Shown one piece after another: positions 1 through 64,000 of a stretch of DNA of 64,000 nt. Position 1 is the stretch's first letter, and every line of letters starts with the position of its first letter. The position numbers and the translations under genes are program-made. The notes under the pieces are model-generated. The model saw only the letters and a program-made list of their open reading frames with translations. It searched no databases and had not been told where the DNA came from. The stretch spans positions 15,069,839 through 15,133,838 of the forward strand of contig CM049316.1 of assembly GCA_026874595.1 (NCBI GenBank), in the 5' to 3' direction. The DNA is from Sipunculus nudus. Lineage: Eukaryota > Annelida > Sipuncula > Golfingiida > Sipunculidae.

Positions 1-162
1 TAAGTGTTTTTTTCACCAGGAGTTGATGAATGAATATTGTAGTGACAACAGTGTATACATTTGATAATCAGCAGTACATTGTGTAATGTTTTAGATGCAT
101 ATTAAGTTAAATAATAATTATATTAAAAACTTAACTGTACTCTATTATTTCTCTGTTTTCAG

Positions 163-207
163 GAATTACCTGAATTTTGTCACAGAGGAGCTCAAACATC
201 CATTTAG
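163..207 (+). CDS. SLC7A8-like: SLC7A8-like exon (NYLNFVTEE segment)
   Basis: A short 45-nt exon lies between a TTTTCAG acceptor and a GTACAC donor. After one base completing the previous codon (TGG in the family, G-G-W-N-Y) it reads [14 protein letters not shown], then two bases of an Arg codon finished by the next exon. This is the family-conserved loop after transmembrane segment 6. It was chosen because reading phase at both borders joins correctly to the 1253 exon. Confidence 0.88.
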   Translation, partial: ELPEFCHRGAQTSI

Positions 208-3200
208 GTACACAAACCTACATTTTCTTATAAATTATTTTAATTTTAAATGAGCATAATTTATGCAGTGTTCATGTATTTACTTCTCTGGACGTACAAA
301 GCAGACAAGTACAAACTCTGCAGTGTTGTGAGAGGAATTGCCTTGTGTTTGGACTGCCATGTATTATGGCCTTGGTCACCTTGCATATCATTGTATTTTC
401 TCTGTGGCTTCTCTAATTTGCTTAACTAAAGTGGTGAGGTTTATCCTGTGCTCTTTTTCCAGTCTTTGTTTTCTCTTCTTTAATATGACATAACCATATA
501 ACAAAGAAAAATTTTAACCTGACTTTTAGAGAGACCCTGACAAAATTCTTCTGGAAGCAAAAATACAGAGAGTTATAGGCAGTGAGCTATGTGTGAAAAG
601 ACAACCATTTCATTAGTACTTGAAATTCACATGTTATTTTATGTTTGATGAACAAGTGTTTTGTATTTTTCCTTCAATTGAACTTATGCACCTGTTTACT
701 ACTATTTCCTATTGGCAGTCATGCAATGCTCCGGACTAAATTGGGCAGATCTCAATAAATTTAACTGACCATTCTGAAATTTAACAATTTAGTCCATACA
801 AATTATCTTGTATCTTGATGACCTTATGAATTGCCTGAAATTTGCCATGCATGTTGATTTGGGCAGCTTTATCATTTGTACAAAATTGTTGTTTATAGAA
901 ATGTTTGTACCATAAATTTAAGTGATGTGCCTCAGTCAGTTGTGTCCCGACAGTCTCACTATGGTATTAGTTCCTTACAAATGGAAGCAAACCAGTTAGA
1001 TTATTAATTTGTCCTCTAAGTACTTGTAAGGTATTTCAAATTTCTTATGTATAACACTGTATATATTATCATACATGTTTGCATTGTAATAAAAATATTT
1101 TCTGAGAGCACATATTAACATAGATTATATAGTTTTAGTAAACATGTTTGACCATGGCTTATAATTAAATATCCATATATAGACTTGGTCTTGTTCATAT
1201 GTATGTTAAACTACTTCATTATAATCAACATATTATACCTGTTATCCTGTAGAGACCTCCCACGGGCTATCTGGATCTCCATGCCTCTGGTGACCATCAT
1301 CTATGTGTGTGCTAACGTGGCTTACTTCACCGTACTCTCACCGCAGCAGTTACTGGACTCAAATGCTGTCGCTGTGGTAAGTACTAGTGCTGTATGGACC
1401 ACCCTTGCCCTTAACTCGAGCAGCTGTTGCATACTCATATGATCAAGTCTATGGCAGTTAGCTTCACTTTCAAAGACCTTGATTCAGCAAGCTTCAGAAA
1501 CTTCTCACCAGATGTCCATGTAGAACAAGTTTAAGCAAGTTAAACTGCCTTGCTCAATTGCCTATTGTATGAAGATGGTTCACAGTTGGATTATCATGAA
1601 AAGTTAACTTATAAGCACTTAACAAACCTTGTCATACAGATATTTATGCAACATTATTAACAATTTCCAAGTTTGTTTTCCCTATTTTCCATGGTTTGTA
1701 CATGTTCTTAATTTCCTTGGATGTCCTGGAAAATGGCCATTTAAAAAATTCAGCCCTCGAATGCCTTGGAAAAACAGCCAGTTTAGAAGAGTTATGATAT
1801 GTTGTGTAAGGTTTTTGCACCTTGCCCCAGGACAACTTACTTTTCAATAATGGTAGCTTATTAATGGGACAGTCCACTAATAGTTAAGAAGGGTAGTATG
1901 TAGCTCTGATGTCTTACATAGGAAATTGCTTTACTGTACTGAACCAAGTATCCTCCAGGATTCAATGTATTACACTGAAATCTTACAATTCAAATATGAC
2001 ATAACTCTGTATTATGATGGATTGGTGCATCAGTGTTATACTACAGAAATAGCATTTTTAATGTATAAACAATATTTTTCTGCAGTCCTTTGCTGACAGA
2101 ATGCTTGGTGTGATGGCCTGGATCATGCCTTTGTTTGTGGCAGCATCAACGTTTGGTGGTCTGAATGGTGGCATCTTCACCTCATCCAGGTAAATACCGT
2201 AAAATCTCCACTTAAAACCGCGGTTTAATCAAGAAATTCAAAATCTTGAAATCAGGTTGATTTCCTGAAAGCACTGTGCGGTTTATACTAGAAGGGTTTC
2301 CTGAATATCTTCCTGACAGACATCGTTTTTGGGCCGGCGCGTGGGCGATAATATTGCAACTTTCGAAGGCTGTTCTTAGCATGCATGGGAGCCGTGTGTA
2401 AATGTATTATTTACGATTATTTGTTATTTATAAATTAAATATTGCTGATAAGTTTTCGTGTGATATATAACTTGTTATAAAATCTTGGTAATTGTCACCA
2501 AATAATACGTTTACAACAACCCTGCTGTTACATACAGCGGTCCACTTCGTTGGGCATGGTCAAGCAAAATTGAAATAAAAGCCTACTTTAAACCCATTTG
2601 CGGCATTATTTAGCAATGATTATTTGTTTAAAACGTAAAATGAATAAAAAGCTGACATCGTAAAGAGTCACACAATGGCAGACGATCGTTTTAAAATCTA
2701 GTTTGAGTGCCGCCATGTGCTGAAACACCCCGGTATTCTGCTAAGAATATTTTGAACGGCTGTAAGCGGTGGGTGGTAAATAGAACAGCCACCTATTTCG
2801 TCCCAGCGTGCCTTGCGCGAACACTGCCTTGACAAAATGGCTCTCCACACGGAAAATTTCTTCAGGAAAAAAACTTGCTAACCCGGACTGGCCACTTTAA
2901 TTTTACCTTAAAATCACTCGTTTTCAAGCGTCATGTTTCCTATACGTGCGTATCTCTAAAAGGTAACTTCAGTACTTCGATATTTAGTTAAGTTGACCAG
3001 CGATGTTTTCAAACGCACCAGCAAATTGTGACATGGAGCGATGTCAACGTACGATGTGACGAAGATAATACCGAAGTAACCGGTATGAAAATGATTTGAA
3101 TCTTCCGAGTAAATCCAGAAAATGGAATTTTCATCAAAAATTAAGATTTCAAAATATTACTTTTAGAATTAAAATATACAGTGACTTGAAATGGATCAGC

Positions 3201-6200
3201 AGAATATTTTTTCCAAAATATAATGACAAATCAGTAGCAAACAAGAATACGGCACGGAATATAAAATCTGTATAAACAGGCAGAGGTTCACCGGCCCTTA
3301 CGTCTTCCCAAACTTCATGCTTGAGTGACCCTGCAAAAAAGTGTTATGATGTGTTTAAATAAAATGCCCAAGGAATTTTTAAAGTGGACAGGAATGGCCG
3401 AGTCGCAACCTACGCGTGTTCATTTCTAGATGATTGCTTGATTGTGTCTTTTGTCAAATCATTCCGTAGCGAAAGTTGGTGCGGTTTTAAAGGGGGGTTC
3501 TTAGTATTTGAGCCCCTCGCGGTGTCTCGCCTGGAATTTCGGCGAAGTCTGGGTGCGGTTTTAATCGGAAGTGCGGTTTTAAGTGGAGATTTTACGGTAC
3601 TCCATGTTTAGATGATTCAGTCATGACCTGATAGTGAAGCAATGAACTTCACCAAAATCATTGTTATTTTTTCCTACCAGAGGAATGGCAGAGTGAAATC
3701 TAAATCAGTTCTAAATAAATAGTAACGCTTTAAGGGTCAGGCAATTAAGATGGCAGTTATTTTGAAATGCTGCATTGTAAAAATAGAAATACTTTTTGGA
3801 AACTTTATCTCTCATTTTTTCTCATTTGAGGTGCCCCTGTGGGAAAATAAATTCAGTATTGATGATTTAACAGGAAAGTAATCATAGCAATAGACTGTTA
3901 AATACCAAAGCCCTTTATAAAAATCATGTTTATCAGTACATTTAGATTATAACATAATCAGGGGTCGTAATAATGCCTTTCCACCTGTCTTAGATAGGCA
4001 AACTCTTGCACAGTCTGTTGTACCAGTCTGTTGGTGAGGTAGCAATAGTAGCTGATAAGTAGTAACAAACATGACAAAAAAACAAAATATTTTACAGGTA
4101 GTGTTCCACCAACTCCCTATATTTCTGATATTTTTCTATAAAATTTCTATAATTTCTAATGTTTTCTGGCCATATAGGCCTTCATCTGAAAAATTGTGTT
4201 TCTGATTTAACAGTGTTACTATTTGAAAACATTCAGATGGTAGGCCTTTAAAGGATGCATCCTTAGCAGAAAGGCAGTTTTTTCTGTTGAAAAGAAAAAA
4301 TGCATTAATGCCTTTCCGTTGGAAAAGTGAAAATTTCAAAGTATTACAATCCCTGATAATTGTATGTAAGCTATGATGTTAATAATATGTACAGTGAAAA
4401 GTTGCAGTTACTGAACAACCACTTTTTCAGTCTCAATTCTTTTTTGCCCTTTATATCAGACCTCACTAAGATGACCATCTTGAAAATAGGCCTAGTTTAT
4501 CAAGGTCCCTTTGCTGGTAGTTATTTCAAGGTTTCAAGCAATGCTTTACACAGGTGTAAATTAAGATTTTTAGCTCAGCTGACTGTAAGTCATCTGAGCT
4601 ATAGCGATCACCCTTTGTCCATCATCCGTCTGGCCATCCCGCCATCTGGCCGTCTGTTCGTTAACAGAGCACAAATCGTAACTGCTGAACCTGGAATCTT
4701 CTTTCTTGACATCCAGGGAGGTCCATGCAAATTCTCCTTAAAAAACCTGGAATTAGGTCTCTGTTACCCATATTCTTCAAGCTATGGTGCTCTGAAGTAC
4801 CCCCCCGAATAATGGAAAATTTGATACAAAAGCTCAAGTATCTAAACAACTAATGCATTGATCACCATGATTCTTTGCATAGATATTGATCACTCTTTGT
4901 GCAAACTGGTGGTGCCACCTGTATTTTTTTCGATTTTTACGATTTTTTTTCTCTATTTTTGAGACCTTCAAGGATGTTGTCATCTATTATCAGGGCAGGG
5001 AGGTCAATGAAAGATATCCTTGGAAACCTGAAATTAGGTCTCTGTTACCCATATTCTCTGAGCTATGGGGCTTATAAGCACTCCTAGCATAATTGAAAAT
5101 TTGATACCAAAGCAGAGCACAAATTATAACCATTGGACCTAGAATCTTTTAACTTAAAATCCAGGGAGGTCCATGAAAAGTCTCCTTGGAAACATGAAAT
5201 TAGGTCTCTGTTACCCATAATCTTTGAGCAATGGGGCTTATAAGCCGCCCCAAAATATTTGAAAATTTGATACCAAAGTAGAGCACACAAATGATAACCA
5301 TTGGACCAAGAATCTTCTCACTTGGCATCCTGATAAATCCTCAAAAGTTCTCCCCTCTAAACCTGAAATTGGGTCACTGTGACTTATATTCTCAGAGTTT
5401 TGGGGTATGTTTGAGCATCCCAGAAGTAATGAAAAATACACACAAATTGCCAGGTTCCTCAGGAAAGGCTGGTTGGATTGTCATCAAATTTGGTGTGCTA
5501 ATGGGTCTTGATGAACTTAAGCTAATATGCATGAATGGTGATGCCACCTATATTATCTTATAAACTTTTTTTATTTTACATGGATTGTACAACTAGTTAT
5601 AATAACTAATACTAGGCGTTCTTCATGGCTCAGTTGTTGACGCTTGGTAGTCGGTAAGGGTGGAGGAAACCGGAGGACCCGGAGAAAACCACAAACCTTA
5701 GACGGGCCGCTACAACCCATTCTCATAGGCACAATGGGAATCGAACCCGGGTTGCCAGCGGAGGCGGCGTTTTACCACTCAGCTGTCCAGGTCCCTAGTA
5801 GTTTCCTGTGCAAGGACATATTGTTAACATGTCAGTCGGCTGAGCGTCATGACCCATGGGTCACCTGTTAAATGTGCTTGATTTACATTCATAAAGTAAG
5901 ATATTTGTATGATATAAGTGATATATGTCCTACTAAGATATCATCTGTCCAGTACTATTACATGTGAGATTTTTCACAGGCTGTTCTTTGTGGGAGCTAG
6001 ACAAGGACAACTACCAGAGACCATTGCTCTGATCCACACAAAACTCCTTACACCTATGCCTTCCCTACTGTTTTTGGTGAGTCTTCCAGAGTGGCTGATA
6101 TACTTAAATATGGAAACAAACCCTGAGCAAAACACAGAACTTATTGTTATCAGGAGATGGAAATGTTTTTAATATGGCCAAGTTTGTACTTTATGCAAGA

Positions 6201-9200
6201 GATAAAAATATTCTTATGCTTGGCTTTTTCATCTTTATTTGTGTTTAAATCACAAGTTCCCTGCAGTAGCATATTTCATGTTTTCAAGTAGGGGAAACGG
6301 AGCTTTTTCTTCATTAATATCAGAAATTTAATAATTTATTACCATTACAATTAAACTAGAGAAAAATGTTGCAAAGTTGTTTTAATTTCCATTTTGGCCA
6401 GTAGGTGGCAGTATGGATGTCTGATGATATTTTCAGGGTGCCATGAATAATTATTGTGATGTTTTAAATGTTTTTCTTCATACTTGGATGTATTTATATA
6501 TTTGTAGGGTGGGATGTCGTTGATCATGTTGTGTTCAAGTGACATGTATAACCTCATCAATTATACGAGCTTCGTTGAATCATCATTCATAGCCGCATCT
6601 GTTGGTGGTCTCCTCTGGCTTCGGTGGAAAAGACCAGACATGCACCGACCCATCAAGGTATAATAACGTGGGACAGTTTTTGTGTGTAACATTGCAGCAG
6701 TTCCACAGCGATCAATTCTTGTGGTAAATATATAACAGAGTAAGAGGAAGTTTGCTCTTCAGAAGTTATATTCATTTTGCAGTAGTGTAATATAGTCTAG
6801 GAAATTTGTTTAACTTTTTGTCAATAATGCTCAAATGTCTTAACCCCAAAGACAAAGCCTAGTATTCAGTAATAATTGTATTATTTTTGCCAGACACAAT
6901 GTATATTTTCTTTGTTTGGATGTCTGTAAATAAATTTGTATGAACTAGACAAATTAGTTTTTCTAATTATTAACTTATTAATTCATAAGTAGCTTTTAAC
7001 TGCTGACACATAAGCAGTAATTCTTACAGCCATACTTGTGGACTGGTTTAAACTTTTTGGCTAGTACCACTTTTATAAAACCAGGTACATGTAAAAAGGA
7101 TTAAGCAGAAATTGGTAAGTTGGTTTATGTTTTTGGTTATTTATTTAGGCATAGGCTTCCCAAAGTGGTGTACAGCTGTGCATCTGACATTTCCCATATT
7201 TTGGATTCCATCATTTGTCACTTTTGATTTTTAAATCACTGAATTGATCATTTACAAATATATCTTTATTAATGACATTGCAAATAATTGGTCACTGGTC
7301 TTATGCTGTTGCACAGGCTGCTAATTATTTTCCTTATTTCAGGTGAATCTCTTTTTCCCGATCTTTTTCATGGTGATTTCGGCATTCTTGATCATATTTC
7401 CTCTCTGGCACAGTCCTACAGAGTGCCTGGCCGGAGTTGCCATGGTGATCACTGGTATCCCAGTCTACTGGCTGGGTATTTCCTGGAAGAAAAAGCCAAA
7501 AACATTCCGCAGATGGATACGTAAGTAATTTATTTGAAGTTATTATCTTAGTCAATGATATAGTGTGTTAATCAGCTTAGGGCTCCATATATTGAACAAT
7601 ACTGATGATTGAATGAAAAGGGACCCAGCCAACCTTGACATAAATCTAGAATTAGTTGCATTGTATAGCTTGAAGTATTTAGGTTTAAAGAGACTTAGAC
7701 AGTAGCATAGAGAGAGAGGAATGTTAAAAGCTGAGAGTGGAAAATTATATTTAGACATGAAAACATGAGCCATATGAACACAAGAAAATAAGAGAGAGGA
7801 GAAAATGTTGGACAAGAAAGAATAGATATTTAAGAACACTGCATGGAAGCTAAGTGAGGAAGGATTTTTGGACTAACGGGAGATTTCTGAACAACTCTTG
7901 GACATGAGTGTCACCAGACAATAGGTGACAATATGTACGGTGTTTTGTATCATAGTTTAACGAAGTCTGTTCTCTATTGATATTGACGTGAAGCGTCATC
8001 TTAAAGCGTTGACAGGTCTTGATTGTATATATATATATTGTGTATTCTTGTATGAAATCCCATCGGCTATCAGCTGATTTATCCGTGTCACGCATCGTGT
8101 GTTTGGTATGTGGGTCGCCATGGTGACGCTAACAGTCAAACTAGGTCACATATATCCTTATATGGGACACTTGAGAAATAAGCCAATCAGAGAACCGGAT
8201 CGCCGTATTGTGACGACGATTGTGACGTCAGAGTTCAGGGAGAGACGCTGGAAGCTGCCTTCAGTTGGGTCTTGAAGCTTGAGGTGGCAGCACGCACGCA
8301 CGAACATTGAAACGCCAGGAACGGCATAGAAGCAAGCTTCTACATGAGGCAAAGACCCAGCTCATGAGAACTCAGCCGTGCTGCCGACAGAGCTTCGTAT
8401 TGGCGATAAAGTGAGAGAGCGTTTGTCACCTGCCGGCCTAGTTCAGCTTGACCTAGATACATAACCGCCGTAAGCCGTGAAACCGTTGCTACAAGAGCAA
8501 GGTCAAGGACTCTAAGCTCCTCGTAAACAAAGAGCTCTGTTGCATTCATGTGAACGTAAACATACCCGGGTCGCAGACAAGCAAGATCAGTTGAAGATCA
8601 CTAAACTCAGAAAGACTAGATCTATATGGTACTAACCATACGCTAGATTCTACACAAAACAGTAACCAGAGATCTCTGAAGGAACTGGACTTTATGGTTT
8701 TTTTATACAAACCATGGACTCAGTAAAATATCCTGTAATTTTAATGTGAAGAGCTGTTGTATTGACACATCAACGCACACACTCACATTGGTGTCTCTGT
8801 AAGTATTGTCTTGAATTATATTTGTGAATTTAACCTGATGTCTCATAGTTTCTATTGATCTAGGTGTATGATTGTCTGGTATTTTAATACACGTCCTTAA
8901 AAGAACCTGGAAATGTCACCTGTAATGACCTGGATCTAATTTCTTGATTAATGAAATCAAGTGGCGAGCGTTAACCCATCCTATTGTTTTATAGGATATA
9001 TCCGTTGTAAAGTTTTCACGTTAAGTTAGGGGTGACATTGTATGGCGAGTGTGCCAGGATATAATTAGCCTTAAAAAAAACTGGCTAATTACAGTAAGTT
9101 TCAGAAATTTTGAACTGAGAAAACAGTACTGAAACCAGACATTCATATACTCAAACTAGAGTTGATCTGAATTAATAATTGGATATGACACCAAATTGAT

Positions 9201-12200
9201 GTTATAGTGTATACTTGCTCAATGAAATTACCCCACTGTTGGGAGTTAATATTTATTCAGTGAGAATATTACCTGAAGCACAACATTGTTTCAGGATTAG
9301 CATATACCTTGAAGATTTGGCTAGAACACATGCATGTTTTGTGAGTAATGCTAGTTCAGTGATACCTGAACATCATTACTGGTTTGATATAAACCCAGAT
9401 TAGAGTGAAAATTTTTGATGTTGTTAGATACGCCCTGGTATAATTTTTCCTACACTGGTTTGTGATTGGTCACGTGGTAGGGTCTCTTTACAGGTAAGTT
9501 TACCCCTCCCGATTGGCATGGTAATCATAGGTGCATGGTGTTTATTGATATCTTGATATCCATCCGTCCATCCGTCTGACCCTTCGTCCGACCTTCCGTC
9601 CGTCCATCCGTATAAGTAGATTTTGATGCGTAGAGCTACCGTAGTGTAATTGTACGGATACCGCCGGTTCGTTAGGTTGGCTTTAACAGTACGTATTTAC
9701 GGATTTTTAAGAGCGGATATTACTAGATACTGGAATCTTACTAGGTTAGAGCGTTACCATGGAGACGTTAGAGTCACTTGTTAGATGCGGGCAGGCCTTG
9801 GGACTTAAGGACCAGGCTTTACAAGATTATGTTGAGGCTAGACGGCGTGCGGATGAGGAACGTGAGGAAAGAGCTAGGCAGCGGGAATTAGAGCGCGAGC
9901 GAGAGGCTAGAGCCCACGAATTAGAGGTTCTAAGGTTAAAGTCTGACTCTGGGGTTAAAGAAGAGAGAAGTAGGGATGTATTCCCGAAAATCCAGCTTCC
10001 ACCTTTTGATGAGGCTCGCGATCAGCTAGATGCGTTTCTTGAGCGATTTGAACGATTAGCTGTATGTCAAGGCTATGATAGGGAGAACTGGGCGTTACAC
10101 CTGAGTCCGTTACTGCGGGGTAAGGCACTAGGGACTTACACACAGTTATCGGTTAGTGAGGCCATGGATTACGATAAGTTAAAGATAGCCTTGTTAAAGC
10201 GATACCAAATGACCGAAGAGGGTTATCGACACAAGTTTCGGACTTGTAGGCCTGAGCGAGGCGAAACGCCGAGTCAGTTTGCGGTGAGACTGAGTGGATA
10301 CCTAGACCATTGGATAGGGATGGCAGGGGTGGGAGGTGACTACAACGGGGTAGTTAACCTGTTGATGTGTGAGCAGTTCGTAAACTGCTGTAGTAGGGAT
10401 CTCTCTATGTTTTTGAAAGAGAGACGGTGTCGTGACTTTGATAGTATGGTAGACTTAGCCGAGAGTTATACGGAGGCTCACGGTGTACACAGCCTTACAG
10501 CAGGTCCTCGTTATGGCAATAATGTGCCGCGTCCAGCGCAACCGGTATCTCTGCCTAGAGAGAAGCGAGAGGTTGAGCGCAGTCCGGACGGTCAGACATT
10601 TAAGCCATCAGGAGGCATCAGATGTTATTTATGTAATGAACTGGGACATAAGGCGCGGGAATGTAAGACTAGTGCCCGGTCGAGGCCTAGGTCTTCCCCT
10701 CAAGTAGGGCGTGCTGCTGGCGATCAGCAGAGGTATAGGACTAATTTTAGCCCCCCGTATAACCCAAAACAGAAACCGGAGACTATGTCAATGGCAGTAG
10801 TCGAGGCGGAAACGGAGACAGTCGGTGCGGTGAAACCGGAAGTAGAGAGTCCGAGTCAGTCGTTAGGATTTGCTGCCCAGACAGAAGGCGGAATCTCGTT
10901 ACCTGTGTGTGAAGGGCTGGTGAATGGTAAGTCAGCGAGGGTGCTGCGGGATTCGGGATGTTCCTCGGCAGGAATACGTGAGTCGTACGTGGAGCTGAAT
11001 CAGTTCACCGGACACCAGGTCGAGTGTAGGTTGTTCGACGGGTCTGTAAGACAATTTCCTACGGCTAGGATTAATGTGGACTGTGCGTACTTTGTCGGTA
11101 CTATCGAGGCAATGGTGGTCGGGGATGCTGTATGTGATTTAGCGCTAGGTAACGTAGCGGGAGCACGTGATCCGTATGATCCGGACCCGACGTGGAAGTC
11201 TGAGCGGTCCTCAGGCATAGTGTGTGACGGTGTAGAGTCACAAAAGGAGGTGTCGTCCGCGGTGGAGACACGGAGCGCTGCACGAGAGAAACAGATACCG
11301 ATGCGTAGCTTGAATGTTGCAAGCCCAGTTGCCGATGTGAGTCCGGCCGAATTTTTGAAGGCGCAGGAGGAGGATGGGTCTTTAGCGCCGTATTGGAGGC
11401 TAGCTAGAGAGGCTAAAAATGATAGTCCATTTAGAATTGAGGACGGATATTTAGTTCGGGTTGTGAGTGATAAACGGGGAGATCAAGATGGATCTCGAGT
11501 GGTGGTACCTCAGACGTTACGGTACGACGTAATGAGGATGGGCCACGAAGCGGTTATGGCGGGCCATCAGGGCATAGACAAAACGCACGACCGCGTGAGA
11601 ACTCAGTTTTTCTGGAAAGGGATGTATAATGACATTGCTGAGTTTTGCAAGTCCTGTCCCATTTGCCAGAAAACCATACCGAAAGGCAAGGTGCCTGGAG
11701 CTACGTTAGGCCAGATGCCATTAATTGATGAGCCCTGGCGTAGAATTTCGATGGATCTGGTTGGGCCGATCGATCCAGCGTCTGAGAGAGGTCACAGGTA
11801 TATTCTGACCGTTATGGATTATGCCACTAGATATCCGGAGGCTGTTGCTTTAAAGAACATAGATACAGTCTCTGTGGCTGATGCGCTAGTTGATATTTAT
11901 GCGCGGTTAGGAGTGCCGTCAGAGGTGCTTACTGACATGGGAACACAATTTACGTCAGACCTCATGCGAGAAGTTAGCCGTGTTTTGTCTGTAAGACAGC
12001 TCACCACTACTCCTTACCATCCTATGTGCAACGGAATGGTGGAGAGATTCAATGGAACGTTAAAGTTAATGTTGAAACGGATGTGCGAGGAAAGACCGCA
12101 AGATTGGGATCGGTACCTCAGCGCCGTGCTTTTTGCGTACCGAGAAGCACCACATGAGAGCACAGGGTTCTCACCCTTTGAGTTGCTCTATGGTAGGATC

Positions 12201-15200
12201 GTTAGAGGACCGATGCGGATTCTAAGGGATCTGTGGACCAAGCGAGATACTAGCGTCGAGACTAAAACCACGTACCAATGCGTCCTGGACCTACAAGACA
12301 AACTAAGCGACACATGCGCGTTAGCTAGAGAGGCGTTGAACAAATCAGCGAACAGACACAGACTGTTATATGATAGAGGTAAATGCACGCGCAGGTTTGA
12401 GGCCGGAGACGAAGTTTTGTTGTTACTCCCGACGGAGCGGAACAAATTAATGGTACAGTGGAAAGGCCCCTATACTATTGTAAACAGGGTTGGGGACTTA
12501 GACTATCGGATTAAGATTGGCGATAAGGTTAAAACCTTCCACGTGAATATGCTGAAACGGTACCATGCTAGAAACAAGCCCCAGCATATTCTGGCAGCGG
12601 TAGCCAAGGGCGCACCTGATTCTATACATGATCCTGACGGTGTAGACGGGGAAACAGAGCACTGATAGACCTAAGACAAAGAAGGCTTTGCGAGCATTCC
12701 TAGGTCTTACAGGGTACTATCGAAAATTAGTGCCAAACTATGCGGAAATAGCGGTGCCCTTGACTGATCTAACGCGTAAAGGTCAAACTGACAAATTTTC
12801 AGAAATTTTGAACTGAGAAAACAGTACTGAAACCAGACATTCATATACTCAAACTAGAGTTGATCTGAATTAATAATTGGATATGACACCAAATTGATGT
12901 TATAGTGTATACTTGCTCAATGAAATTACCCCACTGTTGGGAGTTAATATTTATTCAGTGAGAATATTACCTGAAGCACAACATTGTTTCAGGATTAGCA
13001 TATACCTTGAAGATTTGGCTAGAACACATGCATGTTTTGTGAGTAATGCTAGTTCAGTGATACCTGAACATCATTACTGGTTTGATATAAACCCAGATTA
13101 GAGTGAAAATTTTTGATGTTGTTAGATACGCCCTGGTATAATTTTTCCTACACTGGTTTGTGATTGGTCACGTGGTAGGGTCTCTTTACAGGTAAGTTTA
13201 CCCCTCCCGATTGGCATGGTAATCATAGGTGCATGGTGTTTATTGATATCTTGATATCCATCCGTCCATCCGTCTGACCCTTCGTCCGACCTTCCGTCCG
13301 TCCATCCGTATAAGTAGATTTTGATGCGTAGAGCTACCTTAGTGTAATTGTACAGATACCGCCGGTTCGTTAGGTTGGCTTTAACAGTACGTATTTACGG
13401 ATTTTTAAGAGCGGATATTACTAGATACTGGAATCTTACTAGGTTAGAGCGTTACCATGGAGACGTTAGAGTCACTTGTTAGATGCGGGCAGGCCTTGGG
13501 ACTTAAGGACCAGGCTTTACAAGATTATGTTGAGGCTAGACGGCGTGCGGATGAGGAACGTGAGGAAAGAGCTAGGCAGCGGGAATAAGAGCGCGAGCGA
13601 GAGGCTAGAGCCCACGAATTAGAGGTTCTAAGGTTAAAGTCTGACTCTGGGGTTAAAGAAGAGAGAAGTAGGGATGTATTCCCGAAAATCCAGCTTCCAC
13701 CTTTTGATGAGGCTCACGATCAGCTAGATGCGTTTCTTGAGCGATTTGAACGATTAGCTGTATGTCAAGGCTATGATAGGGAGAACTGGGCGTTACACCT
13801 GAGTCCGTTACTGCGGGGTAAGGCACTAGGGACTTACACACAGTTATCGGTTAGTGAGGCCATGGATTACGATAAGTTAAAGATAGCCTTGTTAAAGCGA
13901 TACCAAATGACCGAAGAGGGTTATCGACACAAGTTTCGGACTTGTAGGCCTGAGCGAGGCGAAACGCCGAGTCAGTTTGCGGTGAGACTGAGTGGATACC
14001 TAGACCATTGGATAGGGATGGCAGGGGTCGGAGGTGACTACGACGGGGTAGTTAACCTGTTGATGTGTGAGCAGTTCGTAAACTGCTGTAGTAGGGATCT
14101 CTCTATGTTTTTGAAAGAGAGACGGTGTCGTGACTTTGATAGTATGGTAGACTTAGCCGAGAGTTATACGGAGGCTCACGGTGTACACAGCCTTACAGCA
14201 GGTCCTCGTTATGGCAATAATGTGCCGCGTCCAGCGCAACCGGTATCTCTGCCTAGAGAGAAGCGAGAGGTTGAGCGCAGTCCGGACGGTCAGACATTTA
14301 AGCCATCAGGAGGCATCAGATGTTATTTATGTAATGAACTGGGACATAAGGCGCGGGAATGTAAGACTAGTGCCCGGTCGAGGCCTAGGTCTTCCCCTCA
14401 AGTAGGGCGTGCTGCTGGCGATCAGCAGAGGTATAGGACTAATTTTAGCCCCCCGTATAACCCAAAACAGAAACCGGAGACTATGTCAATGGCAGTAGTC
14501 GAGGCGGAAACGGAGACAGTCGGTGCGGTGAAACCGGAAGTAGAGAGTCCGAGTCAGTCCTTAGGATTTGCTGCCCAGACAGAAGGCGGAATCTCGTTAC
14601 CTGTGTGTGAAGGGCTGGTGAATGGTAAGTCAGCGAGGGTGCTGCGGGATTCTGGATGTTCCTCGGCAGGAATACGTGAGTCGTACGTGGAGCTGAATCA
14701 GTTCACCGGACACCAGGTCGAGTGTAGGTTGTTCGACGGGTCTGTAAGACAATTTCCTACGGCTAGGATTAATGTGGACTGTGCGTACTTTGTCGGTACT
14801 ATCGAGGCAATGGTGGTCGGGGATGCTGTATGTGATTTAGCGCTAGGTAACGTAGCGGGAGCGCGTGATCCGTATGATCCGGACCCGACGTGGAAGTCTG
14901 AGCGGTCCTCAGGCATAGTGTGTGACGGTGTAGAGTCACAAAAGGAGGTGTCGTCCGCGGTGGAGACACGGAGCGCTGCACGAGAGAAACAGATACCGAC
15001 GCGTAGCTTGAATGTTGCAAGCCCAGTTGCCGATGTGAGTCCGGCCGAATTTTTGAAGGCGCAGGAGGAGGATGGGTCTTTAGCGCCGTATTGGAGGCTA
15101 GCTAGAGAGGCTAAAAATGATAGTCCATTTAGAATTGAGGACGGATATTTAGTTCGGGTTGTGAGTGATAAACGGGGAGATCAAGATGGATCTCGAGTGG

Positions 15201-18200
15201 TGGTACCTCAGACGTTACGGTACGACGTAATGAGGATGGGCCACGAAGCGGTTATGGCGGGCCATCAGGGCATAGACAAAACGCACGACCGCGTGAGAAC
15301 TCAGTTTTTCTGGAAAGGGATGTATAATGACATTGCTGAGTTTTGCAAGTCCTGTCCCATTTGCCAGAAAACCATACCGAAAGGCAAGGTGCCTGGAGCT
15401 ACGTTAGGCCAGATGCCATTAATTGATGAGCCCTGGCGTAGAATTTCGATGGATCTGGTTGGGCCGATCGATCCAGCGTCTGAGAGAGGTCACAGGTATA
15501 TTCTGACCGTTATGGATTATGCCACTAGATATCCGGAGGCTGTTGCTTTAAAGAACATAGATACAGTCTCTGTGGCTGATGCGCTAGTTGATATTTATGC
15601 GCGGTTAGGAGTGCCGTCAGAGGTGCTTACTGACATGGGAACACAATTTACGTCAGACCTCATGCGAGAAGTTAGCCGTGTTTTGTCTGTAAGACAGCTC
15701 ACCACTACTCCTTACCATTCTATGTGCAACGGAATGGTGGAGAGATTCAATGGAACGTTAAAGTTAATGTTGAAACGGATGTGCGAGGAAAGACCGCGAG
15801 ATTGGGATCGGTACCTCAGCGCCGTGCTTTTTGCGTACCGAGAAGCGCCACATGAGAGCACAGGGTTCTCACCCTTTGAGTTGCTCTATGGTAGGATCGT
15901 TAGAGGACCGATGCGGATTCTAAGGGATCTGTGGACCAAGCGAGATACTAGCGTCGAGACTAAAACCACGTACCAATGCGTCCTGGACCTACAAGACAAA
16001 CTAAGCGACACATGCGCGTTAGCTAGAGAGGCGTTGAACAAATCAGCGAACAGACACAGACTGTTATATGATAGAGGTAAATGCACGCGCAGGTTTGAGG
16101 CCGGAGACGAAGTTTTGTTGTTTCTCCCGACGGAGCGGAACAAATTAATGGTACAGTGGAAAGGCCCCTATACTATTGTAAACAGGGTTGGGGACTTAGA
16201 CTATCGGATTAAGATTGGCGATAAGGTTAAAACCTTCCACGTGAATATGCTGAAACGGTACCATGCTAGAAACAAGCCCCAGCATATTCTGGCAGCGGTA
16301 GCCAAGGGCGCACCTGATTCTATACATGATCCTGACGGTGTAGACGGGGAAACAGAGCACTGATAGACCTAAGACAAAGAAGGCTTTGCGAGCATTCCTA
16401 GGTCTTACAGGGTACTATCGAAAATTCGTGCCAAACTATGCGGAAATAGCGGTGCCCTTGACTGATCTAACGCGTAAAGGTCAACCTGACAAACTAGACT
16501 GGAAACCCGTACTCGAGAACGCGTACTGTTCTCTAAAGGCTAAACTGTCAGACCCTCCCATACTGAAGCTACCTGATTTCAGGAAACGATTTTATTTGAA
16601 ATGTGATGCATCTGATGTGGGTATTGGCTGTATCCTGATGCAAAGACACGAGGGGATCATGCACCCAGTAGCTTATGCCAGTCGTAAACTAATGCCCAGG
16701 GAGAGAAATTACTCCACCATCGAGAAAGAGTCATTAGCAATTGTATGGTCTGTACAGAAATTTGAGATGTACCTGGCTTGTAGACCGTTCACCATTCAGA
16801 CCGACCACAAACCATTAAAGTGTATTAGCAAATCAAAATGTGCTAATAAGAGAGTAATGAGATGGGCACTGGTTCTACAAGAGTTTAGATTTGATATTGA
16901 AGCAGTGTCAGGTAAACTAAACCATGGACCTGATTTTCTTAGCAGACTGCCTGAGTGTTAGGATGTAATGAGCTATAATGTTTAGCCAGTTAAGTCTAAA
17001 CATGTACAAGATTTTGCCCTGTGTCATAGACCGTGGGCATGTACTAATGACAACTTGTTACATGACCCTTATGTATTGCTATGTATTGCTACATGTAAAT
17101 ATGTTTAGCTGGACCCTGTAAGATAGAACGATACGATGTATCGAGAAAATACTGTGTATTTTCCTTAAAAGGAGGGGGTGATGTCACCAGACAATAGGTG
17201 ACAATATGTACGGTGTTTTGTATCATAGTTTAACGAAGTCTGTTCTCTATTGATATTGACGTGAAGCGTCATCTTAAAGCGTTGACAGGTCTTGATTGTA
17301 TATATATATATTGTGTATTCTTGTATGAAATCCCATCGGCTATCAGCTGATTTATCCGTGTCACGCATCGTGTGTTTGGTATGTGGGTCGCCATGGTGAC
17401 GCTAACAGTCAAACTAGGTCACATATATCCTTATATGGGACACTTGAGAAATAAGCCAATCAGAGAACCGGATCGCCGTATTGTGACGACGATTGTGACG
17501 TCAGAGTTCAGGGAGAGACGCTGGAAGCTGCCTTCAGTTGGGTCTTGAAGCTTGAGGTGGCAGCACGCACGCACGAACATTGAAACGCCAGGAACGGCAT
17601 AGAAGCAAGCTTCTACATGAGGCAAAGACCCAGCTCATGAGAACTCAGCCGTGCTGCCGACAGAGCTTCGTATTGGCGATAAAGTGAGAGAGCGTTTGTC
17701 ACCTGCCGGCCTAGTTCAGCTTGACCTAGATACATAACCGCCGTAAGCCGTGAAACCCTTGCTACAAGAGCAAGGTCAAGGACTCTAAGCTCCTCGTAAA
17801 CAAAGAGCTCTGTTGCATTCATGTGAACGTAAACATACCCGGGTCGCAGACAAGCAAGATCAGTTGAAGATCACTAAACTCAGAAAGACTAGATCTATAT
17901 GGTACTAACCATACGCTAGATTCTACACAAAACAGTAACCAGAGATCTCTGAAGGAACTGGACTTTATGGTTTTTTTATACAAACCATGGACTCAGTAAA
18001 ACATCCTGTAATTTTAATGTGAAGAGCTGTCGTATTGACACATCAACGCACACACTCACATTGGTGTCTCTGTAAGTATTGTCTTGAATTATATTTGTGA
18101 ATTTAACCTGATGTCTCATAGTTTCTATTGATCTAGGTGTATGATTGTCTGGTATTTTAATACACGTCCTTAAAAGAACCTGGAAATGTCACCTGTAATG

Positions 18201-18907
18201 ACCTGGATCTAATTTCTTGATTAATGAAATCAAGTGGCGAGCGTTAACCCATCCTATTGTTTTATAGGATATATCCGTTGTAAAGTTTTCACGTTAAGTT
18301 AGGGGTGACAATGAGATTAGAGATAATTTTGAATAGAGGGAGAGAGACTGGGACACATGAATAGTTTTTGAACACCTGAAACTTAAAGAAATAAAAGGGA
18401 CTGTGAAATTGTTCATACCAAGAAAATAAACATTCCCAATTGCTACCTGTCAAGAGAATAAATTTACACTCGTTTGTGAGTGAAACACAGCAGTTGGGCA
18501 CTGCCTTCCCATTGAGCCTGCAGAGCACTCACCCTGGGTGGGGTTCACTGTGAAAAATCTCTCCCACTCAGCTGAGATTTGAACTCACAATCTCCCAGCT
18601 TAGATTCCTGTGCGCCACTCCTGAGCCACAGAAGCCGGGTGTTGTTTGATCTTTAGCCATTGTTTCTGCCCTAAGTGACCAAGCAAACAGCATTTCATTT
18701 GAGTCAATAAATGTTTCTTTCTTCATCAGTGTAGCATATTCTTGAGGTAAGCTTCAGTAAAGTATCAAAAGGTTAGTTATTAATGTTCATGCTCAGGTAA
18801 TGTAATATACAAATACTTATATCACTGTCTCTTTTATTGTAGAATCCTTCACACAGACAACACAGAAGGCATTACTTTGTGCACCAGAAGATATTCATGA
18901 AGATTAA
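163..18907 (+). CDS. SLC7A8-like: SLC7 LAT2-like amino-acid transporter, C-terminal half (7 exons)
   Basis: This is the 3' part of an SLC7 heteromeric amino-acid transporter light chain, a plasma-membrane exchanger of neutral amino acids that pairs with a 4F2hc-type heavy chain. Seven exons (163-207, 1253-1376, 2086-2189, 5980-6076, 6508-6657, 7343-7520, 18843-18907) have GT/AG borders and matching phases, giving about 254 residues ending in TAA. Landmarks are [69 protein letters not shown] and GIPVYWLG. These cover roughly transmembrane segments 7-12 and the cytoplasmic tail. SDMYxLINY and the NAVAV context fit LAT2 (SLC7A8) better than LAT1. The heavy-chain-linking Cys and TM1 lie outside the window. 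Family assignment is firm; the subtype is inferred from remembered vertebrate sequences. Confidence 0.9.
208..1252 (+). other. Intron, no other feature seen
   Basis: AT-rich intron between the NYLNF and LPRAI exons of the SLC7 gene. No repeat, RNA gene or open frame of note was recognised. The 1377-2085 intron is likewise plain. Confidence 0.7.
1253..1376 (+). CDS. SLC7A8-like: SLC7A8-like exon ([10 protein letters not shown] segment)
   Basis: The acceptor CCTGTAG precedes AGACCTCCC, where the first A completes the Arg codon begun in the previous exon. The donor is GTAAGT at 1377. The translation has [17 protein letters not shown], a hydrophobic transmembrane stretch, then [14 protein letters not shown], matching the LAT1/LAT2 TM7 region and the following loop. 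The phase at the donor is 0. Open reading runs on past the donor by chance, so the exon end is set by the splice site. Confidence 0.92.
2086..2189 (+). CDS. SLC7A8-like: SLC7A8-like exon (LGVMAWIMP segment)
   Basis: The acceptor is TTCTGCAG. The exon reads [15 protein letters not shown], then a glycine-rich [14 protein letters not shown] and two bases of Arg. The donor is GTAAAT at 2190. The segment corresponds to TM8 and its substrate-proximal helix in LAT proteins. A TA-flanked inverted-repeat element begins at the seventh intron base, so the donor is bounded by transposon DNA at once. Confidence 0.92.
2197..3597. mobile_element. TA-flanked inverted-repeat DNA transposon, non-autonomous
   Basis: The 1401-bp element has perfect 25-bp terminal inverted repeats beginning CCGTAAAATCTCCACTTAAA and continuing ACCGC. 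TA lies just outside each end (2195-2196 and 3598-3599). Subterminal copies of GCGGTTTTAA or close variants lie near both ends (about 2219, 2278, 3481, 3553, 3573), as expected of transposase-binding sites. No long open frame is present, so it depends on a transposase elsewhere. The TA target suggests a Tc1/mariner-like superfamily, an inference only. It is inserted in the SLC7 intron starting at intron base 8. Confidence 0.8.
3600..4571. other. Intron stretch without recognised feature
   Basis: Intronic AT-rich DNA between the inverted-repeat element and the tandem-unit repeat. Short local inverted similarity (AATGCCTTTCC with its neighbours) is visible, but nothing can be named. Confidence 0.6.
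4572..5845. repeat. Tandem-unit repeat element with short inverted ends (family 1)
   Basis: The left end reads GCTCAGCTGACTG and the right end, read on the other strand, GCTCAGCCGACTG, a 12/13 inverted match. A CCGTC/CATC-rich head (about 4607-4660) is followed by repeated units with the landmarks CACAAATNRTAAC, CTAGAATCTT, GAGGTCCATGAAA, ATTAGGTCTCTGTTACCCAT and TGGTGGTGCCACCTG. The same units recur at 29240-30875 with a right end GTCAGCTGAGCGTCA like the one at 5831. A SINE occupies the right part. No coding capacity is evident; it is probably a non-autonomous element. Confidence 0.75.
5569..5799 (-). mobile_element. tRNA-derived SINE, family B
   Basis: Read on the minus strand it starts with a tRNA-like head containing box A-like CAGCTGAGTGGTAAAACG and box B-like GGTTCGATTCCC. 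It continues with a body holding GGTTTTCTCCGGGTCCTCCG and ends in a tail TTGTACAATCCATGTAAAAT. Further copies in the window lie at 29004-29140, 43365-43560, 45095-45325 and 48730-48961. The CGGAGAAAACCACC body is of a type common in mollusc genomes; a MetaSINE-like assignment is possible but untested. Confidence 0.8.
5980..6076 (+). CDS. SLC7A8-like: SLC7A8-like exon (FFVGARQG segment)
   Basis: The acceptor TTTTCACAG is followed by G, completing the AG|G Arg codon, then [19 protein letters not shown] and [13 protein letters not shown]. The donor is GTGAGT at 6077, phase 0. The RLFFxGAREGxLP and LLTPxPSLxF blocks are hallmarks of SLC7 light chains, spanning the cytoplasmic loop after TM8 and the start of TM9. 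Confidence 0.92.
6077..6507 (+). other. Intron with CTCF-like site only
   Basis: Plain AT-rich intron between the FFVGARQG and SDMYNLINY exons. The only item picked out is the CTCF-consensus match at 6398-6412. Confidence 0.6.
6398..6412 (+). promoter_or_regulatory. CTCF consensus match
   Basis: CCAGTAGGTGGCAGT agrees at all fifteen positions with the bilaterian CTCF core CCASYAGRKGGCRSY. It lies inside an intron 110 bp before the next exon. A single motif match is not proof of binding. Confidence 0.35.
6508..6657 (+). CDS. SLC7A8-like: SLC7A8-like exon (SDMYNLINY segment)
   Basis: The acceptor is TATTTGTAG and the donor GTATAA at 6658, with phase 0 at both ends. The exon encodes [19 protein letters not shown], a second hydrophobic stretch [15 protein letters not shown], and [10 protein letters not shown]. 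These are TM9-TM10 and the conserved cytoplasmic R-P-I-K motif of LAT transporters. The block SDMYxLINYxxF is close to vertebrate SLC7A8. Confidence 0.92.
6658..7342 (+). other. Intron, nothing seen
   Basis: AT-rich intron between the exons at 6508 and 7343; no repeat or RNA feature recognised. Confidence 0.65.
7343..7520 (+). CDS. SLC7A8-like: SLC7A8-like penultimate exon (TM11-TM12)
   Basis: The acceptor is TTATTTCAG and the donor GTAAGT at 7521. The exon encodes [41 protein letters not shown] and a basic tail start [12 protein letters not shown], ending in phase 1. It completes the twelve-segment core. If the donor were not used, reading would end two codons later (Arg-Lys-stop), leaving a nearly full transporter without the last 21 residues. 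The following intron carries the 10.4 kb LTR element. Confidence 0.93.
7909..9037 (+). repeat. 5' LTR of the Gmr1-like element
   Basis: 1129 bp, TGTCACC...GGTGACA, nearly identical to 17182-18310. It contains a perfect CRE palindrome TGACGTCA at 8223-8230 and a TA-repeat tract near 8029-8038. Promoter and polyadenylation positions cannot be fixed by eye. Confidence 0.95.
9043..9060 (+). promoter_or_regulatory. Primer-binding site candidate
   Basis: TGGCGAGTGTGCCAGGAT starts 5 bases after the 5' LTR. TGG pairs with the CCA end of a tRNA, and TGGCGA fits the end of a tRNA-Arg type acceptor. The match beyond six bases was not verified. Confidence 0.5.
9099..12796 (+). repeat. Internal duplicated block, copy 1 (3698 bp)
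   Basis: First of two head-to-tail copies with an exact offset of 3698 bp. It spans the leader, gag, integrase and the beginning of the RNase H-side reading region. Copies 1 and 2 differ at about 15 positions by eye, roughly 0.4%, close to the LTR divergence. The leader has a CCGTC/CATCC-rich stretch near 9559-9612. Confidence 0.9.
9759..12665 (+). CDS. Gag-protease-integrase open frame of Gmr1-like element, copy 1
   Basis: 968 residues. The N-terminus is a charged, coiled-coil-like stretch (about 25-65). Next comes a capsid region with SCAN-like helices (about 75-230; [17 protein letters not shown] is typical). A CCHC zinc knuckle C-Y-L-C...H...C lies at about 289-302 and a retropepsin-like R-D-S-G at about 397-400. 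The integrase has an HHCC finger (HQGIDKTH...CKSCPICQK) and a DDE core with Asp 666, Asp 726 and Glu 762, i.e. DD35E spacing. It ends with a GPY/F-type module around [11 protein letters not shown]. Capsid assembly and integration are the family roles. No RT palm motif is seen in this frame. Confidence 0.9.
12797..16494 (+). repeat. Internal duplicated block, copy 2 (3698 bp)
   Basis: Head-to-tail second copy of 9099-12796, joined directly to it. Downstream of this copy the sequence continues into the RNase H region, which follows copy 2 only. The very low difference between copies argues for duplication at or shortly before the insertion, or for an assembly effect. Confidence 0.9.
13862..16363 (+). 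CDS. Capsid-integrase open stretch, copy 2
   Basis: An 833-residue open stretch of the same protein as copy 1. It carries the SCAN-like capsid C-terminal part, CCHC knuckle, protease-like DSG, HHCC finger, integrase DDE core and GPY/F-type module. It is nearly identical in sequence to copy 1. It should be read as a fossil part of the LTR element, not a host gene. Confidence 0.85.
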   Translation: MDYDKLKIALLKRYQMTEEGYRHKFRTCRPERGETPSQFAVRLSGYLDHWIGMAGVGGDYDGVVNLLMCEQFVNCCSRDLSMFLKERRCRDFDSMVDLAESYTEAHGVHSLTAGPRYGNNVPRPAQPVSLPREKREVERSPDGQTFKPSGGIRCYLCNELGHKARECKTSARSRPRSSPQVGRAAGDQQRYRTNFSPPYNPKQKPETMSMAVVEAETETVGAVKPEVESPSQSLGFAAQTEGGISLPVCEGLVNGKSARVLRDSGCSSAGIRESYVELNQFTGHQVECRLFDGSVRQFPTARINVDCAYFVGTIEAMVVGDAVCDLALGNVAGARDPYDPDPTWKSERSSGIVCDGVESQKEVSSAVETRSAAREKQIPTRSLNVASPVADVSPAEFLKAQEEDGSLAPYWRLAREAKNDSPFRIEDGYLVRVVSDKRGDQDGSRVVVPQTLRYDVMRMGHEAVMAGHQGIDKTHDRVRTQFFWKGMYNDIAEFCKSCPICQKTIPKGKVPGATLGQMPLIDEPWRRISMDLVGPIDPASERGHRYILTVMDYATRYPEAVALKNIDTVSVADALVDIYARLGVPSEVLTDMGTQFTSDLMREVSRVLSVRQLTTTPYHSMCNGMVERFNGTLKLMLKRMCEERPRDWDRYLSAVLFAYREAPHESTGFSPFELLYGRIVRGPMRILRDLWTKRDTSVETKTTYQCVLDLQDKLSDTCALAREALNKSANRHRLLYDRGKCTRRFEAGDEVLLFLPTERNKLMVQWKGPYTIVNRVGDLDYRIKIGDKVKTFHVNMLKRYHARNKPQHILAAVAKGAPDSIHDPDGVDGETEH
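16386..16961 (+). CDS. RT connection and RNase H part of Gmr1-like element
   Basis: 191 residues starting at the RT thumb/connection ([19 protein letters not shown], residues 4-22), then an RNase H domain with [13 protein letters not shown], the block [20 protein letters not shown] and TDHKPL, ending before a DFLSRLPE terminus. These are hallmark Ty3/Gypsy RNase H motifs. The part lies downstream of the integrase, opposite to the usual Gypsy order and like Gmr1-type elements. Confidence 0.88.
   Translation: MRAFLGLTGYYRKFVPNYAEIAVPLTDLTRKGQPDKLDWKPVLENAYCSLKAKLSDPPILKLPDFRKRFYLKCDASDVGIGCILMQRHEGIMHPVAYASRKLMPRERNYSTIEKESLAIVWSVQKFEMYLACRPFTIQTDHKPLKCISKSKCANKRVMRWALVLQEFRFDIEAVSGKLNHGPDFLSRLPEC
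17167..17181 (+). promoter_or_regulatory. Polypurine tract of Gmr1-like element
   Basis: AAAAGGAGGGGGTGA lies directly before the 3' LTR start at 17182, the usual plus-strand priming site. Confidence 0.75.
17182..18310 (+). repeat. 3' LTR of the Gmr1-like element
   Basis: 1129 bp, same ends as the 5' LTR, CRE palindrome at 17496-17503. Followed by the target duplication ATGAG at 18311-18315 and then SLC7 intron. Confidence 0.95.
18468..18642 (-). mobile_element. tRNA-derived SINE, family A, fragment
   Basis: On the minus strand it reads GGCTTCTGTGGCTCAGGAG (box A), then GTGAGTTCAAATCTCAGCTG (box B), followed by the body CCCAGGGTGAGTGCTCTGCA and TGTTTCACTCACAAACGAG. It is clearly the same family as the fuller copy at 28597-28990, but diverged and shorter. 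It lies in the last SLC7 intron. Confidence 0.85.
18843..18907 (+). CDS. SLC7A8-like: SLC7A8-like last coding exon
   Basis: The acceptor TTTATTGTAG precedes AA, which completes the phase-1 codon (C|AA, Gln). The tail then reads [20 protein letters not shown] and stops at TAA 18905-18907. Other LAT proteins end in a similar short cytoplasmic tail (T..CQKL..V.PE). The assignment rests on phase match, the QKAL...PED resemblance and position. It is less certain than the other exons because the tail is poorly conserved. Confidence 0.72.
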
Positions 18908-21900
18908 GATCCAGGAAACGGTGGCAAGGCTCCATATTTTAATGTACACATAAGGATCAGGCTCCAGGATTCATGTTTAAATGTATATGCCTGAAAATTA
19001 TGCTCTGTGAACAAACATAGTTAGCCCTGTTTTAATGTGATGTTGCTGAGACCTCTTGTTTGTGTCTGGGTTTGCTCACTTATGAATTATTGTTGAAGAC
19101 AATAATGCCAGTGATGATGTACCAAAAGTGCTACTTGTTTTGTCTTTTAAAAAAATAACTCCTCTCTGTGAATGAATGCAAGACTTTTCCTGCTGTGCTT
19201 GTGTTAGTAATAGGAAATTAAAAAATAAAAAAAATAATAAAAAATAGATTTTCTTATAAACGTCGAACATCAATGAGATTTCATTCTGTTTAAGCTCAAC
19301 ATATCAGCTGAAGAAAAAAGGGGCCTTCAGTCAAGCATGCCCCAAAATGTTTTGTCTGCTCAAGTATGTGGGGTCAAAATATCAGCTTTACCTTATTTAT
19401 AACATATTTATCTCAAATTGCTGCAAAAACACTACAATAAAATTCTGTTAAGAGTTCAGAGTGGGCTATTGGCAGTTTGCTCATTGACCAGAAGACAGTA
19501 TTGTCTGAAGAATTTACAAAAACTATTTTTGCTACCTCTTTTGGTGCATATACAACTTTTTTAACACTTTCATATCATGATTTCAGATAATTTATGCTCA
19601 CCATTTTCCATTCCTTCGATGTGGCTTTTCATTTTCTTGTCATGTCCCTGTAGATTGCAAAGGTTTAAAAAATAATAACAGACATTTCAATTGCTTTCAT
19701 TCTCTCATTTGGCTTGAGTAGTAGTTTCATTTTCATGTTAGTGCAACATGTTAATATATCACAGACTACCAAAATTAAGTTATTAGGGTAATTGTTAGCA
19801 TTCCATATTAATCTAATTTTTTTTCAATATGTGATTAAAAGACCAGTGTATTCTAAATGTTAATTTACTTCCTTAATACCAGTGTCTGAACCACATTACA
19901 TGTATCTCTGTAGCACAAAAGCAAGTCTTTTCCATACAGACACAAGAACTGGTGTGGCTTTATTTAGGTGATATGTTCAAATAGACATGTACATAGACAT
20001 GGATACTAGGTATTGCTACCATCATTTTAATTATTACAAATATCTTGACAGGATCTTTTCATGTCTGTTTGTCCTCACATTTTATCTAAAGAGATTTAAT
20101 TAAGTTTCAGTGAGATTATATGAAAGGTGTTGCCTCAGTGCCCAACATCATTTTGTATTATATTGGTTGGATCTGGATGCAAAACTAGGAGGTGGTGTTT
20201 GAGAAACCAATCTTTTATCATGTAATTTAAACAACATGTCATGAAATTGATGGATTTATTTTATAACTGGTTGATATCATTATAAGGGACATAAAGAATT
20301 CTTTGAAATTATAATGTATGAATATATTACCATAATGAGTTGCCTATGAGTGCATTAGAGAAATTGATGATGTTATCATTTACTGCAATATTCTCTGTTA
20401 TTTGGGATTGGTTCCACTTTATTTACAGATTTGGTCTTTTCCAGCCGATTTATGGGATGTTGAACACTAAACCTGCTCTGCAGTTTCATTTTATCAACAG
20501 TCTGCTTTTCTTGTTTTAAGAGAGAAACATTAATTTAGGAAATTATTATAGGCTGGTTATTTAAATTGCTGATTTAGTTAGGATTTCATTGAAGTGGATC
20601 TTATTTTGCTTTAAATATAATGTAGATCTGAGTCATATAACAAAAAATTGATCTTTGGTTGACTACTTGTGTGCATTGTTATCTGTCATGTGTAGACTTG
20701 GCAGTCTTGTGTTAATTGTTAAGTTGCATATTTTTGTGAGAAGAAATGATGTTCTAAAAAAATTAAATTCTATGATAAAGTTTTTCATTTTCACTTGCTT
20801 TTTGTTTAACTGATATTAAAATTCTCTTGGCATAAAACAGCTCACTATGCAATAGATTATAGTGTGTACGAAGTTCTAACACTTTTAATAGATCATAGTG
20901 TAGTATGAAGTTAAAACTGTAATGACCATCTTAATGTAGGGTTAGGGTTAAGTCTGAAGGCTCTTGTTTGGCAGAAATAGTCAAACTTTAGATAAAACCA
21001 AATGGTTGATGATGGAGGCCTGTGGTGATGTATTTTGGGACATTTGAACATTTTGTGGATTTAAAATTTCATAATTTTGTTGTCTAAGGCACTTTGTTGA
21101 GTTGTGAGCTGTGTAGCTGTCACAAAAGTTTTCTTTTCATTTAAACCTAATAGTGGTCATGATTAGACTCTTGAATTATGCATTATATTGTGGAACTAAT
21201 GCATATAATGAATTGATGATGAATCTGTGCTACATGCAGTTCATATTTGCAAACACTGTTTTCAAATAGTAATATTGGCAGTCTTTCAAATTCTTTATAT
21301 TAAACACCATGCTTAATTTCATAAATTACTGTCCATGAAAGGTATTTGCGTACAATTTATGTTGTCCAGTTTATAGCATCTCTTTCTTGCCACACAAGCT
21401 ACCTCAAGATTGTGTATGGAATGACAGATGCCTTATGTGTGCCTTTAAGGGATAGTAAGATTGCAGGGCTTGATATTAACATATAAAATTAATTGCAATA
21501 CAAAAATAAATAATAAGAGCCACATGATTGTTTTGCATGTCTTATTGCATGCAAAGTATAAATTTAAATGTTTGTAAATTAATATCTCTATAATGCATAG
21601 GATTTTTGCAAATATCAAGCCAGTGAAAATACCCTGTTGAAAAAGGTGAAGGATTTTTGGAATTTTATCAAAAAGAAAGTTGAAGATCTATGTGGAACCT
21701 TAAGTAGGAGGCATCTTTTGTTTGCCCTTCCACATATTTTACTGGCCCGTGGCAAGCAGATAACTGTTAATGTTGAGCCCTGGATCTGGATGGGTTTGCA
21801 AATTCATGAATATGATATCATTGCTGTGACTTCCTTTGGCTCATTTCTGTGAGCTTCCATTAAAAAAACACTGTGTGCCTGGAAGTTGTGATACCTGATA

Positions 21901-24461
21901 TTCATTATTTTTTTCAGATAATTAGTTCCTTACCTGTAGGTGGCACTGTCTATTGATTGATGATGATGAAAATTGTAATTGTAAAATTAGGGTGATATAT
22001 ATGGTTATTACGCCTTCCAGGTTTCTTGTTTTGTAATAATCCTGTAATAGTTCAAATATACCAGCGAATCAGGTTTTGGTGAAATTATGCCAGTGTTATC
22101 TCATAAGGTACGGACTGAGCTGGAATTATGGTCCTCCTGGTCTTACATGAAATACCTTTGCTCCAAGACTAAATATTATCCCCCTAAGAGGTGTAGTTCA
22201 TATGAAATCCTATATGGATACATTTTTTTTTATTACCAGCCTTGTTTATACAAACACTGTCAATGCACATGCTGCTGAATGTAACTGCCAAATTTTTGAA
22301 AATATATCAGAACGCCCAAGTGAATATTGATGTATATATATTAAAACTTTGTCAAACATAGTGTGTAATGGCTATTTATCATGTAGGTGTAATGTTCGTT
22401 TTATCTAAGTAAGTTAGGCAATGTTATTGATTAAGTTTGTACCTTTATGGATCATTAGTAGCCTAGTTGGGGAAACATGCATAAATACAATGAGGTTAGC
22501 TTATTTAATTATCCTCCTACCAGCAAGGGTCTAGCTACTATGCTGCCAAAGAACAAGGCAGTTGAACCAATCAGATGACCATCATACACTTGCTTTATGC
22601 AACTTCTGAAACAGATATGTTGCTTTTATTCGACCAACTGTTTATCATTGACAGAAGGGCATAGAGAATCTGACCAAACAAATAAAGCCTTGTAAACCCA
22701 TTCAAGTTCTGGTTCATGTGTTCTCGTACAGTCATCATGTGTACAGTTTACATTTAGTTCTTTAGATTTGTGTGGCAGTTGTGATTTAAGCCCCAGTGGG
22801 TGCAGGCTTGTTCATTATTAATGAAATAGATGCCAAAGCGACTCACTGAAGCAGGGTATTTGGCAGTATAGGATTCAGGTCCTTGCTGGTAGGAAAATTA
22901 TTTTACTGCATGATGTAAATGCTTATAATTCATATTTATATGTCTAGAACCTTACACTTTTGGTGTGGAGTATATTTTTTACACTAAATGAAGTGGTAAT
23001 CCTTGCACTCGAGTATTGTATCTCTTACCAAAGAATTGAAAGCCTTACCTGTACATATGGTTGTAATAATGGTTTTCAAAGTTGTAATGTCACATTTCAT
23101 ATCTATGTAATAAATGCAAGGATTAAACTGAGAAAAATGTACAGCCTGAACGACATTGGGTCAAATGAGACTGACAATGATATCAGACCATAACTCAGAC
23201 TTTGCTTTGTTGGTTTTTTTTTTTCATACAGCATATGCTTAATGGAAGGTTTTGTTATTTATGATATAAAAGTAAGCACCAGTTTATTTCATACTGTCCC
23301 TTTATTCTTACTTCTTGAATATGTTTTCGATTATCCAGGACTTGTTATAATTTTTCCAAACAGAATTTGTTTAAATGATTTCATATATGAATAATGTTTA
23401 TGATACTTGAAATCTCAAATCACCAACTTGTATTATTCTGTCCCTTTATTCTTACTTTTTGAAATTGTTTATGATAATTCTAGACTTGTTAATATTTTTT
23501 TTTTTCATTCGGAATTTGTTTGACTGACTTCAGAAATAATAATGTTTATGATGTTTGAAATCTCAAACCTGACAAACATACAAGGTAGATATCACCAGAT
23601 TTGAAGGCAAGACAATAAATGATGTAATTAATATTATAACATGGGAATTACCAGTAGGCTGTTTTACCATTGTATTATTCTAGACTATCCGATATTATTT
23701 GTGACTTATTAATATATATTGAACAATGCCACACTCACTTGCTTATGAAATACGATATTACTTTATTAGAGAACATAAGATCTCATCATTTGTCAGGAAG
23801 TTTCAACTGTAGGGGAAATTTCCCACCTACTGAGATTCACATATAGAGAACTTTGATTAGCAAATGTGAAATTGAATAATATACCTGCATGCAAGGTTAA
23901 TTATGACAACTTATTCACAATATATTGCTCAGGCTGCCAGGTTTATGCTGTATTTATTGGGGGTTTTCCCCATGGGTCAAATTATTATGAAAGTGTGACC
24001 TGATAATGTACAGTAAGGTCTTGTTTAAGAAGATAAAACGCGGTTCTGACAAATGGCCAATGTATAAAAATGTCAGACTGCAGACGCTATTTTGAAATAG
24101 CAAAGGTGTTATTACTGGTGACGGGGTTTCACATGGTGGATAGTATTGTTATGTATCCAGAAATTGTATGTTTACAACAAGGAGAATGTTTGTGATTATA
24201 TTCGGACATTTAGGCACACGTGTCTGACTGCTGTATGTTTAACATTGGTGTGACATGGTCACAAGGTTGGATTTTCTTAAAGGGTCGTATACAGTTGTTT
24301 CTGATTGCTTCCCTGCACAGTTTCCACTTTATGCTGTCTAAATAAACTCACTCCAAATCATGTGTTGTGTTCAGTATTCCTTATTTCTAATAAAATTTTT
24401 TATTCTAATTTTAGCTGTGAAGGCTTTCAGTGATGATCATTCTACTGATGACATCACAATC
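18908..24461 (+). other. 3' UTR and intergenic DNA
   Basis: Downstream of the SLC7 stop codon. Several AATAAA signals are present, e.g. 19436-19441, but the true transcript end cannot be set. LAT genes often have long 3' UTRs. A near-match to the CTCF core, CCTGTAGGTGGCACT, lies at 21933-21947. No gene, SINE or LTR element was recognised in this stretch. Confidence 0.55.
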
Positions 24462-24502
24462 CATAAACTTTACATGGATTGTACAAATAGTTATTATTAT
24501 TA
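24462..24502 (-). mobile_element. SINE family B tail fragment
   Basis: TTTACATGGATTGTACAAAT and the following TAGTTATTATTAT match the family B tail seen at 5569 and 48730. Only the tail is present. Confidence 0.55.
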
Positions 24503-24869
24503 AAGGGAAATAATCATGAGCTAAATTATAGCTATTCTTTCACACTATCAGTTCAGTTGTGCTTTATACAAATTTCCCAGCAAAACCGTCACAGTACATG
24601 GTCTCATATCCTCGCATACAGCGGTTTAACACCATGTTATGGTTCTGTTAGTTGGTAAACACAGTCTATTAACCATAACAAGGCAGCCTGACCGGAGGTC
24701 CGATTAAGAGGGGCAACACAGTGTTTCAGCCAGCAGTAACATGAATTACAATTTTTGGCCAAGTCAGACGGCATCTCCTGATTGACACGTGTTTTGGCTC
24801 AGTGATGCACAGGGCCCCACGCGCCACTGTTTTTACCATTTGTGTACAGGAGAAAGCAAACGGTTTCAG

Positions 24870-27240
24870 GGCAATATTTTGGCAGGTACAGATTTATTTT
24901 AAAGGGAAGATGGTGATGGTGTGGCGTCGTCTGTCGTCCGTCGTCTGTACGTTAACCCATACTATCTTGAAAACGGCAAGATTAAGCATCACGAAATTTT
25001 ATGCAAAAAATTAGTCATCTAAAAAACTCTATCGGATTTTGCTTATTTTTTGGCTAACTGCATTTTCTTAGATTTTATTATGAAAAACCTTTAAAAATCT
25101 TCTTCTCCGAAACTGTTCAGCCAAATTGTCCAATATTTCACAGAAATTATTCCTGGAACAATCTTTCCCAAGTTTTTTTCGAATGGTTTAAGTTCGGTGA
25201 TTTTTGGCCGAGTTACAGGAAGTTGAACTTAGTCATCTGTCCAAAAAAGCACAGTAAAATTACAGTCTCAGAAACGGCTGGAGCTATCATCACCAAATTT
25301 TATGCCGATGTTGGTCACATGATTCATATCTGAAATTGAGGTATTGGTGGCGCCACCTGCATCGGCCTTTTTGTACGGCGATCATCAGTGCCCGTATCAT
25401 ACTGACGGCTACAAAATACTTCTTCTCTGAAACCATATGGCCAAATTGTTTAATATCGCACAGAAATGATCCTAGGGTAGTGCTTTCTGAAGTTTGTTCA
25501 AATGGTCTCAGTTCAGTGACTTTTGGCTGAGTTATGGGAAGCTGAATTTAATCATATGCCATAACATCCCATTTTAGCTAAGTGGATACAAAGATCTTCT
25601 TCTCAAAAACCACTGGGTCAAATTCTTAAATTTCACAAATTAATTAACCTTAGATATTGATAATTCAAGTTTGTTCAAATGGTTTTGGTTCAGTGATTTT
25701 TGGCTGAGTTATGAGAAGCTTAACTTAGCCATTTTGCTGTATTTTCCCCTATGAGTTCTAAACCTGTAAAACGTTTTTTGACTGAGGCCACTGAGGCAAA
25801 TTTGTTTATTATTTTACAAGATAATCCCCTGAATAATTCTTATAATAATTGTCTTTTATGGTTCCAAAGAATGAATTTTGGCTGAATTATAAAGATTGAA
25901 TTGAGTCATTTTACCATATATGTAAGCTGTGTGAAGCAGATACATCTAGCCTGTCACCAGTTTATCAGCATCCATTACATCATGCCTCTAGACATTTAGA
26001 TTTCAGGTTATCTATGGTTAATATTGACAAGAATGTTTTTTTAAAGCTTTTAAAAAAATGTAGATTTATGATTTTAGATATTCCTCATGCCAGCCATGTT
26101 TACAATCACAGGTATACAGCTCTCTGTGGGTATATAAAGACGGCTGTACATTGATTATAAATAATAGGTATCCATACTCAACTATATTCAAGATTTTGCC
26201 ATCAGTGAGATGTATCTGTATTATAATTTTGCATTCAATATGCATCTGTATTAATTTTTAGCGAACCTGTGAGCTAATGCGATGGTGTGGCGGCATCCGC
26301 CGTCTGTACGACTGCAGTTAGCATCATGAAATTTAATGCAAAAATTAGCAATCTGAAAAAACTTGGCATTTTCCTAGATTTTATAAAGAAAAAGGTAAAA
26401 AAAACTTTAAAAATCTTCTCCTCCGAAACGGTGAAGCCACATTGTTCAATATTTCACAGAAATAATCTTTTATACCATCTCTCTCAAGTTTGTTTGAATG
26501 GTTCAAGTTCGGTGAATTTTGGCCGAGTTACAGGAAGTTGAACTTAGTCATCTGTCCAAAAAGCATACTAAAATGACAATCTCAGAAACGGTCGGAGCTA
26601 TCATCACCAAATTTTATGCCAGTGTTGGTCACATGAGTCATATATGAAATTCAGGTATTGGTAGCGCCACCTGCATTGACCTTTTATTGTACGGGGGTCA
26701 TTGGCCATCTGTACATTAACCCATAATTTCTCAGGAATGGCAAGAGCTACCACCCCCAGATTTCATGCAATAATCTGTCACATATCAAATGTTGTGGGAT
26801 TCAGCTTATTTTTTTGCTATCTGCATTTATTTAGATTTTATAGGGAAAGGCTGAAAAACCTTTAAAAGTTTTCTTCTTGTAAACGGTCAAGCCAAATTGT
26901 TCAGTATTTTGCAGAAATGATCCCAGAGGCAAGCCCTCTCAAGTTTGTTCAAATGGTTTGCATTTGATGAATTTTAGTGGAGTTACATGAATTTGAACAG
27001 TCATTTGGCCAAGTAAGCATACTGACATAGTAATCTCAGAAATGACAGAAGCTAGCATTACCAAGTATTGTGCAAATGTTGGTCACATGACTCATATTTG
27101 AAGTTGCAGATTTTGTGGTGCCAACTACATTGACCGGTTTTTATGGGCAAAAAACTCATAATTTTAGCCTCTTTCAGCTTAAAATGTTTATGATGAAACT
27201 GTCAAGTTGAATCGTTCAATTTTTCAAAAGAATTATCCTA
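24870..27240. repeat. Tandem-unit repeat family 2
   Basis: Repeated units with a CCGTC/GTCGTC-rich head (24925-24950, again 26290-26312). Unit landmarks are CACCAAATTTTATGC, CTTCTTCTCCGAAAC, CCAAATTGTTCAATATTTCACAGAAAT, AAGTTTGTTCAAATGGTT and TTTTGGCCGAGTTACAGGAAG. Copies of the CACAGAAAT landmark are near 25140, 25461, 26457 and 26914. The palindrome GGTGGCGCCACC occurs near 25346 and a variant near 26660. No coding capacity is evident. Confidence 0.75.
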
Positions 27241-27477
27241 GGACATGGTTCTTTCAATCATAACAGAAAAGCTTTTGTTGGTCTTATGGCCATTATTATG
27301 TCTATTACAAACGGAGGACTGCAAAACTGTTCTTCTACAAAATTATTGTTTCACTTATAACTTCTGTAACATTGCACAAAAATTTTTCTTAGGTGGCCTT
27401 TGTTCAAGTTTATCAAGAGTTCATTCAGTGCAGCCAGATATAGGTCAAGAGTTGAATCAGTGCAGCCAAGCACAAGG

Positions 27478-27565
27478 CATGTGATCACCTCATGGGTGAC
27501 ATGTGATCACCTCATGGGCGACATGTGAACACCTCATGGGCACCATGTGATCACCTCATGGGTGT
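27478..27565 (+). repeat. 22-bp minisatellite, four units
   Basis: Four copies of CATGTGATCACCTCATGGG plus three variable bases, in perfect 22-bp register. Confidence 0.85.
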
Positions 27566-27599
27566 CATGCCCCTCAGGGCAGGGCCCCTGCATGAGCTT

Positions 27600-27905
27600 A
27601 TGCAATGGTGTGGCTACTATTTCAGACTTGGCAACAGGCTAGAGGTCAGTCTCGATCAATTTATAGCTTTGGCAGACTGCCAACTGTATCAGATTAGGCA
27701 ACAGGTCAAGAGATCACTCAGTGCAGTAGCTGCATTCTATTTATAATGTTAATGCTCACTGCATCATATTGGCACCAAAGTTCAGCCTTGATCTATTTAT
27801 AGCTTTGGCAGACTGCCAACTGTGTCAGATTATGCAGCAGGTCAAGAGTTCACTCAGTCTAGCCAGGTGTAGGTCATAAGTTCACTCAGTGCAGTACCCT
27901 GAGCC
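27600..27905 (+). repeat. About 135-bp direct repeat, two units
   Basis: TTTATAGCTTTGGCAGACTG followed by CCAACTG, AGCAACAGGTCAAGAG-like and TCACTCAGTGCAG occurs near 27660 and again near 27796. The units are diverged. The flank to 28596 shows only palindrome variants like GGTGTCGCCACC (about 28046) and no gene. Confidence 0.6.
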
Positions 27906-28596
27906 AGCAAATTCGTCACAGTTCACTGCCTTTCTCACCTAAGCCTGGTCAGCACCATGCATCAGACTCAAGGTAATTTTGATGTATTGGCCTGATATTT
28001 TGACCTGTCTATGTGTCTTTGATGGCTTTCTCGTTCACAAGACAGGTGTCGCCACCTAAAATGACTTTTGAACAGTGTATGTGCCTGCTTATTTCTACAG
28101 AGGAATTTGATATATCAGCCTGAAACTGGGCATATGTATATATCTCTGATAGCTTTGTTGTATACAAGACTGGTGGTACCAGCTACAATCATTTTTGTGT
28201 TGTGTGCACCCATGCCAGAATTTCAGCAGTGATGTTTGTGTAATTGTTTCTTATTCCAAATGTTTAGTACTTACATTGTTCATATACATGAGAAGTAATG
28301 ATCCAGCATTGAAGCATTATACCTGGTGTATTTCCCAATGCACAGGTTCGCATTAGGCCTGTAGGCCTTGTTTGTGTTAAATCAACATGCTTTATAGGTG
28401 GTTTGGCCCCTTTAACTAATCTCCTTGGCTCGTGATGGCATGCAGTAGTGTCTTGAGGTTTAGGAATCTGGATAGACTGGCCTAGTCGATGCAATCGTTT
28501 AGACCTTGTGAGTCCTCTAACAGAGCCATCAAACTTACACTTGCTATGTCGCAAGTATTTTAAGCGTTTTAGAAGCAAACGTAAATACTTAAGCCC

Positions 28597-28990
28597 CCCT
28601 ACCGGCTTCTGTGGCTCAGGGGTAGAGCGCAGGACTCAAAGCCGGAAGATCGTGAGTTCGAATCTCAGCCGAGGCGCTGAGGTTTTTCACGGTCGGCCCC
28701 AACCCAGGGTGAGCGCTCTGCAGGCTTAATAGGAAGGTCGTGCCCAACGGCCGTGTTTCACTCACAAACGAGTGCGCCTTTCAGGGGTCCTCGGTGGTAT
28801 GATTACCAACCCGCAGGTGCAGTAGTCACCTGGTTAACGCCTGGATATAAAATGAAAGGAAGCGTGTGATACTGCCCTGTCAAGTAGTCCGAAACCGGAA
28901 TGGAAATCTGCAGATGTACATATACTTAGTTAAGCTAGCATTAAAAAAAATTGAGGCGGTTACCTCCAACCAAAAAATTAAAAAAAAAAA
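28597..28990 (+). mobile_element. tRNA-derived SINE, family A, with target duplications
   Basis: The tRNA-like head is at 28604-28676 with box A TGGCTCAGGGG (28612-28622) and box B GAGTTCGAATC (28655-28665). A body with CCCAGGGTGAGCGCTCTGCA and GTGTTTCACTCACAAACGAG follows, and the element ends in an A-rich tail. The 13-bp repeat AATACTTAAGCCC flanks it (28584-28596 and 28991-29003), a typical LINE-mobilised SINE duplication. It adjoins a family B SINE fragment. A true tRNA gene is unlikely because of the body, tail and duplications. Confidence 0.88.
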
Positions 28991-29003
28991 AATACTTAAG
29001 CCC

Positions 29004-29140
29004 AGGCAGGGCTAGAACCCGAAGAAAATCCCAACCTTGGACGGGCCACTACAACCCACTCTAAAAACAAGGTAGGGATCGAACCCAGGTCGCCAGCAAA
29101 GAGAACCTAGGATTTTACCACTTGAATGACCAAGCCCTCA
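29004..29140 (-). mobile_element. tRNA-derived SINE, family B, diverged
   Basis: Minus-strand tRNA-like head with box B ACCTGGGTTCGATCCC and body GTTGTAGTGGCCCGTCCAAG, matching the 48730 copy. Diverged; the tail end is missing or split by the neighbouring family A SINE. Confidence 0.7.
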
Positions 29141-29239
29141 ACCAGAAAACAAAAAATAAAAGTTAAGATCAAGAAATACAGGTCCTGATTAAATTATCAA
29201 CGAGATCTGAACAAATTCACATTTTGGTTTGTATTCACT

Positions 29240-30875
29240 ATTCTATATAGCAATCACTCTTTGTCCGTCGCCCGTCTGTCCGTCAGGCACAAATCGTAAC
29301 CACTGGACCTGGAATCTTCTAACTTGACATCCATAGAGGTCCATGAAAAATCTCCCTGGAAACCTGAAATTAGGTCTCTGTTATCCATATTCTTCGAGCC
29401 ATGGGGCTCACAAGTACCCCTCTAGAATAATGGAAAATTTGATACAAAAGCTCAAGTATCTGAACAACCAATGCATTGATACTCATGATTCTCATGAAGG
29501 ATATTGATCATGGAGTGTTTCATCAGATTCTGCAGACTGGTGGGGCCACCTGCATATTAAAAAAAAATTTCTTTACATTTTTTGTTCTCTATTTTTGAGT
29601 CCTTAAAAGATGCGGTCCTTTGGTAACAGGGCACAAATCGTAGTGACTGGACCTAGAATCTTATTTCTTAACGTGCAGGGAGGCCAATGAAATGTCTTCT
29701 TGGAAACTTAAAATTAGGTCTTTGGTACGCAAAACCTCTGAGCTATGAGGCTTGGAAGTACCCCCCCCCCCCCCCGAGGACAATTTGATACAAAAGCTCA
29801 AGTATTTAAACAACTAATGCATTGATCCTCATGATTAATTGTAGGGATATTGATCATGGAGTGTTTCATCAGTTTCTGCAGACTGGTGGCGCCACCTGTA
29901 TTTTTTAATTATTTTTTCTCTGTTTCTGAGACCTTTAAAGAAGTGGATGTCTGTTAACAAGGCACGAATCGTAACCATTAGACATGGAATCTTCTTACTA
30001 AATATCCAGGGAGGTCCATAAAAGATCTCTATGGAAACCTGAAATTAGGTCTCTGTTACCCATATCCTCTGAGCTATGGGACTCGAAAGTAACCCCCCCC
30101 CCCCCCAGAATAATGGAAAATTTGATACAAAAGCCTATGTATCTGAATAACTATTGCATTGATCCTCATGATTCTTTGCATGGATATTGATCATGGAGTG
30201 TTTCATTAATTTCTGCAGACTGGTGGCGCCACCTGCATTTGTTCGATATTTTGCGATTTTTTACTCCGTTTTTGAGACCTTTAAAGATGTGGTCTTCAGT
30301 TAACAGGGCACAAATCGTAACCATTAGACCTGGAATCTTTTAACTTGACATGCCAGGAGGCCCATAAAAAATCTTCGTGGAAACCTGAAATTAGGTCTCT
30401 GTTACCGATTTTCTCTGAGCTATAGGGCTCAGCAGTACCCCTCAGAATAACTAAAAATTTGACACAAGAGCTCCAGTATCTGAATACCTAAAGCATTGAT
30501 CATCATGATTCCTTGCATAGATATTGGTTATGGAATGTTTCATCTTTTTTTGTAGAATGGTGGCGCCACCTGCATTTTTTTTAATTTTACGCATTTTTAC
30601 ACAATTTTTATTATAACTTCTAAGATGTGGTTGTCTGTTAATAGGGCACAAATCGTAACCATTGGACCTAGAATCTTCTATCTCGGCATCCATGGAGGTC
30701 CATGAAAAATCTCCTTCGAATCCTGAAATTAGGTCTCTGTGACCCATATCCTCCGAGCTAAGCTTCAGTTGAATGGGGATACAACCTACAAATTTGTCAT
30801 TCAGATGACAAAATTCCTTTTGTGAATGTCTTCTTAGTCAGCTGAGCGTCAAGACCAATGGATCACTTGTTACAA
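29240..30875. repeat. Tandem-unit repeat family 1, five units
   Basis: Five units of about 330-350 bp, marked by CACAAATCGTAACC or a close variant near 29286, 29633, 29965, 30309 and 30648. Each also has GGAATCTT, ATTAGGTCTCTGTTACCC, AAAATTTGATACAAAAGCTC and, in most, TGGTGGCGCCACCTGCAT. The right end GTCAGCTGAGCGTCA near 30838 matches the element at 4572-5845. Poly-C runs near 29761 and 30091 are probably unit-derived. Confidence 0.8.
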
Positions 30876-31104
30876 TTTACTAATATTATAATGTAAGACA
30901 ACAGATTTAAGCAACTGAACAATATATTGGAACTTGGACATATTTTTTGGTGATGAGGGCAGCCGCGTTACCCATGATTTTTGTGGTCAATTTATAGTGA
31001 CTGTATTGTCAGTCCAAAATACAGTGACTGTTTTGTCAGTCACTGGGTCATTGATTGTCTTTTTAAGTTAGTAAGCTAGTTTTATACGGGTGGTGTCACC
31101 TTTT

Positions 31105-31288
31105 TGTAGGATATTGCTAATTTCCAGACAGTTTTTACAGGACACTTAGTTTTATGTTACACCGGCACTAATTGTGTATGACGTCACCACTTTCTGTGGT
31201 TCTCTGTACCCGCCATGTTGGCCAGACAATGGTTGAATTAAACTTCGTTATGTTCCTGGAATTGTCATTACTTGTGTAAAACACGACA
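31105..31288 (+). repeat. 5' LTR, small-LTR Gypsy element
   Basis: 184 bp, with a perfect CRE palindrome TGACGTCA at 31179-31186. A primer-binding candidate TGGCGAACGTATGGGATA begins at 31291, two bases after the LTR. Confidence 0.93.
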
Positions 31289-31544
31289 ATTGGCGAACGT
31301 ATGGGATAGTAGATCGTTGCGGACCCAGAGGCACGAGCTGTCGAACTTTATGGACACTAGCTGTCAGTTCTAGGAGTTGCGCTCTATCACGAGATGACTC
31401 GCGCCACGAGGTCGGCCGTGAGCGATAAACGGTGCATATAAGTGGTGAGTGGTCAAAGAGACTTTATATCCAAGTTGATTTCGTGCTAACTGTACCAGTA
31501 GTCAGATTTTTTTTTTATTGAAGAAACGTAAAGTAACTACGAGA

Positions 31545-32345
31545 ATGGCTCTTTCTGAACTCTCGATGCCCATGTTTGTCCTTGAGCCAAAGGACACAGC
31601 TGGTCAACGGTGGCCACGCTGGCTTGCAAGATTCGATAATTACTTGTGTGCCGCTGGTATTGACAAGGCTCCACGGCAGCGTGCAATGTTATTGCACATG
31701 ATTGGTGACGAACTTTATGGGATTTTTGACACTTTAACTGAGGCTGCTCCTGACACATCAAACAGAAAAACTGTATATGATACAGCTAAGGCTGCACTGA
31801 ATGCTTATTTTGCACCTAAAAAAACCGTAGAATTCGAACTTTTCAACTTTCGTAATGCACAGCAGCAGGAACATGAAGACCTAGAAGGATTTTATGCCAG
31901 ATTAAAGCAATTGTCTGTGAACTGTGATTTTACAAATCCTGAAGCAGAGATTAAATCTCAAATCATACAGAAGTGCGCCATGCACAAATTTAGAGAAGAG
32001 GGTATTATTAAGCCCCAGTTGTCCCTACAGGATTTGTTAAAATTTGGCAGGACATTAGAGGCATCCAAGCGTCAGACAAAACTAATGGAACAGAAGATGA
32101 TGACAAGTTCATCTTGCCAGTCCCCATCAACTTCAGGTGTCCACAAGTTGACAAATAAAACAAGGCCAAGGCATAATGTGAAATCTGCTGGTGCACCATC
32201 TCTTAGTGTTAGGTCAACACCAAACAAGACATGTTATAACTGCGGTGGGAGTTGGCCCCACCCGAAAGGTCGTCGATGTCCCGCCTATGGCAAAAGCTGT
32301 CGAAGCTGTGGTTCTGCTAATCATTTTGCCACAGTGTGTCGAAAG
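31545..32345 (+). pseudogene. Gag part of small-LTR Gypsy element
   Basis: Begins MALSELSMPMFVLEPKD and carries a capsid-like WPRWLARFDNYL...GIDKAPRQRAML region, then two zinc knuckles: CYNCGGSWPHPKGRRCP and CRSCGSANHFATVC. This double-knuckle arrangement is typical of K02A2.6-like Gypsy polyproteins. Fossil part, not a host gene. Confidence 0.88.
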
Positions 32346-32449
32346 AAAAAGTCTAGTTCACGTGTCAGCAATACAGTGATAGTGCTTGACAATGACTCTG
32401 ATTCTGATAGTGACTTAGCTTTAAAGGTGATCACATCTACAAACAAGCC

Positions 32450-32760
32450 AGATGTTATATGGGTAACGCCCACAATTCAAGGTAAAGAGTTGAAAATGGA
32501 GCTTGATACCGGCTCATGCGTGTCTGTTATCAGCCAGTCAGATTTTGAAGCACAATTTCATGATGTTCCATTACACAGTACTACGGACACTCCGAAAACA
32601 TTTTCGGGACAGAAAATCCGACCTGTGGGTGTAGCTACAGTGACTGTAGAATATGGTGAACAAGTGAAGCAGCTAGAGCTGTTTGTAGTTGAGACAGATA
32701 GTCCTCCACTATTCGGTCGAGCTTGGCTGAAAGAAATACAAAATGATTGGCCGGAAATCA
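32450..32760 (+). pseudogene. Protease part of small-LTR Gypsy element
   Basis: A retropepsin-like region with the active-site motif MELDTGSCVSVIS and a flap/terminal PPLFGRAWL block, directly after gag. Confidence 0.85.
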
Positions 32761-32829
32761 AGACAGTACGCCAGATGTCTCTACCCAGACAACAGAAGTT
32801 AACTAGTTTACTCACCAGATTTGACCCCC

Positions 32830-33690
32830 TTTTTGATGGTGATGTTGGTCACATGATTGGGATTCGAGCGCACTTGGATGTAAACAGCTGTGAACAAAAG
32901 TTTTACAAACCTAGGCCTGTGCCCTATGCCATGCGGCAGAAGGTTGAGGATGAACTAGACAGGTTAGTCAGTTCAGGCATTTTGTCACCAGTCAGCCACA
33001 GTGATTGGGCTACACCAATCGTTCCTATAGTAAAACGTGATGGCTCCATCCGCATATGAGGAGACTTTAAAGTAACTGTAAATCCACACTTGAAAGTTGA
33101 TGTATATCCATTACCCAAAATTGAGGACATGTTTGCGAACTTAGCAAATGGGAAGTGTTTTACTGTTATTGATCTCGCACATGCATACCAACAGATGGAG
33201 GTTGATGAGGCTAGCAAAAAGTTCTTGGTTATCAACACGCATTAAGGGTTGTTTAGGTACAACAGACTCTGTTTCGGCATTGCATCAGCGCCAGCTGTGT
33301 ATCAGCGCGCAATTGAACAGGTGTTGCAGGGACTGCCGGGCGTGCAGTGCTTTTTGGATGACATTTTAGTTACGGGACAGTCTGATGAGGAGCACCTGCT
33401 AAATTTGGAACAAGTTTTGCAACGTTTGCAAGAATACGGATTGAAAATCAAGAAATCCAAATGTGAATTCTTCAAATCTAGTGTGAATTACTTGGGGCAC
33501 GTCATTGATGCAGAAGGGCTCCACACCTCTGAGGACAAAGTCAAAGCTATCTTGGAGGCTCCCAGTCCTCAAAATGTGCATCAACTGAGATCGCTGCTTG
33601 GTTTGATCAACTATTATTCCAGATTTCTGCCTATGTTGTCCAGTGTTCTGTACCCACTCAACCAGCTGCTGAACAAGTCAGCACAGTGGC
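32830..33690 (+). pseudogene. Reverse transcriptase part of small-LTR Gypsy element
   Basis: RT landmarks in order: RPVPYAMRQKVEDELDRL, GILSPVSHSDWATPIV, LCFGIASAPAVYQ and the palm motif FLDDILV, then the thumb LRSLLGLINYYSRFLP. Fossil, broken. Confidence 0.9.
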
Positions 33691-33769
33691 AATGGACATC
33701 TCAGTGTGATGAGGCACTCCAGAAAGCTAAGGAAATGTTGACATCCTCCAGGGTACTGACTCACTACGA

Positions 33770-34170
33770 TTTAAATTTGCCAGTAATTCTCGCTGCCGAT
33801 GCATCCGCCTATGGCATAGGTGCAGTCATTTCACACAAAATGAGCGATGGTGAAGAACGCCCGATAGCATTTGCGTCACGAACCTTGAGCAAAAGTGAAC
33901 AGAACTATTCGCAAGTCGAAAAAGAGGCACTGAGTCTGATTTTCGGGGTGAAGAAGTTTCATCAATATCTAGTTGGACGTCAGTTTACGTTGGTCACAGA
34001 TCACCGCCCACTCACAACTATCTTCGGCTCAAAGAATGCGGTACCTGCATTAACTGCTGCCAGATTACAACGCTGGGCATTGTTTCTTGCAGGTCATCAA
34101 TACAAGATCATTTACAAGTCTTCCTCTCAGCATTGTCATGCAGATGGACTGAGTAGGTTACCGCTAAATA
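33770..34170 (+). pseudogene. RNase H part of small-LTR Gypsy element
   Basis: Motifs AADASAYGIGAVISH, RPIAFASRTLSKSEQNYSQ, VEKEALSLIFGVKKFHQYL, TDHRPLTTIF and HCHADGLSRLP are those of the Ty3/Gypsy RNase H domain. Confidence 0.9.
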
Positions 34171-34389
34171 TTCAGCCTGAGGAAGATGACCGTCTTGATG
34201 TTTATCTAGTGTCGCAGTTTGAGAACTGTTTACCCGTCACAAGTGATATGATCAGAGCTGAAACGCGCCGTGATCCAACACTCTCCAAGGTCATGGACTA
34301 TACGCAGAGAGGATGGCCTCCCAAGGATAGTGTTGATGAAACGTTGTTGCCGTATTACTCCAAGCAACATGAACTGTCCGTCAGTCAGG

Positions 34390-35340
34390 GCTGCGTGATG
34401 TGGGGCTACCGTGTTATAGTTCCACCAAAGTACAGAGATGTTTTGTTACAAGATTTGCATGAGGGTCATATAGGAATAGTAAAGATGAAGGGTCTTGCTA
34501 GAAGTTATATGTGGTGGCCTAAACTGGATGCACAAATTGAGCAATGTGGAATGTGTTGATTGCCAACAGATTCAGAACATGCCAGCATTAGCACCTCTTC
34601 ATCCATGGATGTATCCTGAACGACCATGGCAGCGTATCCATGCTGATTTCGCCGGACCATTCCAAGGTGCCATGTTCTTAGTGGTTGTCGATGCTTATTC
34701 AAAATGGCCGGAAGTTGTTATAATGCAATCAACCACCTCTGCCCACACTATCGAGGCACTTCGTGAAATCTTCAGTCGTTGGGGGTCTACCAGACCAATT
34801 CGTGAGTGACAATGGTCCTCAGTTTGTATCATCTGATTTTGCTATATTCATGAAGTCTAACGGCATACGTCACACATTCTCTCCGCCCTATCACCCAGCT
34901 ACCAATGGGATTGCTGAGAGGTTTGTGCAATCTCTAAAGCAAGGACTCCGTGCAGCGTCAAACAACCTGTCTCTGTCACATCGGTTGGCAAACTTTCTGT
35001 TCGCTTATCGCAATGCTCCCCATGCTACCACACAGGAATCCCCAGTTTCCCTGATGACCGGGCGAATGTTACGCACTCGCCTTGATCTGTTGAGGCCTGA
35101 CCCTGCAAGAAAAGTTCGTAAACACCAAGAGGCTCAAGTGGAGGCCAGAGCACAACATGCGAAGGATCGTGCTTTTGTCGTCGGTCAACGTGTCCTAGCT
35201 CGTAACTACCGGGGAGGCAGGAAGTGGCTTCCTGGTGTTGTTAGTGCCAAGAGTGGACCCGTTTCGTATGAGTTAGAGATGGATACCGGAGATAAATGGT
35301 ATCGTCATGTAGAACAAATTGTCAGTTATTATGACTGTCA
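34390..35340 (+). pseudogene. Integrase part of small-LTR Gypsy element
   Basis: HHCC finger elements (HEGHIGIVKMKGLARSYMWW, C..C) are followed by WQRIHADFAGPF, VSDNGPQFVS and PYHPATNGIAERFVQSLKQG of the DDE core. A C-terminal GQRVLARNYRGGRKWLPG and VSYELEM module then follows. Fossil, broken. Confidence 0.88.
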
Positions 35341-36154
35341 CACAGAAGAGTGTAGTGATAATTCTGCAGAGCATGATTTTACTCCTGTGCCGGAACCAGG
35401 AGGTGTTTGTGTTCCTAGTTTTGAGAATCCTGATAGTTGTGATAATACATGTTGTTTGAAAGATAAATCGGTTGTACAAGTATCTCAGGGAGGTACAGTG
35501 AACGACACCATAGATGCTGAGGAATCTGGTAGTTCAAGTGAAATTGTGAGTGATACCACTGCTAGTGTTGATATCAGGGTTACGCCAGAGCGTTATTCTT
35601 AGAGAAAACGTAAACCGAGAAAGATTATGGACTTATAACTCAGAGACTTTATTTGTACGTACTGGATACGTGGTTTCAGAGAGACAGTTCTACTATAAGG
35701 TTCTTTTGATTTTTATATTTAATGATAACAAGACCATAACACCTCAGTTCTGTTGTTTCACATGCCGGTGTTAGTAATCACATGGTATCAAGTTTAAATG
35801 TTTACAGTGGATATGTTTAACAGTTGGTAAGGTTAAGCATTTACTGTGGCATATGTATATTGTCAAAATATGATGCACAAAATCTAAATTGTTTGTAGAC
35901 TTTTAAAATCTACCCTGTAATTGTTTGAACCTAAGTTTTATTTGAGAGTACTGAGTTATTTAACAACTGCGATACCTAGTTTAATATTTGTAACATAAGG
36001 TATTTTTCACTGTAATTGATTAACTCTTTCATGGCCACAGTTTAACTCTTTCAGTACCAAGTAAATATATATGTCTTTTGATATCATTTATTATCTTGTC
36101 AGTAAACCACTCACACTCTCCAGATTTTATTACACAACCTATGCTAACTAAAGA

Positions 36155-36353
36155 TGTAGAGGGGGGGAGTGTAGGATATTGCTAATTTCCAGACAGTTCT
36201 TACAGGACACTTAGTTTTATGTTACACCGGCACTAATTGTGTATGACGTCACCACTTTCTGTGGTTCTCTGTACCCGCCATGTTGGCCAGACAATGGTTG
36301 AATTAAACTTCGTTATGTTCCTGGAATTGTCATTACTTGTGTAAAACACGACA
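36155..36353 (+). repeat. Polypurine tract and 3' LTR, small-LTR Gypsy element
   Basis: The purine run AGAGGGGGGGAG ends at the 3' LTR start (36170). The LTR is 184 bp with one difference from the 5' copy, and the target duplication CTTTT follows. Confidence 0.92.
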
Positions 36354-36358
36354 CTTTT

Positions 36359-37139
36359 CTCATTTAAGGCATTTTCACTTTTTTATTTTAAGAGTCAGTG
36401 AAAAGTGCAGTAATAAAAAAACGGCATATGAATTATCCTGAAACTTTATATTCTTATAATTTCTCATTCTTCCTGATGAAGAGGGGTTTAACAATTTTTT
36501 TCCCCCATTTAATGCACCTTTATTGGAGTGGCTCAGTCAGAAAAGCTAATCAGACTTGTCGGAACTCTGGCCACATTGCTATGTCGCATGACTAAGAACA
36601 CATACTGCCAACTGGCAGCAAATTACATAACTCATGGTTTTGTACCGGGCACCGATATGTCTGTCCATGCAATGTATTTCTCTTTTGTTAAACATTTTAG
36701 CTACAAACAATTACTGACGCCCCCTCAGGTCCTAACACTTTCTAGTTTCAAATTTAGCTTGGGCTGCGGTACTTTTTTTCCTTTCTTTAAAATTTCACTC
36801 AGTTCATGTTCTCACTTGACATCCAGAAGTTCCTTATTTGATTTTATTTAAATAAAAATAACCTATATTCAGTAAACTATTGGAGGAAAACACTATTTAT
36901 ACATGAAATTTAAACTCACCCATATATGCAAGGTTCAATAACATATATTGTGAATTTGATCATACAATTGAAATGATGGTCCTTCTTATATGCTACAGTT
37001 GAAGGTCGTTGCCCTTGCACTTGCCTACTCCTTGCCTAATATTGATATCTTCATTGGCTACCGGGTCTCGCCTTACACTTGCATTGGGTCTCTATGAAAT
37101 ATCAGCTAGTTGGTACACAACTCTGGGGATAGGAGTGCA
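36359..37139. other. Spacer, nothing recognised
   Basis: Between the second Gypsy element and a LINE remnant. Short open stretches on the plus strand show no family motif. Confidence 0.6.
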
Positions 37140-37466
37140 TTAGGTTCCTTGATACAACTTGCCCTTCAGGTCATCTTTAGTGTATGGTGGGAGCTGCAGT
37201 GTCATGTGTCGGCTATTAATACCCTTGGGAAGACCGGATAGTTTGCGCAACAGATGACTCTTAACACCAATGCCAAACCAAGCTTCACAGCGCTCATCAC
37301 TAATACTACGGTCGCACCAGAGGAATGTGCAACCATGCATCATCTGTCTCTCCCAGACGTCCTTCATTTCGTGAGCGGGTTCGTTCGATGCCGATGGTAT
37401 TTCTTGTAAGCTTCCTGGCAAGCAGGGCTGTTCTAATTTCATGGCTATGTGCCAAGAGATTTCCAC
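37140..37466 (-). pseudogene. LINE endonuclease remnant, RTE-type
   Basis: On the minus strand the translation has GCTFLWCDRSISDERCEAW, FGIGVKSHLLRKLSGLPKGI and NSRHMTLQLPPYTKDDLK. This matches the apurinic-like endonuclease of RTE/BovB-type LINEs (GAGYTFFWSGR, GVGFAI..LL, LPKGINDRLMTLRLPL). The N-terminal catalytic part is not seen and the fragment is diverged, so it is dead. It lies opposite in orientation to the RT remnant about 1 kb away, indicating rearrangement or a separate insertion. Confidence 0.7.
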
Positions 37467-38305
37467 CTCACATTTTCATGTGCCGATAGTGAGGGTGCCC
37501 ATCTTTCCTTTATTGAGCTTTGTTTCGACGGCCAAAGTGGGGCACATACATGGCGCGGTCAGCATTCCAGGCTGAAGTAGAAAAAGTAATGTTTAAGATA
37601 CCTTTCCTAGCTCTGTCCACAGGCTAGGGAGGTGAGCAGTGCATTTATGAAGAGGTCTCCTCCGTCGCCCAGGTAGTCGCACTTCAGCCCAAGAGGCGAT
37701 CATTAAACTGAGTCGCCTGTGTGTTTTGTCGCTTGCCCATCCAAACAAGTATTTAGAACTTCAGTTGGATTATACTGAGACTTGAGCAGATGGAGTTGGA
37801 CAATAGTGAGGGAGAGAAGTGCAACGTCGATCTCGTTGGTCTTCCTCAACCCTGCTCTCTCTGGTGGCAAGAAAATTTCGAGACGTCAGAGGATTGGTCG
37901 GGATGAAGTTGGTGACCACCAATGTCTATATCGTCTCGCTGAAGGGTGCCACGACATATCAACATGCTCTTCGGGAGAGCTTATCCAAGATCAACTGTAC
38001 ATTTAGCCAGAGTCAACAAGGCTCCATTTACCATGCTGCTCCACGTGGAGGCACCACAGAAATTTTTTCATCGCTTGAATACTGCCAGGGGGTACTTGTA
38101 TTCTCGGCTTTTATTTACCGAAGCACGACAGCAGAAGCAGTTGAAAGCGAGACGATGTAAAGCGCTATGTCACTATGCTTCTAGAACAGATGTATTCGAA
38201 TCGTCTGTTTTTTTTTTTTGTTTTGTTTTGTTTTTGTTTTGTTTTTTAAAGTGTAAGTTTATTTGATGAAGCAACAGGAAAAATGACCGAGACTATCAGC
38301 AACAC
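37467..38305. other. Spacer between the two LINE remnants
   Basis: Contains open stretches on the plus strand near 37782-38266 without recognised motifs and a T/G-rich run near 38208-38246. It may be eroded LINE sequence. Confidence 0.45.
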
Positions 38306-38739
38306 CGCCAGCAGATGAGTTCAGATCATGAAGTCCCAGTGACAAAGCCCCTTGACCAGATGTTATTCAAGAAGAGATCTACAAAGTAGTGGTCCTGTGC
38401 TTCCAGTGAAACTCGTTTGCTCTTTACTTATTCTCGAAACAGTGATCTGTTCCTTAAAATTTCAGAGACGCATCAATCGTATGCCTCTACGAGGAGAAGA
38501 ACAACCACAGAGGATACTTGCTGCTTTCAATAGCAGGAAATTTTTGCAGGGCCTCCTGCTTGAGACATACTGTGGATTCATGAAAGGTCGTGGACCGGTC
38601 ATCTCCAGACAGAAGTGTCACAAGTAGAAACGTGAACTTGAGCCTCCCTCGTCGACCTCATGAAAATTTTCGACACAGCCAGCAGTAAGGAGGTCTGGAA
38701 GATCATGTAAAGAGTTGACTTTCCAGATAGAGTTATCCT
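38306..38739 (+). pseudogene. LINE reverse transcriptase remnant, RTE-type, 5' piece
   Basis: Across several frames the translations match the RTE/BovB reverse transcriptase. SPLTRCYSRRDLQSSGPVL aligns to the SPG.DGIPAEIYK.GGPVL block. NHRGYLLLSIAGNFCR aligns to NHRGISLLSIAGKI. DLMKIFDTASSKEVWKIM aligns to DLTKAFDTVSREGLWKIM, the palm motif A region. Frames shift and stops are frequent. It continues after the third Gypsy element at 42595. Confidence 0.72.
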
Positions 38740-38934
38740 TGCAGTATTTATGGTAACTATATTTGCGGTCTCTTTACGTAACAGCCCTGTTGTATTGATG
38801 GCACGCAATCCGGTTATTCATATGAGAGGTTCCGGGGGAACCGGATGTGGTATTAAAAGAAGCCATGTGCTTTTGAAACGTGTTCTAGGTTAAATCTGTT
38901 TAATCTAGTGCAATCACAGGGGTAAGACCACACA
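38740..38934 (+). repeat. 5' LTR remnant, old Gypsy element
   Basis: 195 bp. Shared blocks with the 3' copy include GGTCTCTTTAC, GCAATCCGG, CATATGAGAG, GTTAAATCTGTTTAATC and GTGCAATCACA. Confidence 0.8.
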
Positions 38935-39579
38935 AGTGGCGACAAAGATTGACTGGACTGTAATAACTTTGAGTTGTTGCCATTATATTTGTTTGATTTG
39001 GCTACGTAAGCCCGTGAGATGGCTTTTAAACATTGAACTCTCTCCTTTGTCACTATCTGACTGTACCGGTGAACCCACAAGTTTTTGGCCCGTTGAAAAA
39101 CTGCTTTCGAGTACTATATTGTTCGGAAAGGGGTGAATTACTCGGAACAAAAGAAGGCTTTATTGTTACACTCGGCTGGTATGGATGTACAAGACGTTTT
39201 TATGACTTTGCCACTGTTGTTAGTCAAGATGACGGTGATGACGTATACAATGAAGTAGGACAGATGCGTATTTTACCCCTTAATTGAATGTGCCATACAA
39301 AAGACACATTTTCCTCCTGCTCAAACAAGAGTATGAGTATGAAGAGACAGTAAATCAATTTTTCTCAAGGCTTAGAAGACTTGACCTGGTTGACAATGAA
39401 GTGAATTCTGTTACAGAGAAAGCCATTAAAGAACGCTACCAAGGGTACTTTTAGCGCATGGGAAAACTCAAAAACTTTCAGGCCAAAATCCAAATCGACT
39501 CAAATATGAAGCCAATTGCTCAGAAAACGCACAGAATTTTATTTTGTATGACAGAGACACTGGAAGCCAAAATCGGATA

Positions 39580-40130
39580 ACTTCATAAAGAAGATATTAT
39601 TGACCCAGTAAAAGGGCTAAATCCCTGGGTCAACCCGCTTGTGAAAATCCGCAAGTCATCCGGAGATATGCGACTTTGTATAGATATGAGGTTGGCAAAT
39701 ACGGCAATTATTCGTCAAAGATACCCCATACCAACTGTGGACGAAGTACTTCAGGAATTGAATGGTGGTGCTGTATTCAGTAAACTTGATTGAGAGAATA
39801 GATTCAATTAGACCGAACTGGAAGAGCCCTCACGTAGCATAACAGCTTTCTCAAGCCACTTGGGACTTTTTTGTTTCACGAGGTAATTGTTATGTATAAG
39901 ACCTGCACCGGAGCTATTCCAGCACATCATTCACCAAATTATGGCTGATTATGAGGGAAGTGAAACATCTCAGATGATGTGATTGTGCACGGAAGAAGAG
40001 AGCACGACCAAAAACTTGAGGAAGTCATAAAAGTCTTCAGTGGATGAGGACTTACTTTAAATGAACAGAAATGTGTATTCCAGATGAAAGAACTTGAGTT
40101 CGTGGGTGACATCTTTCATAGCATTGGAAT
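39580..40130 (+). pseudogene. Reverse transcriptase part, old Gypsy element
   Basis: Motifs EDIIDPVKGLNPWVNPLV, KIRKSSGDMRLCIDMR, YPIPTVDEVLQELNG and a VFSKLD block are the N-terminal half of a Ty3/Gypsy RT. Eroded palm and thumb similarity follows. Confidence 0.8.
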
Positions 40131-40359
40131 AACGCCCACTGAGGATAGAGTTAGAGCTGTGATTGGAGGTTAGGAGCTTCTTGGGTCTGTCCATTTCAGC
40201 GGCCGGTTTATTTCCGACTTAGTCACGAAAACAGAACGCCTGAGAAAGTTAATTCGTCAGAAATAAGGTTTCTCATGGGGAGCCGAGCAGGACAAGGCAT
40301 TAGAAGATTAAAAGTCTGCCTTGAGTAATGCTGATATCTTGGCCTACTTCCAAAAGGAC

Positions 40360-40720
40360 GTTGAAACAGAAATACGGGTCGACGCTAGCCTCGTCGGAAT
40401 GGGAGCCATTCTCATACAGGAGCAGAACGGCATCAGACGGTTTGTCCGTTATGCAAGCGGCAGTCTGACAGATGTTGAAAGGAGATATCCGACAACTTAA
40501 AAAGAAGCCCTCGCAATAGTATGGGCGTGCGAACGCTTCCATACTTACCTGTATGGTATCCACTTTAACATATTAATCGATCACAAGTTACTACAATTTA
40601 TATACTCAACGAAATCAAAGCCATCAGCGAGAGTTTAGCGTTTGGTGCATGACTGCGGCCGTACAATTTTACAATCAAACTATTCCTAGATCAGAAATGG
40701 CTGCTGACGCGCTGTCAAGA
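40360..40720 (+). pseudogene. RNase H part, old Gypsy element
   Basis: EIRVDASLVGMGAILIQEQN, RFVRYASGSLTDVERRYPTT, EALAIVWACERFHTYLYG and MAADALSRVDK are the usual RNase H landmarks of Gypsy elements. Confidence 0.8.
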
Positions 40721-40929
40721 GTTGACAAGGGTACGGCAAATGTAGGAGCCAACTCTGCTGCTACATATGTTCGCTGGATTGCTGAGGCAGCTTCCCCGAG
40801 AGCATTGAAACTAAAGGAAATTGAAGCACACTCAGCAAAAGATGTAACTCTGCAGTTAGTGAGAGACTGCATCAGTTCTGATAGGTGGGAGAACTCTCCA
40901 GCACCTTTCAAACCGGTCCGACGAGAATT

Positions 40930-41520
40930 CTGTGTTGTGGGTAAAGTGCTCTTGAGGGGATGGCGGATTGTAATACCCACCTCCCTGAGAAAACATGTAT
41001 TGTCATTGGCTCACGAAGGACAACAAGGAATAGTCAAGATGAAAAGCAGGTTAAGACAGAAAGTGTGGTCGCCTGGTATAGACCCTGAGGCTGAAAGTGA
41101 ATGCAGAAGTTGTCATGGTTGCTAGTTGGTAAGCCAGCCCTCCAGACCCGAACCTGTTGTCAGAAAAGATTTGCAAAAAGGTTACTGGGAAGATCTCGCC
41201 GCGGATTTGGTGGGACCACTCCAAAATCGGTCATTGGATACTTGCTGTTGTTGAAAACTACAGCAGATATCTAGAGGTGGATGTCTTGCAGACTATTACA
41301 AGTGAAAAAGTAATCGATTCGCTAGACGAGATATGTTCAAGGTTTGGGTACCCCTTTTCACCTAAAATCGACAACGAGAGACAATTTGTATCAGACAGAT
41401 TTGAGAAATACCTCAAAGAAAATGGCAACGGGCACAGGCGTACATCTCCTCTTTGGCCGCAAGCTAATAGAGAAATAGAGCAAAATCGCTCCATGCTCAA
41501 AGTTTTAAGGGTCACATAGG
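40930..41520 (+). pseudogene. Integrase part, old Gypsy element
   Basis: HHCC finger (LAHEGQQGIVKMKSRLRQKVW and C..CHGC) and a core with VENYSRYLEVDVLQ, FGYPFSPKIDNERQFVSD and SPLWPQANREIEQNRSMLK. Clearly a Gypsy integrase, eroded. Confidence 0.8.
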
Positions 41521-42431
41521 CAAGGTGACTTGAGGAGGGGGTTGCACAAATTCCCCTTAGCGTATCGCACAACTCCTCATTGAACTACCGGAGTAAGTCC
41601 CTCAGAGCTCCTGTTTCGTCGGAATGTCAGATGTAAATTGCGTTTAGAGATGAATTAACAGCCAGTGATACGATTACAAGAGACATTGATGCTGAGAGAA
41701 AACAAAAGAGGTCGGATTATACAGACCAAAGAAGACGAGTCCGAGAATGTGACATAGAGACAAGTGACCAGGTTCTCTTGGAACAACAACGTGAAAATAA
41801 GTTGTCCATCCGATATGCGGACTGACCATTTACCATAGTGGCAAATTGTCATTCATTATACCGTGGAGTCTCCAGAAGGATTCATATCACATGTTCGAAA
41901 AAAAACGAAGAACCGCTCGAAGACCAGGACAGTTGTCCTGAAAAAACACTTCAACTGAGTGTAATGTGTCCGACTCGGAGATCGTAGAGGATCCTATACC
42001 AACACCTACTGAAGGGCGCCATACAAGAGAGCGCCGCATTCCAAGTTGTCACAAAGATTTTGTGATGGACTAGAGATATGTTTACGATAAGTTCAGTTAG
42101 GTATCGGCAGTGAAAAGTAGGTCGGGCAGAATAATCCCCAGTCCTGTCGTGGAGCTCTTGAGCAGTCTACCCCATTTGCTCAGTTAGTAAGTTTCAGTTA
42201 ATATCTTGTAAGTTGCATTTTATTTGTTTCTACAAAACCACTGATATGGATATACAGCAGTAACACAGAATTAAGGTACTTGCAATGGACATTCTCAACC
42301 CGTATTTTCGGTACTTTTCGCTAACCTCCATTAAATACTCTGGCCATGGCATTTTATAAACAGTCATGTCCCTAAACGTATCCTGGACGGCACCTTATGC
42401 AGACTCCGATTTCTTTCCTTAGAAGAAGGGA

Positions 42432-42589
42432 TGGAGTATTTATAAGACTATATTTAGGGTCTCTTTACAGTAACGGCCCAAATGTATTGTTTGAATGCAA
42501 TCCGGATATGCATATGAGAGCTTCTGGGAGAACCGGACTCTAAGTTAAATCTGTTTAATCCAGTGCAATCACAAGGTTAAGACCCCATA
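42432..42589 (+). repeat. 3' LTR remnant, old Gypsy element
   Basis: 158 bp, aligns to 38740-38934, followed by the target duplication ATCCT and then by continuing LINE sequence. Confidence 0.8.
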
Positions 42590-42594
42590 ATCCT

Positions 42595-42640
42595 GATGGT
42601 ACGCAAGTCGTGTGAGGGCATGATGGGACCAAGTACTAAA
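42595..42640 (+). pseudogene. LINE reverse transcriptase remnant, 3' piece
   Basis: The reading LMVRKSCEGMMGPST matches the RTE segment MVRQLHDGMMARV that normally follows the block ending just left of the third Gypsy element. It is therefore the continuation of the LINE at 38306-38739. Confidence 0.65.
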
Positions 42641-43190
42641 TGATTCCAAAATATGAAAGAAGCATGAAAGTTGGCAAAACTGTTCTTTGGAGCTTAATGG
42701 TGAATTTCAGATATAGGGCCAAGCTGAAAATAAATTATCTTGGCCAAAATCCAAGATGGCTGCCAAATAGTGCGCGATCAAAAAATGTCAATAACCTGAG
42801 TTATAAAGTCGCTAGATACCACTGCAAGTACTCTTTATCTATATCTTTTTTTTTCGGGCTCAAGGTAATCATTATTTGTTGTTTTTTTTAAGAGTTCGGT
42901 AATATTCCCGTAAGTTCAGCGGTTAAGCTGCATATTTAAAAGAATTAAGTAAAATATAAAAGAAGAATGAAACTTGGAATAATGGTTGTCCAGACCATAC
43001 TCAATATTTCCAGATATGAGGCCAAGCGAAATTCAGAATATCTTGGTAAAAAATCCAAGATGGCGGACAAGATGGCCGCCGAATTATGAAATAACAATAT
43101 ATGCGGTGTTATTTGTCCTACAATGTATTGCAAGTGCAATATTTCTATGTTTTGGGGGTCGAGAAATTTATTTATATGGGTTTTAAGTCA
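42641..43190 (+). repeat. Repeat with AAGATGGCGGCC-like core, two direct copies
   Basis: Copies at about 42641-42770 and 42940-43190 share AAAAGAAGNATGAAANTTGG, ATTTCAGATATAGGGCCAAG and CCAAGATGGC. The second continues with ACAAGATGGCCGCC and TTGCAAGTGCAATATTTCTATG. A third copy is inverted at 45880-46145. The AAGATGGCGGCC core resembles a YY1 site. No coding capacity. Confidence 0.75.
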
Positions 43191-43364
43191 GGATAATGAC
43201 TCATATTCATTCATAATGTGAATGAAATCTGGTTTTATTTAGGATTATAATTGTGCAATTGCCTTCTATTAAGCACATGTAACGGTAAAATGTATTTGTT
43301 GAATACTGTGCTGAAATGTAATATATATGTTAATTTTAAATATTTGAACACTATGTCTGTTTCA

Positions 43365-43560
43365 ATGTAATGAGTGGTAAAACGCACGGCGCTCTCCACT
43401 GAGGACGAATGTTCAATAACCGGTGTTGCTATGAGAGTGGGTTGTAGTGATTTTCTCATAGATTTCTGATTCTAGCCACCCCTATGGAACGCCACCATTT
43501 GAACCATGGAGGTGCCTTTTACTAGTTATATATTATAACTAGTTGTACAATCCTGGTAAA
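43365..43560 (+). mobile_element. tRNA-derived SINE, family B, plus orientation
   Basis: GAGTGGTAAAACGCACGGCGC (box A side), TATGAGAGTGGGTTGTAGTG body and ATAACTAGTTGTACAATCCT tail match family B in the forward direction. Diverged. Confidence 0.7.
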
Positions 43561-45094
43561 ATAATTTTTTTTCTCATAAATTTCATTAAATGCGTACATG
43601 GCAGGATACACACAAGGGTAGAAGCTCACGGCTGTCAGGTGTAAAGATCCAATGACTCTTTTACTATAAGGTGATGGTGCAGCTTTCAGACTCTTTGTTT
43701 GCATGAAGACGGAATAAGTACACATTTAGATTCTCACAACATTATGCTGTATGCTTTTTTAATGATAGATTTAGACCTGTTGGTATCACCTTCTATGAGA
43801 ATTAGTTTATCCATAAGATAAAGACGGTATCTTATTAAAAAGAAGTCATAACCTATCGTTGAGACATTAGACGGGAATCTCTTGGATTCTGGCGAAATTT
43901 CACCATTATGCCATTGAGACATCGACGGAGTTCGAAGTGGAAACTTACAACTCCGATTTCCAAAGCTGAAACCACTAGGCGACGTCCTTCCCCTTTATAT
44001 GCTGTCATTGTTATGCGGTGATTGTGCATGAAAAAAATCAAATGACCGCCATAGCACATCAGCTTAAAGTACAGAACCGTTACATTCACCAATCAAGTCA
44101 ATGAAAACTCAAACCAAAGTTTGTACTGAATTTTGAAGTAATCAAGGTGATGAAGATAAAATGTGTGTCTGGAACCTAAGAGTTTATTATATTTTTCAAC
44201 CTTGTGGTGTGAATTCGAAATTTCTCTCTTGCGCCTTGCTCTTCCATTCCCTCATGCATTAAAATTCAAAGAACAGCTGGCTTGAACACTGGCAGCACTG
44301 ACTCCTGAAGTTTGATAGATGTGGTAAATATTCTTATAATACATGCATGTTCTACATGAATCTACAAGTGTCCATAACGCAGCAAATGAAAGTATTTTGT
44401 TGACACCAACACATCATGCAAAGTGAATGCCAGCTCGTTAAAAAGGAAAACGTTTTAAATCACGAAAATAGCATCACAGCAAAAAGTAATAAAATTTTCT
44501 GATAACCGTTGATTATTTCGTACGAGCATCATCACAACATCACAATACATATGTCTGTATCCTGTCATGCACGCATTAAGTCTAAATAATTTATGGATAC
44601 GATTTTCCGTTGAAACACGCATGGTGTTCAAATACATGTAACTATTACATTTATATTAAATTTAAGCACTATACAGTCTGACATTTCCCAATTTCACTAA
44701 CAAAGGTTTATATGAATTTTAAGTTGATCATAAATTTAATATTATGTTTGTAGATTTAAAAAAAAATCCCAACTATTCTTCGCAGATATATCAAGCTCCA
44801 AATTTGATATCAGACATGATAGCTAAATTTCTGTCATCCTCTAGGAAATCAAACAGAAGAAATCAGAAAAATTAATATTAATAAAACACAATTAAGTAAA
44901 TGACACTTTAATTTGAAAATGCAGTATTCAACAGATTTTCCCAGAATTTGCCAATGGATGTGCTGATGAAAAAGACACTTTTAGCAAAATTTCAATACGT
45001 ACACAGAAGGCATAGAATCTGACAGGTGTGGGCTTCTTATTTATGTCTATTTCCTGCCACGCACGCAGTCTGATATAATAATTATAAGCAAGAT
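43561..45094. other. Intergenic, nothing recognised
   Basis: AT-rich; small open stretches on both strands have no family motif. Confidence 0.6.
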
Positions 45095-45325
45095 AAACTT
45101 TATTTTATATGGATTGTTTATTTTATTATTATATATCTTTTCTATGGGTTGTACAATTAGTTGTAATAACTATTACAAGCCCCTCTGCATGGTTCGAATT
45201 GTTGCGGTCGTTAATATATATTGTGGAAATCGGAGGACTTTGGACGAACCTCTGCAACCCACTCTGATAACAACGATGTTAATCAAATCCGGGGCGCTAG
45301 TGTAGAGCGGTGAACCACTTACACT
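45095..45325 (-). mobile_element. tRNA-derived SINE, family B, diverged
   Basis: Shown in reverse: tail TTGTACAATTAGTTGTAATA, body CTCTGCAACCCACTCTGATA and head ATCAAATCCGGGGCGCTAG match the minus-strand copies. Confidence 0.65.
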
Positions 45326-45354
45326 GAAACAGACATAGGGCTCAGATGCTTAAA

Positions 45355-45358
<4 letters not shown>

Positions 45359-45405
<47 letters not shown>
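45359..45405. repeat. TA microsatellite
   Basis: Uninterrupted (TA)n of about 46 bases. Confidence 0.95.
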
Positions 45406-45411
<6 letters not shown>

Positions 45412-45879
45412 CAGCACAGTTTTATTCGTGAATTTGATATTTCCCTATTGCACTAACAGAGGTTGACATGAAAGTTAGGTTGATCGTATCTAATTACATG
45501 TATGTAGGTTTCAAATATCCCAATGATTAGTGTTTTTATTAACATATCAATTTCTTAATTTATTTTAGATTTTTACAGACAAGTTCTTTGCCCCATCAAC
45601 TCTTAAAAGCAATTATATTTATCAGCATGCAAATAAAAAGAAATTAAAAGGAAGAAATTTGAAATATTGCAATCAAAGTGGTTCTACAATTCATGCATCA
45701 AAATGCACGACAAAACAGACTAACCTAGCCTAGAAAATGACACTTCATTTGAGAACAATAAAAAAATATGCGACTGCTTTGCAGAGCTAAAAAAATAATG
45801 TTTGCTGTTCGATGTGCTAGACAAAGGCAAATTTAGCATAATTCCAAAATAAAAAAAACCAGAATTCATTCACAGAGTC

Positions 45880-46145
45880 ATAATACAGATATGAAACCCT
45901 TATAAATGTATTCTTGACCCCCCCCCCCAAAAAAAAAAAACATAGAAATAGTGCACTTGCAATGCATTCTAGGACCAATATAACCGGATATATTGATATT
46001 TTATAATCCGGCGGCCATCTTGGCCGCCATCTTGGATTTTGACCAAGATAGGGGGAATTCCGCTTGGCCCTATATGTGAAAATATTGAGTAAGGTACGGA
46101 CAACTGTCATGCCAAGTTTCATGCTTCTTTCATTTTTCGTACAAT
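45880..46145 (-). repeat. Inverted copy of the AAGATGGCGGCC repeat
   Basis: Minus-strand match to 42940-43190: GGCCGCCATCTTGGATTTT, CTTGGCCCTATATGTGAAAA and CATAGAAATAGTGCACTTGC. A C/A run near 45919-45940 interrupts it. Confidence 0.75.
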
Positions 46146-47345
46146 TCTTCTCTTAACAGCTGGACTAATACTGTTGATGCCTTTTAGAGGTAAATAAGCA
46201 ATGATTTGTGTATAAACAATCTTTCGAAAGTGTTTTGAATTCAGTATATTCCCTGCTTCAACCCTGCAAAGCTAAAGATGAGACGCACGTACGTATCCTG
46301 TATGTCCATGTCGTTTGACACGGGGATATGTTATAGGACACAGAGAAACAGTCTGTTTTCATCATAACTGCAATATTAATTGACCAGTCACAATTAATAA
46401 TTTTCTCACTTCGTCTCAAAATGCCTAGGCATATACTTCATTATCTCATTAACTTTTGATAATATTTTCATCATTAATTCATTTAATTAAATTTAATAAT
46501 TTACGATGTTATCATAATTTGTCCATTAAAACCAAAACCGTCCACTTATTAATACAAGGCGAATACAGAACCGGTTTTCCCGAACCAGTATCGAATTTTC
46601 GAGTGGGCCCTATACCTCTGCAGTGCTGTCCGGTTTAGTTCACTCAATGACCGATAGGTAGCAGCACCTACTTAAATACATGTAGCTGTTGCCGATATTT
46701 CATTAGGCCTCTGCCTGTTGATCTTTATCCGTGCAAAGAGAATGGAAGTGCAGCTATATAGGTTTTCGATTATATTTCATGATACGCGACAGAGACAAGT
46801 TACCTATGCAGAACTTCAGAATCTCGATCAAATGGTGGTTAAAGATGCCATTGTCTTTTTTTATTCACCCAAAGGGGACCCGACTTTGGATTGTAAAAAC
46901 ATTGGTCGACGAAGTAGTCATCTCAGCCTCGGTTGAGAGTACCATGTTTCGGGCTGTGTTGACCTATCTGACCTTTATAAACTGGAGGTAATCCCTTGGA
47001 GCTTTCATAAGAGTATGCCGGAAAATGTGGATATCAACGCGCACAGGCTGCTTGATTTGTTTATTTCAATGTGTTTTTAATATGAGGGGCCCGCCAAAAT
47101 AATCTAAACAAATTCAACAAGGGCATCTGACAGCAAGCCAGATATGCCAGAGCTTGGCAAATGGCGCTTTACAACAAGTGACCTATCTACCTCCGCATAT
47201 CTGCAAACTACCACCTTAAGTTACATGTTTTTTTCCCGTTTTTCAACATTGCTGTGTTTACAAACATGCTGTTGATAAACAAGTTCATACAATCTTTCAC
47301 GAAGGCCTTATTAAAAGAACTGTTCACAACCAAAATTACCCTTAA
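46146..47345. other. Intergenic, nothing recognised
   Basis: Two overlapping short open stretches near 46718-46991 show no known motif and probably do not encode a gene. Confidence 0.55.
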
Positions 47346-47433
47346 GCCACGATTCCTTTTACGCGGTTGCAGTTGCGGCCGCGGTACGGTCGCTGATAGG
47401 TTGCGGTACTTACCCAACCCGTCATCACAAAGC

Positions 47434-47477
<44 letters not shown>

Positions 47478-47575
47478 TACATAAATCTTATATCACATAT
47501 AGTAAACATTATCCGCAACCGCGACCGCATAAAAGGTATCGGCCTTGCCGCAACCCCGGCTGCAACCGCGCAAAA
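47346..47575. repeat. Short fold-back around a TA microsatellite
   Basis: The left arm (about 47350-47405, ATTCCTTTTACGCGGTTGCA) and right arm (about 47512-47575, which reads ATTCTTTTTGCGCGGTTGCA on the other strand) are imperfect inverted copies. A (TA)n tract lies between them at about 47439-47475. Confidence 0.75.
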
Positions 47576-48003
47576 AGAATAGTAGCTTTAGATCGATCGT
47601 TAATATATACACAGAGGAAGCCAGAAATCATGTATAAATTCTTTTTCAAAAGGTGGGTGAATGGGCACCTTTAAGGGGTATGGCTATGTGACACAAAATA
47701 ACGAACAACTGCGTGGCTTAAGCGAGTTAAGCCCAAGAATATGACTTGTTATCTAAACAGAATCAAAAGGTCGATCTTCTTCACATATGAAACGGTCCGA
47801 ACAATTAAGTCCCGACCACAACCAATATACAAATATACACAGTAAACTGTATAAATACATATTTTCACACCTCGTGGATTTATGTGCCCCTTGAATTCTA
47901 GCTGAATAAATTGCATGATCGAGCTTCTCAATTGGTTAAATCCTCTGTGATAAACTAAAATGCGTCCCTCGACGCCCCCCCCCCCCCCCCGGCTCTACTT
48001 GCA
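47576..48003. other. Spacer, nothing recognised
   Basis: AT-rich DNA with a poly-C run near 47977-47990 at its right end. Confidence 0.6.
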
Positions 48004-48048
48004 GTATATATATGTGTGTGTGTGTGTGTCAATATATATATATATATG
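48004..48048. repeat. TA/TG microsatellite at left fold-back edge
   Basis: TATATATA, then (GT)n, then (TA)n, ending at GTCAAGGCCC where the fold-back begins. Confidence 0.9.
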
Positions 48049-48401
48049 TCAAGGCCCAGATTGCGATCTGGACGGATCTTACATCTGTTCAGCCCAAATT
48101 GCGATCGCAGTTCAGGCCGGCCCAAACTGCGTTCGCAATCCAGGCTGGCCAGATCTTAGATCCGTCCGGCCTAGATTGCGATCACAGTTTAGTCCGGCCC
48201 AGATTGCAATCCTGTCTTTCTTGCTTCAGGATCGCAATCTGGCTGGACAGATCTTAGATCTGTCCAGCCGAGATTGCGATCCTAAACTTTACCAGCCCAT
48301 ATTGTGATCAATTCTTTTACTATTACATGTAGGAGTCGAACATCGGATGTTTTACCAACTCATTTAGTATTGCATGGTACCATTTCCCCATAATAAATAC
48401 A

Positions 48402-49375
48402 TATTCATAAAAAAGTGAAGTAATTTTAAATCAAAATTCATTTGATCATACTTATAAAACTGTGTTACTTAAAAAAAAAACATTTTCAAAAGCAACTTCA
48501 ATCGCACACTAATATGTCAAGCAATGTCAGTCTATCACAGTAAACAAAAAAAGTCCATCTAAGTACCTGCAAAAAAGTAAGCCAAGTCATTTAAAAATTT
48601 AAAATTAAAGTATATTTTACTGCACTCTCTGAATACATCACTTACAAAGTTGATCCATGCTTACTAAAACATTCATGTTTAAAATTTACTGACTATGAAA
48701 AATAAACCAGGAAAACTAAATATAAACTTATTTATTTTACATGGATTGTACAAATAGTTATTATAACTAATCGAGGCACTCTCCATGGCTCCGGTGATGG
48801 CGTTCGGTAGTCTGCAGAGGTGGAGGAAACCGGAGTACCCGGAGAAAACCACCGGCCTTGGACGGGCAACTACAACCCACTCTCATAGCCACGCCGGGGA
48901 TCGAACCCGGGTCGCCAGCGGAGATAGCCAAGCGTTTTACCACTCAGCTGTCCAGGCCCCCAATAACAATTGATATAGCATCATGTTAATTAAGCTGTTT
49001 GAACAAGCAACAACAGTAAACATGGTACCAGTCAGTCAGTTTATTCAGGCACATGGAATGATCACAGGATTCCAGGCACCATGAATAAGTATCTAATTAA
49101 TCAGACCAAATCCAATGATGAGTCAAACAGAACAGCTACTGGTAACAAATATATAATACATACTATTAATGTTTATAAAAATATATTGATTTTTTAAAAG
49201 ATTTATATGATGGCTGAAAGTATAATATTTAGATGATAGCCTCAAGGTTAAGTTCATAATAATTACTTGGGATTGATGACTTACATGGGCTTTGCATTTT
49301 AGAAACTGCCTAGTTGTTTCATTTTTTTACATTTTCAACAAGTAGCTTTTTTTGCATGTACCTATTTGTATTATA
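48402..49375. other. Loop region of the fold-back
   Basis: Unique AT-rich DNA between the arms; holds a family B SINE (48730-48961) and nothing else recognised. Confidence 0.65.
48730..48961 (-). mobile_element. tRNA-derived SINE, family B, best copy
   Basis: On the minus strand: head CTGGACAGCTGAGTGGTAAA, box B GACCCGGGTTCGATCCC, body GTTGTAGTTGCCCGTCCAAG and GGTGGTTTTCTCCGGGTACT, and tail ATTTGTACAATCCATGTAAA. The box sequences are close to consensus, so this is one of the least eroded copies here. Confidence 0.85.
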
Positions 49376-49736
49376 ATTGTATTTATTATGGGGAAATGGT
49401 ACCATGATATATATACTAGTTTCCCTCCTGTGATAGGAAGAAGTGAAAAATGCCTTTTTGTATAATAATTGTATTTATTATGGGGAAATGGTACCATGCA
49501 ATACCTAATGAGTTGGTAATGTTTCACTCCTGTGATAGTAAAAGCATGGATCGCAATATGGGCTGGTCAAGTTTAGGATCACAATCTCGGCGGGACAGAT
49601 CTTAGATCTGTCCAGCCAGATTGCGATCCTGAAGCAAGAAAGACAGGATCACAATCTGGGCCGGACTAAACTGCGATCGCAATCTGGGCTGGACAGATCT
49701 AAGATCTGGCCAGCCTGGATTGCGATCACAGTTTGG

Positions 49737-50132
49737 CCGATGACGAAAAAACGTGCTAAAAACTTGCATAATCGGGGAAACCCGGTTAAAACGGTCCAAA
49801 TGGCCGAAACCGCAAGTACAAGGGCTATGAGTCTCGAAGCAGTGTCGTTCACAGGAGCGAGTTCGGCTCTCGAATGGCATGGCTGGGTCTCCGCTGCTGG
49901 GATCGGTGGAGGGAACGTGGGTTACTTCTGGCTTTGTGGCTGTGGAGGCTGTAGCTTTCTAAAAAGGATAACGGCTCGAGATGGACGGTGGCGCCCTCTA
50001 CGGCTCCCTGCTTGGCTTAGCATGGCACTGCGAATGTTGGCTCAGAGAACATGCTTAAGGAGCGCACAGGGCTGAGATCTTGACCTTAGCAACCTGTAGC
50101 TACTCGATGAGCGTATACTTCTTTTGGCTTGG
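49737..50132. mobile_element. 396-bp insert in the right fold-back arm, 8-bp target duplication
   Basis: CAGTTTGG stands on both sides (49729-49736 and 50133-50140). The left arm of the fold-back has the uninterrupted counterpart, so this is an insertion. An 8-bp duplication is usual for hAT-like elements, but no convincing terminal inverted repeat is seen. The insert is more GC-rich than its surroundings and is open for 111 codons on the plus strand (49740-50075), with no recognised motif. Confidence 0.7.
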
Positions 50133-50211
50133 CAGTTTGGGCCGGCCTGAACTGCGATCGCAATTTTGGATGGGCAGATCTAAGATCTGTCCAGATCGTG
50201 ATCTGGGCCTT

Positions 50212-50214
<3 letters not shown>

Positions 50215-50290
<76 letters not shown>
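50215..50290. repeat. TA microsatellite at right fold-back edge
   Basis: About 70 bases of (TA)n directly outside the right edge. Confidence 0.95.
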
Positions 50291-50292
<2 letters not shown>

Positions 50293-50715
50293 CGTCCGTG
50301 AAGGTAGTTTGTACAGCGTCCAATTTTTATTTGGTCTTGTTTATAATAATGTGTGTGTTCAAACTAACCCAGTTAGAACGTTAATTAGCATTTCATAAGC
50401 TTTTCAAGACTTCTTTTTCAATATAAAGGCCTAATGATAATTATGTACGGCGCAATGAGACAGCCACAAGTGCACAACTATAAGTGGATATTTATATATG
50501 ATTATACATCTCTCTCATACACATCTGTGTGTCGTAAGCTAGGCTACTTCAAATCTGATGTCACTAATTTGACAAATAATTAGTCTTCTTCCCTTAATTT
50601 GAATGTTTAAACATCTAATTTAACAAGAATACGGGTAGTCGACAATTTAAGCGGCTACGTGTATCCGCCGAAATAAGAGTGGGAAGGGTGAAGTGAGGCA
50701 TGGATCGAGTGGCAA
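50291..50715. other. Spacer, nothing recognised
   Basis: AT-rich, no feature identified. Confidence 0.6.
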
Positions 50716-51460
50716 ATACGCATGCAAAATTTTAGGGGGATATGTCAAACATATCCTGAGATATTAGCATGGATGTATGCAGCATAAACATAAATGTAGG
50801 TGGCGCCACCTGCCACAAAATCGAGAAAGCTATCCAAGATGTACGTATATACATGCAAAATTTTAGGAAGATAAGTCAAACCACTGTCGAGATATGAGTG
50901 ATTTTATCCCACGGTATACAAACAGACGAACGCCGTGCATCAATGGTTGTAGGTGGCGCCACAAATTCTGCGTATGACACAGAGCTATATGCATGAGATC
51001 TATATATATGCAAAATTTCAGGAGGCTATATTTACGTCAAACCAGTCCTGAGATATTTATTTAAGCCTTGATGTCTGCAGCATGAACGAGAATGTAGGTG
51101 GCCATGCACACCTAGCTGTCATTAAATCAAGAAAGCTATCCAGGATTAATACACGTGCAAAATTTCAGGTTGTTAAGTCAAACCACTGCAGAGATACGAG
51201 TGATTTTATTCCAAGGCGGACGAACAGATGCATGGACGCTGTGTAAAAATGATTGCAGATGGAGCCACCATATTTATGCATGTTATAAAGCTATCCAAGG
51301 GTTACATTTGTGCAAAATGTTTAGCCTGATTGGCCAAACGAGTCCGAAGATATGTGGGTTAATGTGTCAAAAAAGACGCACAGATGGACGCACTGGAGAG
51401 AGGAAAGGTCAGAGGTCAACGCAAAATTTTTTAATCTGCACCAGTTCACATTTGACCCAA
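50716..51460. repeat. Tandem-unit repeat family 3
   Basis: Five units of about 130-160 bp marked by GCAAAATTT(T/C)AGG near 50722, 50854, 51010, 51156 and 51313. Further landmarks are AAGCTATCCAAG, GTCAAACCACTG and GAGATATGAGTG. TAGGTGGCGCCACCTGCC occurs near 50799 and a variant near 50949. No coding capacity. Confidence 0.8.
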
Positions 51461-52815
51461 TAATCGTGTAAAGTTTCGGAAAAATCTGTCCAGTGGTCTC
51501 AGCTAGAGTTCTATTAAGGAAACGAATGCGGTGGCGGCGACAGCGTTGGAACCCAGTCTAAAACATAGTATCCGGAAAACTTTGTTTTGGCGGAAACAAT
51601 AGGATCCGAATGAATTTCTCTAAATGAGGTAAACAGTAATTCTTCAAAAAAGCAAATCACTGTGACTCTAAGGAATTTTGAATTCGCGCTTGCACCAAAC
51701 TGACCCCGTCTAGTTGACATTAATTGGGTCTAGGCCTATATAAGCTGTTTCCGTAGGCTACACAAATATATATATTTTATTAAAGTACCCCCGCCCCCCT
51801 CCCCAGGGCAAAAACATAACGGGTAACTGACGCAATATTGCATCAGCGTCCGTATAATTATTCGCGCATTTGATTGTGGTTTCACTGAAGCCAATCACGA
51901 AAGCTTATCAGTGTCTGGGCCAATGTGACCACGCCCACCTTCCTGAATAGCACGGAAGTACCATGGAGACGGTCACTTCTTCCAGAAACCGTGATCAGGA
52001 TTAAACCGCCATCTACATTGTAATATCTAACATTTGTTCACGTGAAAAAAAATAATAGTCATAATGACTCAAATAATGCCGCACCCTGCACTGAATCTAC
52101 CGACAGCGTGGGAACACGCTTCTGAAAGCCCGCGTTCTCCCATGTAAACAAATCCAAAACAACGATACATGTGAATGAAATAAAGCCGCATACAACATAG
52201 AGAATTATTAGACATAGAAGACAGCACATTGTTTCAAAATACGAATATGTGGTAATTCGTGGATATCCAAATTTTGTTATTTATTTTGTCACTCCAAATT
52301 GCAGCACACATTCTTAATCTCAATTATGAATCAAATTTGGGAAAACAGTATGGTTTAGGTATTAACATAAGAGGCTTTGTCAAGGGACGATCCCATTGCA
52401 AAATATGGGTGTATTCACAGTAGCGAAAATTCCTTTCCTTAAATGCATTAAAGACGCTTTATCTAGAATAGCACCTTTCTGTCAGTTAATCGAAAGACAA
52501 CATTTACTACATTTAATTATAGATAAATAACTGAACTTTATGCCAGCATATTTTAAGCAAACTTTGCCGTACACCCCTTTTTAATAATTCATTGGACTTC
52601 CATGTGCTGCACGTGGCGTGATGCCAACATAGTCACATTGTTTTGGCGTACAACCTCTGTCTGCCATCTGGATGCTGGCGTGAACGAACTGAGGAATCGG
52701 TCAGATTTGAGTTTCCCTTGTAAATAACTCAAGGATATTTTGGGGCGAATCTGCACGAGCAGAACCGTCGCCAGCACACCAAATAATTCGCCGCTGACTG
52801 TCTGATGCAAACAAA
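51461..52815 (+). promoter_or_regulatory. Probable promoter and 5' UTR region of the second SLC7 gene
   Basis: The 1.3 kb before the start codon contains no recognised repeat and is somewhat richer in CpG near 51520-51560 and 52100-52140. No TATA box is evident close to the ATG. The transcription start cannot be placed. Confidence 0.4.
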
Positions 52816-52823
52816 ATGGCGGT
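52813..52823 (+). promoter_or_regulatory. YY1-like motif overlapping the start codon
   Basis: AAAATGGCGGT overlaps the initiation codon. AAAATGGCGGC is the YY1 consensus, and YY1 sites at translation starts are known in vertebrates. Motif match only. Confidence 0.35.
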
Positions 52824-53019
52824 AAACAGAGAAAAACACCTTTCCACCTCCTCGGCTGCATCAAACCCATCCAACATCAGCGTCGAAGAAGACATTCCAG
52901 GTCAAGTGAAATTGAAGAAAAAAATTACTCTTGCAAATGGCGTCACTATAATCGTTGGCAGCATCATCGGTTCGGGCATCTTCTTGACGCCCAAAGGTGT
53001 AATAGAGCAAGCAGGCTCG
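52816..53019 (+). CDS. First coding exon of a second SLC7 LAT-type transporter
   Basis: 68 codons from ATG (context ACAAAATGG) to a GTAAGT donor at 53020, phase 0. A polar N-terminal tail (about residues 1-32, Ser-rich with an acidic EED) leads into [20 protein letters not shown] and [15 protein letters not shown]. This is TM1 of the LAT family with the G-S-G-I-F substrate-carboxylate motif at residues 52-56. The exon end matches the usual AGS|PG border of LAT1/LAT2. Later exons were not found in the window, so intron 1 exceeds 10.9 kb. LAT family is firm; the subtype cannot be set from one exon. Confidence 0.9.
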
Positions 53020-53714
53020 GTAAGTTTATCTTGTATTATTGTACAGTAACCCACGTGCTGTTTCCAGGATATGACACTGACAGATGGCTATCACTTGTCA
53101 CAGTTTGTGTTTGAGAGCTGTCACTGTGATTATGTTGTGATGTTCTCTGCCCTGTAATCCTTATATTAATGATCATTCACTTAATATTTTTCAATAAAAA
53201 AAATTTGCTCCTATTTGGTGCTTATTTTAATACAGACGTGGGACTCCCACAATAGAGCTTACGTTTATACTGTGTATACATCGATCTTGTGTGTGTGTGT
53301 ATGTGGGGGAGGGTTATCACACGGTTACAAGATTATGATCCCTGGACATGGGAGCTTAATTTGGTTTTCAAGCAACTTTAAACAGAACAAATGGAGACAA
53401 ATATAAAAATAACAGGAGCGAGTATAGAATCCGGTCTACATGGACGAGGTTATGGGTGTATACGGACGGACGTAATGATGTTTAGGATTCATGTAATGGA
53501 GAAGTAAGAGGCATGTTGATGTCATATCATCCGACATGTCATGGCTTACGGTGATAACTACTATTAACTAATATGAGACGGTCCAGTCAGTTAAGACCAA
53601 TCTTGGAAATGAAGACTGGATTCTATACTTGGGCCAAATAACCTCCTGTAGTATCAGAATTATCTAACCAGATCAGATTTTTGTTCCTTTATTAAACCTT
53701 GCCTACATGGTCGG

Positions 53715-53790
53715 CCTTGCTTAAGGTTAACACAGTATCCATAATCCTCTCATACTATAAAAGAGGGATACTGTGTCTGCCCTAAGCAAG
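53715..53790. repeat. Short hairpin
   Basis: CTTGCTTAAGGTTAACACAG continuing TATCC pairs with GGATACTGTGTCTGCCCTAA continuing GCAAG at 21 of 25 positions, with a 25-base loop. It could be a tiny MITE or a structured RNA. Confidence 0.6.
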
Positions 53791-55114
53791 CTATTCACCT
53801 ATCTTTCCTATAGACTTTGTGATTTCTGGCATAATCTTATTACATATTGATGAGCTGTAGGTTATTCCTGTTACAAGAAGTTATGACACCTCTGTGATGG
53901 ATTTATGAGCTTCAGCTGTTAATAAACATTGTATTTACATGTGAAAAACAGAAAAAAATGTAACCTAAGGTTGTTGATTGCATATGTGTAGAAGTTTAAA
54001 GGTTACTTATTTGCAAAATGCCTTTTGCAAAACTCTTTTCTTGTCTGTCTTGCCACCAGATGTCCTTGTTGAACTTGTTTTGATTATTTTGGCGGGTCCC
54101 CCGCATGTTATATAACAAAACTGTCTGTTAATATGTGCATTGGGATTGGTATTTTCTGGCCTGTTTTTGTGAAAGCTTCAAGGAACTATCTGTAATTAAA
54201 CGACGTCAGATATGGGAATATGCCCCTTCAGTTTAGTGTTAATAGTGTCTGATTGGTGTTCAAAATATGAGGAATAGGCAGTGGAACAGTTCAGTGCTTA
54301 TTACTGTAGCATGTCAGATGCACACACTTACATGTGAACCCATATCACTGGTCTTTTTAGCTTCAGAGATGGGTGACATGATATTTAATGAAGTACTTAG
54401 TGCTGGGTCTCTTTGTTATAACTTTGTTTAGATGATCACACCATGATTTTAAGGATTTTATTCTTCTGATAATCAGTATCAGCCTGGGCCTTGCCAGTTA
54501 ACTTGATTTTCAGTTCTCCCGTACATGTCAGGATGTAACTACAGTATCTTATCAGAAGTATCTTGGACATTTAATTTTGGGATAATTTTCAAGGCTGATC
54601 AGTTCTTCTTCAACAGTTGTCTATAAACCTGCACCATCAGTGTCCCAGGGTTGACCACCTGGAACAATGATCTACCTGTAGGGGTTGTAGACACAGGTTT
54701 ATATTAATTACCAATAAATAAGGGATGGAGAGTTTGTGGTTCGTGCCTCAGTTACTAAGTAATGGTGGCCGAGGTTGTCAAATTAGGAATAAACAATTGA
54801 AAAAAAAAAGAAATGAGGGAATAAAGAAAATGACAAATATAGCTGATAATAAAAAAAAAAAGGACAACATTTTGTTATTGGACCTTTCATGGTTTTAGGT
54901 CTTGTATCAAGGCTTTGTTAGTCAGGAACAATCCAGAGGTCATCAAATATTGTTACAGCAGCAGTTTGAATCAGACACAAAGATTGCTTCATTGATAAAA
55001 TTTCACCACATATGCCATGTTAATATTGCAGATTCCTAAACAGTTTTAGCTCTTTTTAACTCACAGTATCTGACCTTAGTTATAACATTATATAATAACA
55101 GGCGTGGGGTCCAT

Positions 55115-55232
55115 TACAGTTGTTCTATTACTATTACTTTCAATTTCTGATATTACTGTTACTATTACTATTACCACATTTTATCTACTATTACTATTAC
55201 CGGGGTGTCTATTACTATTACTATTACATGTA
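55115..55232 (+). repeat. TATTAC-type imperfect microsatellite
   Basis: Repeated CTATTACTATTAC with interruptions. A related array is at 57010-57150. Confidence 0.8.
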
Positions 55233-57009
55233 CTTAAGCTGATGGGGGGATTCTACACCTTGCGCAGCCATGGGTGCTAGATACTAGCACTACAATCACA
55301 TGTTTAAATAATATTAAAAGCAACTATATCATCCAGTTACCTACACAATTTTCTTATACTGTGTTTTTCATTTACAAGAAGCCTAATAATACTGGAGATC
55401 TCAATTATTTCAGCTTCTTTAATTCTGTTTTTTTTTTTTAATATTTGAAACCTCAATGATTGTTATTGGGGTGTTTCAAGTCAAAATTATCAGATAATTG
55501 TATGAACTCTGGAATACATGTAATTTAAAGCAACCCATTGTAAAGGCCTTTGCATATGTAAAATATTGATTTATAATTATATGCATACTTGTACATTTTA
55601 TATTATTTTCATATATATTTCACATAAATTTATTTTATAGTACATACTTCCGTTTAGATTAAATCTTTATTCTCATAGTCAGTAAATAAAGATTTTCAGT
55701 GTAACTAAAAATTGTCTCCAGAGGAATTATTCATGATTATTGCATATTATTATTTAGTATCAAAGCTGACAATTCAGTCCTTTATGTATGTATCAGGAGA
55801 GGAATTTATGTCGGGCTGTGTCCTGTTTCCAAATCCTTGTAAATATATCCAATAAAAATTCTGTTTACATCAAGATTCTGGACAGAACCAAACTGGAGAC
55901 AAAAGTACCCCATCTTCTCGGGTGTATGTGTTCATTTGGATGTGATGCCATGTTTTATTCCATCACATAATACATCTTGAGAGTGAACAGAGAGGTGGTA
56001 CACTTTACAATAATGGAAGCAAGTATGGCTTTTATTCTTCAGGCATGCCATTCTTCATTGCAGCAAAACAAGCATAGGATAATTTAGGAATATGGAGAGT
56101 GATTTAAACTTACATCAGTTTTACAAAACAAATATAATATTATTTAAATCACTTTCACAATAAATTTTGTATTAAACAATCTTATACTTTAAGTTTTGCA
56201 CATAACAGGATCTAATTATTTGATATCAAAATTTCAGATATTAAATAATAAAATATGAACAGTTACTTATATTCTCATATTATATAATCAAATAAATTAA
56301 TATAATGAAAAAATGGTTCATTTAATTTTCAAAATATAAATTAACATAATTTTATATACTGAATTTAGGTCTGCAAAATTGGTACTATGAAATAAGACAA
56401 GTATTAAAAGAATAGTTTTAAAAGAATATGTATATAAATTAACTAGATAATACGTGTCTACAGTATGACTTTATCCAAGTGATTATAGTCCTCGTCTGAG
56501 TTTATAGCATTGTAGGCTTCCGTACATTATGGGCAGTGAAAACACAATAAGCTTATCATGAACATTTTCGGTCTGCACTGTATCTGGTTCCATATTATAT
56601 TTTTCTTGAATGTGTGTTATTGCAATTTGTATGATTAAAATGCAAACTGGCTTGTATAAACAAATCTTGGTACATTTCAGAATATGCATATGGATTGATG
56701 GATGTGAGATAAGATGTACATGTCACAATAATAAAACACTTTATTTATCTGTCTCTTAACATCAAACATGCCTCTGTTTATCCATGGTGTAATCAAAGGT
56801 CAGATTGTGCCAGGTAACTTATTTGGCTTTGACCTACTCTGTCCAGTACTCTTATGTAATTAGTACCAGTGTTCACCAGCAATGTGGCAGCTGGCCCATG
56901 CTTGCCTCAACAATAGGCACATCCTGGGCAGTTACTGGACAAGAACTGAGTCTGTTCAGCATTATTTGCTGATATGCTTAATGATCAAGGGGCTCACAGG
57001 AAGTAATAG

Positions 57010-57150
57010 AAGTAATATATATTACTCTATTACTTTGCCTTCTGTTTCTATTACTATTACTATTACAGCTCAAATTTTTGAGTCTATTACTATTACTGTT
57101 ACATGGAAAAAGCTGTAATAGTCTATTATTATTACTTATTACTATTACCC
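57010..57150 (+). repeat. TATTAC-type imperfect microsatellite, second array
   Basis: Same motif as 55115-55232, ending TATTACCCCATG. The shared GGGGT/ACCCC edges suggest a common repeat origin. Confidence 0.75.
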
Positions 57151-59464
57151 CATGTCTGTGTAATAATATATAACTTGCTTATATATAAACAGATCCTTTT
57201 AAGCTTCATATAATTTCTTATATATAATTTACCCCCCCCCCCCCCAACATAAAGTACAGTTTATATTATTTCTCTTGCTGACACCATTCCCGTTGAACTG
57301 TTTAATGTCATTCCTCAAGGGGAACAGAACCCTATATTTTCATAGAGACAGCTGGCCCCATTAAATTCCTATCCTGAAGGCTCACTCCTATATTGAGGAC
57401 ACTTTTTATAAGCCCTATTTTATACCGCCCCAATGATGACCTTAAAACAGGAATTCTACAATTATGGTTTTTACTTTAGGACAAGTTGGTTTATTTGATT
57501 CCGTCCATTGCATCAGATCGGAGTATTCTTTTATAGTTTATTGCTCTTGGGTTATAATTGATGAATGCAATGTTTTTCAATATATCCATTTTCTGTATCA
57601 TCTATAAATCATTTAAATGGTATAAGGATTTATTACAGAATTGAAAATTAAGGTAAATATCATGATATAAGAAATTTTATTGTAAAATTTTGCAAGTTAC
57701 TACTTTAACAGTATAAACTTGGAAAAGGTGCCTTACTAAAAGTCAGCCTGCCATCATGAGTACGCAAGTACTAGAGCTTTAAGTAATGTTTACCCCTGTC
57801 TGGCAGCATTTATTGGAAAGCACTATCTGATCCTGTTTTGCTTACACATTGTGTATTTGCAAACTATCTTATCTAGGAGGAGATATTGAAAACCCACATC
57901 AGGTAAGTGGGTTAGGCTTCCAGAAATAGCTTTATCATGTATTGGCAAGTTTGTTTTATATCAGTAGGTTAAGATCCTGATAAATGATAAGGGGAAGTAA
58001 ATAAATTATTGTAATATAACCTTAGCTGGTTCTGAAAAAAATCACCACTGCTGTTGCCTGTTGGCCATGAGAGGAATTGAACATATATACTGATCTAAGG
58101 TCATTTCCAAAAACAAAGGAATATTTTCTCAACATGTTCCATACTAATGTAATAAATGAATGTTAATATTTGACTTGTGTATCTTATCTTGAGCTAAAGA
58201 AAAATATATAACTAGAGAGATCTCGAAAGAGTGCAAATACCTCCCCCAAACAAGTGTTACAAATTAAAGTATAAAAAACTTGTAAGAAGCATACATAATG
58301 AATGGCTTTCTATACAGCTGAGCAGGCAGTTTTTCACTATGATTTTTACAGGTGAAATAGTCAGGAATTTTTTTCTGTAACTTTTTCCTACAGAGAGGGT
58401 TTGCTTTTGAATTAAGGGAATCTTTAGATATGAAAATAAATATACATTTACGTTTGACCTGAGAGAACCCAGCCATATGAGGGGTTCTGGATGCCACTTT
58501 ATTAAAGTGTGCTTTAGTGAGCCTGCAAACAGTAAAGGGTAAATTGTTTGGCTCTGAAAGTCTGTAAATGACCAAGCCTTGGAATCATGTGATAATTTTA
58601 AAAGTGATCTGGCAGGTTTTGTTATTCCTGGACCATGAGGGACAACATTATATTTTTGTGATGAGCCAAAGGTGTATTCCTGTCATTTGGTGGTGGTTGT
58701 AATCTCTTTTGAGGGTAAAGTTTCTGGGTGTTAATGTATTTTTAATGTCCACTTGTAGGCAGGGACCTTTGGAAATGTTTCCTGTGTTTAAAGATCTAAT
58801 GGGGTGTCAGGAATGGTGAAAGGTAGCCATTCAGCTCACCTGCTATCAGAACTACTATAAGATACAATAAACCTCCTTGGGAACAGATGTCTTGTTTTCC
58901 TGGGAACATTAACACTGCTGTGGTAAAAGGAGCCGAATACCGATTAAATACCTCCAGGTCCAAGTTCGAACCCTGCCTCCAAAGAAATGTTTCAATAAAG
59001 ATAATGTCTTGATGACAACTAATGACTTTTAATCTGCTCAGGATTATTTGTATACCTGTTTATGTAACACCTGGAAATCCAGAAGAAGTATCAATTTTAA
59101 CAGTATGGTTACCTTGTCCTCATTCAGTTGACACTAGTGTCAGGAATCATATTTGATGATTGTAAGGAAAATAATGACAGCTGATAGATTATAAATTATC
59201 TTTTTCATGTATTACCATGAACTTTTTTGTAAAATATTATAACTGAAATGTGGACTGAGTAAATTCAGTCTGACCGGTACATCACACTTAAAGGTTACAT
59301 TATAATGCTGACTAGGATTATTATGCATTTCACTAATGTATATTAGTTTTCACTGAGGTTTGTGATAAAAGTTTGGACTCTTTGGTCTGTCTCAGTGTTA
59401 ATTTTAATAATTTTGTGACTCCATTTACCATTGCCAGACATGGAACAATAAAAATTTAAATCGT

Positions 59465-60250
59465 ATCCCCAGACAAAGTCGGGGGATACTATGTTTTTAT
59501 ACCGGTCCCACCGGGGAAAATCGCACAAATTCTTAAATATCTCAAGAAATCTTGCATGGATTGATCCCAAAATCAAGTTGATGGAAGATCATGGATAGGG
59601 CTGTCATGCTTCAGAAACTGGTGGCGCCACCTATTATTCTTTACTTGTTTTCGTGCCGTTTAATACCCCCAAAATTGCTCCTTGACAGTACAGTGAGCAT
59701 TATAAGTCAAAAACTAATGGACAGATTTCTTTTATATTATGCATATACATAGATATGGGTTATGGGATGATGTTTATTTAAATTGGGGTCATGACCTTTT
59801 CTATTAGAGTGGCCTTGCCCTTGAATATTGCCATATATGGTGAAAATCACACAAAATCCTTAATAACTCAATAAGGGATGCATTGATTGGTCCAAAAATC
59901 AACTTGACCGAAGATCTTGGATAGTGTTGTCATGTACCGGAAACTGATAGTGCCACCTGTTATTCTTTTACTTGTTTTTGTGCCGTTTAATACCCCCATC
60001 ATTGCCACTTAATAGTACTGTGAGCATTATAAGTCAAAAACTAATGAACAGATTTCTTTCATATTATGCATATACATAGACATGGGTTAGGGGATGATGT
60101 ATATTGAAATTGGGGTCATGACCTTTTCTATGAGAGTGACCTTTTCTATGGTCTGATATTAATTTTTGCTGAAGATAGGGGGCCTATTCTTAAAGGAGGG
60201 GGGGGGGGATTAAATGTCTGGGGATACTATGGCACCTGCAGTGCCAAGAA
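59465..60250. repeat. Tandem-unit repeat family 4 with short inverted ends
   Basis: Left edge TATCCCCAGACA and right edge TGTCTGGGGATA (near 60216) are perfect 12-bp inverted copies. Between them are two units about 324 bp apart. Unit landmarks are GAAAATCNCACAAA (59518, 59841), GAAACTGGTGGCGCCACCTA (near 59617; GATAGTGCCACC in unit 2), TTAATACCCCCA and GTGAGCATTATAAGTCAAAA. A G run near 60201 follows. No coding capacity. Confidence 0.8.
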
Positions 60251-63200
60251 ATGTCTAGTTGTTTTTGTTGAGGATAGGGTTTAAAAAAAAAACAGTTTTC
60301 ATCAACCTGCATACCCACTGATCCACTGGTACTTTTATTTGACTGGTCAACATGGATCCTGACAGGAATCTGGGAACAACTACAACTACAAGGCTCCATT
60401 GAAAGGTGCCACCAGCCACTTTAATATTATGTAATTTTATATAACATCATAGCATTATTTCAAACCTTACAAAACATTCAGTAGTAATCAAGCTCAATAA
60501 GAATGATCCATTTAATAGCACAATGCGAGAAATGCTTCGGGGAAAAAAGTAGAAACATCAGCCTCTGCTTGTATATAAATGTTTAGATAGTTAGGTAGAC
60601 AAACAACTTAAATATATGTAATTATTGATGGCAGGTATGGAAGTGTACTTGAAGTGTGATAATAACAGCGGCATGAGCCAAGTACAATAGCCACAAACCA
60701 GTTTTGTACATGTGTGGATCCATGGATGTGGTAGGATCAGTAACAAGAAACATTTTCAGTTTGACAGATCAACACTGATAAATATAATTATAATAAAGGT
60801 ACTGTTACCAGGAGTTCTGATGGCCAGTTTTCATGACTGTTGACTTGGTTATTGCTGTGTTATGGCATGCTTATCAAATGTGCCATACTTATTAGCAACC
60901 TTCAACAGTTAGACAGTATTGATATTTTATTGGTTTTCTTGATTGTTTATAACCATGATGTTTTTGAATATACATTTATATGTCGGTTAACACAGTTTCA
61001 GTGCATGATACTTTCCTGTACAGTACTCCCTATTGCTGACATCAGGCAAAAAAGGGGAGCTTTGCATGGATGTGTTCTCCTTAAAAATGTGTATTAGACC
61101 TATTACATAATTCTTCCAGGTTTGCTACAATGAAAATTCTTTGTCATCCAGTAGTTTGGGATGGATTATCCAAGGGGTCTTCCAAGTGCAGTTTCCCCCC
61201 TCCCCACCCACCCCATGAAAATTCACTGAACAATTTGGACACTGAATAAACTAAATATCCCATGTTCTCTTATCCATAAAATCATAAAGTAAAGATTATT
61301 AACTCAAAGTACTCAAACATTCAGGCTATGATGCTTCATGACTTTTTCTTATATATCTGTTTGGCCAGTGATTTTATCTCTGTAGGCCTGTCAAATATGT
61401 CATATGAATGGATTCATGTTTGTACATTGATAACATCTCAATAAACTAAGTTCTCCATGACAAGTATAAGGATCCTTTCAGTTGTGTAGTGTGTTCAGTG
61501 TTCCTTCACTTATTTCCTATATCTTGTTTAAACTTGTATCTGAATAAGTGTACCAATTTCTATTTTCAGCTTGTGTGATTTAGCAGATAAAGTTTTGATG
61601 TATGTCATGAATTGACCATTTATACCTAAGATGTTGTCTTGTTCACCTACATATGAAAATTGATTTTCATATGTTATCAATTTTCATGTTTGTTTCCTGC
61701 CTACTATCAGTTTTTCACATTTCTTGAAATAGAAGGGGGGGGGGGGTTCTAATTTGATACCCAAACAGACAAAGTGAAGTTTTTATGAAAAAGTTGTATT
61801 CAAACATTACATTTAATTGTAAATATAGTGTGCTTCATACACACAAACATACACATCCTTGCCCTTATGAAGTCAGAAAAAAAATCAGATGTTAAAGTTC
61901 ATCAAAGGTCATTAAAGTTTGCAGTATTTCAAAATTATATAACCTGTATTAGAGGTGTAAACTGTACCACACACCCATTGCCACAAGGTATTTGAAGAGG
62001 TTGAGCACCTCTTTTCACCTGGCGCTTCTTCTGAAGGAAAAGAATTTGACACCTCTTACTACACAATTCTCTTGAGAACAGGAAGAGCATCAACTTTCAC
62101 TTGTAGTAGTATAGTATCTCTAGTGTTAGTCTAGGAATAGGAGCCCAGGTTTTACTAGACACTTCGGCTTTGGCGACTGGAATATGCCTTATGATCAAAG
62201 TGTGGTGGTAAAAACCTGAAACATTATACGCTGTGTATCTCTGATAGTGTAAGATTACTGAGTAGGTACAGACCTTGCTGTATAGGTAATAAATGCAGTC
62301 CAGACAGGCTGCCTTGGAGTGGCTGTACAGGTAAATGCCAGGATATAAATAGAGGCACCTGTTTTGGTGTTAGTAGGTGAGTATGCCAGCAGGGACCGGC
62401 ATACCGTACCATGTATTTTTGAATTTTGTTCACATGATCGGGTGTAATGGGAGTCATTGTGCCAATTTCAGTCACATGTATACTTGTTTTGTAGTGAGCC
62501 AGTTTTGCTCAGTGCTTATTACTCTGTATAATTATGTTAGAGTTGTCAGTTAGTTTGTGACAATGGTTTTAGTAGTGTTTGCAGTATCCTGGCTTTATTT
62601 TTTTTAAAGGTTTTCGGCAAAATATTTTAAGAAAAAAAAATCGACTTCTGGTGACAAATGTGTTTGCAAGGTAAAATGAATACTTTCTTTGGCTTTAAGT
62701 CAAAGTGTCCATTAGGTAAAAAATTTATTTTGTTGCATGCTTTGTACTTCTTTTCCTCTTATTGCTAATACTCTTCTTTTAAATAAAAACTGCCAAGATA
62801 CTTTGCTCAGCTTTTTGCTTTCCGAGGATTTCAAAGTCATTGTGTGCACAAAAGGGAAATGGTTGCAAAAATAAAAACCAGTTAATAAGATGCAGCACTC
62901 CTTGTCTACACAGGTAACAGTGCATTTTACAGTAACTTTTTATTTACTGTATATAGCCTCATGGGTCAGTTTAAAAATTTAACTTCTCCCACCAAAATCC
63001 ATAAATATGTTTACCATAATATAGAAATTGAAGTTTAAGTTTGTACTTTTATGTTTAAATAAACATACTTGTAGAAAAATGTGTTTAATCTTTTTATAGA
63101 ATAAATAATTATGTTCACTTTTCTCATGATAAAACCTGAAATACTCAATAATTTGTCAATAAAAAAATGTAAAAAAAATTAGTTCTACTCCACATACCCT

Positions 63201-64000
63201 TTTTTTTTTTTGCTTTGTAATCGTAAAGAAAGACCCTTTTTTCCGAGGGCTGGGGGGGGGGGGGTGTCTGAGGAGAGAACAAGTGTAGATTTCACTCAAA
63301 AGAACTCACCTACAACAAGTTAAAAAAGAATTGTTAACCACTGCACAGCCAGGGTCTGTATGCTTTACTACCATCACTTGAAAGGCAACAACATTACAAC
63401 TTAAGCCAAAAACACTAATGCAAATCAGGAAAAAGTGGCTCCACTCTAATTATCAATGACAAAGCAGACTAACACGTGCGGGCACACTTCAACCATCAGC
63501 TAATGCTCCTGGAGCAATTTTTTATGCTTGATGCGCACTTGCCACGCAGGAATCCCAAACAATGATGTCACTTTAAAAGAGGCTTTCCCACACAACTAAT
63601 TGTCATAAGTTATAACTAAATACATAACAGGAGCTTAGTTGATATTATACAATCTGACGCGTGGCATGTGCCTGATGCGCGTTAGTGTGTTTTGGGCTTT
63701 ATGATTAATTTCTGGCCATATATACAGCTGTGTATTCATAAGCATAGTATTCTTTTTTTTTCAAGTAAACCAGCAAATGTGGATCAAGTAAACATGGCAA
63801 GAGTGTATTGAGTGCAAATAAACTCATTTGGGCATCCAACAAGAAAAAAAAATACTCTGTAGGTAACCCAGTTATATTTACAAAGCCTTTTTACACAGAT
63901 TCCATCACATTTTCAGCACAGTGAAGGGTTAATTTTGTTTTGGTTGGTAAATTAGATGCCGCCTTCACACCTTGGCATACAAATAATAAATAATCACATG
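60251..64000 (+). other. First intron continued, nothing recognised
   Basis: AT-rich DNA with G runs near 61734 and 63252. No exon with SLC7 motifs, SINE or LTR element was found up to the window edge. Confidence 0.6.

What the first reader, a model, noticed from the sequence alone, without database searches (positions are those of the whole stretch)
7909..18310. Young Gmr1-like Gypsy element with a SCAN-like gag in a probable mollusc
Seen: integrase lies upstream of the RNase H part, with Gypsy-type motifs throughout, and the gag has SCAN-like helices. Known: Gmr1-like elements show this copia-like pol order and their gag is the proposed source of the vertebrate SCAN domain. A very young invertebrate member would help to place that domain's history.
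Basis: partly seen in the sequence, partly recalled or inferred. Interest (0 to 1): 0.72.

Follow-up and report, generated by a model that had tools for sequence, protein, structure and literature searches.

The report
Broken jumping gene with SCAN capsid
This is a recently inserted retrotransposon whose capsid protein is related to the vertebrate SCAN domain and whose integrase comes before its RNase H; it has lost its reverse transcriptase, and it belongs to a large family of such copies that seem to depend on, and recombine with, complete relatives.

Summary
The element spans 7909-18310, with 1129-bp LTRs differing at 3 positions and a 5-bp target duplication. Its order is gag-PR-INT ... 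RNase H, and its gag passes Pfam's SCAN cut-off. A profile of this genome's own gags has four SCAN structures as its top PDB hits (the fourth not significant alone).

Three families here have integrase before RT-RH and a SCAN-scoring gag. They form one side of a branch against seven standard-order Ty3/Gypsy elements (RT-RH 99/98, integrase 89/90). This makes the element Gmr1-like; no named Gmr1 sequence was at hand to test clustering. The host phylum was not established.

The RT loss is shared: the scar of an 887-bp deletion between ACAGAGC repeats marks 194 places, against 143 with the undeleted left junction. RT-less copies have similarly young LTRs, share LTR and gag lineages with full copies, and show linkage to the deletion only near it. 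The best reading is an RT-less, probably trans-mobilised subfamily that recombines with full copies: a new variant of a known kind. Movement in trans is inferred.

The parts
7904..7908 (.). 5-bp target-site duplication, left (ATGAG)
7909..9037 (+). 5' LTR, 1129 bp, TGTCACC...GGTGACA
   Evidence: 3 mismatches to the 3' LTR
9043..9060 (+). candidate primer-binding site (TGGCGAGTGTGCCAGGAT), unverified
   Evidence: sequence; a search for a tRNA 3' end fitting it found 0
9096..12795 (+). first copy of the internal 3.7-kb duplication (leader-gag-PR-INT-RT thumb start)
   Evidence: 99.54% to 12794-16493
9759..12665 (+). Gag-PR-INT open frame, copy 1, 968 aa, open throughout
10218..10481 (+). SCAN-like domain (capsid C-terminal part), copy 1
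   Evidence: Pfam PF02023, residues 154-241, 28.5 bits
10620..10667 (+). CCHC zinc knuckle
   Evidence: PF00098, residues 288-303
10947..10967 (+). aspartic protease motif DSG (RDSGCSS)
   Evidence: sequence motif by eye; no Pfam protease hit
11505..11675 (+). integrase zinc-binding domain
   Evidence: PF17921, 76.1 bits
11733..12023 (+). integrase core
   Evidence: PF00665, 48.1 bits
12429..12566 (+). integrase C-terminal SH3 / GPY-like part
   Evidence: PF24626, PF22938
12654..12660 (+). RT deletion scar ACAGAGC, copy 1
   Evidence: comparison with full copies
12794..16493 (+). second copy of the internal duplication; junction found once in the genome
13457..16363 (+). Gag-PR-INT copy 2, interrupted by TAA at 13586-13588
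16352..16358 (+). RT deletion scar ACAGAGC, copy 2
16350..16961 (+). RT thumb remnant plus RNase H frame, +1 relative to Gag-PR-INT; first Met at residue 97
17167..17178 (+). polypurine tract AAAAGGAGGGGG
   Evidence: sequence
17182..18310 (+). 3' LTR
18311..18315 (.). 5-bp target-site duplication, right (ATGAG)

Best explanation
The window holds one recent insertion of an RT-less member of an integrase-first (Gmr1-like) Ty3/Gypsy family with a SCAN-related capsid. The full form in the same genome is gag(SCAN)-PR-INT-RT-RH in one ~1480-aa frame (shown). An 887-bp deletion between two ACAGAGC repeats removed the RT core, left Gag-PR-INT as its own ~970-990-aa frame and put RNase H out of frame (shown). 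RNAs of this form are probably packaged with full-length RNAs, copied by their RT, integrated, and recombined with them by template switching (inferred from young LTRs, target duplications, shared LTR and gag lineages, and linkage to the deletion confined to its neighbourhood). The 3.7-kb internal duplication in this copy probably arose by one further template jump during its own cDNA synthesis (inferred).
For: INT then RNase H, SCAN hit. Nine of nine full copies fetched have INT-RT-RH order; eight of the nine read open through RT. The deletion is identical in 11 of 11 RT-less loci fetched before the junction was known, and in both window copies. 194 deleted against 143 undeleted junctions at up to two mismatches, reversed-pattern controls 0. 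LTR pair divergence 0.09-0.96% in 11 RT-less (window included) and 0-0.62% in 9 full copies. Exact 5-bp duplications in 6 of 10 fetched RT-less plus the window, and in 6 of 8 full copies with readable ends (by eye). RT-less and full labels interleave in six segment trees (5-9 changes). A site 299 bp upstream of the deletion carries G in 24 of 33 RT-less and 2 of 29 full sequences (p 8.9e-8); in the 40 later loci alone it is 13 of 20 against 1 of 20 (p 1.4e-4). Sites 48 and 31 bp upstream have p 0.018 and 0.0041; the five tested sites more than 350 bp away have p 0.12 or more. Integrase-first families form one group. The gag profile finds SCAN structures.
Against: No RNA or particle data, so movement in trans is not shown. 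Recurrent deletion at the same repeats would also spread RT-less copies over LTR lineages. Within 350 bp of the deletion some tested sites (294, 221, 24, 21 bp) show no association (p 0.18-0.62). dN/dS of the integrase C-terminal part in RT-less copies is 0.60 (0.36-1.02), not clearly below 1; full copies 0.35 (0.21-0.60). The integrase tree supports the integrase-first group only at 89/90. The candidate primer site matched no tRNA.
Confidence: 0.72

Rival explanations
1. RT-less copies form anew, again and again, by the same repeat-mediated deletion in different full-length lineages; there is no propagating RT-less subfamily.
For: RT-less and full copies share LTR lineages and gag length classes; 7-bp repeats flank the deletion; nine of twelve tested integrase sites show no association with the deletion.
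Against: Association with a nearby integrase variant: 24 of 33 against 2 of 29, and 13 of 20 against 1 of 20 in the later loci alone. RT-less junctions outnumber full ones, 194 to 143. The 11 junctions fetched before the junction was known are identical, and no other RT deletion was met among the 20 loci.
Confidence: 0.2
2. RT-less copies multiply as DNA (tandem arrays, segmental duplication, gene conversion), not by retrotransposition.
For: Regular tandem arrays exist, e.g. C16:33.37 Mb at 5601-bp spacing and C7:13.62-13.67 Mb; one fetched locus shows internal-LTR-internal order (L025).
Against: Exact target duplications with different flanks in 6 of 10 fetched RT-less copies plus the window; the first 100 places listed are spread over contigs C1 to C8.
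Confidence: 0.08
3. It is an ordinary standard-order Gypsy element whose integrase was moved upstream by rearrangement of this one copy.
For: This copy is rearranged (internal duplication, RT loss).
Against: Nine of nine full copies fetched have INT before RT-RH, and so do two other families; integrase-first rows form one side of a branch.
Confidence: 0.01

Closest known systems
Gmr1-like (integrase-first) Ty3/Gypsy clade
   Same: INT upstream of RT-RH, Gypsy-type pol, SCAN-related capsid. Gmr1 order described in PMC6238403, PMC8220671, PMC3587641 (passages read); SCAN found in over half of frog Gmr elements in PMC4131045 (passages read).
Vertebrate SCAN domain
   Same: The capsid C-terminal part is significantly similar to Pfam SCAN, and a profile of seven gag stretches reaches solved chains of ZNF24, PEG3 and ZNF174 (that these chains are SCAN domains is recalled).
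   Different: Here it is a retroelement capsid part followed by a zinc knuckle, protease and integrase; no zinc-finger gene with SCAN was looked for.
Mouse IAP 1-delta-1 subfamily
   Different: IAP's deletion fuses Gag and Pol; here the RT core is removed and Gag-PR-INT ends early.
Wheat RLG_Sabrina_SA, Arabidopsis Athila, barley BARE2
   Same: Defective partners keeping some open frames; Athila also recombines between lineages (PMC9744471, PMC2410132, PMC3735527, passages read).
   Different: Those lack RT and INT (Sabrina), pol (most Athila) or Gag (BARE2); none of the passages seen describes loss of RT with INT kept.

Membership tests
Ty3/Gypsy LTR retrotransposon | LTRs, target duplication, Gypsy-type integrase and RNase H | tested here: met
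   RT-RH and INT of the full copy L011 are closest to Ty3 in the PDB, E 2.6e-71 and 7.4e-26
Gmr1-like clade | integrase upstream of RT-RH | tested here: met
   order seen in 9 of 9 full copies fetched and in families B and C; the window copy has INT before RNase H but no RT core
Gmr1-like clade | integrase-first elements group together apart from standard-order ones | tested here: met
   RT-RH 3 against 7 rows, 99/98; INT 5 against 7 rows, 89/90, not starred
Gmr1-like clade | clusters with Gmr1 from cod and named relatives | not testable with these tools
SCAN-related capsid | significant match to SCAN profile or structures | tested here: met
   Pfam 28.5-32.2 bits in family A, 42.6 in B, 52.3 in the C gag L003; PDB profile search, top four hits SCAN chains, E 2.7e-4, 0.0026, 0.012, 0.2; against: the window gag alone finds none; control: one standard-order gag in the window has no SCAN match
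SCAN-related capsid | SCAN fold | tested here: inconclusive
   single-sequence model pLDDT 44.6
Non-autonomous LTR retrotransposon | lacks an essential function, many young copies | tested here: met
   RT core absent, 194 deleted junctions; LTR pairs at most 0.96% apart in the 11 copies measured
Non-autonomous LTR retrotransposon | mobilised in trans by full copies | not testable with these tools
   only indirect: recombination pattern

The most novel reading that the evidence does not exclude
A two-component retrotransposon with division of labour. The full form makes Gag and Pol in one frame, and the more numerous RT-less form supplies extra Gag-PR-INT, doing the job that frameshifting does elsewhere. 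The two forms share one recombining pool of LTRs and capsids.
Probability: 0.15. Interest if true: 0.7.

Novelty: new variant of a known kind. Interest (0 to 1): 0.42.

Why it matters
Three integrase-first families in one genome, all with SCAN-scoring capsids and standing apart from the standard-order elements sampled, give material to date the SCAN lineage once the host is named. If the host is an invertebrate, the SCAN-type capsid is older than the vertebrate genes that carry it. The RT-less subfamily is an unusual case of a defective element that keeps capsid, protease and integrase, outnumbers its full partner by junction count and seems to exchange segments with it. That lets trans-mobilisation be studied by population genetics of copies in one genome.

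Tried and rejected
Structure: a single-sequence fold of the capsid was too poor to search with. Host: the COX1 search rang in nine contigs and a fragment on C5; the one contig read, C123, looks bacterial by its genes as I recognise them, so no mitochondrial contig was identified; mollusc haemocyanin search silent in genome and controls; CpG ratio not decisive. Primer tRNA pattern: 0 hits. Viral-contig scans with INT and with RT-RH: no relatives. Origin of the internal duplication from two different RNAs: of 17 differences, 15 could be compared; at 13 the copy-specific state was absent from the 21 other sequences and at 2 it was rare, so it is not shown. Selection on RNase H in RT-less copies: too few changes. 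In one search the protease ratio for RT-less copies is inflated by one frameshifted row (L025 second copy) and is not used. In the RT-RH tree the family C row opens with some residues that I judge out of frame, and the row for the window's standard element is partial; in the integrase tree the family C rows, L078 and that element are partial. Goodwin and Poulter's original Gmr1 paper: recalled, not read. Emerson and Thomas 2011: not held; known only through citing papers.

Full report
What is there. The element covers 7909-18310 (10,402 bp). Its LTRs (7909-9037, 17182-18310) are 1129 bp and differ at 3 sites, and ATGAG flanks both ends. A polypurine tract lies before the 3' LTR. A candidate primer site follows the 5' LTR, but no tRNA 3' end fitting it was found. 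The open 968-aa frame 9759-12665 holds a SCAN-like capsid part (28.5 bits, Pfam cut-off 27), a zinc knuckle, a DSG protease motif (read by eye), the integrase zinc domain and core, and a C-terminal SH3-type part. RNase H with a remnant of the RT thumb lies at 16350-16961. The RT fingers and palm are missing. The stretch 9096-12795 is repeated as 12794-16493 with 17 mismatches; the second gag-PR-INT has a premature TAA at 13586-13588. The duplication junction, searched with up to three mismatches, occurs once in the genome.

What it derives from. The window lies in a 1.43-Gb genome of 153 contigs. Twenty loci of the same family were fetched. In nine the RNase H hit starts about 985 bp after the end of the INT hit, and in eleven 98 bp after it. 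In eight of the nine the stretch from INT to RNase H reads open with a YVDD motif; in L027 it is frameshifted. In the junction read in each of the eleven short loci, and in both window copies, the scar is identical: an 887-bp deletion between two ACAGAGC repeats. These loci were picked from LTR, INT, RNase H and gag hits, before the junction was known. By junction pattern with up to two mismatches there are 194 deleted places (the window, by its sequence, supplies two) and 143 undeleted left junctions, with reversed-pattern controls at 0. Of 111 integrase hits scored, 14 lie in frames of at least 1466 aa and 43 in frames of exactly 971, 978, 985 or 989 aa. The deletion shifts the frame: Gag-PR-INT stops at once, and RNase H continues in the +1 frame with its first Met at residue 97, after the motif CDAS, which I take for the first catalytic Asp (motif by eye). 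Whether RNase H is made from such copies is unknown.

Are the RT-less copies moving. LTR pairs differ by 0.09-0.96% in 11 RT-less copies (window included) and by 0-0.62% in 9 full copies; L025 had no second whole LTR in its stretch and was not counted. Exact 5-bp target duplications were read in 6 of 10 fetched RT-less copies plus the window and in 6 of 8 full copies. Of the rest, two RT-less (L018, L024) and two full copies (L012, L028) match at 4 of 5 bases, L022 and L023 show none as placed, and L009 was cut at its right end and not counted (by eye). RT-less and full copies do not form separate groups: the fewest label changes on trees of LTR, leader, gag, PR, INT and RNase H were 9, 7, 6, 8, 5 and 6 (many branches in the coding trees are weak). 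Each of the four main gag length classes occurs in both forms. In 21 elements, mean linkage to the deletion exceeded shuffled labels only for INT (P 0.017) and nearly for RNase H (P 0.060); leader, gag, PR, the 3' tail and the LTR were at chance. Forty more short loci, 20 of each kind and chosen by junction, were added to these, giving 33 RT-less sequences (both window copies counted) and 29 full ones. At 299 bp upstream of the deletion G is in 24 of 33 and 2 of 29 (p 8.9e-8); in the forty later loci alone it is in 13 of 20 and 1 of 20 (p 1.4e-4). Sites at 48 and 31 bp gave p 0.018 and 0.0041. The other nine of the twelve tested sites, including those at 294, 221, 24 and 21 bp, gave p 0.12 or more. 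I read this as one founding deletion, or few, on one haplotype, later reshuffled with full copies. P values are not corrected for twelve sites or for relatedness. Selection is weakly informative: dN/dS over 244 integrase codons is 0.35 (0.21-0.60) in 29 full and 0.60 (0.36-1.02) in 32 RT-less sequences.

SCAN and order in the wider genome. The Pfam SCAN search scored 150 of 2198 candidates, all 150 over the cut-off, best 57.1 bits; I did not check how many lie in retroelements. The eight best (L001-L008) belong to one family (C) whose gag is about 28-39% identical to the window's over the matched stretches. Three stretches of it show INT before RT before RNase H (L034, L035, L036). A third family (B: L082, L083) has gag, PR and INT upstream of RT-RH (INT 60% identical to the window's), SCAN 42.6 bits. 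Five of six loci picked from the RNase H search had standard RT-RH-INT order (L077-L081), as has a second Gypsy element in the window (31105-36356) whose gag shows no SCAN match. On RT-RH the three integrase-first rows are one side of a branch against seven standard rows including Ty3 (99/98). On integrase five rows stand against seven with 89/90, not starred. Ty3 is a long branch, several rows are partial and the trees are small. A profile from seven gag stretches of this genome (three families) searched against 177,635 PDB sequences gave, as its four best hits, chains named ZNF24 (E 2.7e-4), PEG3 (0.0026), ZNF174 (0.012) and zinc finger protein 42 (0.2, not significant alone); that these are SCAN domains is recalled. 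The next hit is an enolase at 0.34. All seven members match Pfam SCAN at the E 1 limit asked, best 5.1e-15. The window gag alone found no SCAN structure.

Against the literature. Searches for Gmr1 with SCAN domain, mollusc or Gypsy, for SCAN domain with Gypsy and for SCAN in invertebrates were made in the held open library only. Gmr1-like elements are reported from crustaceans as the first in protostomes (PMC3587641, passages), from an annelid (PMC8220671, passages) and from several phyla (PMC8556966, passages). A mollusc survey lists its Gypsy clades without Gmr1 (PMC6238403, section 6 and passages). A SCAN domain is reported in over half of frog Gmr elements (PMC4131045, passages). I saw no report of SCAN in a protostome Gmr1 gag in these listings and passages, and the library misses most subscription papers. 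Defective partners that keep open frames are known in plants and mouse (PMC9744471, PMC2410132, PMC3735527, PMC5738225, PMC7411935, passages; searches). Loss of RT with Gag, PR and INT kept, in a Gmr1-like element, is the variant here.

Verdict. This is a real, well-delimited, recent insertion of an RT-less, internally duplicated member of an integrase-first family with a SCAN-related capsid. Family and order are shown. The name Gmr1-like rests on order, capsid and grouping inside this genome. Movement in trans and recombination by template switching are inferred.

Noticed in passing
window 31105-36356 (+): A second, standard-order Gypsy element: 187-bp terminal repeats 99% alike, gag-PR, RT-RH, then INT; served as an order and SCAN control.
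   Followed up: partly
G000 C16:33.37 Mb, C11:48.51 Mb, C14:21.39-21.43 Mb, C7:13.62-13.67 Mb: Evenly spaced arrays of the same family, both full and RT-less (spacings about 5.6, 6.1, 9.9 and 10.4 kb). How they form and whether any is an assembly effect is open.
   Followed up: no
G000 contigs C60, C61, C62, C66, C72, C74, C75, C89, C123: Contigs with long COX1-like hits; C123 was read in part and carries bacterial-looking genes. They may be symbionts or contamination; the others were not read.
   Followed up: partly
family A gag N-terminal part (window about 9759-9980): The charged stretch near the start of gag seems to differ in length between copies (gag hit spans 787, 808, 829, 841 bp; one 691); each of the four main classes occurs in both full and RT-less forms.
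   Followed up: partly
L022: An LTR whose first 60-odd bases are repeated three times at both ends of the element.
   Followed up: no
window 29286-30760: Tandem array of a 346-bp unit, 4.3 copies.
   Followed up: no
window 7909-18310 against flanks: CpG observed/expected is 0.94 in the element and 0.37-0.61 in three other stretches of the window, in line with a young insertion in a CpG-depleted genome.
   Followed up: no
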